64,000 bases of DNA. Source: Halalkalicoccus sp. CG83 (lineage in GTDB: Archaea > Halobacteriota > Halobacteria > Halobacteriales > Halalkalicoccaceae). Numbering within the stretch: the stretch's first letter is position 1; the number at the start of each line of letters is the position of its first letter. Below, piece after piece: positions 1-64,000 of the stretch. The stretch covers positions 682,001 through 746,000 of the forward strand of contig NZ_JAZDDH010000001.1 of NCBI RefSeq assembly GCF_037081715.1, written 5' to 3'. The notes below the pieces were generated by a model that had not been told where the DNA came from, searched no databases, and saw only the letters and a list, made by a program, of their open reading frames with translations. Position numbers and translations under genes: made by a program.

Positions 1-314
1 AACCAGACCTGCTCGCCGTCGTCGGTGGCGCCGACGCCCCGCAGCGGGTTCGACTCGGTGGTCGGTCCCCGCTCAAGAACGGCGTCCCAGCCGTCGTCGC
101 GGCGAAGCAGCGCATAGCCACTGCCGCCGACAGCGAACGGACCGCGGCTCGTTTGGACGGCGTCATGGAGCGTCTCTTCGGTTGGTGACTCGATAGCCGT
201 CCAGTCGCCGTCCTCTGCGCTGACGGGGACGCCCTGTCCAACGAGAGCGGTCCCAGCGAGTCCAGCGCCGGTCAACTGTAGAAACCGTCGCCTTGATTGA
301 TCAGGATTCGTCAT
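1..314 (-). CDS. Tat-exported protein, N-terminal part only
   Basis: The frame is open from an ATG at 314 to the window edge, giving about 104 residues; the rest of the gene lies outside. The start reads MTNPDQSRRRFLQLTGAGL, a twin-arginine signal (S-R-R-R-F-L) followed by a hydrophobic stretch and an Ala-rich cleavage region (VPVSA). Export by the Tat route is the haloarchaeal norm. The mature part begins with repeating Gly- and Trp-containing turns (FAVGGSGYALL, WDAVLERGP), which would suit a beta-propeller or photosynthesis-assembly-like repeat protein, but too little is present to name a family. Confident as a secreted protein, function unknown. Confidence 0.8.
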   Translation of the reverse strand, partial: MTNPDQSRRRFLQLTGAGLAGTALVGQGVPVSAEDGDWTAIESPTEETLHDAVQTSRGPFAVGGSGYALLRRDDGWDAVLERGPTTESNPLRGVGATDDGEQVW

Positions 315-746
315 TCCATAGAATTTTGAATCTTCGTAGTAACTTTATTGTTCTTATCTCAGATAAAAGTGGCATCTGTTTGGGTGCTTCATCACGTTGG
401 TAGAAACGGTTCCGTTGAAGAGTGTCGTTAGTGGTTTGTCTGTCGTGATGCCCTTTCTCAACTAGCTGAGGACTTCTGAATCTCCTTACGTCCTCCACTC
501 AGCCGCTTATTTTGACCCCATTGCGGTGTTCCATCCGCACTGTCTTGGCTGGAGAACGTGACCGCTACCTACGTTCAGAATTATTTCCGGTTGAGGATAC
601 TTCACCGGCTCGCTTCTCTCACTGACTGGTACAAATGGAGCCACGACCACATCCATCCTCTATAGTCAGCATCCGCTCTTGACAATAACTCGGTAGTTGA
701 TCAGGTTCTGCTGAATACAGGACACGTATCTCGAAGAGAAGATCTT
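315..746. other. intergenic region, 432 bp
   Basis: This is more AT-rich than its surroundings, and the small open frames in it have no recognisable protein character. It should hold the promoter of the leftward Tat-protein gene and the 3' end of the leftward acetyltransferase gene. I see no RNA gene, repeat or clear mobile-element end. Confidence 0.5.
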
Positions 747-1304
747 TTATTCCAGCTCTGTCACTACTGTTGCCGGGTTCCCTTGGACAACGACCTCATC
801 GGGGACATCATTTGTGACGACGGCCCCGGATGCAATAACGGAGTTATCGCCAACCGTTACACCGGGATTGAGAACCGCTTGGCCGCCAATCCAGACGTTA
901 TCTCCGACTGTCACCGGTTTGCCGTACTCTGGCCCGTTGATTCGCTCGGTCGCATCAAGCGGATGCGTCGCCGTATAGATGTGGACGCCCGGTCCGATTT
1001 GGCAGTTCTGTCCGATGTCCACCCGACACACGTCCAAGATGACGCAGTCGAAGTTGGCGTAGAAGTTCTCACCGACGTGGATGTTGTACCCGTAGTCACA
1101 GCGAAACGGTGGTTCGATCTCGCATTCCTCGCCGCAAGAGCCGAGCAGTTTCTCCAACAACTCTCGTCGTTCGGGTTGGTCATGTACCGTCGTGTGATTA
1201 TAGCGTCTCGTGAGATCACGTGCACGTTCCCGTTCGGCCACGAGTTCGGAGTCGTCGGCGTCGTACAGCTCCCCGGTCAGCATTCGTTCCTTTTCGCTGG
1301 TCAC
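747..1304 (-). CDS. maa: maltose O-acetyltransferase-like sugar acetyltransferase
   Basis: A 185-residue member of the hexapeptide-repeat acyltransferases of the Maa/LacA/NodL type, which move acetyl from acetyl-CoA to a sugar hydroxyl in the cytoplasm. The N-terminal 60 residues form the family's Mac cap ([20 protein letters not shown]). Left-handed beta-helix repeats follow, with the catalytic His in [10 protein letters not shown] and repeats such as [19 protein letters not shown] and [11 protein letters not shown]. The length is normal. The start is a GTG at 1304, chosen because MTSEKERML matches the usual family start; the next ATG is at 1283. True substrates in this family are often unknown, so modification of a surface sugar is possible. 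The Bat-like gene lies upstream on the same strand, with a 136-bp gap. Confidence 0.88.
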
Positions 1305-1440
1305 GGTCGGTGCTACCGACCCCGTCGAGGAGTAGCTTCCGGAGCCCTCGATCGGGGCCCGGACGACCGACGGACGGCGGTTACTAGTCGTTCCGTTCCG
1401 TCGACTCGGTCGGTGAGGTCGAACTGACGAATCGGTCCCG

Positions 1441-2151
1441 CTACTCGTCGAACGCCGGCTTGGCGGCCTCCGGCGGCCCCCTCTGGTCGTCGAGCCCGTG
1501 AAACGTCTCCGTGATGAGATTGCGGCTGGCCCGACGAAGCCGCTCGGAGAGCGCCTGGTGGCTGATGTCCAGGTCGGCCGCGAGCTCCGCGAGCGTGACC
1601 CGGCGCGGCACCTGGTAGTAGCCCATCTCGACGGCGCGCTTCATCGCTCGGCGTTGTTCGTCGCTCAAATCGTGGGCCGCCATCCGTTCCTCCTCGGACG
1701 GCGTTATCCGTTTCACGTAGACGGTCCACCGGTCCGTCTCCCACGTCGCGTACGCCGCCGACAGGTCGGCATGGAAGGGAAATAACAGCCGTACCTCCCA
1801 GCCCGACGCGTCGAGGGTCGCCGAGAGGACGCTGCCGTCGTGTTCGACCAGCCGATTGAGCACGCTCCGATCGGTCCACTCGACCCGGTAGAACCGCCGA
1901 TCGCTTCCCTCGCCGCCATCGTCGTCATCGTCTAGACGCCGATGTGACTCGACGGTCGGCTCCGCCGCGAGCGAGGCGTCGACGGCGTCGATCGCCGACG
2001 GCGGGCCGTCTACCCGTGCACACGGTGCGACCGTTCTCCCGTCGGCCGCTGACGACTGGATCTCGAGTTCGACCCCCTCGTGATCGTCCACCGCGGTCTG
2101 TAACGGGCTCTCCTCGTCCCGTACGACGACGTTCGCGATAAGGTCAGTCAT
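1441..2151 (-). CDS. Bat-like HTH_10 transcriptional regulator
   Basis: A 236-residue protein with the architecture of haloarchaeal bacterio-opsin-activator-like regulators. Residues about 1-155 form the BAT-associated beta-rich domain ([20 protein letters not shown]). The C-terminal 65 residues are the HTH_10 DNA-binding domain, with the signature [20 protein letters not shown] and a recognition segment [19 protein letters not shown]. There is no PAS or GAF sensor domain, so the effector is not apparent. The ATG at 2151 is 19 bp from the end of the transporter gene upstream on the same strand, so the two may be co-transcribed and the regulator may act on the transporter. This operon role is inferred. 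Confidence 0.88.
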
Positions 2152-2170
2152 GAGTCGGTTCGTGGCTCCC

Positions 2171-3406
2171 TCAGAGCCAGCCGGCGATGGTCGAGGCGAG
2201 CGATTCGGCCGTCAGGGCGCTTCCCACGAGCAGGACGAGCGCCGCGAGCAGGAAGCCGACGTTCTCCTTCCACGTGATGTCGTAGTACCGGTTCACCGCG
2301 CCGATGAGCGCGAAGACCGTCACCGGCAGGCCGATCAGGCCGTTGATCGCCGGCATCACGATGGCCATTCTGACGGGCGTCAGTCCGGTGTTCGCAAGCA
2401 GCCAGAACGCCGAGATCGCCGAGAGCACGATGAGCCCGACGACCGTCATCCTGAACCCTCTATCGCCGAAGACGGTGTGGTTCCCCAGTGCCTGGGGGAC
2501 CATGAACCCGGCACCGAACAGCGTCCCCGTCGCCGACGAGAAGCTCGCCAGCAGCGCCGCGAGCAGGAAGACGTACAGGGCGAAGTCCCCCAGGATGGCC
2601 GTGAGCGGCTCGCCCGGGCCCGTTAGCGTCATCTCGCCCTGGCTCAGCGTGACCGCCGAGACGATCATCACGAACGCCCCGATCGTGAGCGTGGTGAGGA
2701 TGCCCGTCGCGTTGTCGCGGCGGTACTTGTTCACGTCCGACCACTCCTTGGTCGGCCCGATGCTCGACTGGATGAAGAAGTTCGGCCAGTAGACGGTCGT
2801 GCCGAGCAGCGCGATCACGGCCGTGAGGTAGCCGATCTCGCTCTGGATCAGCGGGACCAGCCCTGCAGCGACCTCGCCGATGGGGATATCGAGGCCCACC
2901 ATCAATAGCCCGTACGATCCGAAGATGGCGATCACCATCGCGGCGATCGCCCCCTCGATGCGCTCGTACACCCGTAGCTCGACGAGCGCGATGCCGAATC
3001 CGGCCGAGACGAGGATGCCGATCGCCACGTTGTCGAGCCCGGGGACGAGCCACGCCAGCGCCGCGCCCGCGATCGCGTAGTTCGAGATGGCCCACAGCGC
3101 GCTCATCAGCGACATTGCGATAATGAGTACCGAACCACCGGGAAGGACGTCCGTGATGTAGTCGGTGAGCGGTTCGTGAGCGACCGCCAGTCGCGAGGAC
3201 ATGTCGTGGAGCGCGATGTCGATCAGGAAGGCGAGCGGCAACACCCACAGCAGCGCGAACGCGAAGTTCGCACCGGTGTCAGCGAGGATGTAGACCGATC
3301 CGGCCCCGAAGACGTTCGCCGCGAACAGCACGCCGAGCCCGTACGCCTCCAGGAGATCCGCGAACTTCGCCTGTAGCCCCGCGACCTGGTACGTCTCACT
3401 CGCCAT
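2171..3406 (-). CDS. NRAMP-family metal-ion transporter
   Basis: About 411 residues with 11 predicted membrane segments. It looks like the divergent archaeal branch of NRAMP (H+-coupled divalent metal transporters): an early segment with FAANVFGAGSVYILADTG resembling the TM1 substrate-binding turn, a TM6-region helix, and the GTTVYWPNFFIQSS loop. The canonical DPGN and MPH motifs are not present in textbook form, so the transported ion cannot be predicted. A GTG at 3409 and an ATG at 3406 are adjacent; I chose the ATG because GGAGG lies about 10 nt upstream of it. The Bat-like gene follows 19 bp downstream. Confidence 0.75.
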   Translation of the reverse strand: MASETYQVAGLQAKFADLLEAYGLGVLFAANVFGAGSVYILADTGANFAFALLWVLPLAFLIDIALHDMSSRLAVAHEPLTDYITDVLPGGSVLIIAMSLMSALWAISNYAIAGAALAWLVPGLDNVAIGILVSAGFGIALVELRVYERIEGAIAAMVIAIFGSYGLLMVGLDIPIGEVAAGLVPLIQSEIGYLTAVIALLGTTVYWPNFFIQSSIGPTKEWSDVNKYRRDNATGILTTLTIGAFVMIVSAVTLSQGEMTLTGPGEPLTAILGDFALYVFLLAALLASFSSATGTLFGAGFMVPQALGNHTVFGDRGFRMTVVGLIVLSAISAFWLLANTGLTPVRMAIVMPAINGLIGLPVTVFALIGAVNRYYDITWKENVGFLLAALVLLVGSALTAESLASTIAGWL

Positions 3407-3788
3407 CACGAACCACCTCCCGAGAACTCCTCGGATTCGATGTCACACCGTCGGGATGTCTTGTCGGTTCCATACCTGGTCACGTTTCCAGACACGTATC
3501 CGAACTGGGCTTGCAATTGCGCGCAGTTAAGTGGGTCTCGTACACGCGCCGGATACGTGAGGGTGTGTGAACGGACGAAAATCACCAAGGGGGAAGCTGA
3601 TCACTCGATTCCGGGAAGCGACGGGGAGCGGCTGGTGGGTCGAGAAGAGCCGACGGCGAACGGGCCGTCGGGAAGACGGTCGGATCCGAGAGCCAGAGCC
3701 CGCATCCGGGGTTTCAGCGACCCCCAGGCGGGGCCGGGGGAACGAACGGCAACGATACTGTTTTCCGCCCGTTGGGTGTACTCGAATC
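3407..3788. other. divergent intergenic region, 382 bp
   Basis: This lies between the leftward transporter gene and the rightward stress-protein gene, so it should carry both promoters. The GGAGG before the transporter start is the only strong translation signal. A rightward frame could extend the stress protein upstream to 3567, but that stretch is Arg-rich, low in acidic residues and unlike haloarchaeal protein. No RNA or repeat was seen. Confidence 0.5.
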
Positions 3789-4268
3789 ATGGGGCGCCAC
3801 ATCCTCGTCGCGATGGAGAGGTCCGCGTCCTCCGAGGCGGCGCTGGAGTTCGCGCTGGAGGAGTACCCCGACGCGACGATCACGGTTCTCCACGTGCTTG
3901 AGTCCGGGGATCCTCTCGATCTCTTCGCGAAGCCGGAACCCAGCGAGTACATCGTTCCGGATTCCGACTACGAGCTGGACGACGAGCTACTGCCCAGAGC
4001 GGGGCGTTTCGAACGAGGTCAGCGCAAACGGGCGGAGAAGGTGTTCGAACAGGCGTGTCGGATAGCGGACGAACACGGAAGGGAGATCGAACTCGCCGTC
4101 GAATCGGGAAAGACGGCACAGGAGATATCCGACTACGCCGAAAACCACGCCATCGATCAGATCGTCATCGGCGATCGCAAGTACCGGGGTGTAAGTCGAG
4201 CGTTATTCGGGAACATCGCCGCGTCGATCGCCAGACGCACGTCGATCCCGGTGACGATCATCTGTTGA
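3789..4268 (+). CDS. universal stress protein (UspA family)
   Basis: 159 residues, one Usp domain. It opens with MGRHILVAMERSASSEAALE, the beta1-alpha1 region of the Rossmann-like fold. Near the C-terminus it carries an ATP-binding-type loop, IVIGDRKYRGVSRALFGNIA, close to the G-2X-G-9X-G pattern, and it ends in IPVTIIC. I chose the ATG at 3789 over the longer in-frame extension because the domain begins there. Usp proteins are cytoplasmic nucleotide-binding stress factors, and haloarchaea carry many. An acidic insert at residues 45-75 is unusual but fits a halophile. Confidence 0.9.
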   Translation: MGRHILVAMERSASSEAALEFALEEYPDATITVLHVLESGDPLDLFAKPEPSEYIVPDSDYELDDELLPRAGRFERGQRKRAEKVFEQACRIADEHGREIELAVESGKTAQEISDYAENHAIDQIVIGDRKYRGVSRALFGNIAASIARRTSIPVTIIC

Positions 4269-4561
4269 CGTCCGTCGGCGTTCTGACCGGAAAGCCGTCT
4301 CAGTACCGGTCGGAGTAACGGGCCCCGACACCGGTGCTGGTTCGAAACGAGCAGCGCACAGTAAACGAACCGGCGAGACCGAGCGTTCAAGCCACCCTCG
4401 AACGCGAGCGATCACGGCCGACGGAGCCCGATGGATCCTTCCGTCTACTGTCGAAGTTCGCCGACTTTCAAGAGCGATCCCGTCGTGTCTCCTGTGATTA
4501 TCTCGTGAAATCGTCATGTAGGACGTGTATAACAAAGGCTATTACACGACTAGATTACTGC

Positions 4562-4879
4562 ATGATGCGTATCTCTGGCGACACCGCCTTCCGACTGCTC
4601 GCGAACCGCCACCGTCGGCGGTTCCTGCTCCGGTTCACTGACATCGATCCGAACGAGGAGGTAGCGGTACCGGACGACCTCGCGTTCTTAGGTGAGGATA
4701 TGGAAACGATCGCGACCGAGTTGCAGCACACCCACCTCCCGATGCTCTCGGAGGCAGGGGTGGTCGACTGGGATCGCGGGGCGAGCACCGTTCGGCGCGG
4801 CCCGCTGTTCGACGAACTCGAGCCGTTACTTGCTCTCTTGATTGAACGTCGCGACCGGTTGCCCGACGAGTGGTTCTGA
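4562..4879 (+). CDS. DUF7344-type small winged-helix protein
   Basis: 105 residues. The opening (SGDTAFRLLANRHRRRFLLR) and the later block HTHLPMLSEAGVVDWDRG followed by a short tail on element choice (FDELEPLLALL) are the pattern of the haloarchaeal DUF7344 domain, a winged-helix-like module assumed to bind DNA. Two Met codons occur at the start (4562 and 4565); the longer upstream frame is not protein-like. Two more DUF7344 proteins occur in this window (37.8 and 41.0 kb). No operon partner is seen. Confidence 0.8.
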   Translation: MMRISGDTAFRLLANRHRRRFLLRFTDIDPNEEVAVPDDLAFLGEDMETIATELQHTHLPMLSEAGVVDWDRGASTVRRGPLFDELEPLLALLIERRDRLPDEWF

Positions 4880-4915
4880 CTCGCGATGTAAACGGGGAAC
4901 GGAAGAACACGTGTC

Positions 4916-5093
4916 TCAAGTAATCTCACGCCGGTACTGCTGGGCCTCTTGTGGCGTTTCAGCGAGTCTCCCAGCGGTTCGTTCAGTAGGCTTCAACAAC
5001 AGCAGCCATTCCCTCGAGACGGCCATTGTTGCGCGATCGTTCGCGTTCATATTTAACCGACCAGTCGGCTGCGTTTTCCAGGAGAGTATTCAT
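4916..5093 (-). pseudogene. remnant of a small haloarchaeal protein
   Basis: An ATG at 5093 opens a 36-codon frame (MNTLLENAADWSVKYERE, then RSRNNGRLEGMAAVVEAY) that stops at 4983. After frame changes the opposite strand continues in protein-like style to ETPQEAQQYRREIT and a stop at 4916. The acidic and helical composition and the shared orientation suggest one small coiled-coil-like protein broken by a stop and indels. The family is not identified. Confidence 0.45.
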
Positions 5094-5295
5094 TTCATAC
5101 CACATTGATTTTATATCAGGTATCCAAGTTATATGTGTCCAGATAACCGACTCAGGAACAGGAGTGTCTGAGGTCTGATCGGGAAACGCTGATGGCTCAT
5201 CGTTGACGTCAGGTCCATCATTGGCTCCTTAATCGAATCCCACTAATCCTTGCTATCGATATCGTTTAATGGTTGGGTAATTACTCCAATATCAT

Positions 5296-6396
5296 ATGAG
5301 AATTAAACCGTTCTATCACGCGGTCACACAGCGGGTGGACAAGATGAAACGCCTCTATTTTCTCATCAGTGATGAACGTAAATTCAGCCAAACTTTTGAT
5401 ATGCCGCTGAGTCAGCGATTACAGCTTTATACATATGGGTTTATGAGCCGGGCTGCAGCCTTGTACGACACTACTCGACCCAACGCGTATCTCTCCGATT
5501 TTGCCCGATATATCTACACGCCTGAGATCAATGGCGACTGGAGTGTATTTCTCAATAACAAACTCGCGTTTCACTACCTGCTTTCGGGCCATGAGAAATA
5601 TCGTGCGGATGTGTATGCAGTCCTTCAGAACGGGCGCGCTCATCCACTCCCTGCATCGCATAAGGGGGCTGGGGAGAATACCACTGGGAAGAATGCGGGC
5701 AACTGGGTCCGTAACTGTTTGGATCGAGAGGGGAAGATCGTCATCAAACCTATTACTGGTGGTGGTGGCAAAAACGTCTGTCTGTGTCAGGATCTGGGTG
5801 ACCGCTATCTTGTCAATGGAACCGCCTACAGCCTTTCTGAGTTCGACCAGCTCGTGAATGATCTCGATGAATATCTTGTCTCTGAATTCATTGAACAAGC
5901 GACCTATGCGACCGAGATCTATCCGTCAGCGCCGAACACAATCCGGGTCCTCACGATGATCGACCCTGTGACAGACGAGCCCTTCATCGCAATGGCGGTC
6001 CATCGGATCGGATCAGATGCCTCTGGCTGTTTGGACAATGTGGAACAGGGAGGATTCGCTACTGAGGTCGATCGAGAGACAGGTAGGCTCAGTGCTGCTG
6101 CGCAGTGGCAGGAGGGGAGTCTCGAATGGTATACGGCTCATCCAGATACCGATACGCGGATTGCTGACACACAGGTTCCAGGCTGGGAGTCGATCCGGAC
6201 TCGGCTACTGTCGATCGCGGACGAACTATCGTATATCCCCTATATCGGGTGGGACATTATCGTAACCGGTCCTGGTGAATTCCGGATTGTCGAGGGGAAC
6301 GACCACAGTGATGTCGAGTTTTTACAGGTCCACTGGCCATTACTGACTGACGAGCGTGTGCGGCGCTTCTACGAGGCACATGGCGTCATTAAGTGA
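5296..6396 (+). CDS. sugar-transfer-associated ATP-grasp enzyme, subtype A (copy 1)
   Basis: 366 residues resembling the sugar-transfer-associated ATP-grasp family (PF14397 type), predicted carboxylate-amine or thiol ligases encoded in cell-surface polysaccharide loci. After an N-terminal helical region come IVIKPITGGGGKNVCLC (the ATP-grasp lysine and glycine-rich loop), LVSEFIEQATYATEIYP and NTIRVLTMIDP. Near the end are YIGWDIIVTG and FRIVEGNDH, where the E and N would bind Mg-ATP. The closest relative in the window is the gene at 10885; both open with a basic helix and an ERK-x(4)-TFDMP segment. The DNA is richer in A+T than the flanks. The substrate is unknown; an amino acid or other acyl group for a surface glycan is the family-level guess. 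Confidence 0.8.
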   Translation: MRIKPFYHAVTQRVDKMKRLYFLISDERKFSQTFDMPLSQRLQLYTYGFMSRAAALYDTTRPNAYLSDFARYIYTPEINGDWSVFLNNKLAFHYLLSGHEKYRADVYAVLQNGRAHPLPASHKGAGENTTGKNAGNWVRNCLDREGKIVIKPITGGGGKNVCLCQDLGDRYLVNGTAYSLSEFDQLVNDLDEYLVSEFIEQATYATEIYPSAPNTIRVLTMIDPVTDEPFIAMAVHRIGSDASGCLDNVEQGGFATEVDRETGRLSAAAQWQEGSLEWYTAHPDTDTRIADTQVPGWESIRTRLLSIADELSYIPYIGWDIIVTGPGEFRIVEGNDHSDVEFLQVHWPLLTDERVRRFYEAHGVIK

Positions 6397-6499
6397 GCTC
6401 GTTCTCGGTTCCCTCCTATCTGGATGCCCCTCCCAAGACGGCTACTAAACGAGTGCTGTAGGACTGGCAATGAACCGTGCGGTGTTGATCTTTACATTT

Positions 6500-6963
6500 A
6501 TTGTCTGCGCAACGCGAGACGGGCGACGCTCTCCATCAACGGAGAGCAGACCGTTGGTGTGGTCGAGTTCGACGACGGTACTGAGGGGCTCATCCGGAAG
6601 ACGACGATCACAGAGGGCCCACTCAGCCAGATCGACGCGGTGACATTCCCAAAGCAGCCGTCCGCCTTGAGGACGGCGACCTCCTGGTGACGGTCCACAC
6701 CGACCAGCACCCTCGCGGGGAGATCGCGGGCATCGTCGAACCCGTCGGCGAGCACGGGAGCGATGAAGATAGTGACAGTGGTGGTGACGAGCCGGACGAC
6801 TCCAGCAGCACGGGCGACGACAGTACCGATGCTGGCGGACCAGACCGTAGTGGTGGTCCGAATGGCGACTACGACTGTGCCGACTTCAATACGCAGGCGG
6901 TCTATGAACAGGATACCTGCGATCCCCACGGGCTCGACGGGGATGACGACGGAGAGGCCTGAG
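6500..6963 (+). pseudogene. frameshifted secreted protein with Excalibur-like C-terminus
   Basis: The first frame reads SINGEQTVGVVEFDDGTEG to IDAVTFP. One frame change near 6650 then continues the same protein as KAAVRLEDGDLLVTVHTDQ, followed by a Ser/Asp/Gly linker. It ends in DYDCADFNTQAVYEQDTCDP then HGLDGDDDGEA, which matches the Excalibur calcium-binding module. That module normally ends in ACE; here the Cys codon is TGA, so the terminal Cys is lost. One frameshift plus a stop in a conserved Cys codon point to a decaying gene. The N-terminus and signal peptide are not visible. Confidence 0.7.
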
Positions 6964-7090
6964 AGCGGCTCCCTAGCGGGCGGTCTGTCTCGCTGGCGAC
7001 CTCGACGATCGATTTCGTCCGCTCGCTGTTATCGTATTCTCTCGTACCCGTCTTGGTGTGTCGTGCTATCGCTGCTTTTTCCTCCTTCGA

Positions 7091-7939
7091 TCATCCCCCA
7101 TAACCTTCCGGCTGCTTGTTATACTGTTCAAGCAGAGTCTGATCACGAAATGCATTATTCGATGTTATTTGATCCATATATTGGCGGTGTCTAACGAGTA
7201 CTACAACCGGAACGGTATCAAGCTCGAGTATCTTCGCTATGGCAAGTCTGTGTCTTCCATCAGCGAAGAGAAGATCGCCATCTCGTCCGATATCGACGAC
7301 GATTTGATTCAGCGTCCGGGCGATGATTCCCCATGATTTCTTTGAGTCGGTTGGGTGTCTGTAGCCCGTCTCTTGAATAGATCTGTAGAGCTCGTCGAGT
7401 TTGGCGCACTGTTCGCTGACATCTGTTTTGGATGAACAGCCATGCCAGACGGAATGTCCCTGATTGATGAGTTCCAACGCCCGCTGTACTAACTCGGTGT
7501 CTTTCCAGGGTGCCTCATCGATGAATCGCTCCTGAAGCGATTGATACAGAACCGTCTCCTCGAATCGTTCAGCATTGTAGAAATCATATGGGTAACCCGG
7601 ATAGATATCACGCTCCTGTTTTTGATCCCACTCTCCTCCTCGTACTGATCCAATCAGTTTTAACCTGTGTAAATGGGGGTATTCTCTTCCGGTTAGCTTG
7701 CTGATCTCTGTGGGATCAACCTGAAAGACCTGAAACGGATCGATGTTTTCGGTATAGTTCTCTATATCGTACGTCCGCATCCGTAGTACTCTCGGAGCGG
7801 TTTTCCAATACAGGCTTCGCGTCTGTTTGCTACTCATTGGTCCGCTTAGTAATGCGAATTCAATCGAACGAAGCACTAGATACTCTGTCGACTGTCGTTT
7901 CTGAATTTGTCTGATCCTTTTCCACCAATCTACAAACAC
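7091..7939 (-). CDS. ParB/sulfiredoxin-fold-like protein of the glycan locus
   Basis: 282 residues starting at a GTG (7939). The C-terminal third contains IVVDIGRDGDLLFADGRHRL followed by AIAKILELDTVPVVVLVRH. The G-R-H-R-L motif, hydrophobic helix and V-P-V strand are the signature of ParB N-terminal-like (ParB/Srx fold) domains. The N-terminal two-thirds are helical with aromatic clusters and match nothing I recognise. There is no second DNA-binding domain, so a role in chromosome partition is unlikely. Its place between ATP-grasp genes suggests a job in the glycan pathway, since this fold also supports nucleotide hydrolysis and kinase activity in other families. The role is inferred; the fold call is reasonably firm. 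Confidence 0.62.
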   Translation of the reverse strand: MFVDWWKRIRQIQKRQSTEYLVLRSIEFALLSGPMSSKQTRSLYWKTAPRVLRMRTYDIENYTENIDPFQVFQVDPTEISKLTGREYPHLHRLKLIGSVRGGEWDQKQERDIYPGYPYDFYNAERFEETVLYQSLQERFIDEAPWKDTELVQRALELINQGHSVWHGCSSKTDVSEQCAKLDELYRSIQETGYRHPTDSKKSWGIIARTLNQIVVDIGRDGDLLFADGRHRLAIAKILELDTVPVVVLVRHRQYMDQITSNNAFRDQTLLEQYNKQPEGYGG

Positions 7940-7944
7940 GACTA

Positions 7945-8045
7945 TTGACCTATATATCTCCAGCCGCGCATACTACATAAATTATGCTTTTATATACATT
8001 GTATTTATATATAATATAATATCTAAACTTACCCATTTTATTTAG
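7945..8045. promoter_or_regulatory. very AT-rich spacer with TATA-like stretches
   Basis: The 264-bp gap between two leftward genes (7939 and 8204) contains a run of alternating T and A (TTATATACATTGTATTTATA and similar), much more AT-rich than anything else in the left half. Several TATA-like elements lie upstream of the ParB-like gene, so a strong promoter is plausible. The exact transcription start cannot be fixed from sequence. Confidence 0.45.
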
Positions 8046-8203
8046 CCGAAATTGAGATTAAGACACAACTAGAACTAAGCACGTTATGGTCCCATTCTAC
8101 ACCTTCTCTACAGACTCTTTAAAAGTGTTCTTTAACATACTCGATTTATGTATAGTACGTTCGCAGACGACTTCTCTCACACCGATTACAGTGACACCAC
8201 TAA

Positions 8204-9313
8204 TTAAATTACGTCATGATGACAATAGAATCGTTGTACGCGTTCGTCGGTAAGCATCGGGCCCGGAATTTGCATCGTATTCGGCCCTGGTCTCCCATTT
8301 GCCTCGATTATTTTGAATGCATGATCTGTGACGATAACGTCCCAACCAATATATGGCGTTCGGGATAGATATTCTGCGATTGAGCAAATTTCCTCCTGGA
8401 TCATTTCCCAGTTTTCAACCTCGGTGCCGGTAACTGGTGCGCCTGTATTCGGATGATCTTTACGTCGCTTGAGTTTACCGCCGCCAGGTGTCTCGGCTAC
8501 TTCCATTAGATTCCCCGTCTCGAGATCTACCCCAGCACAGATCCCGCCACGTGACCAATTGTCAACTGGTGCAGATGCATCGGTCCCAAATCGATGGACC
8601 GCACGTGCAATGAATGCCTGATCGGTGTCTGGATCGATCATCGTGATGATTCGTAGAGTGTTAGACGCATCAGGATAGATATCAGTAGCATAGTCCGCCT
8701 GCTGGACTCGCTCATAAAGGAGAGAGTCCGTATGTTCTTTGATTGCTGTCATAACGTCACTGGGGTCGTGTTGTTTATGGTTGAGCCGGAGACTGTCACC
8801 GTTCGACTCAATGACGTCAACTCCTCTGCCGCCCATGCCCTCTGTTGGCTTGACGACAAGACCTCCCGTCGGTGGAGCGGTAACGAGATCGTCGATAGAT
8901 CGGGACTCCTCGTTATCAAATAGCCGAACCTCTCCATCTGTTATTACGCCGTAGCATTCCGGTAGATATTCGTCGTATGCGTTCAACAGCTGGTCGAACA
9001 TCCTCTTATCATGAAACAGAGGAATTAGCGGCTCATCAATTTTACAGGCCCGAAGTCGGTGCTGAGCATGACTCAAATAGTCTTCAGGATCGTGGTTATC
9101 GAAGTCGAAGACCTGCGGTGCGATCGAAATGAATCCGTGCCGCCAGAGCCAGACTCGAGTCGCCCAGTTGATATCAGCGTTCTTTGCGGCTTTGACTTCA
9201 GCATCTACAAGCAATATCATACTCACTGCCATATCACTGGAGTAATCAAGAATCATGCTTAGCAGCGGAAGAACTCCTCGTTCACGTTTAATACTAAGGA
9301 GGCGTGAAAGCAT
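8204..9313 (-). CDS. sugar-transfer-associated ATP-grasp enzyme, subtype B (copy 1)
   Basis: 369 residues, same family as the genes at 5296, 9442 and 10885. Seen in order: a helical N-terminus with VWLWRHGFISIAPQVFDFDN, then GLVVKPTEGMGGRGVDVIES (ATP-grasp lysine and glycine-rich loop), YERVQQADYATDIYPDASNT, IARAVHRFGTDASAPVDNW, and PYIGWDVIVTDHAFKIIEAN for the metal-binding end. Its best partner is the divergent gene at 9442: both have a W-R-x-G-F segment and an H-x-Q-H-R block that the subtype A copies lack. The start codons of the pair are 128 bp apart, back to back, so they may share a control region. Confidence 0.8.
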   Translation of the reverse strand: MLSRLLSIKRERGVLPLLSMILDYSSDMAVSMILLVDAEVKAAKNADINWATRVWLWRHGFISIAPQVFDFDNHDPEDYLSHAQHRLRACKIDEPLIPLFHDKRMFDQLLNAYDEYLPECYGVITDGEVRLFDNEESRSIDDLVTAPPTGGLVVKPTEGMGGRGVDVIESNGDSLRLNHKQHDPSDVMTAIKEHTDSLLYERVQQADYATDIYPDASNTLRIITMIDPDTDQAFIARAVHRFGTDASAPVDNWSRGGICAGVDLETGNLMEVAETPGGGKLKRRKDHPNTGAPVTGTEVENWEMIQEEICSIAEYLSRTPYIGWDVIVTDHAFKIIEANGRPGPNTMQIPGPMLTDERVQRFYCHHDVI

Positions 9314-9441
9314 GATGAACCCAGTTGTTCCTCACAGATATAATTAGATGTTTTGTAAAAGTATTATACAGTGACACAGTACGGACTATCAATTCTCTGC
9401 TTACCACTGACTTTTTACTACTGCCTAGTGGTAGGTCAGAT

Positions 9442-10539
9442 ATGCAGGCACTTCATCGCGTGGCTGACGCTGTCAGAGAACGAGATTCCTTCCGATTCGT
9501 TGCTAGCAGTCTCGAGTTTGCTGCCCACTGGGTCGGGGACATGCTACGACTTATCAGCGATGAACACGCCTATAATACTGACCTTCCCCTTTTAACGCGG
9601 ATCGGACTATGGCGGCGCGGCTTTCTCTCACATGGTTACGAATTTTATTCACTTGATGAGAACGACCCTGCTGATTTTATGAGTCATTATCAGCACCGAC
9701 GCGTCGCTTCGCGTGTGAATCGACATGCATCAGATCTACTGGATCACAAGATCATCTTCCAGCGATATATGGGTGGTGAGCATGAGGATGTGCTTCCTGA
9801 TCTCCGGGGATACGTTCACGACGGTGTAGTTCATCAGCCTGATGGGGAGAAACGTTCATTTCGAGACTGGGTCACTTCACAGTCCACAGGGTTTGTCGTT
9901 AAACGTAGCCTTGGCGGTCAGGGTTCGTATGTCTACGTTGTGAACGTTACCGATGATGAGCTAGAAGTCAATAGGGGCGTGAAGAACGCTGGTGAGTTGG
10001 CAGACGAAGTTGAGTCGGGTGACTGGATTATTACGGATCTCATTGAACAGGCAGACTACGCAGCCGAAATTTTCCCCGATAGCGTGAACACGCTTCGGCT
10101 AACGACGCTACTTGACTCTGAGACGGGTGATCCGTTCATTGCGAGCGCAGTCCATCGATTTGGGACCGATGCATCTGCACCAGTTGACAATTGGTCCGGT
10201 GGTGGAGCCTGTGCACGCGTCGATGCAGAAACGGGTGTGCTCACCAAGGGTGCTGCCTTCCCTGAGAAGGGAACGATGCACGTCGTCGATAAACACCCCA
10301 ATACCGGAGCCCAAATGACTGACGTTGAAATCCCACGATGGGAGATGATTCGGGATCGGATTCTTCAATTAGCAGATGAAATGCGAATTACACCGTATAT
10401 CGCGTGGGATGTCGTGCTGACTGATGACGGAATTCAAATTCTTGAAGTAAATGATCGGCCTGACCCAAACTTAATCCAAATCCACCAGGGATTATTTGAA
10501 GATCCTCGTGTTAAGCGCTCTCTCTACGATCACTTGTAA
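9442..10539 (+). CDS. sugar-transfer-associated ATP-grasp enzyme, subtype B (copy 2)
   Basis: 365 residues from the ATG at 9442. The frame is open back to 9325, but that extension is hydrophobic and not matched in the sister gene, so the shorter start is preferred. Key blocks: IGLWRRGFLSHGYEFYSLDE, FVVKRSLGGQGSYVYVVNV (ATP-grasp lysine and glycine-rich loop), LIEQADYAAEIFPDSVNT, IASAVHRFGTDASAPVDNW, YIAWDVVLTDDGIQILEVN. All expected ATP-grasp positions look intact, so it should be active. It diverges from the gene at 9313. The substrate is unknown. Confidence 0.8.
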   Translation: MQALHRVADAVRERDSFRFVASSLEFAAHWVGDMLRLISDEHAYNTDLPLLTRIGLWRRGFLSHGYEFYSLDENDPADFMSHYQHRRVASRVNRHASDLLDHKIIFQRYMGGEHEDVLPDLRGYVHDGVVHQPDGEKRSFRDWVTSQSTGFVVKRSLGGQGSYVYVVNVTDDELEVNRGVKNAGELADEVESGDWIITDLIEQADYAAEIFPDSVNTLRLTTLLDSETGDPFIASAVHRFGTDASAPVDNWSGGGACARVDAETGVLTKGAAFPEKGTMHVVDKHPNTGAQMTDVEIPRWEMIRDRILQLADEMRITPYIAWDVVLTDDGIQILEVNDRPDPNLIQIHQGLFEDPRVKRSLYDHL

Positions 10540-10884
10540 CTTCTCTTTCTATGAATCGATTGAACCGAGTGCCTCTGGAGTCCTCACTGGTTGAGTTAGT
10601 AGGCTCGTTGAAACAAGTCGAATACTCACCCAATCTTGAGTACTGAGTGACTGATGACCAGGGAAATAACGATCATAGCGTGTTTATCTGGCTCTGCTGG
10701 GATTCTCTTCTTCTGACATTCCGTAGGACTGCTCTGCTACCCGTTCTCAACGGAGGCGGTAGGAAGATACCGCTAGAGGAAATCGCATGACAGCAAGAGG
10801 GTTTCCATCCAAGTCATTTATATGTATTTTGCCAGTTTGACGGATACCACAGTGACTTTATTCATTGATATCATTCTAGATAGT
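10540..10884. other. intergenic region, 345 bp, eroded
   Basis: It holds only very short frames. One of 31 codons begins at an ATG at 10551 and has no recognisable features. A stretch at 10738-10790 has a protein-like plus-strand reading (PVLNGGGRKIPLEEIA) with no start, possibly the end of a lost gene. A TATA-like TTATATG at about 10818-10824 lies roughly 60 nt upstream of the next gene. Confidence 0.4.
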
Positions 10885-12000
10885 ATGATTCAACGAGCCT
10901 ATCACGCTGCCAAACCGTTTATAACCCGTCTCAAACGGGCGTACCATCTCTTTGAAGAGGAGCGCAAACTTCGCAGGACGTTCGACATGCCGACACGAAC
11001 GCGTCTCTGGCTCTACTTCCATGGATTCACGAGCCGTGCTCTAATGCTCTACAATCTTCAGGAGAACGGTACGGACGCCTACCTCTCTGATTTCGATCGG
11101 TTTATCAAATCGCCCGAAATCAACGCAGACTGGAGCGTCTTCCTCGACAACAAGCTCTTGTTCTACCATCTTCTCAATGAACACGAGGATCATCGGGTGA
11201 CCATCTACGGCGTTCTGAAGTATGGACGCGTATATCCCATTGATAACTCTGCTGAACCTAGTATAAGTCCTGGCCGATGGATCCGCCAGACCTTAGATGA
11301 AGAGGGATCCCTAGTTGTCAAGCCCGTCACTGGGGGTGGGGGAAAGAACGTCAGGCTCTGTCGGGTTACGGACGACGGGTATCAGATAAACGGTACGGTC
11401 CATACAGCAAGTGAGTTTGAGGGTTTGATGAGCGATCTCGACGAGTATCTCGTTTCTGAATTTATCGAACAAACGGATTATGCCCGGGAGCTGTATCCCG
11501 CGACATCGAACACGATCCGCGTGGTGACGATGGTCTGTCCGGAGACTGACGATGTCTTCATCGCTCAGGCGATCCAGCGTATGGGTGCAGACGGAACGGG
11601 ACCAGTCGACAACTTTTCCGACGGTGGCTTATCGGCGAGCATCGATATAAGAACTGGCACGCTCGGAACTGCTGCCCAGTATCCCCACCCTGATCGAACA
11701 ATGGGTATCCAGCTGGATGACCTCGAATGGCAGAACACTCACCCCGATTCGGGTGCGGAAATTACGGGAGTCGAAATTCCAGCCTGGGACGCTATTCGTG
11801 AGCAGTTGCTTGAAATAGCGGACGATCTCTCGTATCTCCCGTATGTTGGCTGGGACATAATCGTTACCGATGACGAGGGATCGTTCAAGCTAATTGAGGC
11901 CAACTCCCACCCCGGAGTGAAATCGTTGCAGGTTCATGGACCGTTGTTGGCCGATGAACGGGTACGGAACTTCTATGAGACGTACGGTGTTATCAATTAA
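10885..12000 (+). CDS. sugar-transfer-associated ATP-grasp enzyme, subtype A (copy 2)
   Basis: 371 residues from the ATG at 10885 (MIQRAYHAAKPFITRL), chosen because it lines up with the start of the gene at 5296; an in-frame ATG at 10822 would add 21 residues. It shows VVKPVTGGGGKNVRLC, LVSEFIEQTDYARELYP, NTIRVVTMVCPETDDVFIA, YVGWDIIVTD and LIEANSHPG, so the ATP-grasp core and metal ligands are present. It differs from copy 1 mainly in the loop after the second half-domain. A convergent flippase gene follows 47 bp downstream. Amide or ester ligation to a glycan precursor is inferred from family context only. Confidence 0.8.
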   Translation: MIQRAYHAAKPFITRLKRAYHLFEEERKLRRTFDMPTRTRLWLYFHGFTSRALMLYNLQENGTDAYLSDFDRFIKSPEINADWSVFLDNKLLFYHLLNEHEDHRVTIYGVLKYGRVYPIDNSAEPSISPGRWIRQTLDEEGSLVVKPVTGGGGKNVRLCRVTDDGYQINGTVHTASEFEGLMSDLDEYLVSEFIEQTDYARELYPATSNTIRVVTMVCPETDDVFIAQAIQRMGADGTGPVDNFSDGGLSASIDIRTGTLGTAAQYPHPDRTMGIQLDDLEWQNTHPDSGAEITGVEIPAWDAIREQLLEIADDLSYLPYVGWDIIVTDDEGSFKLIEANSHPGVKSLQVHGPLLADERVRNFYETYGVIN

Positions 12001-12047
12001 CTACGGAACACGACGTCCGTCGGATGGGACATCGCACCTCTACGGGA

Positions 12048-13472
12048 TCAGGGCGTCGTCCGGATCATACGGCTCGTCTGCTGAACGATCGTCCTTCGAA
12101 GCGGCGCGTAGATGAGTATGATCGCCCCATAGACAACGATGCCGACGCTGACGAGCGCAAACAATCGGACGGTCGTATCGACAACGATCGTTTGCTGAAG
12201 CAGGCCTACTGCGGTAAACATCCCGACAGCTGAGGTGATACACCACCCGAGTTCTCGATACGGGATCTGGAGCGTGAGATACTGTCGGAGATAGTACCAC
12301 CGGAGCAGCGCTCCGAGAGTGTATGAAAGCGACGTCGCTATCGCCGCACCGACGAGTCCGATCTGCCAGATGAGTATGGCGTTCAATACGACGTTTGCGA
12401 CGATATCGACGATCGACGCTCGATTAACGAACTGAGGTTTATCAATTCCTTCAAGTGTCTTTCCAGCGATTGATCGAAATGCCCGCGGAATCAATCCCGC
12501 AATAAGGATTGGGAGTGCAAGTGCAGCGGCTCCGAACTCCGTCCCAAACAGTAACGAGAGGGCTTCGAAGGATAACAGTGCAGCACCGAAGAACGCCGGA
12601 ATAATGAGAATTAGAGCTGGAGTCAATGCTTTCGGGATAATCCGCTCTATCCGGTCTGATTCGCCTTCTGCATCCCAGGCGCTGATCTGAGGGAAGACGG
12701 TCGAAGAGATCGAGCTTGTTAGGAGGAAGATCGGGCCGATAATACGCCATGCGATCTCATAGGCGCCGACGGCAGCTGAAGACAGAAAAATTCCCATAAT
12801 CAACACGTCCGTCCAGTTATGGGCATATGTATCAATGGAGGGAATAATCGTGTATTTCGAGTACTGCCAAATAGAAGATGCGGCCTCCATTGAAGGGAGC
12901 GTGGGTGTTGTCGATACTAGATACAGGCCGACTAGTGTTTTGGCAACAAGACCTACGATCACCCCGTATACGAGGCCATATAATTCGTATTCCATTGAAA
13001 TCAATACCACGGCCACTCCGATCCAAACGACTTTGTTGACGAACAGAAGCAGTGCAGACTCACTGACTCGTAATTCTCCTCGCAGCACATGGACCAGTAA
13101 ATGTCCGAGATCTCGGAATATTACCGTGATTATAACCAATCCTGCTATTTGCACTCCGACGTACTCATTGATATAGCTAGAGCCTAGCTCGATTACCAAG
13201 ACGACGAGCAGTAACACACCGAGCTTGAGTAGAATCCCACTCGAAAGAAACTCGCCCGGTTTCTTCCCCTCGCTCATTCGCTTTGAGATCCCAGCCCGGA
13301 TCCCGAGGTTGGAAACCATTGAGAAGACTCCAGTTAATGCTTGAAAAAGGAAAAAGACGCCTAATATTGAGGCACCCAGCTCGCGAGCGAAATAGAGAAT
13401 TCCTACGAAGCTCAGCACTGCTCCCACCATTTCCGCAATATAAAGTGTAATCCCAGACCGCGCTAGCTTCAT
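12048..13472 (-). CDS. Wzx-like polysaccharide flippase
   Basis: 474 residues with about 12-14 membrane helices and no signal peptide, in the MOP superfamily of polysaccharide exporters (PF01943/PF13440 type). Typical blocks are the N-terminal LYFARELGASILGVFFLFQA, the central NWTDVLIMGIFLSSAAVGAY, and the C-terminal repeat of the fold around FGTEFGAAALALPILIAGL. Such proteins flip lipid-linked glycans across the membrane. This is the first of three flippases in the window and the only one next to the ATP-grasp group. It converges on the ATP-grasp gene at 10885. Confidence 0.88.
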   Translation of the reverse strand: MKLARSGITLYIAEMVGAVLSFVGILYFARELGASILGVFFLFQALTGVFSMVSNLGIRAGISKRMSEGKKPGEFLSSGILLKLGVLLLVVLVIELGSSYINEYVGVQIAGLVIITVIFRDLGHLLVHVLRGELRVSESALLLFVNKVVWIGVAVVLISMEYELYGLVYGVIVGLVAKTLVGLYLVSTTPTLPSMEAASSIWQYSKYTIIPSIDTYAHNWTDVLIMGIFLSSAAVGAYEIAWRIIGPIFLLTSSISSTVFPQISAWDAEGESDRIERIIPKALTPALILIIPAFFGAALLSFEALSLLFGTEFGAAALALPILIAGLIPRAFRSIAGKTLEGIDKPQFVNRASIVDIVANVVLNAILIWQIGLVGAAIATSLSYTLGALLRWYYLRQYLTLQIPYRELGWCITSAVGMFTAVGLLQQTIVVDTTVRLFALVSVGIVVYGAIILIYAPLRRTIVQQTSRMIRTTP

Positions 13473-13671
13473 TGATTGATCGAATTCCCCGTTCCTACAT
13501 TAGTGTGGCTATCTCAGCCGACATGCCGCTCAAGTTATACGACTGATCGATGTACTCTGGTGCTTGCAGTGCTTGGACGGGATATCGAGAGGGATGTCCT
13601 GCGTTGACCCACTCCGAAAAGATCCGTATACGAGTAGATCGCGCTTCACCCATCCGAAATCCACTCCCCTT

Positions 13672-15015
13672 CTACACTATCTCAGAGACCGTGTAGCGAT
13701 ATTTTCCGGAGTCGCTCGCAGTGATCTCGTCGGGAAAGGTAAACTCGATCTCAATCTCGTCGCCGAGTAGTTTCTTCGCCTGCTGTTCGATCTCGTCGAG
13801 TTCGCTACGGGCGGGTTCGGATCCGTTGGTGAGAACGATCCGGTACACCACGTGATCGACGGCTGTCTGTCTGATCTGGAATTTCTTGATCCAGTCACGG
13901 TGATACAGTACCTTCCGGAGGTAGCCAGGGTACACGAGCTCACCATCGGGCGTGCGGAAGTGATCGGTCACTCGTCCGGTTACCGTCTCCAATTTCGAGA
14001 ACGGGAGCTCACCACCGTTTTGGTTCTCCTTCATAATGCCCATATCGCCGATCCGATAGCGAATCAGGGGCATCGTGTAGTTCGTAAGTACCGTAATCGC
14101 TAGTTCACCTTCCTTCCCGGGCGGGAGCGGATCGCCGTTGTCGTCGACTACTTCAACGTAGTGGGTGTGATCGAAGACGTGCATCCCTTCTTCGTGTGGA
14201 GACTCGCACGCGACGTCGCCCACCTCTCGCGAGCCGTACTTGTTGAGAACGGGCGCGTTGAACACCCGCTCGATTCGCTCACGAACCGGTTCGTGGAGCG
14301 TTCCGGCAGTCGAGAGGATGCCATTGGGTGAGTGGACCGCCAGATCGTTCTGTTCGATGTGCTTGGCCAGCTCGTTCATCGACTCCACGTAGACCTCCAT
14401 CGATCGAGGTTTGATCTCATTGATCCGCTTGACGTGCTCGGTCATCGTCTCCGCATTCATCCGATAGCTGTTCAGGAAATGCCGATTGAGAATGAAGTTC
14501 GAGAGACGGAATTTGAGGTCCTTGCTTTCACCTGTAACTGCACTTTCATCCCCCCAGAGTTTTACCATGGGTTCGCCGAGTTCCCGTCCCGCGAGACGCT
14601 GGTAGTAGATCTTGTTCGCGTTGTTCCAGAAGAGGTACTCGTCGTCTTGGAGGAACTCAACCGGCTCACCGGTGGTTCCGCCGGAGGTGTTTTCCCTGAC
14701 GTTCGATCCGGGTTCGGTAGAGCGAAGGCGTGCGTTCTGTTCTCGGAGCTCCGTCTTCGTGAGGAGCGGAAGCTCCGTGAATTGGTCGAGATCGACGACG
14801 CCATCCTCTACGACGTTCGCCTCCTCCAAGATGTCCCGATAGTAGGGGACAGTGGCATGGGCGTGGCGAAGGAGTTGCTTCAGTCGACGCCGCTGATAGC
14901 GTCGAAGCGTTGGTCCGGTCATCTCCTCAACCCGGTCGATATCCCTGCTGTACTCAAGGACCTCGGGTCGAGTGAGCGCGTACGCGACGCGGGGTAGGTA
15001 CTGTCTGAGACTCAT
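13672..15015 (-). CDS. CapK/PaaK-like adenylate-forming enzyme
   Basis: 447 residues of the phenylacetate-CoA-ligase-like branch found in capsule loci (CapK). The AMP-binding P-loop is seen as NTSGGTTGEPVEFL, the second motif as LNKYGSREVGDVACES, and the hinge as TVTGRVTDHFRTPDGEL. The N-terminal region has the family pattern RRLKQLLRHAHATVPYYRDIL. The enzyme should activate a carboxylic acid as its AMP ester. In a glycan locus this could prepare an acyl or amino-acid group for attachment, which would fit the ATP-grasp genes on the left, but the acid is unknown. A PaaK housekeeping role is unlikely because no phenylacetate genes are nearby. Confidence 0.82.
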   Translation of the reverse strand: MSLRQYLPRVAYALTRPEVLEYSRDIDRVEEMTGPTLRRYQRRRLKQLLRHAHATVPYYRDILEEANVVEDGVVDLDQFTELPLLTKTELREQNARLRSTEPGSNVRENTSGGTTGEPVEFLQDDEYLFWNNANKIYYQRLAGRELGEPMVKLWGDESAVTGESKDLKFRLSNFILNRHFLNSYRMNAETMTEHVKRINEIKPRSMEVYVESMNELAKHIEQNDLAVHSPNGILSTAGTLHEPVRERIERVFNAPVLNKYGSREVGDVACESPHEEGMHVFDHTHYVEVVDDNGDPLPPGKEGELAITVLTNYTMPLIRYRIGDMGIMKENQNGGELPFSKLETVTGRVTDHFRTPDGELVYPGYLRKVLYHRDWIKKFQIRQTAVDHVVYRIVLTNGSEPARSELDEIEQQAKKLLGDEIEIEFTFPDEITASDSGKYRYTVSEIV

Positions 15016-15142
15016 CTCTTCCCGGTCGTACGCGCGTTCCCGAACGGAGCCGTAGTACGCCGGTCTGCTCGAGGGAAACCGTGATTCGAGGACGCAACAA
15101 CGGTCGTTACCATGGAATGAGGTACCCTGCCGGTTCGTTAAA

Positions 15143-16336
15143 TCATCCGATCTTCCTCTCCTCCCTCATCAGTCGTCTGGTCGTCCGACTAGGAGCTCTC
15201 CCTCTGAACCCGGCGACGAGATCCACCGCTCCTATCGATCCCAGGAGAAAGATGACCCAGAGGAACGACTGTCGATGACGCGTAGCCGTTCCGACGTTGA
15301 CGGTTCCGAGACCGTACAGTATCGTCCCTAGTACGGCCCCTAGCACGAGAACGGAGACGGCCACGGGAAATCGTCTGAACGCGATGACGGTTCCGTAGAG
15401 TGCGAATACGAAGAACGCGATTGAGATCGCCGATTCGACGGCGATCAGTAGATCCGCGGGCGTCTCTATCATCCAGGGGAACGGCGTGAACAGGAAGTAC
15501 ACGGCGGCCAGCAGGCCGGAGAACAGTACGTCAGCGCTCGTCTCGAACGGAATGGAGCCGAGATAGGTCGTTCGCCCTTCGAAACGATCGGCACGAGTAC
15601 GGAGATACCAGTCGCGAACGGGTTGGATGTGTGGAATCGAGGCGACGGCTCCCAGAATGCCGATCAGCCCCACGCCAGCGAGGACGGACTTCCGAATCGG
15701 GAGGACGTACATGATCGCTCCACCAATGATCATCCCTCCTAGCAGTATCCCGTTTTCCGGTCGAAGAAGGGTGACCAGGGCCATGGATATGGACGCCCCA
15801 ACTATGGCTACGACGGGTCGATTCCGGATCGTTTTCAGCAACAGCAGTGCCGTCGTAGTGATGCCGAACAGTATCGCTGCCTCCCGAAGAATTACCGTGT
15901 GTATGGCGACGTACGACGGATAGAAGATCATCGGCACCGCTGCGAGGGCACCCGCTTTCTGCGAGTGGAGGTACTCCCCGAGACGGGCGACGTTGTAGAT
16001 GCTCCCTGAGCCGAGCAGGGCAACGAAGATCGTTGCATACCAGATGCTCGGTCCTGGAAGCAACCACGCGAAAAAGAGGATTCCGCTCCAGCGTCGGTAC
16101 GTACTACTTGGCTCCTCTGCCGCCACATAACTCATCCCTTCTTCAAAAATGATGCCTGAGGTGACTCCCTCCGCGATGAATGCGGCCGATCTCTCGAATC
16201 GGACTGCATCCGCAAGTGCATAGGGATTCATACTTGTCTGAATAGTTATTGGGACCACAACCAGTCGCACGGCTAATGCGAGAAGAAAACAGGCTACAGG
16301 AACTGAAACCGGAATACGATTTTGCCAACTGGTCAT
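15143..16336 (-). CDS. GT-C-like integral membrane protein, putative glycosyltransferase
   Basis: About 397 residues, predominantly membrane helices. After the first helix an extracytoplasmic loop carries NPYALADAVRFERSAAFIAE. An acidic residue in this loop is the usual place of the catalytic Asp in GT-C enzymes that use polyprenyl-phosphate sugars. The rest resembles ArnT/PMT-type folds with many Leu/Val helices and the tail GSIGAVDLVAGFRGR. The start is the ATG at 16336; the frame runs five codons further to a TTG. It is divergent from the GT4 gene at 16479. A sugar polymerase is the main alternative. Confidence 0.6.
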   Translation of the reverse strand: MTSWQNRIPVSVPVACFLLALAVRLVVVPITIQTSMNPYALADAVRFERSAAFIAEGVTSGIIFEEGMSYVAAEEPSSTYRRWSGILFFAWLLPGPSIWYATIFVALLGSGSIYNVARLGEYLHSQKAGALAAVPMIFYPSYVAIHTVILREAAILFGITTTALLLLKTIRNRPVVAIVGASISMALVTLLRPENGILLGGMIIGGAIMYVLPIRKSVLAGVGLIGILGAVASIPHIQPVRDWYLRTRADRFEGRTTYLGSIPFETSADVLFSGLLAAVYFLFTPFPWMIETPADLLIAVESAISIAFFVFALYGTVIAFRRFPVAVSVLVLGAVLGTILYGLGTVNVGTATRHRQSFLWVIFLLGSIGAVDLVAGFRGRAPSRTTRRLMREERKIG

Positions 16337-16478
16337 ACCAATAACAGCCAATGACTTCAGAAAAGCATTTTGCGACGCTTGGTATGATTTTTGATGGAGA
16401 ACGGTGCTAAACTGCCAGAGAGCATGTTGTGATCGTTACTTTGATGTAGGATCTAGAACCTTCGTTTCTAGAGGTACG

Positions 16479-17597
16479 ATGCCATCTGACTCTCTCGCTC
16501 ATATTTCTTTTATATCTGATCGTCTCCAACATTACCTGGATCAATCGGATACCACGGCTGGTGGTGCACAACGCCAGCAGTATCTACTTGCACAAGAACT
16601 TCTCAAGCGCGGTCAGCAAGTCTCTGCGATCGTCGGTGATCATGGCCAACCCGCTGAAGTAGTACAGAAAGGTGTACGAACGGTTCGTGGCTGTCCGAAA
16701 GACGTGTCCAACCCAGGAGATCTACCGGGTGCGTTCTCCCAGCTTGAACGCGCGATTCGACGCGTCGATGCAGACGTGTACTACGTTCGGGGTGCACCGC
16801 GTCTCTACATTGCCACGCGATTGCTAACGTGGTTACACCGAAAACCCCTCATATTCGGTATAGCGAACGATAGTGATCTCAACCCAGAATATCTTGAATC
16901 GAGATACGGGCACACAGCGAGGGTATACCGCCGCCTGTTGCCACGTGCAGATGAGATCATTACCCAGACGCAACGACAGCACGACGTGCTGCTGGATGAG
17001 TTCAACCGTTCATCTACCGTCATTTCGAACGCGTACACGCTTCCTCCCGAAGAGGACGTTCTCAATCAGACGCAACGAGAGCACGTTCTCTGGGTTGGAA
17101 GTAGCGATCCGGACCAAAAGAAGCCTAAACGGTATCTCAGACTCGCGCGTGAGATTCCCGATGCCAAGTTTGTCATGATCTCCCAAGACATCGGTCATAG
17201 TGGGTTTCACCGTGAGTTGATGTCCGAAGCCGAAGCCGTTCCGAATCTCACGTTCATTGAGAACGTCCCTCCCGAGGAAGTACACGATTACTACCGAAAA
17301 GCAACCGTATTCGTCAATACTTCCGACTACGAAGGGTTCCCTAACACGTTTCTCGAGGCGTGGCGATACGAGACACCCGTCGTCTCTCTCTACTATACAT
17401 TGGATGACATTTTAAAGCAAAAAGACGTCGGACTTCACTCGGGATCGATGGAGAAGCTGATAGACGACGTCTCCGAGTTGCATGAGGACGAAGCCTTTAG
17501 GCAGCGACTCGGCAAGAACGGAAGAGAACTAGTGAAACGAGAGTATTCCATCAAACAAGCAGCAGATAAGTATCAGTGTGTTATTAGCAGACTATAA
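16479..17597 (+). CDS. GT4-family glycosyltransferase
   Basis: 372 residues with the GT-B two-domain layout. The N-terminal domain includes TTAGGAQRQQYLLAQELLKR, where a Gly-Gly acceptor/donor loop is expected. The C-terminal domain shows VLWVGSSDPDQKKPKRYLRL and the GT4 signature TSDYEGFPNTFLEAWRYETP with the conserved E-x7-E pair. The ATG at 16479 was preferred to the open extension back to 16404. The sulfatase-fold gene follows after 24 bp with a GGAGG in between, so the two probably form one operon. Confidence 0.88.
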   Translation: MPSDSLAHISFISDRLQHYLDQSDTTAGGAQRQQYLLAQELLKRGQQVSAIVGDHGQPAEVVQKGVRTVRGCPKDVSNPGDLPGAFSQLERAIRRVDADVYYVRGAPRLYIATRLLTWLHRKPLIFGIANDSDLNPEYLESRYGHTARVYRRLLPRADEIITQTQRQHDVLLDEFNRSSTVISNAYTLPPEEDVLNQTQREHVLWVGSSDPDQKKPKRYLRLAREIPDAKFVMISQDIGHSGFHRELMSEAEAVPNLTFIENVPPEEVHDYYRKATVFVNTSDYEGFPNTFLEAWRYETPVVSLYYTLDDILKQKDVGLHSGSMEKLIDDVSELHEDEAFRQRLGKNGRELVKREYSIKQAADKYQCVISRL

Positions 17598-17621
17598 CTT
17601 ACAGGAGGTAATTCTTATCGC

Positions 17622-19061
17622 ATGAATATTATCGTAATAGTAGCGGATACAGCACGGTACGATATCGCTACAGAGGTGTTCTCTGATTCAGCGTGGGCAT
17701 CCGACGCTACTCACTACACGCGTGCGTTCGCCAACGCCCCATGGACGCTTCCCTCTCATGCGTCCCTGTTCACCGGGACCAACCCCTCGAACCACGGAGC
17801 CCACGCGGACCACAAGCAGTTATCGTCAGAACTTACTCCGCTGGCTGAAGCGTTCCAACACGCCGGCTACGAGACCGCCGCCGTCTCGAACAACACCTGG
17901 ATCAGCGAGGAGTTCGGTTTCGCACGTGGGTTCGACACCTTCCACAAGACGTGGCAGTACGTCCAGTCGGATACCGATCTCGGCGAAATCGCGAGAACGA
18001 AGGAGGGGACCGATAAGCTCCGTGCCGTCGCGAACAAGCTCACTGACGGTAACCCGTTGACGAACATCACGAACGCGATCTACGGCCAGTTCTTCAGAAA
18101 ACAGCAGGACGACGGTGCGAAGCAGACCAATCAATGGGTCGCCAACTGGTTACAGGACCGGGACGGCACCGCCCCGTTCTTCCTCTTCATCAACTATCTT
18201 GAACCTCATCTCGAGTACAGACCGTCAGAGGAGTTCACTAAACAGTTCCTCCCCGACGGGGTCTCCTACGACGAGGCGATGGACGTCCCCCAGAACGCCT
18301 GGTCCTATATCGCCGGCAAGACTGCGATGTCCGACCGGGAGTTCGAGATCCTTCGGGCGCTCTATCGCGCTGAGCTCGCATATCTGGATGGGCGGTTCGC
18401 TCAACTCAAACAATTGCTTGAGGACGCCGGCGAGTGGGAGGACACGGTCTTCGTCGTTATGGGTGATCACGGCGAGAACATCGGTGATCACGATCTGATG
18501 GATCACCAGTACTGTCTCTATGATACCTTGCTCCACGTCCCACTCATTATCAACGGTGGGCCGTTCACGGGAGGCACCGAGGACGACCGTCTCGTTCAGC
18601 TCACGGATCTCGCACCGACGCTTCTCGACGTAGCCGGCATTGACGCGCCGGAGGCACGAGACCAGTTCCAGGGCGCATCATTCCATCCGAATGCGGACGC
18701 CGAGCCACGCGAGTACGCGGTCGCGGAGTACCTGGCCCCACAGCCCTCGATGGAGGCGCTTGAGAAACGCGTTGGCGACCTTCCTGCTGACGTCTACGAG
18801 TACGACCGTTCGCTCCGCGCGATCCGGTCGAGCGACCACAAACTCATTCGCGGTTCCGATGGCACTCGCGAGCTCTATGATGTCGTCGACGATCCCGGAG
18901 AACAACATAATATCGCCGACGAGAACCCGGAGATCGCTGACGAACTCGAAGCAAAGCTCGACGACTGGCTCGACTCATTCGAACACGCCGACACCTCCGA
19001 ATCCGTCTCGATGACGCAGTCCACTCAGGACCGGCTCGAGGATCTGGGCTATCTCCAGTAG
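17622..19061 (+). CDS. sulfatase-fold (alkaline phosphatase superfamily) protein
   Basis: 479 residues with all superfamily landmarks: IIVIVADTARYD for the first metal site, ANAPWTLPSHASLFTG at the nucleophile position, and VVMGDHGENIGDHDLMDHQY for the distal metal site. The nucleophile position has Thr (W-T-L-P-S) instead of the C-x-P-x-R or S-x-P-x-R that formylglycine sulfatases need, so arylsulfatase chemistry is doubtful; a phosphatase or phosphotransferase acting on glycans is as likely. No signal peptide is seen. GGAGG lies about 12 nt before the ATG. The C-terminus ends RLEDLGYLQ, a tail shared with the other three sulfatase-fold proteins here. Confidence 0.82.
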   Translation: MNIIVIVADTARYDIATEVFSDSAWASDATHYTRAFANAPWTLPSHASLFTGTNPSNHGAHADHKQLSSELTPLAEAFQHAGYETAAVSNNTWISEEFGFARGFDTFHKTWQYVQSDTDLGEIARTKEGTDKLRAVANKLTDGNPLTNITNAIYGQFFRKQQDDGAKQTNQWVANWLQDRDGTAPFFLFINYLEPHLEYRPSEEFTKQFLPDGVSYDEAMDVPQNAWSYIAGKTAMSDREFEILRALYRAELAYLDGRFAQLKQLLEDAGEWEDTVFVVMGDHGENIGDHDLMDHQYCLYDTLLHVPLIINGGPFTGGTEDDRLVQLTDLAPTLLDVAGIDAPEARDQFQGASFHPNADAEPREYAVAEYLAPQPSMEALEKRVGDLPADVYEYDRSLRAIRSSDHKLIRGSDGTRELYDVVDDPGEQHNIADENPEIADELEAKLDDWLDSFEHADTSESVSMTQSTQDRLEDLGYLQ

Positions 19062-19120
19062 CCTCGTCGAACAGCTACCCGCTCTCAGTCACCGTCTTCT
19101 CCGATGACCATTCTGTTTCA

Positions 19121-20224
19121 CTACCTGCTCTTCGAGACCTGTTCGAGTGTTCTCGTCGTCTGCTCGACGGTAGCACTCCACGTGTACTCCTTCTCGACGA
19201 CCTGCCGCCCGTCGTCGTACTGTCCTGAAAGCGCCCGTATCAGTCCGCGAGCGAACCCCTCGATGTCGCCGACGGGGACCGTCGTCCCGGCTCCGTCGAT
19301 CACCGGCGCAACCTGCTTGAGGTCCGAACAGACTACGGGGACGTTACACGCCATCGCCTCCAACACTGTTCGCGGAAGCCCTTCCGCACGGCTGGGCAAC
19401 ACGAGTGCATCACCCGCGCGATACAGTGCCGGCATCTCGTCGTACGGTAACTGTCCAAGGAATCGAACTGATCCCTCTAACTGCTCGTTCGCTACCTGCT
19501 CCTTGAGTTTTCCACTCAGTGCCCCTTCACCACACAGGTAGAGCCTCGCTTCGGGATGCGCCTCCCGTACCCGCTTGATGGCCGCGACCGCGTCCTGTGG
19601 GCGCTTCCCGTCGACCAACCGACCGACGAACAACACGACTGGTCCATCGTGGTCGAGCAAGTCGCTTTCGGGCCCCTCGGGCGTGAAGCGCTCGGTGTCG
19701 ATCCCGTTCGGCACCACCTCGATGTCGCTCTGGACGCCGAACTCCCGCACTCGATTTCTGTCCTCCTCGGTGTAGCAGAACACCACGTCCGCCCGGTTGA
19801 ACGTCCACCGACCCACGCTCCGAAGGTACACGTCGAAGACCCACTCGGGTGCGTTCTGGGAGTAGAGGCCGTGGTTCGTGATCGCAAGCGGAACGTCGCT
19901 CAGTCGCCGTTTTAGTGCTGCGAGGTTCGTCGAGAAGTAGAGATGCGAGTGGGCGTGCATGACGTCGAACGCTGCCGCGTCCTTGAGGTGGCGTGCGACG
20001 CCGAGCGAGACGTCGTTTCCGAGCGCGGTCACGCTCGGCCGGTAGCGGACGACCCGATACCCGTCGCGTTCCTCGACGGCCGGTTTCTCGGGATCGCCAT
20101 CGACCGTCACTACCGTTACGTCGTGCCCCATCGCCGCCTGGTCACGACTCATTGCGTGGACGTGGTACGGTCCGCCACCCTTCACGTCGGGATAGACCTT
20201 CTGTGCGACGCGTAGAATGCGCAT
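19121..20224 (-). CDS. GT4-family glycosyltransferase
   Basis: 367 residues from the ATG at 20224 (MRILRVAQKVYPDVKGGG). The longer frame to 20281 is rejected because it overlaps the remnant upstream and has no family match. It is a GT-B fold: donor domain with GPVVLFVGRLVDGKRPQDAV and the GT4 motif YRAGDALVLPSRAEGLPRTV followed by LEAMACNVPVV. The His in NHGLYSQNAPEWV sits where an acceptor loop is expected. It converges with the sulfatase-fold gene. The transferred sugar cannot be read from sequence. Confidence 0.9.
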   Translation of the reverse strand: MRILRVAQKVYPDVKGGGPYHVHAMSRDQAAMGHDVTVVTVDGDPEKPAVEERDGYRVVRYRPSVTALGNDVSLGVARHLKDAAAFDVMHAHSHLYFSTNLAALKRRLSDVPLAITNHGLYSQNAPEWVFDVYLRSVGRWTFNRADVVFCYTEEDRNRVREFGVQSDIEVVPNGIDTERFTPEGPESDLLDHDGPVVLFVGRLVDGKRPQDAVAAIKRVREAHPEARLYLCGEGALSGKLKEQVANEQLEGSVRFLGQLPYDEMPALYRAGDALVLPSRAEGLPRTVLEAMACNVPVVCSDLKQVAPVIDGAGTTVPVGDIEGFARGLIRALSGQYDDGRQVVEKEYTWSATVEQTTRTLEQVSKSR

Positions 20225-20249
20225 ACCGGGAGTGACCGCTCGGCTAAAA

Positions 20250-20384
20250 TCAATCTGCTGATCGGTTGTTCGATTCCTCAATTTCAGGGTCTAGATCGGA
20301 GTCGAGGTCGGGATCGTCCCTACGCAGCAGGACGAGTACGTCGAGCATCGCGTTCCACATCTGCCAAATTACGATCTTCACGTC
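20250..20384 (-). pseudogene. C-terminal fragment of a sugar-1-phosphate transferase
   Basis: Translated leftward, these bases read DVKIVIWQMWNAMLDVLVL followed by an acidic tail and a stop at 20250, 44 residues in all. The first 15 residues match the extreme C-terminal segment of the two intact initiating transferases here (DVKIVIRQMWIALLD and DVKIVIHQIWMAM). The rest of the gene is missing. A third copy therefore existed in the same orientation before a deletion or exchange removed its body. Confidence 0.72.
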
Positions 20385-20387
20385 GAA

Positions 20388-20583
20388 TCAGGACGGGCGA
20401 AGAGCTGGGCAAGCTGGCAGCGATGTCCCGGGATGATGAGGGAGTGCTGGAGGTGTTTGAGGGGTGCTGTCGCACTATTACCAGCCCAGCGACGGTGCCG
20501 AGGAGACGTTTCGGAAGGCTGTGGAGGAGATGCGTGACGATCTAGAGGCGAACATCGACACGGTGTTCGAGCGTAACGGCTAG
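20388..20583 (+). pseudogene. unidentified frameshifted gene fragment
   Basis: Two rightward frames in series look like one protein: GEELGKLAAMSRDDEGVLEV then, after a shift near 20467, LSHYYQPSDGAEETFRKAVE continuing through MRDDLEANIDTVFERNG to a stop at 20581-20583. The acidic, helical composition fits a haloarchaeal gene, but I do not recognise the family. It lies exactly at the broken end of the transferase fragment, so it may be the other side of a recombination scar. Confidence 0.4.
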
Positions 20584-20629
20584 GAACTGCCCAGAGTAAG
20601 ACGATATAACCAACGATACAGTTTACCTA

Positions 20630-22162
20630 CTAACGTGGCACTGAACTGCCACTCATCCTTTGACTACGCTTTGTCAGGAGCACAACCGCGAATGCTGGGA
20701 GCAGCAGGACAACATCCTCGAGGAACGCAATCAGCGCGTTGTTTACGAGTCCGTATGGGATAAGGTGTGCCATGACGAGCGCGAAGGCGAACAGAGCGAG
20801 CAGCGAGTTGCGGTTCTGGTAGAGCGTCCAGTAAGTGAGTTTGAGTAGGACGCCGTAGATGATCGCCCCGATGACGATCCCCGGAATGCCGGCGTTGATG
20901 TAGAACGAGCCCATGTCACCCGGCGGCAGTCCACCCGATCCATCGGGGATCACCCACCGGCGGATCACCCCACCTTCGGTCGAGACTGGCTTCTCGGACC
21001 AGATGGCACGCGGTATGAAGTTCATGATTACCCGAAGATAGAATGTGCCGTACTGATATCCCATCTCCGCGGGAACCATTTCCATCAGTGCGATCATGTT
21101 GTCGAAGGTGTCGTTATGGACACCTGCAGAAACAATCCTGAGTGGGTCGACCGAGCGCAGTGCGGTGATCGGGGACCCATCAGAGCGGGCGGCCTGCGCG
21201 CCGATCAAGAACACCGAAGCGACGGCCCAGAACACGGGGAGCAGTAGGAAGTGAGCCGTCGGGTGAAGCCGCTGTGCGAACATGAACACGGGGTTATCGG
21301 AACGATCGTAGCCAGCGAATCCACGGAGCGCCGCGTAATAGCCTAGGATCGCGAGGACGATTCCGATCCGGACGACCGCCGCGCGACCGCCGAGCAACGA
21401 GATGAGTCCGAGGATGACGGGGAGGGTAAGGATCTGCGCAGCCGAGGGGAGTTCACGCCGGCTCATCGTCGCGAGGATCCAGAGGAAATAGCCGATATAT
21501 GTCATATTCGCGATAAGGATGAGCGGACCGAGCCCCTCGAAGAACTGGCTCCGGGAGACGGATGTCGTGTAGAGGAGTAGTGGGTTTCCGGCAGTGACAA
21601 CCCATAGCAGGTAGGCGTAGCCGACCAGACCGACCGCGATGTAGCCAAGCCCGATCCGTCGAAGTACCGTCTCTCGTCCGCGGATAGAGAGCCGTTGCGG
21701 GAGGGATATCGTGGGTGGGCGGTAGAGGTAGTACGCGCCAAGGAGGACCGCGAAGTATACGATGTAGAGTACGCCGACGGTCGTGAAACCGGCCTCAAAC
21801 GGCGTCGAGAGCCCTAATCCGTCAATCGTGTACTCGCGCGGCTCATAGTAGAGCCGTTGAATATACGCGATGGCGAGCATGAAGATGAACAGCGACTTGA
21901 ACACCATCGGCTCAAAGAGGTCAAAGCGACCCGACCGCGCGCTTAGGAGCCACGGGATCCCCGCGAGTGAGAGTAGCAGGCCGGCGATTAGCGGGAAGGG
22001 CGACCATTCGACCCATGCGATCACTGCTCCCGCGACCGTAACTGCGATGATGACTACTACGAGAGCGTACAGCAGGAGCCTCGCGCGGCGCGATTCGTGG
22101 GCGGGTGTTCGATCGGCCACTGGGGACCGGGATTCGGTTCTCAATCTTGGAGGTCCGCTCAT
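20630..22162 (-). CDS. Wzy-like oligosaccharide repeat-unit polymerase
   Basis: 510 residues with about 12 membrane helices after an Arg-rich cytoplasmic N-terminus. A large extracytoplasmic loop near residues 340-420 contains NDTFDNMIALMEMVPAEMGY and GTFYLRVIMNFIPRAIWSEK, the look of O-antigen or oligosaccharide polymerases (PF14296/PF01901-like). Its ATG overlaps the stop of the upstream flippase gene by 4 bp, so the two are translationally coupled. A Wzx and a Wzy in this order form a classic export and polymerisation pair. The repeat unit is unknown. Confidence 0.75.
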   Translation of the reverse strand: MSGPPRLRTESRSPVADRTPAHESRRARLLLYALVVVIIAVTVAGAVIAWVEWSPFPLIAGLLLSLAGIPWLLSARSGRFDLFEPMVFKSLFIFMLAIAYIQRLYYEPREYTIDGLGLSTPFEAGFTTVGVLYIVYFAVLLGAYYLYRPPTISLPQRLSIRGRETVLRRIGLGYIAVGLVGYAYLLWVVTAGNPLLLYTTSVSRSQFFEGLGPLILIANMTYIGYFLWILATMSRRELPSAAQILTLPVILGLISLLGGRAAVVRIGIVLAILGYYAALRGFAGYDRSDNPVFMFAQRLHPTAHFLLLPVFWAVASVFLIGAQAARSDGSPITALRSVDPLRIVSAGVHNDTFDNMIALMEMVPAEMGYQYGTFYLRVIMNFIPRAIWSEKPVSTEGGVIRRWVIPDGSGGLPPGDMGSFYINAGIPGIVIGAIIYGVLLKLTYWTLYQNRNSLLALFAFALVMAHLIPYGLVNNALIAFLEDVVLLLPAFAVVLLTKRSQRMSGSSVPR

Positions 22163-23595
22163 GATGCTGTCATTATCTTGACTAAACTCGACACTTCACG
22201 GCGGCGAAGACCGCCGGTCGCGAACAGGCAGACCGCGTATACCGGTGGGGCGAGTGCAAGGATGAGAATCCAGTGCAGCGGCACGAAGGCCATTGTGATT
22301 CCCATCAGTCCGGTAGCGACGAGAATCCGGCTAAGGCGGCCCCAATTGGGGACAACTCGGAGGGTATCTTGAAAGAGCCATCCGAGGAGAATCGCTCCGA
22401 CACCGAATGATGCGATCGTGGTGAGTGCTGCGCCAGCGACGCCAAGTACTGGGATCAGCAGGACGTTCAGAACGGCATTAAGCGCGACCATTGTGAGCTG
22501 GGCGAGCAGCGGCGTCCTCGAGTCACCGGTGGCGTAGAACAGCCGTTGGTAGACCTCGGCGCATCCCCTGAGGAACATTGCGAGTGCGATCAGGACGAGA
22601 AGGAGGTGTCCGGCGTCCGCGACCTCAGCTGTTGAGATCAGTCCGATCACGGCGTCGCCGATCAAGGCGAATCCTATTATCGCCGGTAGGGCAATCGTTG
22701 AGAAGTACCGGATACCAGTTTTCGTGTACTCGACAATCGTCCGGCGATCTCCCTCGTTCCAAAGGGTCGTGAACTCCGTATAGAACGACGCGTTGACGGG
22801 CGTGACGAATAATAAGATTAGGTAGGCAATGCTATAGGCGACGCTGTAGACACCGACCGCACTCGCTCCGAGGAAGAATCCGATGAGCACTCGATCGACC
22901 TTGTCAAGCGCGTGTTTTGAGAGATCGCCGCCCATCGTCGGTAGCGAGAACGCGAGCGATTCCCGGGCGATATCTACGGACGGAGCCGATATGCCGACCT
23001 CCCGAACGACGGGAAAAGTGATCGCTGCGGTGATCACTATTTTTGCGAGGACGACCGCAACGAACGCCTCGATGACCGTTCCATCAAGGGCGAGAATCGT
23101 GATCGCGACGGCGGCGACAAGCAGCCAGACGTCAACGGCCTCGATCCCGGAGTAGAGTCGAACCCGGCGCTGGGCATGGTAGTATGCCCGCGAAATCCTG
23201 AAGATGGCTTCAAACGGGATGTATGCGGCCGCCGCGACGAAGAGAAGCGTGTACTCGGTTGTGCTGAGTGTGTATACCGAGAGTAGTTCTGCACCCCCGG
23301 CGATGAATCCCGCGATGGTGAGTGCGGCCAGTCCCGAGAGGACGAACATCGTCGAGACGAGTTGGGAGGTCCGCGTACCGTCCGAGTCGAGCTGAACGAG
23401 TCCGGTATCGAGCCCGAGCGCGGCAACGTTCACGGCGATAATCGCAATGCCAAATGCTTGGACGAAGGCACCGTAGTCGGCGACCCCGAGGCCGAGTGTG
23501 AACAACGGGATGAATAATAGCCCGCGGAGCTTGAGGCTCGCCGTGAAGAGCGTCGAGATGATGATATCGCCCGAAATCTTCTTCGAGAGAGTCAT
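22159..23595 (-). CDS. Wzx-like polysaccharide flippase
   Basis: 478 residues, 14 predicted helices, MOP superfamily. The N-terminus has DIIISTLFTASLKLRGLLFI and LGVADYGAFVQAFGIAII; the second half has ALDKVDRVLIGFFLGASAVG and VYQRLFYATGDSRTPLLAQL, the family's two-lobed repeat. It is the middle gene of a leftward set: a 51-codon ribbon-helix-helix-like ORF ends 2 bp upstream, and the polymerase overlaps downstream by 4 bp. Its partner in lipid-linked glycan export is probably that polymerase. Confidence 0.9.
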   Translation of the reverse strand: MTLSKKISGDIIISTLFTASLKLRGLLFIPLFTLGLGVADYGAFVQAFGIAIIAVNVAALGLDTGLVQLDSDGTRTSQLVSTMFVLSGLAALTIAGFIAGGAELLSVYTLSTTEYTLLFVAAAAYIPFEAIFRISRAYYHAQRRVRLYSGIEAVDVWLLVAAVAITILALDGTVIEAFVAVVLAKIVITAAITFPVVREVGISAPSVDIARESLAFSLPTMGGDLSKHALDKVDRVLIGFFLGASAVGVYSVAYSIAYLILLFVTPVNASFYTEFTTLWNEGDRRTIVEYTKTGIRYFSTIALPAIIGFALIGDAVIGLISTAEVADAGHLLLVLIALAMFLRGCAEVYQRLFYATGDSRTPLLAQLTMVALNAVLNVLLIPVLGVAGAALTTIASFGVGAILLGWLFQDTLRVVPNWGRLSRILVATGLMGITMAFVPLHWILILALAPPVYAVCLFATGGLRRREVSSLVKIMTAS

Positions 23596-23597
23596 GA

Positions 23598-23753
23598 TTA
23601 TCCACTACTGCTATCCCGCTGCGGTTGCCGTTTCCGTTGCCGAAGTTCTTCGGGTTCGTCCAGAAGCTGGTTGGTCGTATCGTCGACTGATCCGCCGGGG
23701 TTCTTTCGGGCGTTAAGCCGTTGCAACGTCTCGTCTTCGAACCGAATCGCCAT
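23598..23753 (-). CDS. small ribbon-helix-helix-like protein
   Basis: 51 codons, MAIRFEDETLQRLNARKN, ending in a basic and Ser-rich tail (LRQRKRQPQRDSSSG); three further in-frame ATGs precede it, the first at 23765. The opening (strand IRF, then a short helix starting E-x-L-x-R-L) resembles haloarchaeal antitoxin-like or CopG/DUF7557-type small proteins. No toxin gene is adjacent. The stop is 2 bp from the flippase start, so it is probably co-transcribed with the flippase and polymerase and could autoregulate them. This is inference from position and a short motif. Confidence 0.5.
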   Translation of the reverse strand: MAIRFEDETLQRLNARKNPGGSVDDTTNQLLDEPEELRQRKRQPQRDSSSG

Positions 23754-23863
23754 CGTCATCATCATCTACCCATGGGATTATGTACGAGGATTTGCTATAG
23801 GCCTTACGTGATGAGTACAGGTTCATGGGTTTTAATCTTCCTCGATAATCAGAGACCCTGAGG

Positions 23864-25054
23864 ATGCAGCCGGGAAAACTATCAGTCGCGTTCATCCGAA
23901 CAACCTCAGGGGAGTTCACTGGGACGTCAAAGATGATTCTCCGGCTGGTCGATGGGATCGGTGACGACTTCGAGCCGATCATTATCTGCCAGAAGGACTG
24001 CCCACTGCTCGAGCAGGCCCGCGAGCGGAATCTCCAGACGGAGGTCATCCCTTACCGGGGAGTCCTCGATAACTACGGAGGGTCCCTGCTTTCACCGTCG
24101 CCACTTCAATTTCTTCGGATGATTTTTCGGATTGGACAGTATAACTTCGACGCCCATCGGGTGCTCTCCGAGGCGGATATCATCTGGTGTGATACCCTCC
24201 GGACGCTCCTCACGCTCGCTCCTACCGCGATTCTCAGCGATACGCCGGTCATCTGGAACGTCGGACTTGGCGAGAAATCAGAGGGTATCTACGCGTGGCT
24301 GAATGAGGTATGCTTCCGACTCGCTGATCATGTCTTTATCGAGTCGGAGCTGCAGGCCGAACGCCTCTATGGCAAGCAGTTCGATCGTCACCGGCAGAAA
24401 TTTACCATCTTCTATAAAGGGATCAAGATCGACCGATTCGCGACGTCAACCGAATCCGAACATCCCGATGGCGGGTCTGAACCCCTCACGATCGGAACGG
24501 CGGGAACGCTCACCGAACGCAAGGGTCATCATACGGCGCTTGAGGCACTCGCCCGATTTCAGGATGAGCATCCTGATCTCGACTTTACATACCGAATCGC
24601 CGGCGGGACGTCCCATCCGAAACACCACGAGTACGAGGCCGAACTCCGACGACAGATCTCCCGACTGGGGCTTGAGAACGTCGTCGAGTTCTGTGGGTGG
24701 GTGGACTCGGAGGATATGCCCGAGTTCTACCAGTCGTTGGACGTATTCATCCTCGCGTCGTCTGCTGAGGGGATCGCAGGGGTTGTCCGCGAAGCGATGG
24801 CGTCAGGTTGTGCCGTAATCGCGACTGATGTCGGCGGTAATCCCGAAGCGATTACCGATGGCGAGACCGGCCGAATCGTCCCACCTGACTCCCCCGATGC
24901 GATAGCCGACGCGCTCTCGGACCTCGTTTCGAATCCGCGGCACCGACGTGAGATCGCCGAGAACGGGTGCGAGTACACCACTGAGAATTTCTCGGTTGAG
25001 ACGTATGTCAACCGGTACGCGGATTTTCTGAGGCGCGTCGCGGCAAGACAATAG
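23864..25054 (+). CDS. GT4-family glycosyltransferase
   Basis: 396 residues, GT-B fold. The N-terminal domain begins LSVAFIRTTSGEFTGTSKMI with the expected Gly/Ser loop. The C-terminal domain shows IGTAGTLTERKGHHTALEAL and SLDVFILASSAEGIAGVVRE followed by AMASGCAVIATDVGGNPEAI, the GT4 E-x7-E signature with the nucleotide-sugar site. It is divergent from the RHH/flippase/polymerase set, so both promoters must lie between 23766 and 23863. It converges with the transferase at 25109. Confidence 0.9.
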   Translation: MQPGKLSVAFIRTTSGEFTGTSKMILRLVDGIGDDFEPIIICQKDCPLLEQARERNLQTEVIPYRGVLDNYGGSLLSPSPLQFLRMIFRIGQYNFDAHRVLSEADIIWCDTLRTLLTLAPTAILSDTPVIWNVGLGEKSEGIYAWLNEVCFRLADHVFIESELQAERLYGKQFDRHRQKFTIFYKGIKIDRFATSTESEHPDGGSEPLTIGTAGTLTERKGHHTALEALARFQDEHPDLDFTYRIAGGTSHPKHHEYEAELRRQISRLGLENVVEFCGWVDSEDMPEFYQSLDVFILASSAEGIAGVVREAMASGCAVIATDVGGNPEAITDGETGRIVPPDSPDAIADALSDLVSNPRHRREIAENGCEYTTENFSVETYVNRYADFLRRVAARQ

Positions 25055-25108
25055 AACGGCGGGTCCCAGCCCTTTCATCGATATCGCTGTGTGTTGACTC
25101 ATCCGTAG

Positions 25109-26560
25109 TCATCTCGCTTTGCTCTCATCGTGACGCTCTTGGCCGATAAACACCTTCACCGAATCCAATAGTGCGATCCACATCTGTCGAATCACGATCT
25201 TCACATCCAGCCAGAACGACTGCCGCCGAATGTACTCCAGGTCGTAGCGAAGCTTCTCCGTCGGATTCGTACTCGACGCATCGTTGATCTGTGCCAATCC
25301 CGTCAGGCCCGGTTTGACGAACCAGCGCTTTCGCCACTCGACAGCCTCCTCTTCGAGCAGCGCCTCTTCGTCAGTCCAGGCCGCTCGCGGGCCGACGACG
25401 CTCATGTCGCCGGTAAGAATCGCCCAAAGCTGGGGAAGCTCATCGAGGTGTGATTTCCGGAGCAGCCGACCAACGCGGGTGATCCGGTCATTCTCGCCGT
25501 CGTCGACGGGATCGGATGACTCGCTGCCTGGCAGCATCGTCCGAAACTTCAGCACGTCGAACGTTCTGCCGAGTCCGGCGGTTCGCGTCTGTCGGTAGAA
25601 GACCGGTCCGGGACTGTCGAGTTTGATCGCGAGCGCGATTAGCCCGAGTAGTGGTGCGAACGCCGTCAGTCCCGTCAGCGCGAATCCGACGTCGAAAATC
25701 CGCTTCAGTAGTCGGTCCTGCCAGTCCCACGGCTCGAGGTCGATCGTTACGAGCTCTCCTGCGGTTTCGTCCGAGAGCAGCACGCTGTCGGCGTGTTCGC
25801 GAAGCACTTTCGCCTCGACCCCATGAGCGTGACAGGTCTCGAGGACGCCGAAGAACTCTCCTCGGTCCGTGCTCCTGAACGCAAACACAACGGTGGCAAT
25901 ATCATGTTCGACGAGGATCTGCTCGAGCCGGGAGAGCCCGCCAAGGGACTGAAGATCCGAGGAGGGCATTTCGATCGTGCCGCCATCGGTCACTGTTGGT
26001 GTCGGTGATCGTGCTTGATCTGAGTCGATATTGATGCCGAGCGGCGGAGAGAGATAGCCCAGTACGGGGCTCTCGATCGCGTCCGCAGCTCGATTGATCT
26101 GGGCTGGATCGTCACCGACGATGATCGCCGGTTTCTCGCCCTTGATAGGCTGATTCCCAAGAATGACGAACCAGGCTGGAAGGACGATCAGCAATATGCC
26201 CATCGTCATCGCGAGCGTCGCACGCGGGAGCCGGTACGTCATATTAAAATAGCCGAGCGTCGCGAGCGCGAACATCGCCACCAGCACTCGTTTTTGCGCC
26301 AGAAAGATCGTATCCAAAATCCGTCGTGGACGTGGCTTGTACAGCGGGATCAGACAGGAGAACACGACGGCCGTGCTGAGTCCGACTGCCAGAAACAGTC
26401 TCTGTCCGTCTAGCACCACCACTGGAAGCCGTCTTACTACGGGCACGTAGCCTGTGAGGAGCATCTGCGGGATCGAGTGGTTCGCGATCAGGACGGCGAT
26501 TGCCGTCCACACCACGGTTCCCGCAGCGCTCATCAATCGATATCCTCCCCACTGTGCCAT
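25109..26560 (-). CDS. polyprenyl-phosphate sugar-1-phosphate transferase (initiating enzyme)
   Basis: About 483 residues. The N-terminal half has four or five membrane helices and a Rossmann-like CoA-binding-type domain (IIVGDDPAQINRAADAIE). The C-terminal half is the catalytic WbaP/PglC-type domain: KRIFDVGFALTGLTAFAPLL, LKFRTMLPGSES, KSHLDELPQLWAILTGDMS, VGPRAAWTDEEALL and KPGLTGLAQINDASS. The usual basic and acidic catalytic residues (KFRTM, DELPQ, GPRA) are visible. It should move hexose-1-phosphate from a UDP-sugar to dolichol phosphate. The ATG at 26560 is chosen; an upstream extension is not conserved with the copy at 34043. The likely promoter is the AT-rich stretch at 26612-26640. 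Confidence 0.92.
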   Translation of the reverse strand: MAQWGGYRLMSAAGTVVWTAIAVLIANHSIPQMLLTGYVPVVRRLPVVVLDGQRLFLAVGLSTAVVFSCLIPLYKPRPRRILDTIFLAQKRVLVAMFALATLGYFNMTYRLPRATLAMTMGILLIVLPAWFVILGNQPIKGEKPAIIVGDDPAQINRAADAIESPVLGYLSPPLGINIDSDQARSPTPTVTDGGTIEMPSSDLQSLGGLSRLEQILVEHDIATVVFAFRSTDRGEFFGVLETCHAHGVEAKVLREHADSVLLSDETAGELVTIDLEPWDWQDRLLKRIFDVGFALTGLTAFAPLLGLIALAIKLDSPGPVFYRQTRTAGLGRTFDVLKFRTMLPGSESSDPVDDGENDRITRVGRLLRKSHLDELPQLWAILTGDMSVVGPRAAWTDEEALLEEEAVEWRKRWFVKPGLTGLAQINDASSTNPTEKLRYDLEYIRRQSFWLDVKIVIRQMWIALLDSVKVFIGQERHDESKAR

Positions 26561-26611
26561 TACTAAAATTATCTCATGCCTATTCCATAAACGTTGTGAA
26601 ACAACCGAAAC

Positions 26612-26640
26612 CCTTTGATTATAAGGTATACTATGTAAAA
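26612..26640. promoter_or_regulatory. AT-rich promoter candidate
   Basis: TTGATTATAAGGTATACTAT and its continuation form overlapping TATA-like boxes in an otherwise GC-rich area. They lie about 55-80 bp upstream of the leftward transferase start at 26560. They also lie about 30-45 bp upstream of a rightward ATG at 26662 that opens a 45-codon frame ending in a hydrophobic stretch (AIVAVAGIGVYSV). That tiny frame could be leaderless and real, but support is weak. Confidence 0.4.
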
Positions 26641-26814
26641 TAAACCTCACTTCATACTGGTATGTCCTCTCTCGGATCGTTCATTGACAGCACGCTGGGG
26701 CTGTTACTGATGAGATGTTCTACTCCTAGACCCGCTAACCCGAAGGTGTGGAGACCAGCGATCGTCGCTGTTGCTGGAATCGGCGTCTACTCCGTCTGAT
26801 GATCTCTTGGCGAT

Positions 26815-28407
26815 CTAGCCGTCATCGCTACTGTCATCGGTACCGTCACCAGTGTCGGCATTCGACTCGGCTCCGGAGTCCGGTTTCGCGCCGGATTTCG
26901 TGTCCGTGGTTGAACCGTCTGCTGCAGGACCATTACCGTCGTCTGCTGTATGGGTGGAGTCCGATGAACTTGCGTCGGCTCCCTCGATACTGTCACTTCC
27001 GTCAGAGTCCGCGACGGGAAGTGGTGCGGTTAGACTCTCGATCACGTAGCCGACGGCGAGCGCACCGAGGATCGATCCGGGACCGAACTGATAGAGCGTA
27101 TAGGCCTCAAACAACTGGTGGACGGCAAAGCCGCTTGCGATCGCGAGCATGCCGAGCGTTCGAACGACGAGGGCCGGCCGGATCATCGAGTGAAGCAGCG
27201 GCCCGACGACGAGCACGAGGTAGGCGCCCCCGCCGATGAATCCCGCTCTGAGCGCGATCGAGAGATAGGAGTTGTGGATCGAGTAGGCGTCGGCGCTGGC
27301 GGGCAGGTAGGGTTCGATGAGCTGGCTCGTCTCGACGAGACCCTGCCCGAGCGGCGAGCCCTCGACGAGAAACGCGCGGAAGCCAGCCGACCAGAGGGTG
27401 AATCGGTTGGCCGGATCGATGGGGAGGACGCCGAGGGCAATCCCACCCAGAAACAGACCGACGGTGACGATAGTTCCCGCGATAAAGAGTGGAATCCACC
27501 TCGGATGCGTTCGTGAGCTCGCGACGTAGAGGCCGAGAGCGACTGCAGCGGCGAGCACGGCCGCACGGCTGCCCGAGAGGGCGAGTCCGACGACGGTGAG
27601 CGGGAAACAGAGGAGGGGAACGACCGCGAACGCCCGATGACGCGAGCGCTCGTAGGTCCGGTGGGTGGCGGCGACGCTGGCGATGACGCCTGGAAACATG
27701 AGCAAGCCGAACGTGTTGGGATTGGCGTAGATCGATCGACTGAGGGGTACGTTACCGACCGCGAGCGTGCCGGTCCACGTCCGCACGCTGAAGACGCCGA
27801 TGGAGTAGTCGCCGACGAACACCGTCGAAAGCGCAAGGAGGGCGACCCCGGCGGCGATCAGACTGATCGACCAGTACACCGCGTCCTGGGAGACGTACCG
27901 TGGGACGACGAAGAGGTTGAGTCCAAGAATGATGCCGGCAAAAACGGGAAACAGCCCGAGACCGGAGTTGGCGGCGTACTGGCTCGAGTGAAACAGGAAG
28001 ACACCGAAGAGGGCCGCGAACGAAAGCAGGTACGGAGCACCGTGCGTCCCGAAGCGAAGGAGATCGCCGCGAGCGAGGATCAACAGGAGCGTCAGAACCA
28101 GGACGGCCAGGACCTCGTGGAAGCGACTGGCGACTCCGCCGCGGACGAGGGCCCGTACGAGCCAGCCGATCGCGAACACGAGGACGAGCTGGAGGCCGAA
28201 CAGTGCCCAATGCCCGTCGGCGGCCGTCGAGTGGTAGTACACGAGCGCGATGGCGACGAGCGAGAGATAGGCCGCCAAGAGGTGGGACGTCCTGATGACG
28301 TCGGTATCCGGCGCTACGGCGACGAGGAGGGTGAATCCGGCCAGCAGGCCAACACCGATCGCGAGTCCTGCTCCGCCGGCGCTGTCTACGCGGTCATCAG
28401 ATTCCAT
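26815..28407 (-). CDS. O-antigen ligase/polymerase-like membrane protein with acidic tail
   Basis: 530 residues. Ten to twelve membrane helices occupy residues 1-455. The Wzy_C/WaaL-type loop lies near residues 330-390 and contains RFTLWSAGFRAFLVEGSPLG and SIHNSYLSIALRAG, where the H-N-S-Y-L motif is typical of O-antigen ligases. The last 70 residues are a disordered Ser/Asp/Gly/Thr-rich cytoplasmic or surface tail (DSDGSDSIEGADASSSD and similar), which is unusual for this family. The gene is divergent from the GT2 gene. It probably joins or transfers lipid-linked glycans on the outer face of the membrane. Confidence 0.82.
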   Translation of the reverse strand: MESDDRVDSAGGAGLAIGVGLLAGFTLLVAVAPDTDVIRTSHLLAAYLSLVAIALVYYHSTAADGHWALFGLQLVLVFAIGWLVRALVRGGVASRFHEVLAVLVLTLLLILARGDLLRFGTHGAPYLLSFAALFGVFLFHSSQYAANSGLGLFPVFAGIILGLNLFVVPRYVSQDAVYWSISLIAAGVALLALSTVFVGDYSIGVFSVRTWTGTLAVGNVPLSRSIYANPNTFGLLMFPGVIASVAATHRTYERSRHRAFAVVPLLCFPLTVVGLALSGSRAAVLAAAVALGLYVASSRTHPRWIPLFIAGTIVTVGLFLGGIALGVLPIDPANRFTLWSAGFRAFLVEGSPLGQGLVETSQLIEPYLPASADAYSIHNSYLSIALRAGFIGGGAYLVLVVGPLLHSMIRPALVVRTLGMLAIASGFAVHQLFEAYTLYQFGPGSILGALAVGYVIESLTAPLPVADSDGSDSIEGADASSSDSTHTADDGNGPAADGSTTDTKSGAKPDSGAESNADTGDGTDDSSDDG

Positions 28408-28645
28408 GGAGCCATCGAATACGTATGTGGAACTATCGAAATAACATCAACATTGTGATGCCGTTCGTCGAACGGCATGCGGGTTCGGTACTTCTGTTGG
28501 CGATCCATGGACCGCTGGTGTCTCGTATCTCGACACCGATGAGGACTACGCCGAACCCGTTTCCAGGCGGACTCGAACGTAGAGTAAAAGACGGTACGGC
28601 GTGAAGCCCAGGTCGAGTCCCCCTCCTACCCGCTCGATCACAGCT

Positions 28646-29590
28646 ATGGGTCCTACTCAAAGCAATCCGCTCGTCAGCGTCGTCGTGCCCACCTACGAGC
28701 GCCCCGAGGCAGCAAATCGGGCGATCGAGAGCGTTCTCGACCAGACGTATCGACCGATCGAGTTGATCGTCGTCGACGACCATTCGCCACGACCGGTGGC
28801 CGACGCGTTGGGACCGATCAATGCTGACGACGTGCAGGTCACTACGATCCGCCACGAGGAGAACCGCGGCGGGAACGCCGCCCGGAACACCGGCCTCGAC
28901 GCGGCGACCGGGGAGTTCGTCGCGTTCCTCGACGACGACGATGAGTGGCTGCCGAAGAAGCTCGAACGCCAGGTCACAGCCCTCGAACGGGAGGACGCCG
29001 GATTCGCGTACACCGGTGTTCGGAACGTCGGCCCCGATGGCGAGACGATCTCGATCACGTCCTCGTCGAACGGCGGCCGGGTGACCAAACGGCTCCTGTT
29101 CGGCAACTTCATCGGTACCTTCTCGGCCGTGATGGCCCGGCGAACCGTGATCGAGCGAGCGGGGAGGCTCGACGAGCGGTTACCGAGCTGGCAGGACTGG
29201 GAGTACTACGTTCGGCTGTCGCAATACGGTCGGTGCGTCGCGATCCCCGAGCCGCTCGTCGTTCGCCACAACGCTCCGACGGGCCAGATCAGCCGGTCAA
29301 TTGAGCCGAAGCGTGAGGTCTCCTACCCACTTCTTCTTGAGCGGTTCCGGCCAATCGCCAGCGAGTATGACGTCGAGCGAAAGATGGAAGGGTACCTCTC
29401 GTATGCGCTCGGACGGGCGGCCCTCTCGAACGGTGACTACGCCGGCGCACGACGTGACTTCATCCGGTCGATCGTTCGGTACCCCTTCGACCCCTCGTTC
29501 TACCTCTATCTCGCGGCGGCGGCCGGCGGACGATATGCGTACCCGTCGTTACGGACGGTCAAGCGATATGTGACTCGACTCACCGCTTGA
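28646..29590 (+). CDS. GT2-family glycosyltransferase
   Basis: 314 residues from the ATG at 28646 (MGPTQSNPLVSVVVPTYERP). GT-A fold with VDDHSPRPV, HEENRGGNAARNTGLDAATG, the D-x-D region VAFLDDDDEWLPKKLE, and the acceptor-side W in LPSWQDWEYYVRLSQYG. This matches soluble GT2 enzymes that add single sugars to lipid-linked precursors on the cytoplasmic side. The C-terminal 70 residues form a helical tail without membrane helices. The flippase gene at 29640 follows after 49 bp, likely in one transcript. Confidence 0.9.
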   Translation: MGPTQSNPLVSVVVPTYERPEAANRAIESVLDQTYRPIELIVVDDHSPRPVADALGPINADDVQVTTIRHEENRGGNAARNTGLDAATGEFVAFLDDDDEWLPKKLERQVTALEREDAGFAYTGVRNVGPDGETISITSSSNGGRVTKRLLFGNFIGTFSAVMARRTVIERAGRLDERLPSWQDWEYYVRLSQYGRCVAIPEPLVVRHNAPTGQISRSIEPKREVSYPLLLERFRPIASEYDVERKMEGYLSYALGRAALSNGDYAGARRDFIRSIVRYPFDPSFYLYLAAAAGGRYAYPSLRTVKRYVTRLTA

Positions 29591-29639
29591 TTCGGATACC
29601 GCGTGTCTTCTTGTAGGACTACCCGGTAGACGGCGGTAG

Positions 29640-31136
29640 ATGGACCGGGACATCATCCGTGGGTTTCTCTCCATTCTTGGCGGCCGCGTCGGTCGAATGG
29701 TGCTCTCGATCCTGGTGACGCCCGTTCTCGTCCGCGTCCTCGGCAGCCGAGGCTACGGCGACTACGCGCTCGCGATGTCCACGATGACGCTGCTCATGAT
29801 CGTCGTCAACGCCGGCATCTTCGACGGTGTGCGCAAGTACATCGCTGAGGCACGATCGTTCCCCGACTGGGAGGACCTGGTCTTCGGGTTCTATGCCCGG
29901 ATCGCGGTGCTGCTCGTGAGCGTCGTCGTGCTCGCGCTTCTCGGACTCACCGCCACCGGACTGATCGGCCGTGTTTTCGGCCAGCGTTTCGGGACGTACT
30001 TCTACGTCGTCGCCGCACTGCTCGTCGGCAACCAGTTCTACGAGCTGGTCCGCGGCGCCCTAATGGGGTTCGGCCAGGAGCACTACTCCGAGCCCCTCGT
30101 CGTTCTCAACAAACTGCTGTTCTGTATCGTCGGCGTCGGGCTCGCCTACGTCGGCTACGGCGTCGAGGGCGTGCTCGTCGGCCACCTCGTCGCGACAGTC
30201 GTCGTGACGGTCGTCGGGCTCGTCTTCCTTCGACGCCACCTCTCTCTCTCGTTCGCGACCCGAGCGGTACCATCGGAGTTCCCGCGCCGGGAGTTGTTCT
30301 CGTTCAACGCGTTCAGCGTCGTCCTGATCTTCCTGACCATGTCGCTCTACCACGTTGATATCCTCCTCCTCCAGCCGCTCTCGGGGAGCGAACAGACCGG
30401 TCAGTATAAGGCCGCCCTCGTCATCGCCGAGTTTCTCTGGTTCGTCCCGATGGCGATCCAACTCGTGCTCCTCCAGGCGACCTCGGAGCTGTGGGCGAAC
30501 GAGGACGTCGACCGAATCACCCATATTGCCGCTCGGGCGACGCGCTATACGCTCCTGTTGACCGTCCTGCTGGCGTTAGGGCTGGCTGCGCTCGCGGATC
30601 CCTTTGTGCCACTGTACTTCGGCTCCGAGTTTGCCGCCGCGATCGATCCGTTGCTTCTCCTGTTGCCTGGCGTGATCGGCTTCGCGCTTGCTCGGCCGAT
30701 CTACGCCATCGGCCAGGGGAAGGGCGACCTGCGGATCCTTATCCTAGCGACGGGCGTTGCCGCGCTCCTCAACGTGGTGTTGAACCTGCTGCTCATCCCC
30801 CGATTCGGGATGTACGGCGCGGCGGTCGCGACGAGCATCGGCTACGGTTCGATGGCCGGGCTGCACGTCTGGAGCGCCCGCCGGATCGGCTTCGACCCGA
30901 TCGCGGACCTCCGGTTCGGCCGGATCGCCGTGACCGCGGTCGGCGCGGCACCCGTGATCCTCGGCGGCGCGTATCTCATCCCGTGGCCGCTTCTCGCGCT
31001 GGCCGTCGTGCCGCCGATCGGCTTTGCGGTCTACGCTGGCTTGGCCGTCCGAACCGGCGCGGTCGACGCCCTCGAGGTGCGGCGACTCCTCAACCGGCTG
31101 CCGGCACCGCTGGCTCGCCTGGATGGTTTCCTTTGA
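29640..31136 (+). CDS. Wzx-like polysaccharide flippase
   Basis: 498 residues, about 14 helices, MOP superfamily. Diagnostic stretches are VTPVLVRVLGSRGYGDYALA, VDILLLQPLSGSEQTGQYKA and the C-terminal FGMYGAAVATSIGYGSMAGL. It belongs to the second intact module, between a GT2 gene and an O-antigen-ligase-like gene on the same strand. It is the third flippase of the window and differs in sequence from the other two, which argues for a distinct substrate and origin instead of recent duplication. Confidence 0.9.
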   Translation: MDRDIIRGFLSILGGRVGRMVLSILVTPVLVRVLGSRGYGDYALAMSTMTLLMIVVNAGIFDGVRKYIAEARSFPDWEDLVFGFYARIAVLLVSVVVLALLGLTATGLIGRVFGQRFGTYFYVVAALLVGNQFYELVRGALMGFGQEHYSEPLVVLNKLLFCIVGVGLAYVGYGVEGVLVGHLVATVVVTVVGLVFLRRHLSLSFATRAVPSEFPRRELFSFNAFSVVLIFLTMSLYHVDILLLQPLSGSEQTGQYKAALVIAEFLWFVPMAIQLVLLQATSELWANEDVDRITHIAARATRYTLLLTVLLALGLAALADPFVPLYFGSEFAAAIDPLLLLLPGVIGFALARPIYAIGQGKGDLRILILATGVAALLNVVLNLLLIPRFGMYGAAVATSIGYGSMAGLHVWSARRIGFDPIADLRFGRIAVTAVGAAPVILGGAYLIPWPLLALAVVPPIGFAVYAGLAVRTGAVDALEVRRLLNRLPAPLARLDGFL

Positions 31137-31286
31137 TTCCGGCCCCGGTGGCGTGTCGTGTCCTGTTGCCCTTCCTGGGTCCATATCGGATTCGACGGCA
31201 CTGAGGCGGAGCCGCAACGGGCACCGTTTCCTATCGTTTAATAGAATCGAGTGAGGATCGGCGAGCATCGCACCCCTGCTCCTCAC

Positions 31287-32558
31287 ATGGAATCACTAGA
31301 ACGGGCGCTGAGGCCGTCGAAGTTCGAGTACGCTACGAGATCTGCAGCCATGGCTCTCAGTCTCCTGCTGATCTTCACGCTCCCGTGGCGCGGCGCCTTC
31401 CAGCTTGGCGCGGTCGGCACCATCGGACGGGCGGTCGGAGCCGTCGTCGCTGCGGTCTGGGGCGTGAACGTGCTCGTCCGGGGGGAAGTGCGGATCCTCT
31501 CCCGGCTGCATCTCCTCCTCGGAGCGCTCGCCTGCTGGAGCGCGCTCAGCTACGTCTGGTCGATCGCGCCTGGCCTCACTCTGGGGACGACGCTTCGCTA
31601 CGTGCTGATTCTCGGCATTCTCGTCGTCATCTGGGACTTATACCGACGCGACGTTGCGATCGAATACGCGTTCTTCGCGTACGTCATCGGCGCGTACGTG
31701 CTCGTCGGTGCCGTTTTCATCGACCTCCTGGTCGATTCGATCGGCCAGACGAGCCGGTATACGGCCTTCGATCTCAACCCGAACATCATCGCCCGAATGC
31801 TCGCTCTCGGCACCCCGCTCGCGGGTTATCTCCTGATCCGATCCACCGATTCGTTGCTCTCGAGTCGGGCCGTCCGTGCGATTAACCTCCTCTACTTCGT
31901 GCTGTCGGGCGTCGCGATCATGCTGACGGTCGCCCGGCAGGGAATGATCGCCTATGGGATCGCGCTCGCGTTCCTCGCGTTCCTGTGTTATCAGGAGTAC
32001 CTCAGGAACGCCGACGTCTCCCTGCCGTTCGATCGAACGGTGCTGGCCGCCGGTGGCGTAGTGCTGCTCGCCGTGCTCGTCGGCGCAGCCACACTGATCC
32101 TCGTCGCGACGAACCTCCTCACGCGATTGCTGCTGACGCCGATGGAGGTCGCATCAGGCGACTTCGGCGGGCGCGCTCCGATCTGGGAAGCCGGGATGAC
32201 GGTCTTCCGACAACGACCGATGCTCGGCCACGGGAGCGGGACGTTCATGCCGGCGGTCGAACCCTTCTTCGCGGAGGGAGAGGTCCCCATCGCGGCGCAC
32301 AACGCGTTCATCCAGCTCGGGGTTGAGCTCGGCCTCGTTGGCATCGCCATCTACATCGCCATTCTCGTCGTCGCCGCCGTCGCCATCTATCGGCAACACA
32401 CTCGTTACCGTGCGCTCTGGGTGAGTCTGTTCGCGATTCTGTTCGTCTTTATCTTGATCGAGGGGATCGTCGCCAATGTCGTCAAGTATCTCGTCTTCAC
32501 CTTCGCTCTGGCCACCGCACAGTCCGAACGAAACCGGAAGCTCCAGCTGGGCGAGTAG
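31287..32558 (+). CDS. O-antigen ligase-like membrane protein
   Basis: 423 residues from the ATG at 31287; the frame is open to a GTG at 31251. About 11 helices. The large loop before the last helices contains GRAPIWEAGMTVFRQRPMLG followed by HGSGTF, and IAAHNAFIQLGVELGLVGIA with the H-N-x-F-I motif of Wzy_C ligases. Two ligase-like proteins in one module (the other at 26815) could divide polymerisation and final transfer to protein or lipid. It converges with the GT4 gene at 32698. Confidence 0.85.
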   Translation: MESLERALRPSKFEYATRSAAMALSLLLIFTLPWRGAFQLGAVGTIGRAVGAVVAAVWGVNVLVRGEVRILSRLHLLLGALACWSALSYVWSIAPGLTLGTTLRYVLILGILVVIWDLYRRDVAIEYAFFAYVIGAYVLVGAVFIDLLVDSIGQTSRYTAFDLNPNIIARMLALGTPLAGYLLIRSTDSLLSSRAVRAINLLYFVLSGVAIMLTVARQGMIAYGIALAFLAFLCYQEYLRNADVSLPFDRTVLAAGGVVLLAVLVGAATLILVATNLLTRLLLTPMEVASGDFGGRAPIWEAGMTVFRQRPMLGHGSGTFMPAVEPFFAEGEVPIAAHNAFIQLGVELGLVGIAIYIAILVVAAVAIYRQHTRYRALWVSLFAILFVFILIEGIVANVVKYLVFTFALATAQSERNRKLQLGE

Positions 32559-32697
32559 CCTCCGTAGCGCGCCGCCGACCGCGACCTGGACTCGAATCGT
32601 GAACGCAGGCGGTCGGTCGTGTCCGTGTTTAACGATCGGAGTAAAAACCCAGTCACGTGCCGCTCTCGCTCACACCGTGTCGTCTCAGCGGCTCGGT

Positions 32698-33855
32698 TCA
32701 GCCCAGCAGGCTCCGATAGATCTCCTTCCACTGGTCGGCGATCTTCTCCAGGTCGAATCGGTTCTCGATCACCCGTCTGCCCCGTCGGCCCATTCGGTTC
32801 CGCTCCGCCGGCTTCGTCGCTCGTAGTCGGTCCATCGCCGCGGCCAGCGCCGCCGGATCGCGTGCCTCACAGAGATGACCTGTTTCCCCGTCAACAACGA
32901 TCTCCTCGGGACCGCCGCATCGCGTGGCGACGACCGGTAATTCGCACGCCATTGCCTCCGCAACGACGAGACCGAACCCCTCCCAGTGTGACGAGAGGAC
33001 GAACCCGTCCGCGGCACTCATGTAACTCGGCACGTCGTTCGTGGTTCCCAACAGCGTGATCCGATCCGCCACCCCCTCCTGTTGGATCTCCCGCTCGACC
33101 TCCGGCTTCAGCTCTCCGTCACCGAGGATCCATAGCTCATTGTCCGGTGCCGAAAGCCGGCCGAACGCACGGATCATCGTCGGATAGTCCTTGGCGTTCG
33201 TGAACCGCCCGGCCGCCAGCCAGACGAACTTCTCGTCCGCACCGTGTCGGTCTCGTATCGCCGCCCGTCGCTCTGAATCCCTGTGGAACTCCTGGGTGTC
33301 GATCCCGTTGTAGACGACCATCGAGCTCCGCTCGCTGACGGCGTTGATGTCGATGTACCGCTGCCGGCTCGATTCGCTCACGAACGTCGTCAGATCGCTC
33401 AGGACGTCCGTCGCCCGATACATGCGTTCTCGTATCGTCACTTCCGGGAGGTCTCCGCCGCTCGTTTTTGGGAGGCCTCTGCCGTTCGTCTCATACGTGC
33501 TATGTACCGTCGATACCGACTCGGCGTTCGGCGAGAGCAGGGAAAGCAGCCGAGATAGTACGTTCGAGTGATACATATGCCCGTGAATGATGTCCGGTCG
33601 TTTCTCGAAGAGAAGGAAGAGCAGGCGAGGGAATTTATACAATAATTGATAATTTTTCTCGATGTTCAAGGACACGACGTCGACCTGACTATCCATGAGC
33701 TGCTCCCCCATCGCCCCTACTGGACGCAGACAGACGATCCGGATATCAACTCCTTTTTCCGCCAATCTCTCAGAGGAGACGCTGATCTGTTTCTCAGCGC
33801 CGCCGATACCCATTGAGGAGGTGAGACAGAGAACATCGATAGTATCCTCACTCAT
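32698..33855 (-). CDS. GT4-family glycosyltransferase
   Basis: 385 residues, GT-B fold. N-terminal domain: DVLCLTSSMGIGGAEKQISV, the G-G-A-E loop common in GT4 enzymes. C-terminal domain: FVWLAAGRFTNAKDYPTMIR and MSAADGFVLSSHWEGFGLVV followed by AEAMACELPVVATRCGGPEE. All binding motifs are intact. It lies between the ligase-like gene (convergent) and the second initiating transferase (same strand, 187 bp upstream). The gap before it is AT-rich and includes an oligo-T run near 33860. Confidence 0.92.
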   Translation of the reverse strand: MSEDTIDVLCLTSSMGIGGAEKQISVSSERLAEKGVDIRIVCLRPVGAMGEQLMDSQVDVVSLNIEKNYQLLYKFPRLLFLLFEKRPDIIHGHMYHSNVLSRLLSLLSPNAESVSTVHSTYETNGRGLPKTSGGDLPEVTIRERMYRATDVLSDLTTFVSESSRQRYIDINAVSERSSMVVYNGIDTQEFHRDSERRAAIRDRHGADEKFVWLAAGRFTNAKDYPTMIRAFGRLSAPDNELWILGDGELKPEVEREIQQEGVADRITLLGTTNDVPSYMSAADGFVLSSHWEGFGLVVAEAMACELPVVATRCGGPEEIVVDGETGHLCEARDPAALAAAMDRLRATKPAERNRMGRRGRRVIENRFDLEKIADQWKEIYRSLLG

Positions 33856-34042
33856 AGCTTCTTTTTTGGAGGATACCCATCCTCAACATAATTCTTCCGT
33901 TTTTTAGGAATTAGCATGATCGTTGTCTCGAACCGATTCGCTCCATCGGTTGCCGGCCGTCGAGGCCGACTCAGACGGCCCCTGCGATGCATATCGCGTC
34001 CGAATTCGTTGCCGGTCCTTACCCTATCGGACACCCACTGTG

Positions 34043-35473
34043 TTATCGACGTTTTGGATCCGTATTCCGAACCAGTTCGACAACGTCAGTCATCGCCATC
34101 CAGATCTGGTGGATCACGATCTTCACGTCCAGCCAGAACGACTGCCGTCTGATGTACTCGAGATCGTAGCGGAGCTTAGTCTCCGGGTCGGTGCTCGAAG
34201 CGTCGTGGATCTGTGCGAGGCCGGTCAATCCCGGCTTGACAAACCACCGCTTTCGCCACTCGACAGCTCGTTCCTCGAGCAAAGACTCCTCGTCTATCCA
34301 GACCGCTCGGGGGCCGACGACGCTCATATCACCGACGAGAATCGACCAGAGCTGGGGGAGCTCGTCGAGATGGGATTTCCGAAGCAGTCGGCCGACGCGG
34401 GTGATTCGGTCGTTGTCCTCGTCGTCGACCGGGCCGACTGATTCGCTCCCGGCGTACATCGTCCGGAACTTCAACACCTCGAAGGTGCTTCCCAGGTCCG
34501 CCGTGCGTTTCTGTCCATAGAAGACCGGTCCGGGACTGTCGAGTTTGATCGCGAGCGCGATCAGCCCGAGTAGTGGTGCGAACAACACCACCCCGGTAAG
34601 CGCGAACGTAACGTCGAACCCGCGCTTGAGCAGCCGATCCTGCCAGTCCCACGGTTCGAGATCGACCGTCACCAGTTCTCCGGCGGTTTCCTCCGAAAGC
34701 AGCACGCTGTCTGCGTGTTCGCGAAGCACTTCCGCCTCGACGCCGTGCTCGTGACAGGTCTCGAGGACGCCGAAGAACTCACCACGATCCGTCGTTCTGA
34801 ACGTGAGGACGACGGTAGTGACGTCGTAGTCGGTAAGAACTTGCTCGAGACGGGACAGTCCTCCGAGCGGTTTGAGAGGTGGCAACAAGACCTCCGCGCC
34901 GCCGTCCAGCACCATCTCCGGACTCGGTGTCGCCGACTCCGAGTCGACGTTGATCGGCGGCGAGAGATAGCCGAGGATCGGCATTTTAAGCGCGTTCGCT
35001 GCACGGCTGATCTGGGCCGGATCGTCCCCGACGATGATTGCCTGTGGATTCCGTGTTCTGTACTCGCTTTTGACCATCACCAACCAGATTGGGAGGACCA
35101 CGAGGAGAATCGCCGTCGTGATCGCGAGCGTCGCGCGCGGGAGTCGATACGTCCAGTTGAAATAGCCCAATGTCGCGAGCGCGAACATCGCAGTCAACAC
35201 CCGCTTTTCGGTCAAGAAGATCAGATCGAGAATCCGCCGCGTCCGTAGCTTGTAGAGCGGCGTTAAACACAGAAAGACGGTGAGACTGCTGAGTCCGATC
35301 GCGAGGATGAGGTCGGAGGCCGTCAGTACCGTTACCGGTAGTCGCCGAGCGAGCGGGAGGTGTCTCGTAACGATTGCCTGCGTGAGGGGATGATTCGCGA
35401 TGAGTACGGCGATAGTCGTACAAACTACCACCCCTCCAGCACTCAACACTCGAAGTACTATTCCTCTGACCAT
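34043..35473 (-). CDS. polyprenyl-phosphate sugar-1-phosphate transferase (initiating enzyme, copy 2)
   Basis: 476 residues from the ATG at 35473; a TTG at 35500 is an alternative. Its layout and sequence are very close to the copy at 25109: membrane N-terminus, VGDDPAQISRAANALK middle domain, then LKFRTMYAGSES, KSHLDELPQLWSILVGDMS, VGPRAVWIDEESLL and KPGLTGLAQIHDASS. All catalytic motifs are present. The C-terminal half is nearly identical by eye to the other copy while the N-terminal half differs more, which fits either functional constraint or gene conversion. It faces away from the epimerase gene, with promoters in the 178-bp gap. Confidence 0.92.
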   Translation of the reverse strand: MVRGIVLRVLSAGGVVVCTTIAVLIANHPLTQAIVTRHLPLARRLPVTVLTASDLILAIGLSSLTVFLCLTPLYKLRTRRILDLIFLTEKRVLTAMFALATLGYFNWTYRLPRATLAITTAILLVVLPIWLVMVKSEYRTRNPQAIIVGDDPAQISRAANALKMPILGYLSPPINVDSESATPSPEMVLDGGAEVLLPPLKPLGGLSRLEQVLTDYDVTTVVLTFRTTDRGEFFGVLETCHEHGVEAEVLREHADSVLLSEETAGELVTVDLEPWDWQDRLLKRGFDVTFALTGVVLFAPLLGLIALAIKLDSPGPVFYGQKRTADLGSTFEVLKFRTMYAGSESVGPVDDEDNDRITRVGRLLRKSHLDELPQLWSILVGDMSVVGPRAVWIDEESLLEERAVEWRKRWFVKPGLTGLAQIHDASSTDPETKLRYDLEYIRRQSFWLDVKIVIHQIWMAMTDVVELVRNTDPKRR

Positions 35474-35651
35474 CAGTAATATATTTCTCCGATCTCGCAA
35501 TAAATATCCCGGGCTTTATCTCGGTGGTTGCTACCCTCACGCATGGACCTCACCTAGTGGTTCTCTCTTGTAGTCGCCAGCTTCAACTTCATCGTAGCGC
35601 CGACAACCGTAGTTCGTCACCTTTTCATATCGTGTGAGAGACCATCCAATA

Positions 35652-36638
35652 ATGAGGATCCTCGTTACGGGCGGTGCCGGTTTCATCGGCGGGCACATCG
35701 CTGAACGATTCACCGAGCGCGGGCACGACGTCACGGTTCTCGATAACTTCGAGCCGTACTACAACGTCGGCATCAAGGAGCACACCGTCGAGCGGTGTCG
35801 CGAACTCGCCGAGGCGGGCGAGGGAAGCTACGAGCTCGTCAATGACGACATCCGCGACGAAGACTTGGTCATGGACCTCGTTGAGGATGTCGACTACGTC
35901 TACCATCAGGCCGCCCAGGCGGGCGTGCGCACGAGCGTCGACAACCCGCGGAAGGTCACCGAGATCAACGTCGGCGGCACGCTCAACGTGCTCGAGGCCG
36001 CCCGGATGAGCGATATCGAACGGGTGGTCGTCGCGAGCTCCTCGTCGGTCTACGGCAAGCCCGAGTACCTCCCCTACGACGAGGACCACCCCACCACGCC
36101 GGTGAGCCCCTACGGCGCTTCGAAGCTCGCGACCGAGCAGTACGCCCGCGTCTACAGCGAGGTGTACGGCCTGCCCACCGTTTCGCTTCGCTATTTCACC
36201 GTCTACGGGCCGCGCATGCGCCCGAACATGGCGATTTCGAACTTCGTCTCGCGGTGTCTCCACGACGAACCGCCGGTCATCTACGGTGACGGTTCCCAGA
36301 CGCGCGATTTCACCTACGTCGACGACATCCTCTGGGTAAACGAGCAGCTTTTGGAGACGGACGTCGCCGACGGCGAGATCGTGAACGTCGGCAGTACGGA
36401 CAACATCGACATCAAGACGCTGGCCGAGGAGGTCCGCGACCAGCTCGCACCCGAACTCGAACTCGAGTACGGCGAGCGGAACGACGCCGACGCCGAGCAC
36501 ACTCACGCCGACATCACGAAGGCGAACGAACTCCTCGGCTACGAGCCGACGACGACGATCCGCGAGGGTGTCGGCGAGTTCATCGACTGGTACCGCGCCA
36601 ACGAGGAGTGGTACGATCCGCTGGTCCGCGATTCGTAG
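35652..36638 (+). CDS. NAD-dependent nucleotide-sugar epimerase (GalE-like)
   Basis: 328 residues of the extended short-chain dehydrogenase family. The NAD loop is RILVTGGAGFIGGHIAERF; SSSSVYG carries the Ser, and YGASKLATEQYARVYSEVYG holds the catalytic Y-x3-K. FTVYGPRMRPNMAISNF and QTRDFTYVDDI are the substrate-side blocks typical of UDP-glucose or UDP-glucuronate 4-epimerases. The start at 35652 gives the usual short lead before the Gly-rich loop. It supplies a sugar nucleotide to the adjacent glycan modules. A UDP-glucuronate epimerase cannot be told from a UDP-glucose epimerase by eye. Confidence 0.9.
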   Translation: MRILVTGGAGFIGGHIAERFTERGHDVTVLDNFEPYYNVGIKEHTVERCRELAEAGEGSYELVNDDIRDEDLVMDLVEDVDYVYHQAAQAGVRTSVDNPRKVTEINVGGTLNVLEAARMSDIERVVVASSSSVYGKPEYLPYDEDHPTTPVSPYGASKLATEQYARVYSEVYGLPTVSLRYFTVYGPRMRPNMAISNFVSRCLHDEPPVIYGDGSQTRDFTYVDDILWVNEQLLETDVADGEIVNVGSTDNIDIKTLAEEVRDQLAPELELEYGERNDADAEHTHADITKANELLGYEPTTTIREGVGEFIDWYRANEEWYDPLVRDS

Positions 36639-36885
36639 TCCGGCTGGTCCGTTCGTAGAGAACGCGCTCTTGCTCGAGTGGTGTCGGGAAACGATGAGTT
36701 CGAGGACGACAATCCGGTCGATCCTGACGAGCACGGAGCTGACCAGTTGATTCTCGTCGAGTAGTGAGGGGACCGAACGGGATGTAGGCGTGGACGATTC
36801 TCGGCTTCCTCGATATAGGCGCCGTTGATCCCGTCGATTCTCGAATTTACTCGTCCTTTCCGTTTTCAATCGCTGTCGTCCGCCT
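36639..36885. other. eroded region with a gene-end fragment
   Basis: Downstream of the epimerase, the plus strand reads ALARVVSGNDEFEDDNPVDP then DEHGADQLILVE and a stop at 36762-36764. It looks like the acidic C-terminus of a lost protein with no start in sight. The family is not recognised. The rest of the stretch shows nothing. Confidence 0.35.
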
Positions 36886-37151
36886 TTACGCGCTCTCCAG
36901 CTTTTCGTTGAATGTGATCGGAGAGACACGGACCTCGTAGCGTTCTCCGTGGCGCGGGTGGACGGTAAGCGTGTATTCCTCGGTCTGTCGGACACACCGA
37001 TTTCCCGGTCGATAACCCAGCGAACTTCGATGGCCAGCTTCTCCTCACCGATCTCGACCTCAACGAGAACGATGACCTAGTCGCAAGCGAGCGGCTCACG
37101 GGCAAACTGAAGAGCAATCCCACGCAGAACATCAACGAGACGTTCGAACAT
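36886..37151 (-). pseudogene. decayed small gene, family unknown
   Basis: From an ATG at 37151 the minus strand reads MFERLVDVLRGIALQFAREP, hits a TAG after ACD, and resumes in the same frame as VIVLVEVEIGEEKLAIEVRW through VIDREIGV. It then shifts frame to QTEEYTLTVHPRHGERYEV and FNEKLESA, ending at 36886. One nonsense codon and one frameshift in an otherwise protein-like stretch of about 85 codons indicate a pseudogene. Overlapping plus-strand frames are shadows of it. Confidence 0.45.
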
Positions 37152-37265
37152 CTCGTCCTGGGACTCCGGAGGAGACCCTGGGCATCCTCCAGCCCCACAG
37201 TGCCTCCCAGAGATTGAGTCTTTCAGAGCAGCCCGTGTTCAGTAGTATCGATTACCACAGAGTAT

Positions 37266-37283
37266 ATCACGGAGAATCGTGAT
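37266..37283. promoter_or_regulatory. inverted repeat before the PRC-barrel gene
   Basis: ATCACGGAGAATCGTGAT is a perfect 6-bp inverted repeat with a 6-bp centre. It ends 3 bp before the ATG at 37287 and directly follows a TATA-like AGTATAT (37261-37267). The position fits an operator or, in RNA, a small hairpin masking the start and the GGAG it contains. No regulator is identified. Confidence 0.4.
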
Positions 37284-37286
37284 GGT

Positions 37287-37532
37287 ATGAGCACAATGTG
37301 TGCACAACTCACTGCCGAAGATGAAGGAAAAGACGTCGTAAACTCCGACGGCGAGAAGATCGGCGTCGTCCAAACGATTCAAGCAGGAACGGCACATGTA
37401 CATCCAGACCCTGGGCTCACTGATGAGGTAAAATCAACACTGGGATGGGGGGATGCAGATGAAGACACCTATGCTCTTGATGGTCACCAGATCGAAGCTA
37501 TAACCGATACTGAAATCCAGGTTCAACGATAA
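37287..37532 (+). CDS. PRC-barrel-like small protein
   Basis: 81 residues: CAQLTAEDEGKDVVNSDGEK then IGVVQTIQAGTAHVHPDPGL, ending in ITDTEIQVQR. The pattern G-K-x-V-x-(S/D)-x-x-G-E-K-I-G-x-V is that of haloarchaeal PRC-barrel-like proteins, a small beta-barrel also found in RimM and photosynthetic reaction centres. In haloarchaea such short copies are common and mostly uncharacterised. It is isolated, between decayed genes. ATGs at 37287 and 37296 are both possible; the first is nearer the TATA-like box. Confidence 0.72.
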   Translation: MSTMCAQLTAEDEGKDVVNSDGEKIGVVQTIQAGTAHVHPDPGLTDEVKSTLGWGDADEDTYALDGHQIEAITDTEIQVQR

Positions 37533-37775
37533 CCAGCAGATAGTGCCACGCACCAGTCGAACGAGGAGAAAGCAAATCTGCCTATCTGATCCATTGCCCC
37601 AATTTTTGTACAATATCCTTCTCGTCTGAGAACTGAGCTACAGGGATGTTCTACATCGGCTGGTTGTACACCTGCAGAGATTACGGCGAAATTCAGTCGC
37701 CGACCACTTCCAGGCGTTACCCGGAGTCAGGTCGTTCTCACCAATGGATGCTGACAGACGAGCGTAGTTATAAAC

Positions 37776-38333
37776 CTAGATCGGTGAACCATACTCATCA
37801 GCGATCATTGCGATCGTTGCACTAGCATAGAGAAGCGTAACGACCAACCCGAGTCCTACATCGACCAGCAGACTGATTGGTCCAATAGCCAACCACGCAA
37901 GCCCGATCAGTGAGATACTGACACCGGTAATAGCCCCATAGACCACTATCCATTTCTGCATTCTACCGTCTCTCTGCCCTGTGCTCTCCTTATCCTGTAG
38001 ATACGAAATTACCTGATCGATCTCTGGTGTCTGCTTCACAGTCCCGTGGCTCCGATCATAGCTAACGAGTCCGTATTCAACCAGTTTCGGTAGGTGAGAC
38101 TGATAGAGAGCAATATAGACGCGCTGGCGCTGCTCAGACTGAATGTCGTCGACGGCGATACCCTGCTCCCAAGCAGCAATCTGTTCTGCCATCTCACCCA
38201 TTTCTACCGTACCATTAGTCTCTAGAAGCATCTGAAGGGCTTGGCGCCGACGGCTATTTTGGAGGAGATAGAAAATCTCATCCTTTGAGAGAGAGCCGTT
38301 ATTACTCTCATCCCTGCCTATATCTCGTTTCAT
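37776..38333 (-). CDS. DUF7344 protein with two C-terminal membrane helices
   Basis: About 185 residues from the ATG at 38333 (MKRDIGRDESNNGSLSKDE). The N-terminal 110 residues form a DUF7344 winged-helix-like domain (EIFYLLQNSRRRQALQMLLE, QSHLPKLVEYGLVSYDRSHG). After a charged linker there are two hydrophobic helices (YGAITGVSISLIGLAWLAIG and LLVDVGLGLVVTLLYASATI). A DNA-binding domain tethered to the membrane is the straightforward reading and a known arrangement for this family. Its target is unknown, but the glycan genes on both sides are candidates. Confidence 0.8.
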   Translation of the reverse strand: MKRDIGRDESNNGSLSKDEIFYLLQNSRRRQALQMLLETNGTVEMGEMAEQIAAWEQGIAVDDIQSEQRQRVYIALYQSHLPKLVEYGLVSYDRSHGTVKQTPEIDQVISYLQDKESTGQRDGRMQKWIVVYGAITGVSISLIGLAWLAIGPISLLVDVGLGLVVTLLYASATIAMIADEYGSPI

Positions 38334-38589
38334 CTGCTTCTTTCGTGTTGTTTCACCTGTCTCGAGATACACCTAGACTTGGTCTCTGGACCCAATGGAA
38401 GTTAATACTCTTTCGTCAAATAGATCCGGCATTGTTCTTGCTACTCATATCATTTTTAACACATGGTAACTGTATGGTGTCAGATGGATGGCTTCATAGT
38501 CCGGGTAGACTACTTGTTGGTGGTCCGGTAGATGCTACCCAGTACTCATACCGAAGACCGAGCGCCAACAAGGTAGGGTGAGCCGTTCT

Positions 38590-38920
38590 TCTCACAGCAG
38601 GTAGTCCGGGGATTTCAAACACCAGGATGTGATGGCGCTCTCTGATTTGTGCCCGTGGCGGGTCTGGGGCCTGTTCAGCACCTCCCGGTGACGCCACTGA
38701 AACACCGCTTGATGTGATCGAGTGACCCGAAGGTTTCGAGAACAAGGGCTGTTTCATCAAGCGAGAGCCCCATCAAGTGAAGCCGTACCGTGAGCGCTCT
38801 GAGCGCCCATGGTACTCTCCTCATCCCAGCACTCAAGCGGTGAGGGCTCGAAGAAAACGGTAAGCGGTTCGTGGGTTTACCTGCACACCACAACCAAGAA
38901 CTACTCGCTCTTTACTTAGA
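38590..38920 (-). pseudogene. IS6-family transposase, N-terminal remnant
   Basis: Read leftward from about 38920, with frame changes, this gives FFEPSPLECWDEESTMG, ALRALTVRLHLMGLSLDETA, LVLETFG and VTRSHQAVFQWRHR. That is the N-terminal helix-turn-helix part of haloarchaeal IS6-type transposases. The DDE catalytic part is absent: after 38590 the sequence no longer resembles the family. It is dead. It is related to the longer remnant at 40165-40880 on the same strand. Confidence 0.65.
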
Positions 38921-38935
38921 CACTGTCTTTGGCGG

Positions 38936-40081
38936 CTACTTATTCGAAGTCTGGGGTTCGGCAAAATGAGCGAACCCGTCGCGAAGGGTCATTACCTCGA
39001 TCCCCCGCTCGTCTACCCACTCAAGCGTCTCCCGGATCAGCTCCTGTGTTACCTCGTCTTTGACCGTGTGCGCTCCGAATACTCCGAATGCTCCCCGGTC
39101 GGCGATTTCGTCTAAATCCGATTCTACAGCCGAACGATTGGCGTTCTCAATGAAGTAGTACCGTTGTGTCTCGAATGGGTTGAACCCTTCAGAGTTGATC
39201 CGCGTCTCGTAGTTCGCGTTCGCTACGCCGATGTAATACTCGGGTACGAATTCCATCGACCATTCATTAAATCGATCGTACGGTGCAAGCAGTGTATTCA
39301 CCTCGAATCCGTACTTCTCGAGTTTGCGTTTAGACTCGAACAGCGTCTTGTGCATAGTCTCCCGGGGATACCGGATCACGGTCTCACCGGCTTTGAACGG
39401 CTTGCCGACCGCCTCAGTAAGAACGACATGCGGATCTTCGGTCTCACCACCGAGACCTTCAACCGTTCGGATTACCGAATGGTCCCCGTCCGTAAGTTCG
39501 ACCTTCTTTCCCTCGTGATGGCCATGGCGAATCTCTGTCGGGTCGATCTCTCTGTCGTCGGCTTCGATATCTTCCTGAATTTTGAATGATGCAATCGGCA
39601 GATGGTCGGTTGTATGAGAAGAGATCTCCCAGCCAGCGTCCACAAGCTTCTCTAAATGTCTGATCCCCATGTAGTTCTCGCGGCCAACCCAACTCGAGGT
39701 GATTCCGACCGTTGCAGGCGCCTTGAACTGCTGATGAACGGGAAATGCCTTCGTATAGTCCTCAATCGGACCGTCATCATACACAAAAGTGACTGCCCCA
39801 TTTTCTGGGGGACTGAGGCGCTCATTCGTCTGCTCTTCGGTCTCGTTCTCCCGCTCTGTCTCGTTCTCTGTTTCGTCTTCGGGATCATCTCCAGTGTCGT
39901 TCTTCTCCGTGTCGTTGGAGTCTACCGTGTCGCTGGGGTCGAGGTTGCTGGCCTGGTCAAGGCAGCCAGTGAGAGAGAGCCCTCCGATCATTCCAAGCGT
40001 TCGAAGTGCCTGCCGACGCGTTGGTCTCGATCGGTTAGAATCTTTATTTTGACATGAATTACGGCTATGTTGGCGCGTCAT
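38936..40081 (-). CDS. polysaccharide deacetylase-like lipoprotein
   Basis: 381 residues. The N-terminus carries a Tat-type signal (TRRQALRTLGMIGGLSLTGC) ending in a lipobox Cys, so it is probably a lipid-anchored surface protein. An acidic Asn/Glu/Asp/Thr-rich spacer follows to about residue 95. Next is a NodB-type carbohydrate esterase domain: VTFVYDDGPIEDYTKAFPVH with the catalytic and metal Asp pair, and ISSHTTDHLP carrying the H-x(3-4)-H metal pair. The last block (GVFGAHTVKDEVT, EVMTLRDGFAHFAE) is also family-like. It would remove N-acetyl groups from surface glycans. Decayed IS6 transposases lie on both sides. Confidence 0.82.
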   Translation of the reverse strand: MTRQHSRNSCQNKDSNRSRPTRRQALRTLGMIGGLSLTGCLDQASNLDPSDTVDSNDTEKNDTGDDPEDETENETERENETEEQTNERLSPPENGAVTFVYDDGPIEDYTKAFPVHQQFKAPATVGITSSWVGRENYMGIRHLEKLVDAGWEISSHTTDHLPIASFKIQEDIEADDREIDPTEIRHGHHEGKKVELTDGDHSVIRTVEGLGGETEDPHVVLTEAVGKPFKAGETVIRYPRETMHKTLFESKRKLEKYGFEVNTLLAPYDRFNEWSMEFVPEYYIGVANANYETRINSEGFNPFETQRYYFIENANRSAVESDLDEIADRGAFGVFGAHTVKDEVTQELIRETLEWVDERGIEVMTLRDGFAHFAEPQTSNK

Positions 40082-40164
40082 ATTATTCTAATCATGCAGT
40101 AATTATTATACCATCATGTCTTTGTTTTGGTTTATTGATAATCAACTATTGTTGTGATTACTAG

Positions 40165-40880
40165 TCAGTGGATCATTACTTCCTCGGCAGGAGTGCGGTG
40201 TTCAAGTGCTTGATTCGGTCGTCGCGTGTTGTAGTAATGGACAAAGGCAGTGAGCTAGCGTTGTACCCTGACCCACCCGCCCATCCAGGTTTGATGAAAC
40301 CGATCGATCCGCATCGCAAGCGTTTGCAACCACTTCCCGATGAGACTCCGATCACCGTGGTTCAAGTGATCGTGGAGATCGCACCGCGCCAAAGCGGTCA
40401 GGTAGCCTATGCCATCGACGGGAAACGCGTCTCAGAGAAGTCATGGTTCTCGACCAGTCGGCCGAGAAATGCGGCGGCTGGATCCGTTCCACATCGGTTG
40501 GAGATACGAACGCCAAGCACCAGTTTCGTCTCAATCTCGATCGTGGCGTACAGCCATTGCTGTTCAGTCCCGATCGTTACAGCGGTTTCGTCGACGGTGA
40601 CCCACAGCTGGTGTGCCCGCAGCGGGTCTGGGGTCTGTTCAGCACCCCTCGGTGACGCTATTGGGACACCGCTTGATATGAGTGACTACCGCCGAACTGC
40701 TCAGGAACGGCAGCTGTCTTTTGAGGCGAGATACCTGTCGAATGAAGTCACACGGCGAGCACCCACAGAGTACTCGCAGTGCTCTCATCGTTCCAGTACT
40801 CAAGTGGTGAGGACTCCAGGGAGACTGTAAGCGGTTCTTAAGTTTAGGGAATAACCGACTCCAAGATCTGCTCGCTCTTT
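40165..40880 (-). pseudogene. IS6-family transposase, near full-length but dead
   Basis: Leftward reading gives LTVSLESSPLEYWNDESTAS, a TGA, GISPQKTAAVPEQFGGSHSY, a TAG, then LWVTVDETAVTIGTEQQWLY and CGTDPAAAFLGRLVENHD. After a frameshift near 40407 come GIGYLTALARCDLHDH, RSLIGKWLQTLAMRIDRFHQ, another TAG, FVHYYNTRRPNQALEHRTPA, and a stop at 40165. The VTVDETA Asp and the K-W of the last catalytic block are recognisable, so the DDE core was once complete. Three nonsense codons and at least one frameshift make it inactive. Confidence 0.78.
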
Positions 40881-40976
40881 GCCTAGACCCTCCGATGAAA
40901 GTACGGTGTATGATGTATATAATAACAATAGATAATGTTTTCCACTTGCAAACTCAGAGTGGAGCGTGAGGAACAC

Positions 40977-41285
40977 ATGACACCATCCACGGATCCTGTG
41001 AGTCAGATATTCACTGTTCTTCGACATCGAGCTCGACGACGGATACTTCTCACACTGAATCGCCAATCAGAGTCCGACGAAATGGAGTTCAGGCCGGCGG
41101 ACTTCGTGTCGAACAACGCGGAGCAAGAGCGATTTCACCGTGAACTCTATCAGGTGCATTTTCCCAAACTGGAAGACAGCGGCTTCATTGATTGGGATCG
41201 CGACCGAGATCGCATCACCCGCGGGCCACGTTTCGAAGAATTGTACCCGTTTCTCGATTTGTTAGAGGACGCTGACGAAGTTTGA
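40977..41285 (+). CDS. DUF7344-type small winged-helix protein
   Basis: 102 residues from the ATG at 40977 (MTPSTDPVSQIFTVLRHRAR). It shows the family pattern RRRILLTLNRQ, LYQVHFPKLEDSGFIDWDRD and the tail EELYPFLDLLEDAD, very like the protein at 4562. A strongly AT-rich stretch with TATATAATAA lies at about 40914-40925, roughly 55 bp upstream, and is the likely promoter. The upstream neighbour is the IS6 remnant, so this gene may be recently rearranged. Function beyond likely DNA binding is unknown. Confidence 0.8.
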   Translation: MTPSTDPVSQIFTVLRHRARRRILLTLNRQSESDEMEFRPADFVSNNAEQERFHRELYQVHFPKLEDSGFIDWDRDRDRITRGPRFEELYPFLDLLEDADEV

Positions 41286-41372
41286 TCTGCTATCCGCGAG
41301 ATGAAATCGCAATATGTGAAGCGGGTTTCCAACAGCGCCTCCGAGGGGATTCCTGTCTGTCTCTCTCGGAGC

Positions 41373-41657
41373 TCAACTGCGATCCGACGACGCCTGATCG
41401 GGCTCCGTAACGAGCACTACCTGCTCGCTTCGCGCATTGCGCTTACCGATCCGGTCTCCATTTTCGTCAAGTGTGATCTCATGATACCCCTTGCTAATCG
41501 CCCGACCGTCTCCATCAAGGACGTACCAATACGCCCCAAGACGTCCGATCGATGTCTCATCCGGTAAGGTTGAGGTACTGTGCCAATTCACGTCTTCCCG
41601 TTCAGCCGGCTGCACCTCGACGACCGTGGGCTGGTTGGAGTCCGTCTGTTGCTTCAT
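41373..41657 (-). CDS. small hypothetical protein
   Basis: 94 residues from the ATG at 41657 (MKQQTDSNQPTVVEVQPAER), with AYWYVLDGDGRAISKGYHEI and TLDENGDRIGKRNARSEQVV in the middle, and an acidic tail. The beta-hairpin-like G-x-G turns and lack of a signal or membrane helix suggest a small cytoplasmic protein. The composition is haloarchaeal, and the frame is clean, so I think it is real, but I recognise no family. It converges with the DUF7344 gene. Confidence 0.55.
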   Translation of the reverse strand: MKQQTDSNQPTVVEVQPAEREDVNWHSTSTLPDETSIGRLGAYWYVLDGDGRAISKGYHEITLDENGDRIGKRNARSEQVVLVTEPDQASSDRS

Positions 41658-42050
41658 ATGCCTTCCTATATGAGAATACATGACACTATAAATATTACTG
41701 TCAATCAGTATCCTCTAAAATAAGAACAGCTCCTGGAGGGAATTTCAGTGAATCACGTCGTTACGGAAGATCGATGACAAGACGAGAGCAGATTCGTTCG
41801 GGCAACTAGCAGGCCTCATCGAAGGTGCTCGCGACTGCCTCGGAACGAATTCGGTACTTGAGCGAACTCTGCAGTCCGGCCCTGGAAATCCGTCCTACAC
41901 TCCGTTCTTGAGTCCGGTGACGTCCTAGATCGCGGTTGGGAGCACCGATCCTGAGCCGAACTAGTGCTCTTCACTACAGCGATACGAGAGGGGATCCATC
42001 GACTCCAGAAGACGATAGTTTTGTAACCGGTGCACTGAAATGGCGAGTAG
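41658..42050. other. intergenic region, 393 bp
   Basis: There is an AT-rich start (promoter of the leftward gene) and then GC-rich DNA. A plus-strand frame without a start reads DDKTRADSFGQLAGLIEGAR and ends in FLSPVTS at about 41928; it could be a remnant, but no family is recognised. TAGTTTTGTAA at 42014-42024, 27-37 bp before the next ATG, is a plausible TATA box for the MoxR-cluster transcript. Confidence 0.4.
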
Positions 42051-42326
42051 ATGCCGACTCACCGCCGCCGGCGGTTCATCAACGGGCAGACCGCCTGGAT
42101 GCTCGCCTCAGTCATCGGTCTCGTCCTCCTCGATGCGCTGTCGTTAGAGCTCTTCTTCGTGCTCTCGCTGATCGGGTTTCTCGTCATCACCGAACTGACG
42201 GCGCCGTTCAACGTGACCCCGGAGTGGCGCAAGCGTCTCAAGTGGTTGATCGCCGCCGGACTCGTGGTCTTCGGCGCGATCGTCGTTCGACGGATCCTTG
42301 AGATCCTTCCCTCGGGTGTGATCTGA
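42051..42326 (+). CDS. small membrane protein of the MoxR cluster
   Basis: 91 residues, basic N-terminus then three hydrophobic segments (WMLASVIGLVLLDALSLELF, LSLIGFLVITELTAP, LKWLIAAGLVVFGAIVVRRI). No known domain is recognised. Its stop is directly followed by the ATG of the DUF4350 gene with no gap, so it is the first gene of a three-gene transcript with DUF4350 and MoxR. Small membrane proteins are common in these loci, where the products are thought to form a membrane-associated chaperone-like assembly. Confidence 0.7.
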   Translation: MPTHRRRRFINGQTAWMLASVIGLVLLDALSLELFFVLSLIGFLVITELTAPFNVTPEWRKRLKWLIAAGLVVFGAIVVRRILEILPSGVI

Positions 42327-43403
42327 ATGCGGGCGCTTCGAGATCTGTCATACCCCCGTCTCCTGTTGTACGCCCTCGCCATCGTCCTCGGAATCGGACT
42401 CATCGTCGGCGCGAGCACGTCGGGGGCGGCGTTCGGCACGTACACCCACTCCTGGGAGGGGACGTCGGAGCTTCGCTCCGAGGCACAGACCGCGGGCGCC
42501 GAGACGATCGTCGCGACCGACACCACCGAGTACGAGGAGACGCCGGCCGAGGGGACGGTCGCCGTCGCCGTCGCCGCGGACGAACAGTACGGACCCGAGG
42601 ACCGCGCTCGGCTCGATGAGTTCGTCAGAAGCGGCGGGACCCTCGTCATCGCCGACGACGTCGGAGAGACGAACCAGCTGCTCCAGGAGATAGGCGCGAG
42701 CACACGCATCGTTGGCGACCCGTTGCGCGACGAACGCGAGTACCACCGCTCGCCGGCGCTTCCGGTCGCGACCCAGACCGCCGACCACCCCTACGTGAGC
42801 GAGAGCGACTCGTTCACGCTGAACTACGGGACGGCGCTCGCGCCCAACGGCGCGGACGTACTGATCCAGACCTCGGAGTACGCCTATCTCGACGCCAACC
42901 GCAACCAGCGGTTCGACGAAGGTGAGACCCTCGGCGCCCGCCCGGTGATGACGACCGAGGAGATCGGCGAGGGTGAGGTCGTCGTGATCAGCGACTCGAG
43001 TTCGCTGATCAACGTCATGCTCGAGCGCCCCGGCAATCGCGCGTTCGTCCAGCAGCTCTTCGCCGCCCACGACCGCGTGCTCATCGACCAGTCACAGGCG
43101 ACCGACCTCCCGCCGCTGGCGCTTTCGCTGTTGGCGCTTCGTGACTCCGCGATCCTCCAGCTGCTGTTCGTGAGCGGGCTCGTCGGCAGTGTGGCGCTGC
43201 TCGATCGTCGGCCGGGCTGGCTGCGGGGAGTTCGTGCCCGGCTGGGTCGCCCGACCGAGGTCGAGCGAACGGAGGTGACGTTCCAGCCCGACGAACTCCG
43301 CGCGCTCCTCGAGGCCCAACACCCCGACTGGGACGCGAATCGGCGCGAACGAGTGATGAAAGTAGTTATGAACCAGCGTAAAAAAGGTGGGAAGGATGAC
43401 TGA
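42327..43403 (+). CDS. DUF4350 domain protein
   Basis: 358 residues. A signal anchor helix near the N-terminus (LLLYALAIVLGIGLIVGAST) precedes an extracytoplasmic domain with LDEFVRSGGTLVIADDVGET and GEVVVISDSSSLINVMLERP. These are the Rossmann-like DUF4350 blocks. A second membrane helix at about residue 280 (SAILQLLFVSGLVGSVALLD) leads to a cytoplasmic tail. DUF4350 proteins accompany MoxR and DUF58 genes in bacteria and archaea. The stop codon overlaps the MoxR start by 8 bp, indicating translational coupling. Confidence 0.85.
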   Translation: MRALRDLSYPRLLLYALAIVLGIGLIVGASTSGAAFGTYTHSWEGTSELRSEAQTAGAETIVATDTTEYEETPAEGTVAVAVAADEQYGPEDRARLDEFVRSGGTLVIADDVGETNQLLQEIGASTRIVGDPLRDEREYHRSPALPVATQTADHPYVSESDSFTLNYGTALAPNGADVLIQTSEYAYLDANRNQRFDEGETLGARPVMTTEEIGEGEVVVISDSSSLINVMLERPGNRAFVQQLFAAHDRVLIDQSQATDLPPLALSLLALRDSAILQLLFVSGLVGSVALLDRRPGWLRGVRARLGRPTEVERTEVTFQPDELRALLEAQHPDWDANRRERVMKVVMNQRKKGGKDD

Positions 43404-44421
43404 TCCGGCCACGCTCTATGATACCCTTCGTGAAGAGATGCAGACGGTTCTCATCGGCAACGACCCGATCATCGAGAAGTTCACCGTCGCGCTGCTCTCG
43501 GAGGGCCACGTCCTCCTCGAAGGGGTACCCGGCGTCGCGAAGACGACGATGGCGAACCTGTTCGCGCGAGCCTCCGGGCTCGAGTACGGCCGGATCCAGA
43601 TGACGCCCGACGTGCTCCCGGCCGACGTGACGGGGACGCACATCTATCACGAGCAGTCGGGCGAGTTCTCGCTTCAGCGCGGCCCGGTCTTCAAGAACGT
43701 CGTCGTGGCCGACGAGATCAACCGCGCCACGCCGAAGACCCAGAGCGCGCTACTGGAGGCGATGCAGGAGCGAACCGTCACGATCGAGGGCGAGACGCTT
43801 TCCCTCCCGGAGCCGTTCATCGTGCTCGCGACGCAGAACCCGATCGAGATGGAGGGGACCTTCGAGCTGCCGGAGGCCCAGCGCGATCGCTTCCTGTTCA
43901 AGCTCACCGTCGACCTCCCCGATCGAGCCGAGGAGTCTCAGTTACTCGACCGGTTCAACACGACGCCGGATCTCGGCCCCGGGACGATCAGACAGGTCGT
44001 CGAACCCACCGAAATCATCGAGGCGCGCGAGACCGCCGCGAACGTTCACGTGGACGACCGCGTGAAGGACTACATTCTCGACATCGTGGCAGCGACGCGT
44101 GACCACGACGACATCGCTCACGGCACCTCCCCGCGGGCCTCGCTCGCGCTTCTGGACGCCACGAAGGCGCGCGCGGCGATCCACGGCCGCGACTACGTGA
44201 TCCCCGACGATGTTAAGGCGCTCGTCCGCCCGACGTTCGCCCACCGACTCGTGATGTCGACCGAGGCGGAGCTGGGCGGCGTGACGGCGGCGGAGGCCCT
44301 CGATGAGATCATGACGACCGTCCAGCCGCCGGGCAGCGACCCCGAGGCCGAACAGGAGGGCGTCGTCTCGAACGCCGCCTCGGACACCGCCTCGGACGGG
44401 GTCCGTCGGAAATTTAGGTGA
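43396..44421 (+). CDS. MoxR-family AAA+ ATPase
   Basis: 341 residues from the ATG at 43396 (MTDPATLYDTLREEMQTVLI). Walker A is EGVPGVAKTTMANLF, Walker B VVVADEINRATPKTQSALLE, sensor 1 is IVLATQNPIEMEGTFELPEA, and the lid contains GTSPRASLALLDATKARAAI. This is a chaperone-type ATPase that is thought to help metal or cofactor loading or assembly of von Willebrand-domain proteins. The acidic, Ala/Ser-rich last 25 residues end in VRRKFR and a TGA that falls within the first bases of the TnpB element end (GTGACATCC), so the native C-terminus may have been altered by the insertion. Confidence 0.92.
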   Translation: MTDPATLYDTLREEMQTVLIGNDPIIEKFTVALLSEGHVLLEGVPGVAKTTMANLFARASGLEYGRIQMTPDVLPADVTGTHIYHEQSGEFSLQRGPVFKNVVVADEINRATPKTQSALLEAMQERTVTIEGETLSLPEPFIVLATQNPIEMEGTFELPEAQRDRFLFKLTVDLPDRAEESQLLDRFNTTPDLGPGTIRQVVEPTEIIEARETAANVHVDDRVKDYILDIVAATRDHDDIAHGTSPRASLALLDATKARAAIHGRDYVIPDDVKALVRPTFAHRLVMSTEAELGGVTAAEALDEIMTTVQPPGSDPEAEQEGVVSNAASDTASDGVRRKFR

Positions 44422-44427
44422 CATCCT

Positions 44428-44447
44428 CCCCGCCCTAAAGGGCGGGG
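44428..44447 (-). repeat. right-end stem-loop, probable omega-RNA 3' region
   Basis: CCCCGCCCTAAAGGGCGGGG is a perfect 8-bp stem with a 4-nt loop. The tnpB stop codon (44435-44437) lies inside it, so translation end and structured RNA overlap. In studied TnpB systems the guide (omega) RNA comes from the end of tnpB and the right end, with the guide part reading into flanking DNA; here that guide would come from the end of the MoxR gene. The RNA itself is inferred. Confidence 0.6.
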
Positions 44448-45634
44448 CTTCCTGTTTCGATGACGCGCTTTCCAGGAACCGAATCGGTTCCCGTAGGGAG
44501 CGCAGTCTCCGCAGGCGTTACTTCGGGACAGCCCGTCCCTACCTTCGTGAGTCCGCAAGAAAGAATGTTCAGCGCCGCGTTCGCGTCTCTGTCCACTTCA
44601 AACCCGCACGACGGACACGAGTGTTCCCGAACCCAGAGCGGCTTCTTGGTTTCGACGCCGCACGCTGAACACTCCTTGGTCGTTCCTGCCGGATCGACGG
44701 CGACGAAGTGCGTTCCTTCGCGGTCGCACTTGTATTCGAGCATCCGGAGGAACGTTCCCCACGACGCCGACGCCCGGTTTCGGCTGTTCGAGGGGAGTTC
44801 CATCAGACTCTTTGCGTCCAAGTCTTCAGCCGCTACGAGGTCGTATTCACGAGCGTAGTAGTTCGAGAGTTTGTGTAGGAAATCCCGCCGCTTTCGCTTC
44901 AGGTCGGCGTGCCGCCGGGCCACAACGCGCTGTTGCTTTCGGTAGTTCGCCGACCCGTGATCCTTTCGCGAGAGTTTCCGTTGCTCGCGTTCAAGTCGCT
45001 CGCGTTCATCGGACAGGTCGAGCGACCCGACGGCGGTTCCGTCGCTGTCGTGAGCGTACTTCAGGATACCCACGTCGATCCCGACGCACCGCTCGGGATT
45101 CTCGGGCTTCGGTGGCGCGTCGTTCTCGGTTTCGATCCCGAGGACAGCGAACCACTCGCCAGTCGGTTCTTTCTTGACCGTGACCTGCTTGACCGTCGTA
45201 CCGTCGGGAAGCTCGCGGTGGAGCCGCACGGGTATTTCTCCGATCTTTGAGAGTCGTAGGACAGTGCGGCCACTCGTGTTCTTGAGTTCGAAGCCGGACT
45301 GTCGGTACGTGAACGATCGGTACTCGTGCGGTGCTTTCCACTTGAGCGAGCCCACCTTTCGACCGTTCTCCTTCGCGTCTTTGAGCCGTGAGAGGTTGTC
45401 GTACAACCGCTCAACGACGTTCTGAAGGGTTCGGGAGTAGAGGTCGGACAGATCGGACCACCACTTCTTGATCGACGGGAGTTCGTTGATCTCGCCGTAC
45501 TTCGTCGTCCCGTCAACGTGGTTGAGGCGGTGAAGGAAGTGATTGTACACTTGCCGGTACAGGTCGCGATGCCGGTCTAACGTCTCACGGAGAGCGTCGG
45601 ACGGATTGAGCCTGTACCGGTAGTTGTAGCGCAT
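44435..45634 (-). CDS. tnpB: TnpB RNA-guided nuclease
   Basis: 399 residues, complete. The N-terminal helical/WED part is RLNPSDALRETLDRHRDLYR. The RuvC-like motifs are VGIDVGILKYAHDSDG (first Asp), YDLVAAEDLDAKSLMEL (Glu), and GFEVDRDANAALNIL (last Asp). A zinc ribbon lies between them: CSACG and CPSCG. All catalytic and Cys positions are present, so the nuclease should be active. TnpB proteins cut DNA matched by an omega RNA beside a short target-adjacent motif and help keep the element at its donor site. The start is 3 bp from the DUF2080 stop, so the two are one transcript. Confidence 0.93.
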   Translation of the reverse strand: MRYNYRYRLNPSDALRETLDRHRDLYRQVYNHFLHRLNHVDGTTKYGEINELPSIKKWWSDLSDLYSRTLQNVVERLYDNLSRLKDAKENGRKVGSLKWKAPHEYRSFTYRQSGFELKNTSGRTVLRLSKIGEIPVRLHRELPDGTTVKQVTVKKEPTGEWFAVLGIETENDAPPKPENPERCVGIDVGILKYAHDSDGTAVGSLDLSDERERLEREQRKLSRKDHGSANYRKQQRVVARRHADLKRKRRDFLHKLSNYYAREYDLVAAEDLDAKSLMELPSNSRNRASASWGTFLRMLEYKCDREGTHFVAVDPAGTTKECSACGVETKKPLWVREHSCPSCGFEVDRDANAALNILSCGLTKVGTGCPEVTPAETALPTGTDSVPGKRVIETGSPAL

Positions 45635-45637
45635 GGT

Positions 45638-45790
45638 CTACTCGTCTGAATCGGCGTTGGGTTGGGAGACTCGGACGACCTTCACGTCTGCTCCGATCCA
45701 TCGCTTCGGGACGAGAACGTGCGCGCCGTTGCCGACCGGGCGAACGTCTCGGTCGAGGACTTCGTAGCCCTCGATTTCGTGCCGATCCAT
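45638..45790 (-). CDS. DUF2080 transposon-associated small protein
   Basis: 50 residues: MDRHEIEGYEVLDRDVRPVG then NGAHVLVPKRWIGADVKVVR and an acidic end. The pattern G-Y-E-V...V-x-x-x-G-N-(S/G)-x-x-V-x-V-P-K-x-W-x-G-x-x-V-K-V-V-R is the DUF2080 signature, a SpoVT/AbrB-like small beta fold encoded directly before tnpB in archaeal elements. The stop TAG is 3 bp upstream of the tnpB ATG. It may bind DNA and control the element; that is inferred. It is short enough to be missed by length-filtered gene calling. Confidence 0.85.
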   Translation of the reverse strand: MDRHEIEGYEVLDRDVRPVGNGAHVLVPKRWIGADVKVVRVSQPNADSDE

Positions 45791-45878
45791 TAACTGTGTA
45801 TATACTGAGTTGCAACTTAAGTCTATCGGTGGCGTGGGCCTGCGGGACAGCTACCGAGCATAGTTGTTAGACGATGAC

Positions 45879-45918
45879 GGCGCTGTATCCCCGCCCTGAA
45901 GGACGAGGTTTTAGCGCC
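45879..45918. repeat. left-end stem-loop of the TnpB element
   Basis: GGCGCT (45879-45884) pairs with AGCGCC (45913-45918), and inside it CCCCGCCC faces GGACGAGG with two mismatches around a TGAA loop. Subterminal imperfect hairpins of this kind are what TnpA Y1 transposases recognise at IS200/IS605 ends. The dehydrogenase fragment begins about 10 bp beyond it. Confidence 0.6.
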
Positions 45919-45928
45919 TGCAATTTAG

Positions 45929-46504
45929 ATAACGGAGATCGCCGCCGAAGTACCAGAGGGAGCCGACCGCGTCGTTGGCTGTCACTGGTGGTACCCGCCG
46001 TACCTGCTCCGACCGGTCGAGGTGATCCCCGGCGAGAGGACGAGCGACCGGACCGTCGATCGGATCCGAACCTTCCTCGAGCAGGTCGATCGGGAGCCGG
46101 TGCTGGTGCAACGCGACGTTCCCGGGTTCGTCTGGAACCGGGTCCAACACGCCGTGATCCGCGAGTGTCTCCACATCGTCGAGGAGGGAATCGCCTCGCC
46201 GGCGGCCGTCAACCGGGCGATCCGCGACGGGTACGCCATCCGGACGGCCGCCATCGGCCCGCTTGAGACGGTGGACATCGCCGGCCTCGAGCTGTTTCGG
46301 ACGAGCGCCGAACAGGTCTATCCCGACCTCAGTGACCGTGACACGCCCAACCCGCTGTACGAGCAACGGATCGCCGAGGGGAGGACGGGCATCGAGGACG
46401 GGGCCGGGTTCTTCGAGTACGACCGCGCTCCCGACGAGATCACGGCCAACCGGGACGAGCGTGTCGCCGCCATCCGACGGGCGATGGAGAAGCTGGACGA
46501 CTGA
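45929..46504 (+). pseudogene. 3-hydroxyacyl-CoA dehydrogenase, 5'-truncated
   Basis: From 45935 the frame reads EIAAEVPEGADRVVGCHWWY, then PPYLLRPVEVIPGERTS, the end of the Rossmann domain with the catalytic His (C-H-W-W). The complete C-terminal domain follows: PGFVWNRVQHAVIRECLHIV, IGPLETVDIAGLELF. The NAD-binding N-terminus (about the first 110-120 residues) is absent, and an in-frame TAG at 45926-45928 precedes the fragment at the edge of the TnpB element. An internal GTG at 46022 could start a 160-residue product lacking NAD binding. It was probably inactivated by the insertion and a deletion. Confidence 0.8.
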
Positions 46505-46556
46505 GGCGACTCGACTGGTTCGTTGTCTTGCCCGCCATCGACCACGGTGGCGGCCG

Positions 46557-47465
46557 TCATTCCGTCTCGGCGTTCGGCTCCCAGCGACAGGTCACGAGGA
46601 ACTCCGCCCGGTCGGTCTCGTCGGTAGTTTCGACCGTAACCGGTGTCTCGAGGGTTACCGCCAGCCCCGTCGCGAACACCGAGGCGATCGGATGATCGAC
46701 GCGATCGACGTCGCCGTACGCGCTCCCGGAAACCCCCAGTGACGCCCGCCCGTCGTCCGAGTCGACGTCCGTGGTCACGCCGTCCGCGAGCTCGAACACC
46801 TCGACTGTCGCGTCGCCGAGCTGATCACAGAGCGTACTCGGCTCGGCCGCCAGTTCGCCCGAGACGGCGCGCCGTCCTTCGCGGAAGAGCGCCGCGCCGA
46901 TCGGCTCGAGGGCGACGCCGCGCTGCTGGGCGTCGTCGGTGATCACGAACAGCGAGTCGAGCTCGCTTGCCGGGGGCAGCGAGTACTCCCGTTTCTCGGG
47001 GACGAACAGCCGCGCCGACTCCTCGCCTGCGGCGGCCGTCGGGGCGTAGACCTGGGTGTCCTGCAGGCCGAGCTCCGCGGTCAGCGACTCGCGATCGGCG
47101 ACCGACGTGGCGTAGACGTACTCGCCGATCGCCGCGGAGACGAACCGTTCGGGAGTAAGGTAGTACGACATGACCGCCGCGAACAGACCCGTGGCACCGA
47201 GCGCGAGCAGGACCGTCCGGACCGTCGGGAAGACGACCGCGCCGGCCACTGCGATCGCCCCGAGGATCGCGAGCCCGATCGCCGCGCGCTGGTACTCGGT
47301 ACGCCGTGCGTGGGCGAACGCCTGGCGCAGCCGCTGGTTCTCCTCTTGAAGCAGCTCGACCTGTGCGGCGAGCGTCGTCCGCTCGTCGAGTCTCTCCTCG
47401 CTCTCTCCGGCCATCTCGTCCTCCTCGGGTGGGTTCTCGCGTGGCGTCGGTTCCTGCTGGCTCAT
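46557..47465 (-). CDS. conserved haloarchaeal membrane protein with coiled coil
   Basis: 302 residues. An acidic N-terminus is followed by a short coiled coil (LAAQVELLQEENQRLRQAFA), two membrane helices (AAIGLAILGAIAVAGAVVFP and TVLLALGATGLFAAVMSYYL) and a soluble beta-rich domain to the end (VYAPTAAAGEESARLFVPEK, LDSLFVITDDAQQRGVALEP). I know similar proteins from MoxR/DUF58 neighbourhoods but cannot name a family with confidence. It overlaps the upstream gene by 4 bp and is the last gene of a leftward three-gene transcript. Confidence 0.72.
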   Translation of the reverse strand: MSQQEPTPRENPPEEDEMAGESEERLDERTTLAAQVELLQEENQRLRQAFAHARRTEYQRAAIGLAILGAIAVAGAVVFPTVRTVLLALGATGLFAAVMSYYLTPERFVSAAIGEYVYATSVADRESLTAELGLQDTQVYAPTAAAGEESARLFVPEKREYSLPPASELDSLFVITDDAQQRGVALEPIGAALFREGRRAVSGELAAEPSTLCDQLGDATVEVFELADGVTTDVDSDDGRASLGVSGSAYGDVDRVDHPIASVFATGLAVTLETPVTVETTDETDRAEFLVTCRWEPNAETE

Positions 47466-48058
47466 GCGGGCTCACCCTCCTCTGTGTCGACGAGGCCGAG
47501 TCGAACCAGTTCGTACCGATACAGGGCATAGCCGGCCACCACGATCGTTCCCACCAACGCGCCGGCCGCGATCCGAAGGTCGGCGCTCAACCAGTAGCCG
47601 CCGAGTCCGACGAGGAGCAGTCCTGCCAGTATGGGGACGGTCATCAAAACGAACGACAGGGGCCGGTCACTCCCCGCAGCGGGGGCAACGAGCAGCACGA
47701 CTAGCCCCAGTTCGGCGACCAGCAGCTCGGGACGCAGAAGGTCGGGGCGCAGCGCCACGGCCGAGACGAACGGGAGCAACGCGGCGTGGCCGAACGCGAT
47801 CGCATATGGACTCGACAGCAGGTACCACGCGAGGCCGACGCCGGCGGCGGCGACGAGCCCGACGGTCTCGGCGGCCATCCAGAACCCCGCCCCGACGATC
47901 GCGAGACCGAGCAGTCCGATCGCTACGGTCGCCCTCGAGCGCCGCCGATCGGCTTCGATTTCAGCGGCTGGCGACGGGTCGGCTGCCGTGTCGTCAGCGT
48001 CGGTGTCGGTGTCGACATCGGTTTCGGAATCGGTCTCGGTAGGAGTATCGGCACTCAT
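47462..48058 (-). CDS. multi-pass membrane protein of the DUF58 operon
   Basis: 198 residues. A long acidic Thr/Asp-rich N-terminus (TDSETDVDTDTDADDTAADP) precedes about six membrane helices, among them ATVAIGLLGLAIVGAGFWMA and LLVAELGLVVLLVAPAAG. The tail YRYELVRLGLVDTEEGEPA is cytoplasmic or periplasmic. No domain is recognised. The ATG is 1 bp from the DUF58 stop upstream, and the stop overlaps the next gene by 4 bp, so it is locked into the operon. Confidence 0.72.
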   Translation of the reverse strand: MSADTPTETDSETDVDTDTDADDTAADPSPAAEIEADRRRSRATVAIGLLGLAIVGAGFWMAAETVGLVAAAGVGLAWYLLSSPYAIAFGHAALLPFVSAVALRPDLLRPELLVAELGLVVLLVAPAAGSDRPLSFVLMTVPILAGLLLVGLGGYWLSADLRIAAGALVGTIVVAGYALYRYELVRLGLVDTEEGEPA

Positions 48059-48059
48059 G

Positions 48060-49520
48060 TCATTGGTTCGGTGAGGTCGACGCGGTGTTTCGCGTTGCTT
48101 GCCTGTGCGCTCGTGCGCCCGAGGAGAGAACGGTGTCGAGCCGATCGCCGGGCCCCACCTCGAACGCCGAGACGCGGTGGATCTTCGCGAGCTGCTTGCG
48201 GAACCGCTCGAAGTCGAGGTAGCGCTCGTAGGCGTTGTCGACGTCCGAGAGGCCGGCCTCCTCGAACAGGACGCTCGGCGTCAGGAAGACGAGCACCTGG
48301 TCGTTGCCTCGGCGCGCGAGCATGACCGTCTCCCGGAGTTCGGCCCGGTGGGTGTCGTCGGTGATGATGACCGTCCAGAGCGAACCATGAAGCGGTTGGA
48401 TGTACGACCGAACGGTCCCGAACAGCGGGTCGCGGTCGATCTGCTGGATCTGGGCCGAGGTCTCCTCGAGGTAGGGTCGAAGCCGCGAGGCGAACGCGGA
48501 GTCGTCGGCCAGCTGCGTCGCCGCCTGTCGCATGGCGGCCGCCGTTTCTTCATGGGACGTCTCGGATACGTCCTCGATGGGCTCGAGCTCCTGGATCCGT
48601 TCCCGGATGGAGACGTACTGCTGGCGGTGAGAGGCCGGGCGCACCTGGTCGGCCACGCCGTCCTCGGTCACGACGTAGAGCCCGAGCGGGTCGTTGAACG
48701 CGTGAGCGTTCTCTGTGAGAGCCAGGGCGAGCTGGCGGGCGTAGTCGAGTTTCGTCTCGCCGGGGGGTCCCTGTGACATTGCGTCACGCGTATCGATCAC
48801 GAGGGCCGTCGCGTGGTCCGTTTCGGTCTCGTACTCCCGGACGAACGGCTCTCGCATGCGGGCCGTCGTCTTCCAGTCGATGCGGTTCGCCGCGTCCGCG
48901 CTGGTGTACTCGCGGAGGACGTCGGGCTCGATTCCCGAACCGACGATGTCGGTTTCGTGCTCGCCGTACGCGGCGATGAGGCGCTCGCCGCCGCTGCCGA
49001 CGTGCATCTCCTGTGGGCGACGGGGCTCGACCGTGATCGACGGTGCGGCGTCCGGTTCGATCGGCACGCGCGCGCGAAAGAGTCTGTGCTGGTCGGCCAC
49101 CTCTAAGCGCGGCGGGTCGAACCGGAACGAGCCCGCAACCGGCCAGGTCACCTCGAAGGCGGTCCGGGCCTCCCGTTGGGCGGCGCCGAGCCGAACCGAC
49201 CGATCGCCGCTGGCTCGTGCGGCGATCGGGGGTCGGGACTCGACAGTCAACTCCAGCGGCGAGCCCATCGGGTCGGTGACGCGAAGGGTGTTCACCGTGG
49301 TCTCGTCGGCGATGATCGACTCGTGGCTGGTGGCCTCCTCGACCTCGAGGTAGTCGACGGTCCGCGCGAGCGTTCGGATGAAGGCGTACTGGTGGACGAG
49401 CAGCGACGCGCCGATCATCGCCGAACCGACGAGCAACAGCGGCCGCACGGTCAGCACGGCACCCGCAGCCAGGACTCCCGCCAGTCCCATTCCGGTCCAG
49501 TAGCGGCGCGTGCCGTCCAT
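48060..49520 (-). CDS. DUF58 domain protein
   Basis: 486 residues from the ATG at 49520 (MDGTRRYWTGMGLAGVLAAG); a longer open frame to 49859 is Arg-rich and antisense to the next gene, so it is rejected. Two membrane helices lie near the start. The DUF58 signature is GIEPDVLREYTSADAANRID then WKTTARMREPFVREYETE, followed by a von Willebrand A-like fold with ALVIDTRDAMSQG carrying a MIDAS-like Asp. The C-terminal part has WTVIITDDTHRAELRETVML. DUF58 proteins work with MoxR ATPases. It heads the leftward operon. Confidence 0.9.
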   Translation of the reverse strand: MDGTRRYWTGMGLAGVLAAGAVLTVRPLLLVGSAMIGASLLVHQYAFIRTLARTVDYLEVEEATSHESIIADETTVNTLRVTDPMGSPLELTVESRPPIAARASGDRSVRLGAAQREARTAFEVTWPVAGSFRFDPPRLEVADQHRLFRARVPIEPDAAPSITVEPRRPQEMHVGSGGERLIAAYGEHETDIVGSGIEPDVLREYTSADAANRIDWKTTARMREPFVREYETETDHATALVIDTRDAMSQGPPGETKLDYARQLALALTENAHAFNDPLGLYVVTEDGVADQVRPASHRQQYVSIRERIQELEPIEDVSETSHEETAAAMRQAATQLADDSAFASRLRPYLEETSAQIQQIDRDPLFGTVRSYIQPLHGSLWTVIITDDTHRAELRETVMLARRGNDQVLVFLTPSVLFEEAGLSDVDNAYERYLDFERFRKQLAKIHRVSAFEVGPGDRLDTVLSSGARAHRQATRNTASTSPNQ

Positions 49521-49596
49521 TAATTCGGTACTGACAGGCCGGGTAATTGAAGCTACTGATCGTCCGATGAGAGATGGGGCGACGTCAGTCGAACAG

Positions 49597-49603
49597 TATT
49601 TTA
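49597..49603 (+). promoter_or_regulatory. TATA box of the DUF4129-type gene
   Basis: TATTTTA stands alone in GC-rich DNA, centred about 32 bp before the GTG at 49632. That spacing fits a leaderless haloarchaeal transcript beginning at or next to the start codon, and supports the GTG. Confidence 0.6.
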
Positions 49604-49631
49604 ATGCCCGGCCGAGTACGGCTAATCCAAC

Positions 49632-51716
49632 GTGTCTCCGGCTGGCCAACGTGGCGGCGTCGCCGCCGTCGTCGTGCTCCTCTGTCTGGCGTCGCTCGCG
49701 GGTCCTGGACTGGCAGCCGCGGCCGGCTCGACCGCCGATCCCGCGTTCCAGCAGTCCTCGCCGAGCGAGGACAACGCCACCGGCGACAGCGACGGCCCGC
49801 GGCACGAACACCCCGACGAGGCTGAGGAGGAGGGAGACCTGTCGGGCGTGAGTGATCATCTCTCCGCGCAGCTCTCCTCGTCGTTACAGCAGAGCTCCGT
49901 CGAGGTCAGCCAGGGCGAGTACGACCAGGCGCGCGAGGCGGTCGGCGACGATTATAACGAACAGCTCAGCCGGTACGTCGAGGTCGCAGGCGAGACCGAC
50001 AGCGAGTCCGATCAACAGGCTGCCCGTGAGTTCGAGGAGGCCGGCGAGAACCAACGCGAGTTCATCGACGCGAACGAGGAGTACCAGGAGACGTACGAGG
50101 AGTACCAGCAGGCGAAGGAGGCCGGCGACGACGAGCGGGCCCGCGAGCTCGCACGTGATCTCGAGCGCCAGTCCGAGGAGATCAACGAGACTGGAGCGGA
50201 ACTCGAGCAGAACTACGAGAACCTCAATGAGACGACCAGCGGGGACTTCTCCGAGGAACGCGGAGCGGTCGACGAGACGCAAGAGGACGTGCGTTCCCAG
50301 CAGGCGGAGGTCGAGACGGTCGAGTTCGTCGCGACGGAGCTGACCGTCACTGCCGCGAACGAGGCGATCTCGTTCACCGAGCCGCTGGAAGCCGAGGGAC
50401 GACTCGTGACCGCCGAGGGCGAGCCGATCGCGAACCAGGAGGTCGCGTTCGAGATCGGCGAACAGACGGTCACGACGACCACCGACGCCAACGGGGAGTT
50501 CGCCTTCGCCTACCGGCCGACGGCACTTCCGCTCAATACGACGTCCCTGGAGATCGAGTATCGACCGGCGCCGAGCTCCGCGTACGCGAGTGCTAGCACG
50601 ACCGTCCCAGTGTCCGTCGAGCAGTCACAGCCGGAGATGACGATCGAGCCGCCGTCGCAGCCGGCGGCATTCGGCGACGAACTGGCCGTCGCCGGGACGG
50701 TCGGCGTCAACGGGATCGGCGCGCCCGGCGTTCCCGTGGTGATCACGGCCGACGGCGAGCGGATCGGACAGACCACCACCGGGGCCGACGGTACCTTCGA
50801 GTTCTCCGGGACCATCCCCGCCGCGGTGGCCGCCGGCGACGTCACTGTCCGCGCGTCCCTCCCGCTCGACGGGCAGGCGCTTACCGCGGCCGAGACCACT
50901 GGCTCGGTCACGATCGAGGAGACCGAGAGCCAGCTCTCGTTGACGGCGACGGGGGCGGACGATGGCGAGACGATCACGGCGTCCGGCCGGCTCGCGACGG
51001 CCGACGACCGGCCGGTCGCGAACCAGCCCGTCCGGATCCTTGTCGACGGAACGACCGTGGGAACGGTCGAGACCGACGAGACTGGCGAGTACGAGGCGAC
51101 GGTCGACGCGCCGCCGAGGGCCGACGGTACCGCCGAGGTCACGGCGGTGTACGACGGCGCCGGAACGAACGTCGCCGATGCCGAGGCAACCGACACCGTC
51201 TCGGGCCTCTCGATCGCGCGGACGCTCCTCGACTGGGTCTGGTGGCCGGGACTGCTCGTAAGCGGGCTCGGCGTGCTACTCGTTCTCTGGGCGTATCAGC
51301 GACGGCGCGAGCGCCCCAGCGGGCCGACCCCCGCCGTCGCTCGGGAGACGGTCGAGGACGCCGACGGCGCCGACTCGCGTTCCGGACGCGTTCCGCCGGG
51401 GGTCCTCCTCGAGTTGGCTCGCGAGCGTCTCGGCGAGGGCGACCCCAACCGGGCGATTGGACTGGCCTACGTCGCCGTTCGGAACCACTTCGAGACCGAA
51501 GACGTTCCGGGCTGGACCCACTGGGAGTTCTACAACGAGACGGAGTCCCGACTCGACGATGCGGAACGGAACACGCTGCTCTCGATCACCGAACAGTTCG
51601 AACGCGCGGCCTTCGCGCCGGGCGCGATCCACCAGAACGCCGCCACGACGGTCATCTCGGCGGCCGAACAGCTGATCGAGGGGTCTCGATCGCGCTCGGA
51701 ACGGACGGCAGATTGA
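49632..51716 (+). CDS. secreted/membrane protein with Ig-like repeats and DUF4129-like C-terminus
   Basis: 694 residues from a GTG. A Sec-type signal (VVVLLCLASLAGPGLAAAAG) is followed by a very acidic helical or coiled region (residues about 65-215; EEYQETYEEYQQAKEAGDDE). Three beta-sandwich repeats come next, each with a G-x-V-x(4)-G-x-P-(I/V)-A-N-Q or similar core (EGRLVTAEGEPIANQEVAFE, SGRLATADDRPVANQPVRIL). A membrane helix (WWPGLLVSGLGVLLVLWAYQ) leads to a cytoplasmic domain like DUF4129 (LARERLGEGDPNRAIGLAYV). DUF4129 proteins accompany transglutaminase and DUF58 genes in MoxR loci. It is divergent from the DUF58 operon. Confidence 0.78.
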   Translation: MSPAGQRGGVAAVVVLLCLASLAGPGLAAAAGSTADPAFQQSSPSEDNATGDSDGPRHEHPDEAEEEGDLSGVSDHLSAQLSSSLQQSSVEVSQGEYDQAREAVGDDYNEQLSRYVEVAGETDSESDQQAAREFEEAGENQREFIDANEEYQETYEEYQQAKEAGDDERARELARDLERQSEEINETGAELEQNYENLNETTSGDFSEERGAVDETQEDVRSQQAEVETVEFVATELTVTAANEAISFTEPLEAEGRLVTAEGEPIANQEVAFEIGEQTVTTTTDANGEFAFAYRPTALPLNTTSLEIEYRPAPSSAYASASTTVPVSVEQSQPEMTIEPPSQPAAFGDELAVAGTVGVNGIGAPGVPVVITADGERIGQTTTGADGTFEFSGTIPAAVAAGDVTVRASLPLDGQALTAAETTGSVTIEETESQLSLTATGADDGETITASGRLATADDRPVANQPVRILVDGTTVGTVETDETGEYEATVDAPPRADGTAEVTAVYDGAGTNVADAEATDTVSGLSIARTLLDWVWWPGLLVSGLGVLLVLWAYQRRRERPSGPTPAVARETVEDADGADSRSGRVPPGVLLELARERLGEGDPNRAIGLAYVAVRNHFETEDVPGWTHWEFYNETESRLDDAERNTLLSITEQFERAAFAPGAIHQNAATTVISAAEQLIEGSRSRSERTAD

Positions 51717-51728
51717 CGCCGTCGGCGC

Positions 51729-52694
51729 TTACTCGGTGTACAGTCGTGTGTGCTCGCCGACGAGCGCGCCGTCGAGTCGTGCCGATCGTACCTGCGCCTC
51801 CCGGTCGATGAGCGAGTGGTCGATCTCGCTGTCCTTGATCGTGGCGTTGTCGAAGACGACGGAGTGTTCGATCGTCGTGTTGTGGAGTTCGGCGTCGGCG
51901 AGGACGTGAGCGTTCGCTCCGAGTTCTGTGTCCTCTAACACGGCTCCGTCCGCGACGTAGCTCTCCCCGTCCATGTGCCACTCGAGAGCCTCGAGGTAGC
52001 TCTCGGGGGTGCCGATGTCGAACCACGCCTCGTCGAATGTGTAGGCATATACTGGCTGGTCCTCGTGGAGCCACTGAATGAACCATCCCGGCTCATCGGG
52101 GTTGTTACCTCCCTCGAGATACTCGTCCAGCCGAGGCAGCGTTTCGGCGGTGAGCGCATAGCAGGCGATCGAGACGAGCGTGCTCTTCGGATCGTCGGGT
52201 TTCTCCTGGAACGCCGTCACCTGATCGCCGTCGAGATCCACTAGCCCGTAGGATTTGGCCTGCTCGCGGTTTTCGACGTCGTAGGCGGCGAGCGTCGGAT
52301 CACCCTTCCGTTCGAAGAAGTCAATGAACTCGCTCAGATCGAAGCTGATGACGTTGTCCCCGGCGATGACCAGCGTGTCCTCGTCGAGTTCCTCCCGTTC
52401 GACGAGTTCCGCCAGCGCGCCGATGACGCCGAGCTTTTCCGCCTCTCTCGTCGTCCCCTCGATCGACAGCGTCGGCTTCTCGAACTCGCTCTCCTCGAGA
52501 TACGCGGCGAACTCCTCCTCGAACGTTTCGTTTGTGCTCACGAAGACCTCCGTGATCCGCTCGTCGTCCTCGAGCTCGGCGAAAATTCGATCGATGACGG
52601 TCGTCTCCCCCATCGGGAGAAACATCTTCGGACGATGTCTCGTAATCGGCCAGAGTCTCGTTGCATACCCTCCCGCGAGTACGATCGCTTTCAT
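51729..52694 (-). CDS. NDP-sugar pyrophosphorylase (glucose-1-phosphate nucleotidyltransferase-like)
   Basis: 321 residues. The N-terminal nucleotidyltransferase domain has MKAIVLAGGYATRLWPITRH (the G-G-x-x-T-R-L-x-P loop with Ala in place of the second Gly-rich residue), FQEKPDDP for sugar binding and FDIGTPESYLEAL near the metal site. After residue 235 come short left-handed helix repeats (DTELGANAHVLADAELHNTT). It makes an NDP-sugar from sugar-1-phosphate and NTP; in Haloferax the related AglF serves N-glycosylation. A TATA-like ATAAATGG on the reverse strand lies at 52721-52728, about 30 bp upstream. Confidence 0.9.
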   Translation of the reverse strand: MKAIVLAGGYATRLWPITRHRPKMFLPMGETTVIDRIFAELEDDERITEVFVSTNETFEEEFAAYLEESEFEKPTLSIEGTTREAEKLGVIGALAELVEREELDEDTLVIAGDNVISFDLSEFIDFFERKGDPTLAAYDVENREQAKSYGLVDLDGDQVTAFQEKPDDPKSTLVSIACYALTAETLPRLDEYLEGGNNPDEPGWFIQWLHEDQPVYAYTFDEAWFDIGTPESYLEALEWHMDGESYVADGAVLEDTELGANAHVLADAELHNTTIEHSVVFDNATIKDSEIDHSLIDREAQVRSARLDGALVGEHTRLYTE

Positions 52695-52999
52695 TAGACA
52701 TGCTTATTCGCCATATCGGCATAAATGGCTTTGTTCAGTGTCATTTCATATTTTACATAAATTCGAAGGTCAAAGGACGATCATTCTAGAACTCCCTTAA
52801 ATAGAGCTAGCAGCGAAGGCTCAATCGTAGTCGAGATTTTTCGTCGATAGGTTCTATGCGTAGAAACTCCACTCCTCTCGACGGTTGAGTGGTTCGTATT
52901 CGTCGGAGACCACGGGAAGCACTAACGCTCACTTGAATTATAGATGAAGTAGGGACGGTATTGCAAACAATGATATGCCGTATAGCGAAATGAGGAAAC
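52695..52999. other. divergent intergenic region, 305 bp
   Basis: It contains the promoter of the leftward pyrophosphorylase (ATAAATGG, 52721-52728) and, on the other side, an AT-rich AATTATAG at about 52936-52943 that could serve the rightward gene at 53000. A middle stretch with oligo-A/T runs shows no gene. Confidence 0.45.
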
Positions 53000-54319
53000 A
53001 TGAGTGGTTCGCGATCTAGGGAGTACCTCTGGGGTCGATCGTCCTCGAACGAGGACGCCGTCCCCCTCCACTATCCCTTGCTTGCCGTACTCGCGATCGC
53101 CGCGAGCATCGCTCCGACGACCTGGCTTCTTTCGGATTTTCATGGATATCTCGTTTCGGGGGCGGTGCTCTGTCTCGTCATCGGATACGGTGTGCTGTTC
53201 GCCGATATCCGAATCAGGATCGATTCCGCGTTTCTCGTCCTCTTCGGTGGGTATTGGGTCGGTCTTCTGGTCCACTACCTCTACTTGCCAAATCCGAGCC
53301 TGCTGCAATACATCTTCGTAACCCCGATTACCGTGTTTGCGACCGTAGTCGTCCTCCCCCGATTCGTTGCGGACCGTCCCCAGTCTTTCGCGATGGGACT
53401 CACGCTACTTGCCGTTCTCGTAATGGGAATCGGCGTGCTGATGCTTTGGCAGTTCCACACGAGTGGTATAGAGTACAGCTGGGTCGGGGAGGAGGTGATG
53501 GGTCTCTACGCTATCCGTACACCTTCCGTGTTCGCTAATCCCAATACGTACGGCTTCTTCATGATGATCGGAAGTCTCGCTGCGCTGTATACGGTTCTGG
53601 TTCGCGGAGGACTCATCTGGATCGCCGCCCTCGGATTGTGTCTCCTCGGGTTGTTCATGAGCGAAGGTGACGCCGCGATCTTCGGATTCGGACTCGGTTC
53701 GGTTCTCGTCCTGTCCGGTCGCAACCGGATACTGTCGTTCGTCGGCGTGGGGGCTTCGGTCGCCGCGATCTATGCGATGATCCGGGTCGGACACTTCTCC
53801 GAGGTGATGCAGACCACCCTCATGTCTCGTGTGGATCGATGGGTGCTTTCGCTTGAGCGACTCGCGCTCGATCCGCTGTGGGGGATCGGATTCGTTGATG
53901 CCGGTCCGGAGATCGGGGGGTACACTGGCCCTCACAATTCGTACATCGAGGTACTACTTCATACGGGCGTGATCGCCGGAATGCTCTATCTCGGAGCGCT
54001 GATCTACGCGGCCGGCTGCGGGATCAGAAACCGGTGGACGCAGTGGACGGGATTCGTCGTCGGCACCGCGGCCGGCGTCTTCACGTACATGTTCTTTGAG
54101 TCGCTCATTCTCGGTGGCTTGAGTACCTCCTCAGTCGTGCTCGGTCTGGTCACCGGCCTCATGCTTCTGCCCGATCCGAAGAGGGAGCACGGGCGAGTAC
54201 GGTCCACTGCTTCGGAACACTCGTCCCGACCTCCTGTGGTGGAACGAACTCTTAGCCGCGTCTTTTCGGTTCGAGACGACGGTATCGAGTCCTCGAGTGA
54301 GACGGAGGAAACCAACTGA
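53000..54319 (+). CDS. O-antigen ligase-like membrane protein
   Basis: 439 residues with about 11 membrane helices. The Wzy_C-type loop region shows SRVDRWVLSLERLALDPLWG, a G-x-G-F turn, and GGYTGPHNSYIEVLLHTGVI with the P-H-N-S-Y-x-E motif typical of ligases. The last 60 residues form a polar tail (EHGRVRSTASEHSSRPPVVE). It is the fourth polymerase/ligase-type protein of the window and the only one near the right-hand glycan operon. Transfer of a lipid-linked glycan to the final acceptor is a likely role. The ATG at 53000 gives a compact cytoplasmic N-terminus. Confidence 0.84.
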   Translation: MSGSRSREYLWGRSSSNEDAVPLHYPLLAVLAIAASIAPTTWLLSDFHGYLVSGAVLCLVIGYGVLFADIRIRIDSAFLVLFGGYWVGLLVHYLYLPNPSLLQYIFVTPITVFATVVVLPRFVADRPQSFAMGLTLLAVLVMGIGVLMLWQFHTSGIEYSWVGEEVMGLYAIRTPSVFANPNTYGFFMMIGSLAALYTVLVRGGLIWIAALGLCLLGLFMSEGDAAIFGFGLGSVLVLSGRNRILSFVGVGASVAAIYAMIRVGHFSEVMQTTLMSRVDRWVLSLERLALDPLWGIGFVDAGPEIGGYTGPHNSYIEVLLHTGVIAGMLYLGALIYAAGCGIRNRWTQWTGFVVGTAAGVFTYMFFESLILGGLSTSSVVLGLVTGLMLLPDPKREHGRVRSTASEHSSRPPVVERTLSRVFSVRDDGIESSSETEETN

Positions 54320-54406
54320 GGCCTGCAGCCAAGTACAGGCCTTTGTTCGTGTCTGGAAACGGGTACGTCAGGCTCGATCGGAAGACGACGCGCGTCAGTC
54401 GACCGG

Positions 54407-54413
54407 CTTTTTA
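54407..54413 (+). promoter_or_regulatory. TATA box of the DUF1616 gene
   Basis: CTTTTTA lies 24-30 bp before the ATG at 54437 in GC-rich DNA, the usual distance for a leaderless haloarchaeal transcript. Confidence 0.5.
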
Positions 54414-54436
54414 CCTCCCGAATAGAACCGTAGATT

Positions 54437-55441
54437 ATGGCGTCTGATCGCGACTGGTGGCTGTTATTACCGAAGCCCGTCCGTCGGTTTCCGGCTGACC
54501 TCACGGCCGTAATCGTTCTCACTCTCCTTACGGGTCTGGTCGTCTCCCTTCCGCTCGTTCGGGAGACGCCGCTTCGGATCCTGTTCGGACTGCCGTTCGT
54601 GCTCTTCGTGCCGGGGTACGCCTTCGTCTCCGCGTTGTTTCCTGAACAGGGGGGTACGATTACCGGAGATGAAGAGACGGCGGACGAGGATCGCGGAATT
54701 GATGGGATCGAACGCGTCGCGCTCGCGTTCGGACTGAGCATCGCGATCGTTCCGCTGATCGGTCTGCTACTGAACTTCACGCCTTGGGGTATCCGCCTTA
54801 CACCGATCATCCTAAGCGTCGGTGGATTTACGATTGGATGCGCCGTTATTGCGGCGTTTCGACGGTGGGAGCTGCCGCCTGAGGAACGCTTTTCCGTGCC
54901 GTACTCTGCGTGGATCACTGCGGGACGCACGGAGGTGTTCGACCCCGACGATCGAGTCGATGCGGCGCTCAACGTCGCGCTCGCGCTAGCGATCGTCCTC
55001 GCGCTCGGAAGCGTCGGGTTCGCAGTGGCGGCTCCCCAACAGGGCGAGCAGTTCTCCGAGTTCTACCTGCTCACCGAGGACGAGAACGGTGCACTCGTCG
55101 CATCAGGCTATCCCGAGGAGTTCACCCAGGGTGAGTCCGAGTCAGTGATTCTGGGCATCGAGAACAACGAGTACGAGACCCTTGAGTATACCGTGGTGGT
55201 TCAGCTTGAGCGAACCGAAGGCGAGGGCAATGAGACGGAAGTGGTCGAACGGGAGGAACTCGATCAAAGCAGTACGACGCTTGAGCACGACGAGACGTGG
55301 CAAGAGGAGTATCAGATCACGCCGACGATGGCAGGTGAGAACCTCCGACTGAACTTCCTGCTCTACGAAGGGGAGGTACCTGCGGAGCCGACCCGAGAGA
55401 ACGCGTATCGCGACCTGCACCTTTGGATCGACGTCGAATAA
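54437..55441 (+). CDS. DUF1616 membrane protein
   Basis: 334 residues. Four membrane helices come first, with the family segment LRILFGLPFVLFVPGYAFVS followed by ALFPEQ and an acidic loop, then IERVALAFGLSIAIVPLIGL. A soluble beta-sandwich domain follows residue 200 (QFSEFYLLTEDENGALVASG, then NEYETLEYTVVVQLERT). This layout is that of DUF1616 proteins, which haloarchaea and methanogens encode beside surface-polysaccharide and S-layer glycosylation genes. Its biochemical role is unknown. Confidence 0.88.
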   Translation: MASDRDWWLLLPKPVRRFPADLTAVIVLTLLTGLVVSLPLVRETPLRILFGLPFVLFVPGYAFVSALFPEQGGTITGDEETADEDRGIDGIERVALAFGLSIAIVPLIGLLLNFTPWGIRLTPIILSVGGFTIGCAVIAAFRRWELPPEERFSVPYSAWITAGRTEVFDPDDRVDAALNVALALAIVLALGSVGFAVAAPQQGEQFSEFYLLTEDENGALVASGYPEEFTQGESESVILGIENNEYETLEYTVVVQLERTEGEGNETEVVEREELDQSSTTLEHDETWQEEYQITPTMAGENLRLNFLLYEGEVPAEPTRENAYRDLHLWIDVE

Positions 55442-55711
55442 CTGCATGTCCTCGGAACGGTTGTCCCTCTCACTTTGTGTATCTTCACTAACTTTGTTTC
55501 CCCGTGCCATATTTCAACCAAGACGATTGTCAATATGATGGGACAAGAAATGATGAGGAATATACAAATATAAGTAGATTCAATGTAGTTATCAGAATAG
55601 AATTGGAGCTAGTGATGTTAGTGAATAATAATGATTCGAGATCTCGTACTGAGATCTCTGCTGGAAAGCCGGCCGCTCGGAACTGGACGACATCGTTGGA
55701 GGGGACAATCA
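55442..55711. promoter_or_regulatory. AT-rich promoter region of the right-hand glycan operon
   Basis: The stretch 55540-55635 is far more AT-rich than its flanks and contains several TATA-like motifs (AATATACAAATATAAG). It precedes the GT2 gene that heads a five-gene tight operon. An in-frame extension of that gene reaches 55631 but is not family-like. Confidence 0.45.
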
Positions 55712-56782
55712 ATGTACCGTGAACATACGATCAGCGTCATCGTTCCGGCATACAACGAGGAAGGATTCATTGGGAACGTCATCCGGGATATGCCGGAGTT
55801 CGTCGACCGGATCTACGTCATCGATGACTGCTCGACGGACGGAACGTGGGAGGAGATACAAGCTACCGTTCGAAGTGCCGAAGAAGAGCGGGTAAAGACG
55901 CAAGCTCCTAGCGGGGAATTCGAGACCGCCGTGACTGACGGCGGTACAAAGTCGCTGCTTGAGCAACGAGCGGTGGTCCACGGCCTCTCCGGCCGGGTCG
56001 TTCCGATCCAGCACCGCGAGAACCGCGGCGCAGGCGGGGCGATCAAGACGGGATATCTCGCTGCACTCCAGGATAAAGTGGACATCTCGGTCACCGTCGA
56101 TGGCGACGGCCAGATGGATCTCTCGCAGATGACGACCCTCCTCGATCCGATCGTCGAGGGGAAGGCCGACTACGCGAAGGGTAACCGGTTACTGTACGCC
56201 GACTATCGGAGCAACATGCCCAAATGGCGTTTCTTCGGCAATTCGATTCTCACCTTCCTGACGAAGATCGCGAGCGGCTACTGGAAGACGATGGACCCAC
56301 AGAACGGGTATACCGCTATCTCCCATCGGGCACTCGATAACGCCGAGATCGAGGACATGTACGAGTACTACGGCTACTGCAACGATCTCCTCGTGAAGCT
56401 CAACGCAAAGGGGATGCGTGTAGCCGACGTTGCGTTGCCCGCGATCTACGGCGAGGAAGAGAGTAGCATCAAATATCCGGAGTACATCCGGAAGGTATCG
56501 GGAATGCTCCTGAAGAACTTCCTCTGGCGGCTGAAGACGCGATATCTCGTACTGGACTTCCATCCGCTTGCGCTGTTCTACTACTTCGGAGCCGCGATGG
56601 TTACGCTCGGTATGGTAGGTGGAGGATGGTCTGTGTACGTAGGCCTCTTTGGGACCGAGTCGTTCTTCGTTCGGTCCTCGCTCAGTCTGATGATCTTCAC
56701 GATGGGTAGCATGTTCCTAATGTTCGCGATGCTGTTCGACATGCAGGCCAACGAGAGTCGAGAAGTCCAAGTACGAGAATGA
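55712..56782 (+). CDS. GT2-family dolichol-phosphate-sugar synthase-like enzyme
   Basis: 356 residues from the ATG at 55712 (MYREHTISVIVPAYNEEGFI). GT-A fold: VIDDCSTDGTWEEIQ, HRENRGAGGAIKTGYLAALQ, VTVDGDGQMDLSQM for the D-x-D site, and AKGNRLLYADYRSNMPKWRF. Residues 300-345 form two membrane helices. This resembles membrane-anchored polyprenyl-phosphate sugar synthases of the Dpm1/AglD/AglJ kind, with an unusual 35-residue insert after the D-D-C-S motif (VKTQAPSGEFETAVTDGGTK). It would charge dolichol phosphate. The next gene starts 13 bp downstream. Confidence 0.88.
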   Translation: MYREHTISVIVPAYNEEGFIGNVIRDMPEFVDRIYVIDDCSTDGTWEEIQATVRSAEEERVKTQAPSGEFETAVTDGGTKSLLEQRAVVHGLSGRVVPIQHRENRGAGGAIKTGYLAALQDKVDISVTVDGDGQMDLSQMTTLLDPIVEGKADYAKGNRLLYADYRSNMPKWRFFGNSILTFLTKIASGYWKTMDPQNGYTAISHRALDNAEIEDMYEYYGYCNDLLVKLNAKGMRVADVALPAIYGEEESSIKYPEYIRKVSGMLLKNFLWRLKTRYLVLDFHPLALFYYFGAAMVTLGMVGGGWSVYVGLFGTESFFVRSSLSLMIFTMGSMFLMFAMLFDMQANESREVQVRE

Positions 56783-56795
56783 CAGGTAGTTAGAT

Positions 56796-57776
56796 ATGGC
56801 CATTGATTACAAACTCGCATTGTCCGTTGCAAAGGATAACTGGAACAACCAAGATTGGTGGCGGGATGAAGCAGTCCCATTCGCAAAACGCACTGCTCTC
56901 TCCGGGACTCTCAAGCCCTATTACTCTGCCTTCGGTCCCAATGGTACTGATTATATGTCTGAAGATTGGGATAATTTGTTGATATTAGATGCGTGCCGGT
57001 TCGATATGTTTAATGAGTACAACTGGATTGACGGTGATCTGAAAAAGATGATTTCCGTAGGATCCTCTACACCTGAATTCCTACAGAGAACGTTCAAAGG
57101 AAAGCAATATCACGATACCGTTTATGTGACCTCCAACCCACAGGTAACCCTTCGCCTTGATTCCGATGTGTTCTATGAAACTGTTAACGTCTGGGAATCA
57201 GAGTGGGACGACGATCTAGGGACCGTTCGGCCAGAACCTGTAACACAGGCTGCTATTGATGCCCAGAAGCAATACCCTAATAAACGTCTTATCGTTCATT
57301 ACATGCAACCACATTATCCGTTCATTGGCGATATTGGTCAGAACGAACTCGAAGGACATGCCGGGTTCGAGCTGTCTAAGAGGCTAGCCAATAACGAAAC
57401 GGCCGATCGCGATCATAAAACGATATGGGATATGGTACAATCGGGTGAGGTTCCTAAATCTATCGTGTGGGATGCCTACGTTGAGAACCTTGAAATCGTG
57501 CTTGATGCAATTCAGCCTGGTCTAGAGACACTTCAAGGTAAAACCGTCATCACATCTGATCATGGGAATCTGATCGGTGAAACGGCGACCCCATTCAATC
57601 TTGAAATGTATGGCCATCCTACCGGGATTCATGCCAAAGAACTCGTCACCGTCCCATGGTTATCTATTGATTGTTCGTCCAGAAAGAAAATCACTCACGA
57701 TGATCCGGAGTCTCAAATAGACTCCGTCAATGAAGAAGAGATTCATGATCGGTTGGCGGATCTAGGTTACAAATGA
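56796..57776 (+). CDS. sulfatase-fold (alkaline phosphatase superfamily) protein, short form
   Basis: 326 residues, no signal peptide or membrane helix, so cytoplasmic. Blocks: LLILDACRFDMFNEYNW (first metal Asp), VGSSTPEFLQRTFKG at the nucleophile position, LIVHYMQPHYPFIGD, and TVITSDHGNLIGETATPF for the second metal site. It ends RLADLGYK. The nucleophile would be a Ser or Thr, not a sulfatase-type C/S-x-P-x-R, so phosphate or phosphodiester chemistry on glycan precursors is more likely than sulfate removal. It is clearly paralogous to the gene at 60088 in the same operon. Its stop overlaps the DUF354 start by 4 bp. Confidence 0.78.
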   Translation: MAIDYKLALSVAKDNWNNQDWWRDEAVPFAKRTALSGTLKPYYSAFGPNGTDYMSEDWDNLLILDACRFDMFNEYNWIDGDLKKMISVGSSTPEFLQRTFKGKQYHDTVYVTSNPQVTLRLDSDVFYETVNVWESEWDDDLGTVRPEPVTQAAIDAQKQYPNKRLIVHYMQPHYPFIGDIGQNELEGHAGFELSKRLANNETADRDHKTIWDMVQSGEVPKSIVWDAYVENLEIVLDAIQPGLETLQGKTVITSDHGNLIGETATPFNLEMYGHPTGIHAKELVTVPWLSIDCSSRKKITHDDPESQIDSVNEEEIHDRLADLGYK

Positions 57777-58813
57777 GAGTACTTGTTGACGTAACCCACC
57801 CCGCTCACGTGCATCTGTTTCGGAACGCAATAAAGGAGTTAGAAGACGACGGCCATGACGTGGCTGTCTGCTCTCGAGAGAAGGATATCACTACGGACCT
57901 GCTTTCCATTTACGGGATAGATCACACGGTTTTATCCCGGCGTCGTAGTGGACAGCTTCCACTACTACTTGAATGGCCCCAGCGGGAAATCGCATCTCTT
58001 CAGTATTATCGGAACGTCGATCCAGACATCGTTCTCAGTCGATTCAATCCCGCTGCTGCGCATGTTGCCTCACTTCTCGATATTCCACATCTCGTATTCG
58101 AAGATACGGAACCCAAACCCTGGGTCGTGAAGAAGCTAACATATCCGTTCTCACACCAGATTCACACACCCGATTGTTTTCAGCGTGATCTCGGTCCGCG
58201 TCAACGTTCATATCCTGGTTATCACGAATTGGCGTATCTCCATCCGAATTGGTTTGAACCGGATCCGAGCGTTCTTGACGAATTTGATCTGGAGGAAGAC
58301 GATCAGATAGTGGTCTTGCGACTTGTCTCCTGGGAAGCAGTCCATGACGTCGGCGAGACCGGCTTTGATGATATTGAAGACATCATTTCACGGCTTGAAA
58401 GTACGGGCGCTCAGGTCGTCATCACATCTGAACTACGATTGCCTGACAAATTAGATGAGTATAAATCAAACGTTGGTATTGAAGAGATGCATCATCTCCT
58501 CCATTTTGCGGACCTTCTTATCGGGGAAAGTGCGACTATGGCGGCTGAGAGTGCGGTTTTAGGCACCCCCGCAGTGTTCGTTTCAACGACTCAGCGTGGA
58601 TACACTGACGAATTAGATGGTCGATATGGACTAGTTTTTAATTTTGCCGACACAAACAGACACGCTCGCGGTCTAGAGAAATCACTAGAGATCCTACAGA
58701 AGGACAATTCGGCTCTTTGGAAAAAACGACGGGAAAAGTTGCTCAGCGAAAAAATAGACACGACTGAGTATATTCTTACACATACTATGGAGGTGGCTGA
58801 AAATGGTCGGTGA
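57773..58813 (+). CDS. DUF354 GT-B-like protein
   Basis: 346 residues. It starts MRVLVDVTHPAHVHLFRNAI, the hallmark of DUF354 proteins, which have a GT-B fold related to UDP-GlcNAc 2-epimerases and UDP-glycosyltransferases. Other blocks are DIVLSRFNPAAAHVASLLDI, FEDTEPKPWVVKKLTYPF, and the C-terminal IGESATMAAESAVLGTPAVF, which matches the nucleotide-sugar binding site of GT-B enzymes. The reaction is not established for the family; a glycosyltransferase or epimerase acting in surface glycan assembly is expected. It overlaps both neighbours (4 bp and 11 bp), so translation is coupled. Confidence 0.85.
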   Translation: MRVLVDVTHPAHVHLFRNAIKELEDDGHDVAVCSREKDITTDLLSIYGIDHTVLSRRRSGQLPLLLEWPQREIASLQYYRNVDPDIVLSRFNPAAAHVASLLDIPHLVFEDTEPKPWVVKKLTYPFSHQIHTPDCFQRDLGPRQRSYPGYHELAYLHPNWFEPDPSVLDEFDLEEDDQIVVLRLVSWEAVHDVGETGFDDIEDIISRLESTGAQVVITSELRLPDKLDEYKSNVGIEEMHHLLHFADLLIGESATMAAESAVLGTPAVFVSTTQRGYTDELDGRYGLVFNFADTNRHARGLEKSLEILQKDNSALWKKRREKLLSEKIDTTEYILTHTMEVAENGR

Positions 58814-60077
58814 AGACTTAGACTCCTACGCACCACCTGACTACAAGGAGGATGTTTTGCATCAAACCCTCCAGGACAAGAACGTTCTCGTCATCTCTCA
58901 TCGGTACAACCACTTCACGAAGGAGCAGATTGACCGGATCGCTAAATTCGTCAACGAGATCCATGTCTATGCTCGATACAATCGATTCACGGATTTAAGC
59001 AGATTTATTGACAGTGAAACACTAAAAAAGAACGGAACGCACGACCGAATCGCAGAAGAAAGTCCTGAAAACGTCTATGTTCACACGACTCCGCTCACGT
59101 ATCTACCCCTTGACTTCTGGTACCGCCATCTCGGTCGACAACACTACCGAGCAGTAAAGCGGCAGGTGGATGCTAATTCAGTAGACTTCGATCTTATCCA
59201 TACACATTTCGCGTGGACTGCCGGTTATGCTGGTAGTAGACTCTCTGAAGATCTCGGCATTCCCTGTGTAACGACCATTCACGAGAACGAATCTCGTCTA
59301 ACTTCTTATCTTGAATCGGATAACTCACTGATCCATGGAGGATTGAGACGGGCAGACGCTCTTATCCGAGTCAATAAGAAGGACTGCAGACCTCTCTCTA
59401 AACTCAATGATTCCGTGTATCACATTCCAAATGGATACTCAAGAGAACGCTACCCGCTACTGGATACGCAAACTGCACGAGAACAGCTTGGTATTAGTAT
59501 GGACACAAAGGTGATTTTTTCGTTAGGCGCTTTACTTCCACGGAAAAACTTCGATATGCTGATCGAAGCGGTATCTGAGATAGATTCCGATGAAAATATA
59601 CTTTGTGCCATTGGTGGTCGGGGTAGCGAAAAAGAACGATTAGAGTCGAAAATGCAGGAAATGGACACAGATAACGGCTTGGAATTACTCGGATTCATTC
59701 CTGAAGACCGTCTTCACCTCTGGATGAACGCATGTGATATCTTCGCGTTATCGAGTAATTCAGAAGGGAATCCAACCGTACTGTTTGAGGCTCTCGGGTG
59801 TGGAAAACCGTACGTGGGGACGAACGTCGGTGGTGTAGACGAGGTGATCGTATCCGAGGATTATGGTCTACTATGTTCACCCGGAGAAACTGGCGAGTTA
59901 AAGAAACAACTAGAAAAAGCGCTGCAACGTAATTGGAACGAAGCGCAAATCCTTGAATACGCGAGTCGATTCACATGGGAATCCATCGCTCACCACGTAT
60001 GTAACGTGTATGTAGATTCGCTTTCAAGCGACGTCGAATCAATAACCAAACGAACGCCATCAGAAGTCAATACATAA
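58803..60077 (+). CDS. GT4-family glycosyltransferase
   Basis: 424 residues, GT-B fold. N-terminal acceptor domain: VLVISHRYNHFTKEQIDRIA and FDLIHTHFAWTAGYAGSRLS. C-terminal donor domain: VIFSLGALLPRKNFDMLIEA and CDIFALSSNSEGNPTVLFEA then LGCGKPYVGTNVGGVDEVI, the GT4 signature with both Glu residues. The ATG at 58803 overlaps the DUF354 gene by 11 bp; an internal start is possible but would remove the first strand. Codon use is more AT-rich than in the GT4 genes of the left locus. Confidence 0.9.
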   Translation: MVGEDLDSYAPPDYKEDVLHQTLQDKNVLVISHRYNHFTKEQIDRIAKFVNEIHVYARYNRFTDLSRFIDSETLKKNGTHDRIAEESPENVYVHTTPLTYLPLDFWYRHLGRQHYRAVKRQVDANSVDFDLIHTHFAWTAGYAGSRLSEDLGIPCVTTIHENESRLTSYLESDNSLIHGGLRRADALIRVNKKDCRPLSKLNDSVYHIPNGYSRERYPLLDTQTAREQLGISMDTKVIFSLGALLPRKNFDMLIEAVSEIDSDENILCAIGGRGSEKERLESKMQEMDTDNGLELLGFIPEDRLHLWMNACDIFALSSNSEGNPTVLFEALGCGKPYVGTNVGGVDEVIVSEDYGLLCSPGETGELKKQLEKALQRNWNEAQILEYASRFTWESIAHHVCNVYVDSLSSDVESITKRTPSEVNT

Positions 60078-60087
60078 CTAGATTCGT

Positions 60088-61020
60088 ATGTACTCAATGG
60101 ATCAAATCAAACGCGGCCTGCGATGGGGTATTGAGAGTCCGAACATCTTCATTCGCGAGGCAAACAGGATTTATTATTCGCAGCGGTACGGACCTGGCTA
60201 CAATCGAGCAGGAGCCGATGTGATTGAAGAAGATTGGGATACCCTGATTATTCTCGACGCATGCCGATACGACATGTTTAAAGATCAGAACACACTTTCT
60301 GGTCAGTTAGAGACACGGACGTCTCGCTCTTCACATACTTCGGAATTCCTCCGAGGAAATTTCAAGGATCGAACGATTCGCGATACGGTCTACACGACTG
60401 CGTCCCCGCAGCTGGAGCGATATCGTGACGAAATAGACGTTGAGTTCCACACAGTCAAGAACGTCTGGAATACCGATCGATGGGACGATGAAGAGGGAAC
60501 CGTACGACCTGAGGACATGACTGCTGCAGGTCTTGAAGCGCACGAGCGTTACCCAAACAAACGCCATATCGTCCACTACATGCAGCCTCACTACCCGTTC
60601 ATTGGCTCCTCTGTCGACGAAGGCACTCGAGGATTTGGTGAAGACACTTCGGAATTCGATATCTGGGAGCAGCGTATAAGGGGTCGGATCGATATGGAGG
60701 CTGACGACGTTTGGCCGCCATACCGACATAACCTCGATCTCGCGCTTGATTCCGTCTCTGATTTGTGCGCTCAAATCGATGGTAAGATCGTCGTCACTTC
60801 GGATCACGGTAACATGCTTGGAGAACGCTGTTCACCGTTTCCAATCCGAGAATGGGGCCACCCAGCAGGGGTGTATGACGACCATTTGGTTACCGTCCCG
60901 TGGTTCGTCGTCGAGTCGGAAGGTCGGAGGAGAATAACTTCCGGATCACGACCGACCGAAAGCGACGAGGTTGATACAGACACCGTCAACGAGCGACTGA
61001 AGGATCTCGGTTACGTCTAA
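60088..61020 (+). CDS. sulfatase-fold protein, short form (paralog)
   Basis: 310 residues, cytoplasmic. Blocks match the gene at 56796: TLIILDACRYDMFKDQN, RSSHTSEFLRGNFKD, HIVHYMQPHYPFIGSS, IVVTSDHGNMLGERCSPF, and the end ERLKDLGYV. Differences concentrate in the middle, where an acceptor would bind, so the two may act on related but distinct intermediates. The operon (GT2, sulfatase-fold, DUF354, GT4, sulfatase-fold) ends here; the gap to the next gene has its own TATA-like box. Confidence 0.78.
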   Translation: MYSMDQIKRGLRWGIESPNIFIREANRIYYSQRYGPGYNRAGADVIEEDWDTLIILDACRYDMFKDQNTLSGQLETRTSRSSHTSEFLRGNFKDRTIRDTVYTTASPQLERYRDEIDVEFHTVKNVWNTDRWDDEEGTVRPEDMTAAGLEAHERYPNKRHIVHYMQPHYPFIGSSVDEGTRGFGEDTSEFDIWEQRIRGRIDMEADDVWPPYRHNLDLALDSVSDLCAQIDGKIVVTSDHGNMLGERCSPFPIREWGHPAGVYDDHLVTVPWFVVESEGRRRITSGSRPTESDEVDTDTVNERLKDLGYV

Positions 61021-61126
61021 TATCGTCGTGATCTTCGTTGTAACATGCTAATCATTAAACTGATCTAAAATACATTTCTAATAGGAACTCATAGAGTCTG
61101 TGTAAATCGCTTTCAAAACCAAATTA

Positions 61127-61134
61127 ACTTTATA
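61127..61134 (+). promoter_or_regulatory. TATA box of the large membrane protein gene
   Basis: CTTTATAC lies 23-30 bp before the ATG at 61157 and is followed by AAGGAGAA about 15 bp before that ATG, so both a promoter and a possible ribosome-binding site are visible. Confidence 0.5.
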
Positions 61135-61156
61135 CTCCAAGGAGAACACAGGAATA

Positions 61157-62905
61157 ATGCGTGTTTTGAAAGCATACATAGTAGTTATATGCCTTTTTGT
61201 CACTGGGATTATTATCTCAACACAGAGAAGTATCGCAACTAGCTACGAACTCTCAATTTATTCTGCAACACCGATGATTACGTGGCTACTGATCGGTGCA
61301 CTTCTGATATCTGGTATTATCGGAGCGATCATCTCTGCCAATCACACTATTCGGATAGTTTCGATTATCGCATTACTCTCTGGTATCGTGTTGTTCGTTT
61401 CTATTCCTCTTCTCAGAGGTTACTTTTTCCATGGAAACGCAGATCCACTTACCCACTTAGGATGGGCACGTCAAATCTCCGACGGTTCAATAGAGCCAAC
61501 TGGCCTCCTCTATCCATATCTGCATATTCTAACTGCCGTCCTATCGAGCGTTTCCGGCCTAAGCGAACGAACGATTCTTCTCTCTATAATGGCTTTCCCA
61601 GTAGTACTTTGGTTATTATTTTCAGGTATACTTGTGCGTGAGTTAATACCGCAAGAAGGGTCATTTGCAGTTGGTGTTGCATCTGCTGCTCTTTTACTCC
61701 CCTTACAGCCCGTCAGTGGCTGGATTAGACCACATACCACAACAGTAACAATGTTCCTTCTACCTTTTGGAATTTGGTGTTATCTACAAATGTCAATCAG
61801 TCGAAACGCTTATAAGATTATCACACCCTTAGTTACCGGTGCAATACTACTATACCACCCTCAGCAAGCACTCAACCTACTCATCATTGTACTCTCAATA
61901 GGACTTGTCTCTTGGATCACGTCCAACCGATACCAGACTAGCCTACAACTACACACAACCCAGTTCACATTAGCGTTGGGGATTGCGTTCTCAATGTGGG
62001 TCTTTTCGTCTGACCAGTTTACTAATGCGTTTCGGGGGCTGATGGCCCGTCTGATTCTTGGCGTCGGGGCTGACCAGACGCAGGTCCGCGGAGCATCCCT
62101 TGAAGAAGTCGGACGATCACTTACTGAGATCGGGTTGCGAATTGGTGGCCGGTATCTTCTCTTTGGGGGACTTGTTCTTATCGGGGTGGTATATGCCTAT
62201 CAACGGCGGGATATCCTGACGATTGGCGTTGCACTAAGTATGGTTCCACTCACTCTGATGATCGCTGTCTTTGCCATAGCGGGCCGGGTGAATCAGTATA
62301 CGCGTTATATGGGTTTTGTTGCTCTCGTTGCCACGCTCATCGGTGCGGTAGGTGCCATCTACCTGTTATCCGAGATTTCGCTTAGTCGAGAGCGTCTCGT
62401 TCGAGTTAGTCTCGCGGCGTTATTTTGTACCATTTTATTACTTTCTCTACCAGTAGCTTACCCTTCACCGTATATTCAGCAAGCTGGTGGACACGTTACA
62501 GAGTCTCAGTATGCCGGATACACGAGTGCGTTTGAGTATAGTGATCGCTCTTATCCATTTATTCAAGTCAGAACACCAGTTGAACGCGTCGTTGATGCCG
62601 AATATGGTCAGGCAGACCGTGAACCTATCCAGTACGATCGATCGATTGAGGGTACACCAACAGTACCAGATAACTTCAATGACCAGGAATTACACACTGC
62701 TTACGATGGGAACCGGTATCTCCTTGTTGCTGATTCCGATTATGCTCGGGAGATATCCTTACACAAGGAGTTGAGATGGACCGAAGACGACTTTGAGTAT
62801 CTCAATAGATCCCCTCATATTGATCGCGTTAGGGACTCTGGCGGTGCAGAGTTATATATTGTGAGAGCAGAGAACCCAGATCCATCTGATGAAGGGAGGG
62901 GATAG
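61157..62905 (+). CDS. GT-C-like polytopic membrane protein with extracytoplasmic tail
   Basis: 582 residues. About 13 membrane helices cover residues 1-440. The loop after the third helix contains LRGYFFHGNADPLTHLGWAR, an acidic and aromatic loop in the position of the catalytic Asp of GT-C enzymes. Residues 450-582 form a soluble acidic domain outside the membrane (YAGYTSAFEYSDRSYPFIQV, ELHTAYDGNRYLLVADSDYA). The layout fits haloarchaeal GT-C or DUF2206-type glycosyltransferases that use dolichol-phosphate sugars. The gene is AT-rich and rich in Ile and Ser codons compared with the core genes. A polymerase role cannot be excluded. Confidence 0.6.
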   Translation: MRVLKAYIVVICLFVTGIIISTQRSIATSYELSIYSATPMITWLLIGALLISGIIGAIISANHTIRIVSIIALLSGIVLFVSIPLLRGYFFHGNADPLTHLGWARQISDGSIEPTGLLYPYLHILTAVLSSVSGLSERTILLSIMAFPVVLWLLFSGILVRELIPQEGSFAVGVASAALLLPLQPVSGWIRPHTTTVTMFLLPFGIWCYLQMSISRNAYKIITPLVTGAILLYHPQQALNLLIIVLSIGLVSWITSNRYQTSLQLHTTQFTLALGIAFSMWVFSSDQFTNAFRGLMARLILGVGADQTQVRGASLEEVGRSLTEIGLRIGGRYLLFGGLVLIGVVYAYQRRDILTIGVALSMVPLTLMIAVFAIAGRVNQYTRYMGFVALVATLIGAVGAIYLLSEISLSRERLVRVSLAALFCTILLLSLPVAYPSPYIQQAGGHVTESQYAGYTSAFEYSDRSYPFIQVRTPVERVVDAEYGQADREPIQYDRSIEGTPTVPDNFNDQELHTAYDGNRYLLVADSDYAREISLHKELRWTEDDFEYLNRSPHIDRVRDSGGAELYIVRAENPDPSDEGRG

Positions 62906-62914
62906 TGGTGTGAT

Positions 62915-64000
62915 CTATAAGTAACCAAGATCTCGAAGTCGCTGCTCTTGCTCGGCACCAAATTCGGCGGCACCGGTTGAACCGACGGGTTGACCGTTCT
63001 CCTCCATCCATGATCTAACCAGTGACTTCAGTGATTCGGCTGCTTCTGGCTGGTCATCAACGATATTTTCGTCGGGTAGGTTGAACAGTTTAGCTTGCCC
63101 CCCACTCTGCTGATAACGCCAGTCCTCGGTCCAGAGATCCGTTACGATGCCTTGAGGATAACGATTGACGTCAAACGCAGAATTGTGACTCAGCAATGCT
63201 TCTAGCTTCTTTTCTGCTCGCTCAGGTCCGTGTTGCGTGACCGCAAACGTGCGCTCGTCCTCTCGGATGTCGGATCCTATCGGAATTGTAGCATCAATTT
63301 CGAGATCGGCACAGAGCATTGCCATTGCGTCGGCGTGCTGGATCAAACCGTCCCCACGTAGATCTTTGATTCCGTTGATAACCATTGGAATGTTTGCGAT
63401 AGCTGAGTTTCCAGCGAGCATATGTGCCAAGAGGCCATCCTCACCAAAAGCTTCGCCATGGTCAGATGTGATTATGATGATAGGATCTTGAAGCTGGCTC
63501 TGTGCGTACTCGACCAGATCTCCAACTAACTGATCGACATAGGCGAGTGTAGCGTCATACATGGCGAGTAGCGCGTCCCACTCATCCTCTGAATAGGGAA
63601 GACCAGCCGCAATATCTTCATGAATATTGGAAGACATTGATAGCGCCATTCTGAGTGCATCTTTGGTTGAAAATTCAATCTCGTCAATATATGTTTCTCG
63701 CCACGCTACAGGTGGCGAGTAGGCATGATGGGTATCGCCGTGATGGACGTACAGGAATAGTGATTCGTCATTACGTGCGGCATCCTTGATGTGACCCTTT
63801 GCGATTTGATTCTCGAGATAGCCTAGACAGTGCTTCGCTCCATCAGCGGTCAATCCGCCTGTATGTTGACGATAGTTAATGCCCCATCGTGACAAATCAG
63901 CAAGAGATACCTCGTTCAGAAGTGTCTCACGCGCTAAGTAGTGGAAATCATCAAATCCACGAGCAAGTCCTGTTTCCACGCTCAGCTGTGGGTTCGGTGA
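62915..64000 (-). CDS. sulfatase-fold protein, 5' part outside the window
   Basis: About 361 residues are visible, and the frame stays open to the window edge (SPNPQLSVETGLARGFDDFH), so the GTG at 63979 is internal. The first metal and nucleophile region lies outside. Seen are LYVHHGDTHHAYSPP, IIIITSDHGEAFGEDGLLAH for the distal metal site, and IPMVINGIKDLRGDGLIQHA, with the family ending LRDLGYL. This part resembles the long form at 17622 more than the short forms. Convergent with the membrane-protein gene, with a 9-bp gap. Sulfatase versus phosphatase chemistry cannot be decided without the missing part. Confidence 0.82.
   Translation of the reverse strand, partial: SPNPQLSVETGLARGFDDFHYLARETLLNEVSLADLSRWGINYRQHTGGLTADGAKHCLGYLENQIAKGHIKDAARNDESLFLYVHHGDTHHAYSPPVAWRETYIDEIEFSTKDALRMALSMSSNIHEDIAAGLPYSEDEWDALLAMYDATLAYVDQLVGDLVEYAQSQLQDPIIIITSDHGEAFGEDGLLAHMLAGNSAIANIPMVINGIKDLRGDGLIQHADAMAMLCADLEIDATIPIGSDIREDERTFAVTQHGPERAEKKLEALLSHNSAFDVNRYPQGIVTDLWTEDWRYQQSGGQAKLFNLPDENIVDDQPEAAESLKSLVRSWMEENGQPVGSTGAAEFGAEQEQRLRDLGYL

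Follow-up and report, generated by a model that had tools for sequence, protein, structure and literature searches.

Four intact genes encoding sugar-transfer-associated ATP-grasp proteins (ATPgrasp_ST, Pfam PF14397) were found within a 6.7-kb block beside a haloarchaeal polysaccharide locus, where they form two subtypes of two copies each. The window, by which we mean the whole stretch of 64,000 nucleotides analysed, corresponds to C1:682001-746000 in a 3.64-Mb haloarchaeal genome (Halalkalicoccus sp. CG83); its features are listed in Table 1, and genes are referred to by their lowest coordinate. The family itself is already known, and the unusual part is the recurrent arrangement of several diverged copies. 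On balance, and with slightly better than even confidence, we propose that the four are cytosolic carboxylate-amine ligases which amidate the sugars of a polysaccharide repeat unit before export, each copy serving one substrate or position.

Table 1. Features of the window in and around the ATP-grasp block.
Feature	Coordinates	Strand	Basis
TATA-like box TTTAAT, gene 5296	5265..5270	+	
ATPgrasp_ST ligase (proposed), subtype A copy 1, 366 aa	5296..6396	+	PF14397 3.9e-34
ParB/sulfiredoxin-fold-like protein between ATP-grasp genes, unnamed family	7091..7939	-	weak fold matches
ATPgrasp_ST ligase (proposed), subtype B copy 1, 369 aa	8204..9313	-	PF14397 4.6e-40
TATA-like box ATTATA, gene 8204-9313	9339..9344	-	
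TATA-like box TTTTTA, gene 9442	9412..9417	+	
ATPgrasp_ST ligase (proposed), subtype B copy 2, 365 aa	9442..10539	+	PF14397 1.2e-34 (9442/9325 ORF)
TATA-like box TTTATT, gene 10885	10857..10862	+	
ATPgrasp_ST ligase (proposed), subtype A copy 2, 371 aa	10885..12000	+	PF14397 2.4e-35 (10885/10822 ORF)
MurJ/Wzx-type flippase adjoining the block	12048..13472	-	PF03023 1.9e-18
PaaK/CapK-like AMP-forming acyl-activating enzyme	13672..15015	-	PF00501 2.7e-07; NCBIfam PaaK-type matches below cut-off
Sulfatase-superfamily enzyme of polysaccharide locus	17622..19061	+	PF00884 8.7e-31
GT4 glycosyltransferase, genus-conserved anchor member	19121..20224	-	60-76% identical beside GalE/PGT in other Halalkalicoccus
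Wzy-like repeat-unit polymerase, putative	20630..22162	-	TIGR04370 8.8e-04 (below cut-off); 37% homologue in G258 ATP-grasp locus
Wzx flippase	22159..23595	-	45% homologue adjoining two ATP-grasp genes in G258 (L047)
Phosphoglycosyl transferase (PGT), probable initiating enzyme	25109..26560	-	bacterial sugar-transferase-type by sequence reading

A sequence-only reading of this DNA had proposed four ATP-grasp enzymes here, and a profile search bore this out: the four ORFs match PF14397 with 118.6-138 bits, all above the gathering cut-off of 31.4 bits. Six members above the cut-off are encoded in the genome as a whole, the other two being a standalone copy at C2:306526 and a 599-aa relative at C1:2327058; with four of the six lying within 6.7 kb, the clustering is not due to chance. 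No transmembrane segments or signals were seen in the four proteins on reading their sequences. They are weakly similar over the ATP-grasp core to RimK-related glutamate ligases (TIGR02291, 1e-9 to 1e-13) but score far below the cut-off of that family (37.4-50.4 against 314.2 bits), and neither the four nor the rest of the genome yielded a match to the TupA-like family PF14305 (E <= 0.01 for the four). A search for PDB sequence relatives of the ATP-grasp profile found none, and an anti-phage role for the block was rejected as PADLOC returned no match. The literature search found neither a paper naming PF14397 nor a demonstrated reaction for any of its members; the sequence-only reading knew of none in archaea.

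Sixteen diagnostic positions do not differ among the four copies and hardly vary across 58 archaeal and 29 bacterial alignment rows; with open frames throughout and 16 of 16 key residues kept in each, the copies are intact, as had been supposed. Common to all four (numbering of the 10885 protein) are K90 and K146, the two ATP-binding lysines, together with G150, G153, R212, R232 and the Mg-binding residues of D324 and E338-x-N340. The sequence-only reading had attributed both a Lys/Gly-rich loop and a terminal E-x-N motif to every copy; the motif stands in all four, but the loop lysine is found in 5296 and 10885 only (both GGGGKN) and is absent from 8204 (GMGGRG) and 9442 (GGQGSY). It had also suggested structure prediction, and an AlphaFold2 model of the 10885 protein (pLDDT 92.3, pTM 0.90, from a 22-row alignment) has a predicted ATP-grasp fold. 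Foldseek returned 357 PDB matches to this model at E <= 0.001, and the top 50 are without exception ATP-grasp enzymes, although with low TM-scores (0.30-0.41, relative to query length); among the best are PsnB, a peptide ligase, as well as ArgX and D-Ala ligases (Ddl). In the model, the N-terminal part (roughly residues 1-105) consists entirely of helices, where an alpha/beta domain is found in classical ATP-grasp enzymes.

The division into two N-terminal subtypes is upheld both by pairwise identity (52-53% for 5296/10885, 40% for 8204/9442, 34-39% across pairs) and by a 94-row maximum-likelihood tree, in which the same genes form sister pairs (support 100/100 and 92/96, respectively). Genes 8204 and 9442 are, as first read, divergent, being transcribed from opposite strands across a gap of 128 bp. 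Two sister pairs imply two duplications, both within the haloarchaeal clade, a part of the tree that is as a whole weakly supported (82/58). At identities of 34-53%, the divergence among the four is large enough to suggest separate substrates. The 8204 protein has an additional N-terminal KRERGxxxLL stretch, and a YRxxGxxxLL module common to subtype B, ParB-like and TupA-like proteins was considered. The outcome was no more than suggestive: a small HMM mostly returned its own seeds, with one new ParB-like match at 0.0016 and two near 0.09, while shuffled sequences gave none below 0.01.

Multi-copy sets of this family recur. A PF14397 match above the cut-off was found in at least 133 of 394 genomes of the class, mostly one or two per genome, these per-genome counts being lower bounds as six candidates were scored in candidate-rich genomes; among the matches listed for the 394 genomes, the four at one locus in the window are the maximum. 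Diverged sets of three surround a flippase in Halococcus thailandensis and in genome G210, and diverged pairs are present in G258, G361, G364 and Halegenticoccus soli. According to the tree, the window pairs, the Halococcus triplet, the Halegenticoccus pair and the G361 pair have separate origins. Planctomycetota and Desulfuromonadaceae carry two to four tandem copies, often beside a GT4 or radical SAM gene, and at one bacterial locus (L123) four copies of two subtypes alternate. Across multi-copy loci, copies within one locus are 22-66% identical, and thus are not dosage repeats. Each of the three Halococcus paralogues is under purifying selection (dN/dS 0.085-0.107 each, two species compared); for the window copies no orthologue was close enough for this comparison, dS being saturated. 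Together, the recurrence of diverged sets and the selection seen in Halococcus make the copies look non-redundant.

Each of the starts at 5296, 9313, 9442 and 10885 has a TATA-like hexamer at -28 to -31 that scores 5-6 of 6, whereas positions drawn at random from the region reach at least 5 in 11.6% of cases; the alternative starts at 9325 and 10822 score merely 3 and 2. Such boxes would be consistent with a separate leaderless transcript for each gene. We consider it highly improbable that the copies are redundant, or are decaying remnants of duplications: the block is AT-rich and accessory and has a pseudogene-like sequence close by, but all four frames are open, the active-site residues are all kept, the promoter-like boxes are present, and the orthologous triplets of Halococcus are under strong purifying selection. 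Very doubtful, too, is one version put forward in the sequence-only reading, in which the four act sequentially and assemble a short peptide, or a chain of amino acids, on a glycan. The two subtypes are adjacent, as they are in bacterial arrays such as the alternating four at L123, which would suit stepwise action; however, no amino-acid supply genes were seen in the block, a separate promoter-like box precedes every gene where a single operon would need only one, and the observations fit parallel action as well as sequential action.

The surface-polysaccharide setting proposed at first reading is apparent beside the block, in the form of flippases and genes for a Wzy-like protein, GT4, PGT and a sulfatase-superfamily enzyme; the association with sugar-transfer genes was thus found in the window for GT4, PGT, Wzx and Wzy. 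A PGT paralogue at 34043 is 49-67% conserved within the genus, and a 53% identical homologue of the PaaK-like protein adjoins two ATP-grasp genes at another locus (L049). The anchor formed by GalE, PGT and the GT4 gene GT4b is kept in other Halalkalicoccus genomes (GalE 79-88% identical), and no ATP-grasp genes were found around it in the stretches fetched from them. The ATP-grasp genes, like the ParB-like gene, have a GC content of 0.475-0.52; in two regions elsewhere in the genome it is about 0.66. As the anchor is conserved without ATP-grasps and the GC content is low, the block is accessory, having been added to a locus that is itself conserved.

This setting needs to be interpreted cautiously, as the genus-wide standalone copy lies away from glycan genes, grouped as if in one operon with genes for an S10-domain protein and an M20 peptidase, the standalone copy of the window species is likewise outside any polysaccharide locus, and the association with sugar-transfer genes was not found for standalone copies. 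PF14397 is therefore not confined to polysaccharide loci, and membership alone is no proof of a role in glycan synthesis. The four might instead make a free metabolite, or modify a protein or a peptide, their polysaccharide neighbours merely reflecting a variable genomic island. The standalone copies elsewhere across the genus (L050-L052, L055, L056, L061), the weak TIGR02291 similarity, the AT-richness of the island and the bacterial sets beside radical SAM genes would all fit, but we think it unlikely. A flippase is present at eight of the ten clustered haloarchaeal ATP-grasp loci examined and absent beside the standalone copies; G258, from the family of the window species, shares GT4b, GT4c, Wzy and Wzx with the window and has two ATP-grasp genes with them (L047); and the Natrialbaceae orthologues have genes for a flippase, a GT2 enzyme and a polysaccharide deacetylase as neighbours.

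Several observations bear on the chemistry. Proteins of the Asn_synthase/GATase type are encoded near ATP-grasp genes at five loci (L045, L047, L048, L062, L126). Few genomes of the class (10 of 394) carry TupA-like PF14305 genes, and in three genomes (G045, G393, G269) one lies within 10 kb of an ATPgrasp_ST gene, where chance would give 0.045 pairs. UDP-sugar dehydrogenases are encoded in the window genome, so uronic acids are probably available. In the growing capsule of Campylobacter jejuni, Cj1438C attaches (S)-serinol phosphate or ethanolamine phosphate to glucuronic acid by an amide bond (PMC11800379). Like the window genes, it is an ATP-grasp ligase encoded inside a polysaccharide locus. 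It is fused to a glycosyltransferase in Campylobacter, whereas the window ligases are free-standing, and it belongs to a different Pfam family, the TupA-like PF14305 (a placement that we take from its TupA-like fold), whereas the window four belong to PF14397; the precedent is thus only an analogy. The gene that gives PF14305 its name, tupA, is likewise of another family than the window genes, and is linked to the teichuronopeptide of the alkaliphile Bacillus halodurans, an acidic wall polymer of amino acids and uronic acid (PMC8153356). Taken together, the Asn_synthase/GATase neighbours, the co-location with TupA-like genes, Cj1438C and the UDP-sugar dehydrogenases make sugar amidation the best explanation.

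Under the amidation that we favour, we infer ligase activity, cytosolic action before flipping, the substrates and the division of labour as follows. The ligases would act in the cytosol on a nucleotide- or lipid-linked repeat unit of Wzx/Wzy type, before its export by the flippase. With ATP and Mg, a carboxylate would be converted to an acyl phosphate and transferred to an amine to give an amide; the preferred chemistry, modelled on Cj1438C, would amidate a uronic acid of the glycan with a small amine, an amino alcohol or an amino acid. Both ancestral subtypes were duplicated and their copies diverged, and the four therefore probably serve different substrates or positions and are not back-up copies.

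The same ligation could run in the other direction, with the carboxylate of an amino acid activated and joined to a sugar amine to give N-aminoacyl sugars; PurD, which joins glycine to phosphoribosylamine, is a model for this. Amino-acid-containing glycan walls are on record in coccoid haloarchaea, namely Halococcus morrhuae with N-glycyl-glucosamine and Natronococcus occultus with a glutaminylglycan (PMC4187196, PMC4243693); for the wall of the former, bridges of N-glycyl-glucosamine and glycine at up to 100 nmol per mg are reported (PMC4187196). Wall glycine differs 14-fold between H. morrhuae and H. salifodinae. This report, the triplets around a flippase in H. thailandensis and G210, and the divergent relatives in Microbacterium that adjoin alanine racemases all favour the reverse direction, which we nevertheless regard as possible but rather unlikely. 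A direct link to the H. morrhuae wall predicted the triplet in relatives of that species, and was rejected on an indirect test: the genomes nearest to H. thailandensis by gyrB, G158 (96.7%) and G254 (94.9%), among which H. morrhuae would be expected, are without a strong ATPgrasp_ST gene. The N-glycyl-glucosamine wall thus stays a chemical precedent only, and the literature search found no glycan analysis of Halalkalicoccus. Nor did it find genes for the amino-acid-containing wall polymers of haloarchaea, which have been described since the 1970s; with their intact sites, lineage-specific duplications and polysaccharide context, the window genes are concrete, deletable candidates for such polymers.

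That bacteria repeat this multi-copy design points to a general route for diversifying glycan decorations. A bolder extension, distinctly unlikely in our estimation, is that archaea and bacteria have converged on two-subtype ATPgrasp_ST sets as a general toolkit for decorating surface glycans with amides or cross-linking them through amides, one subtype joining amino acids to amino sugars and the other to uronic acids; were this true, amide bonds would cross-link a haloarchaeal wall with no involvement of enzymes of the peptidoglycan type.

The protein encoded at 7091 has no Pfam match, and its nearest profile match is the serine kinase SbnI (E 0.12). Its model (pLDDT 85.5) gave Srx, ParB/Noc and SbnI as best Foldseek matches, all non-significant (E >= 0.03). 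By analogy with the substrates of Cj1438C, one may speculate that it could be a kinase supplying a phosphorylated amine. The family is present in 151 of 394 haloarchaeal genomes sampled. A pseudogene-like sequence lies near the block, at about 6540-6962.

In a run kept across the genus Halalkalicoccus, distant from glycan genes, a gene of the sugar-transfer associated ATP-grasp family (ATPgrasp_ST) is accompanied by one for an S10-domain protein and one for an M20 peptidase. TupA-like ATP-grasp genes, which share haloarchaeal loci such as L053 and L059 with ATPgrasp_ST, are present in only 10 of the 394 genomes sampled from the class. Among bacteria, alanine-racemase genes adjoin a divergent ATPgrasp_ST relative in Microbacterium (loci L148-L153), which hints at an amino-acid substrate for that relative. 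Two Desulfuromonadaceae loci (L131 and L135) carry three diverged ATP-grasp genes in tandem with a radical SAM gene, and a GT4-like gene lies near the cassette in L131, as also in L127.

Features of the window and of loci in other genomes (L-numbers; positions within the locus after the colon)
Feature	Coordinates	Strand	Remarks
Pseudogene-like fragment	6540-6962		Stop codon breaks frame
ParB/Srx-like protein, unnamed family	7091-7939	-	No Pfam match
TnpB-like ORF, insertion element	44435-45634	-	By reading
Second glycan stretch	53000-63979		GT2, DUF354, GT4, several sulfatase-like genes
ATPgrasp_ST, S10-domain protein, M20 peptidase	L051:7787-10558		Run
ATPgrasp_ST, S10-domain protein, M20 peptidase	L052:9390-12148		Run
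TupA-like ATP-grasp gene (PF14305)	L053:10466-11392		Haloarchaeal locus also with ATPgrasp_ST
TupA-like ATP-grasp gene (PF14305)	L059:4464-5390		Haloarchaeal locus also with ATPgrasp_ST

Between the window's ATP-grasp genes, a Pfam search of 6687-6959, inside the pseudogene-like fragment, gave no match; by reading, the fragment ends in an Excalibur-like DGDDDGEA stretch. The ParB/Srx-like protein, possibly a kinase relative, belongs to a family with several copies per genome in haloarchaea. The second glycan stretch is AT-rich from 56796 (GC 0.46-0.52).

Follow-up and report, generated by a model that had tools for sequence, protein, structure and literature searches.

A patchwork surface-glycan island of Halalkalicoccus sp. 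CG83 that probably grew by import into an initiating sugar transferase locus

Glycans on the archaeal surface help decide which viruses and which mates are met, and to our knowledge the exchange of surface-glycan gene sets is poorly dated. The closest described systems fall into three groups. The replacement flexible genomic islands include surface-glycan clusters of aquatic prokaryotes, Haloquadratum among them; homologous exchange has been proposed for these, and they were demonstrated by comparing strains within a species, the flanking core DNA serving as recombination arms (PMC4033161, PMC4535781). The variable glycosylation clusters of Haloferax are aglB/aglJ N-glycosylation clusters (PMC5867893). 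Among bacteria, cps1-4 of Lactobacillus plantarum comprise several polysaccharide clusters in a single genome, only some of which have a priming transferase of their own (PMC3539956).

The locus described here lies in a window of 64,000 nucleotides, namely positions 682001-746000 of the main contig of the 3.64 Mb genome of Halalkalicoccus sp. CG83, a genome whose relatives are haloarchaea. It is organized around a Bac_transf sugar transferase (BT), together with an epimerase (EPI) and the GT4 glycosyltransferase that adjoins BT (GT4adj). A BT profile run against all 1,695 six-frame stretches of the window ranked two genes, A and B, at the top and a short stub third (E 0.01 over 23 residues). 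A and B are the only full-length BT copies in the CG83 genome. The three BT features and their neighbors are as follows.

17622..19061, plus strand: sulfatase-family protein, adjoining GT4adj here and in relatives (Pfam Sulfatase, E 8.7e-31)
19121..20224, minus strand: GT4adj, a family 4/1 glycosyltransferase, the conserved left-hand anchor of the hub
20250..20384, minus strand: BT stub, comprising the final 44 codons of native BT, next to GT4adj as in the native order
25109..26560, minus strand: BT_A, the second intact predicted initiating sugar transferase, 483 aa (PF02397, E 4.9e-57)
34043..35473, minus strand: BT_B, an intact predicted initiating polyprenyl-phosphate sugar-1-phosphate transferase, 476 aa (PF02397, E 2.5e-57), in native EPI-BT context
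35634..36638, plus strand: EPI, an NAD-dependent sugar-nucleotide epimerase/dehydratase (Pfam GDP_Man_Dehyd/Epimerase), the conserved right-hand anchor of the hub, divergent from BT

Both A and B combine a hydrophobic N-terminal half with the C-terminal Bac_transf catalytic domain (Pfam PF02397). A, the one copy scanned against NCBIfam, scores under the cut-offs of TIGR03025 (271.8 bits vs 295.55) and WcaJ (238.8 vs 410.75), and thus belongs to the superfamily but falls outside the named EPS_sugtrans and WcaJ subfamilies. An earlier note on this DNA had given the coordinates, leftward orientation and gene content of the stub, A and B correctly. Between these three features lie the following genes.

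20396..20580, plus strand: gene debris, a degraded unrelated gene abutting the stub and preceding WZYx, with two short reading frames and one frameshift
20630..22162, minus strand: WZYx, a probable oligosaccharide repeat-unit polymerase (below-cutoff TIGR04370 match, E 9e-4; no Pfam match)
22159..23595, minus strand: FLIP1, a Wzx/MATE-type flippase (Pfam Polysacc_synt_3, E 6.6e-18)
23864..25054, plus strand: GT4x, a family 4/1 glycosyltransferase (Pfam Glycos_transf_1)
26815..28407, minus strand: WZY1, an O-antigen ligase-like membrane protein directly upstream of BT_A (Pfam Wzy_C, E 4.7e-9)
28601..29590, plus strand: GT2, a family 2 glycosyltransferase (Pfam Glycos_transf_2, E 2.7e-34)
29640..31136, plus strand: FLIP2, a Wzx-type flippase (Pfam Polysacc_synt)
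31251..32558, plus strand: WZY2, an O-antigen ligase/polymerase-like membrane protein (Pfam Wzy_C, E 1.8e-20)
32698..33855, minus strand: GT4b, a family 4/1 glycosyltransferase just downstream of BT_B (Pfam Glycos_transf_1)

The interval from the stub to A therefore holds WZYx, FLIP1 (Polysacc_synt/MatE) and GT4x, and that from A to B two Wzy_C proteins (WZY1 and WZY2), GT2, FLIP2 and GT4b. As had been proposed, each interval carries its own flippase, polymerase or ligase and glycosyltransferases in Wzx/Wzy-type sets, WZYx being recognized only below the cutoff; both intervals have the makeup of a Wzx/Wzy-dependent locus, with an initiating transferase, a flippase, a Wzy-type protein and glycosyltransferases. 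A and B probably each initiate a glycan of their own or work with alternative assembly sets. Comparable associations are seen elsewhere: homologues of WZYx adjoin GT4x/FLIP1 in genomes G004 and L044, a GT4x homologue lies beyond GT4adj in G004 and Halorussus, and the pairing of WZY1 with BT recurs in G005 (C6:65127-67878). A FLIP2-type flippase lies within 25 kb of BT in 11 of 18 genomes in which both positions were among the top FLIP2 matches listed, which indicates that the genes of these modules are regular partners of BT.

The native arrangement was sought in seven same-genus genomes, CG83 counted in, with one genome per species and the others including G001-G006. EPI is 79-88% identical and adjoins BT in G003-G006, and in the same four genomes GT4adj (59-76% identical) lies directly or nearly downstream of BT. 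The trio EPI-BT-GT4adj is adjacent in G004, G005 and G006, with BT-GT4adj gaps of 35, 4 and 44 nt (between matches), and in G003 it has 1.2 kb of other genes in that gap. In CG83, EPI lies beside B and GT4adj beside the stub; thus, the trio is split, and with B on the epimerase side and the stub on the GT4 side, the approximately 13.7 kb between them constitutes an insert. The interval at 20.4-34.0 kb is absent between BT and GT4adj in G003-G006, in line with the earlier view of a variable locus whose intervals are not fixed. The junction of EPI with BT_B is alignable with the relatives, and a search for a breakpoint revealed none there. Farther to the right, a DUF4350/MoxR anchor is present in G001, G002, G005 and G006 with differing contents beside it, and G001 keeps this anchor while having no BT, GT4adj or close EPI. 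The locus accordingly shows one site, core anchors and differing contents, as in flexible islands, in a comparison that is between species only.

We consider these observations best explained, with a probability of roughly 0.6, by a patchwork surface-glycan island growing by import at a conserved hub, where the insert split the native BT locus. The ancestral hub, conserved in the genus, would have been epimerase-BT-GT4. Some 13.7 kb of glycan genes of probably foreign origin, among them a second BT, would have been placed between the start of the BT locus, today occupied by BT_B next to the epimerase, and the stub. Other haloarchaea would be the source of the import, which would have been joined by homology on the epimerase/BT side and by end-joining within the 3' end of BT on the stub side.

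The stub places the left edge of the insert. It encodes FDVKIVIWQMWNAMLDVLVLLRRDDPDLDSDLDPEIEESNNRSAD, which matches the BT C-terminus, and together with the spacer and GT4adj it forms a single DNA block with G006 (72% over 499 nt, E 1e-66) and with G004 (71% over 492 nt), the alignment with the relatives beginning at the BT codons for FWFDLKIV. As the three align as one block, the stub is the native 3' end of BT, in its native place. Hence, DNA synteny with the relatives supports reading the stub as a scar left when a BT gene was rearranged internally, and the relatives with an unsplit hub fix one edge of the insert with a precision of a few bases. The debris at 20396-20580 has no BT homology and no significant Pfam match (best E 0.06); its only homologue in the same-genus genomes is a weak G001 match (60% over 22 residues, E 0.08). 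It forms the non-homologous side of the stub joint.

When two direct repeats cross over, the DNA between them is lost and a single complete hybrid gene remains. The earlier attribution of the stub to recombination between the BT repeats does not agree with this expectation: a stub of 44 codons abuts unrelated DNA, which points to an illegitimate joint, and no A/B hybrid joint was found in the seven same-genus genomes. A joint of this kind implies end-joining or one-sided homology, and in Haloferax end-joining that generates deletions is documented (PMC7521656). G002, which lacks BT, offers a same-genus case of such a joint removing BT entirely: a truncated EPI (cut at residue 145) runs straight into a truncated GT4b (cut at residue 278), and the two share no more than a few bases where they meet. 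These cases suggest that end-joining, besides homologous exchange, reshapes such glycan loci. Alternatively, the stub-side joint could be a deletion of a once-complete third BT copy. Site-specific integration of a mobile element into the 3' end of BT would also restore an intact gene at one end and leave a 3' fragment at the other, a geometry that fits CG83. We nevertheless regard it as very unlikely, as no integrase, transposase or plasmid gene was found among the proteins scanned at 20.6-34.0 kb, and the stub and B are only 71% identical over 73 nt and contain no identical att core; integrase-mediated islands have both an integrase and identical att repeats.

The composition of the island is uneven. 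The genes at 26815-32558 have GC3 values of 0.77-0.86, near those of core genes at 42-50 kb (0.84-0.88), and values of 0.68-0.74 are found in BT A, BT B, GT4b and the genes at 20.6-25.1 kb. Composition thus hints at two or more sources for the insert, and the import possibly took place in more than one step, given that the genes at 26.8-32.6 kb differ from the rest. The module proteins are at most 58% identical to homologues from the same genus, apart from GT4b in G002 (67%), and our search found no donor of the insert; its designation as foreign is accordingly drawn from absence in relatives together with composition. BT occurs on five haloarchaeal plasmids, and all of these copies are distant (<60% identity). 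A viral vehicle was considered and rejected, phage records being devoid of a full-length BT.

The relationship between A and B bears on whether the repeated genes themselves drive the variation. The earlier note had proposed cassette switching, in which entire modules are lost or exchanged by homologous recombination between BT copies of the same orientation, the stub being a scar of this process. The layout has features that such a process could use: A and B share an orientation, are spaced 8.9 kb apart and enclose complete Wzx/Wzy-type sets, and the contents of the locus differ between species. Cassette switching is associated with near-identical repeats, whereas identity between A and B is 71% for DNA as well as for protein, and their longest exact run is 44 nt. 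Their description as very similar was thus overstated: by the NG86 method, dN is 0.223 and dS 1.169, against between-species dS values of 0.69-1.41. Their overall identity (0.707) compares with 0.66-0.70 to orthologues of other species, and their third-position identity (0.506) with 0.47-0.56 for either copy against G003, G004 or G006. A and B are therefore as far apart as each is from the orthologues of other species, and the identity profile along the pair tracks the conservation of the family. The ratio dN/dS of about 0.19 points to purifying selection on both genes.

The same even divergence is seen when exchange between the two copies is sought directly. No silent-site conversion tract was detected between A and B, the longest shared run comprising 8 silent polymorphic codons (permutation p 0.10). 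With all polymorphic sites, one A-B run of 14 has an uncorrected p of 0.003; however, two between-species pairs gave p values of 0.004 and 0.008 in the same all-site run test, and with ten comparisons this marginal run is weak evidence. The frequency of recombination declines log-linearly as sequences diverge, although in haloarchaea a divergence of about 14% lowers it less than 100-fold (PMC4500145), and nothing in the present data shows such exchange at 29% divergence. Even divergence of the two genes, combined with fixed intervals in related genomes, had been set out in advance as speaking against switching; the first half of this expectation is borne out, and the second is contradicted by the variable intervals. 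With synonymous sites saturated and no sign of homogenization, homologous recombination between the repeats is not supported as the source of the variation. We found no evidence that the repeated BT genes act as a switch and judge cassette switching to be improbable.

A recent duplication giving rise to A and B was ruled out by their synonymous divergence and even identity, the latter lying within the between-species range. An older origin is harder to place. An old tandem duplication of the hub or BT in this lineage, followed by divergence of the copies, a build-up of glycan genes between them and the later truncation of a third copy by deletion, would agree with the grouping of A and B as sisters, which receives moderate support of 78-98 depending on the method. 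However, in the star-like tree of 30 proteins, the inner branch that unites them is 0.07 against tips of 0.37 and 0.40, and AU tests do not reject groupings of A or B with other species (p 0.11-0.31). In addition, A and B differ at synonymous sites as much as, or more than, most between-species pairs, and no flanking gene is duplicated along with BT. The pair is as old as the radiation of the genus, or nearly so, and we find the tandem duplication rather doubtful as an account of the locus.

Genus g48 presents an informative parallel. Among the pairs listed from 392 order-level genomes, same-orientation BT pairs within 20 kb occur only in g48 and in the window. As in CG83, the BT copies of G144 and G382 come in pairs of one orientation, with spacings of about 12.7 kb and 7 kb, respectively; G349 has both copies on separate contigs, and copies from one genome are 71-75% identical. 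Unlike CG83, the interval between the copies includes a DUF192 protein, an AglB-like protein and an epimerase, no stub was seen, and the copies are orthologous across the three species, with 85-99% identity between orthologues. Same-orientation BT pairs can persist without conversion or loss. This runs counter to switching between such copies; the stability of multi-copy BT loci across speciation also counts in favor of an old duplication.

Returning to import at a conserved hub, the junction that was split in CG83 is also occupied in other haloarchaea. Across 19 haloarchaeal loci with BT and GT4adj on the same strand, the gap between them does not exceed 94 nt in 9 loci and spans 1.0-4.4 kb in the other 10, in a sample drawn from best matches rather than at random and with no control gene pair. 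Except among close relatives, the gap contents are largely unrelated: they comprise a formyltransferase and a neighbor in Halovenus, a UDP-sugar dehydrogenase and an epimerase in Halorussus marinus, an STT3/AglB-like protein in Halosimplex, VapBC-like pairs in g48 and a TumE-like pair in G043. The 13.7 kb insert of CG83 is the largest seen and the sole one with another BT. The junction of BT with the next glycosyltransferase could tentatively be viewed as a hotspot of gene capture that is conserved across Halobacteriales and has been filled independently with enzymes that modify glycans, with oligosaccharyltransferases or with toxin-antitoxin pairs and, in CG83, with a whole second glycan module including its own BT; given the nature of the sample, we treat the term hotspot as a lead only. 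If the BT-GT4 junction is indeed a general capture site, it would offer a fixed address for surveying haloarchaeal glycan diversity.

When set against the described systems, the CG83 locus shares with the replacement flexible islands the same chromosomal site, a surface-glycan function, differing gene sets and core flanks (PMC4033161, PMC4535781). Three things set it apart from them: species rather than strains are compared, one of its joints is illegitimate, and two copies and a stub of the anchor gene itself sit within the island. Like the Haloferax clusters, which vary among closely related strains (PMC5867893), it is a variable set of haloarchaeal glycan genes, but its hub is a Bac_transf transferase with Wzx/Wzy-type genes rather than the aglB/aglJ system. 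With Lactobacillus plantarum cps1-4 (PMC3539956), it shares the presence of priming transferases in only some of several gene sets; that system is bacterial, and insertion into a transferase gene is not described there. The CG83 locus belongs to a known general class, that of mosaic surface-glycan islands, and what it adds to the described systems is a bounded insertion inside the gene for an initiating transferase, together with a BT-GT4adj junction that has been filled repeatedly.

In the same-genus genome G002, neither the initiating sugar transferase (BT) nor GT4adj, the family 4/1 glycosyltransferase that forms the left-hand anchor of the hub, is present, and the epimerase, from residue 145, meets head-on the last third of the orthologue of GT4b (the family 4/1 glycosyltransferase at window 32698..33855, minus strand). 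The joint lies at ~20970-20980 of the contig, within the extracted stretch L038 (G002:C7:20001-40000). This arrangement resembles what a natural deletion would leave if it had removed the hub through an end-joining-like joint; an assembly error may instead lie behind it.

In several haloarchaeal loci other genes occupy the gap between BT and GT4adj.

Fillings of the BT-GT4adj gap (extracted stretch:positions)
L100:2919-3739, genus g48: VapBC-like PIN/antitoxin pair
L099:3559-4193, genus g48: VapBC-like PIN/antitoxin pair
L049:11908-14570, leftward, Halobacteriaceae archaeon SHR40: three ORFs, none with a Pfam match
L045:11512-14481, Halosimplex aquaticum: STT3/AglB-like oligosaccharyltransferase (989 aa), with a laminin-G-like domain at its C-terminal end

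Genome G180 holds two equal-scoring BT copies far apart on one contig (C1:4699-6081 and C1:3535528-3536910), one of them close to the contig start; either the gene was duplicated recently or the assembly overlaps itself there.

Just past the right end of the window lies a second glycan island (G000:C1:753120-770000; L134, L135), with paralogues of DUF1616, the Wzy-like protein, sulfatases and GT4adj, the last at 44% with a stop within the match. Within the window, 7 kb of low-GC DNA (5296-12000) carries four sugar-transfer-associated ATP-grasp genes, two of which (8204-9313 and 9325-10539) form a divergent pair overlapping an imperfect 188-nt inverted repeat. An IS605-type TnpB/OrfB gene (window 44435-45634) has a second, 72% identical copy at C1:779816-781063.
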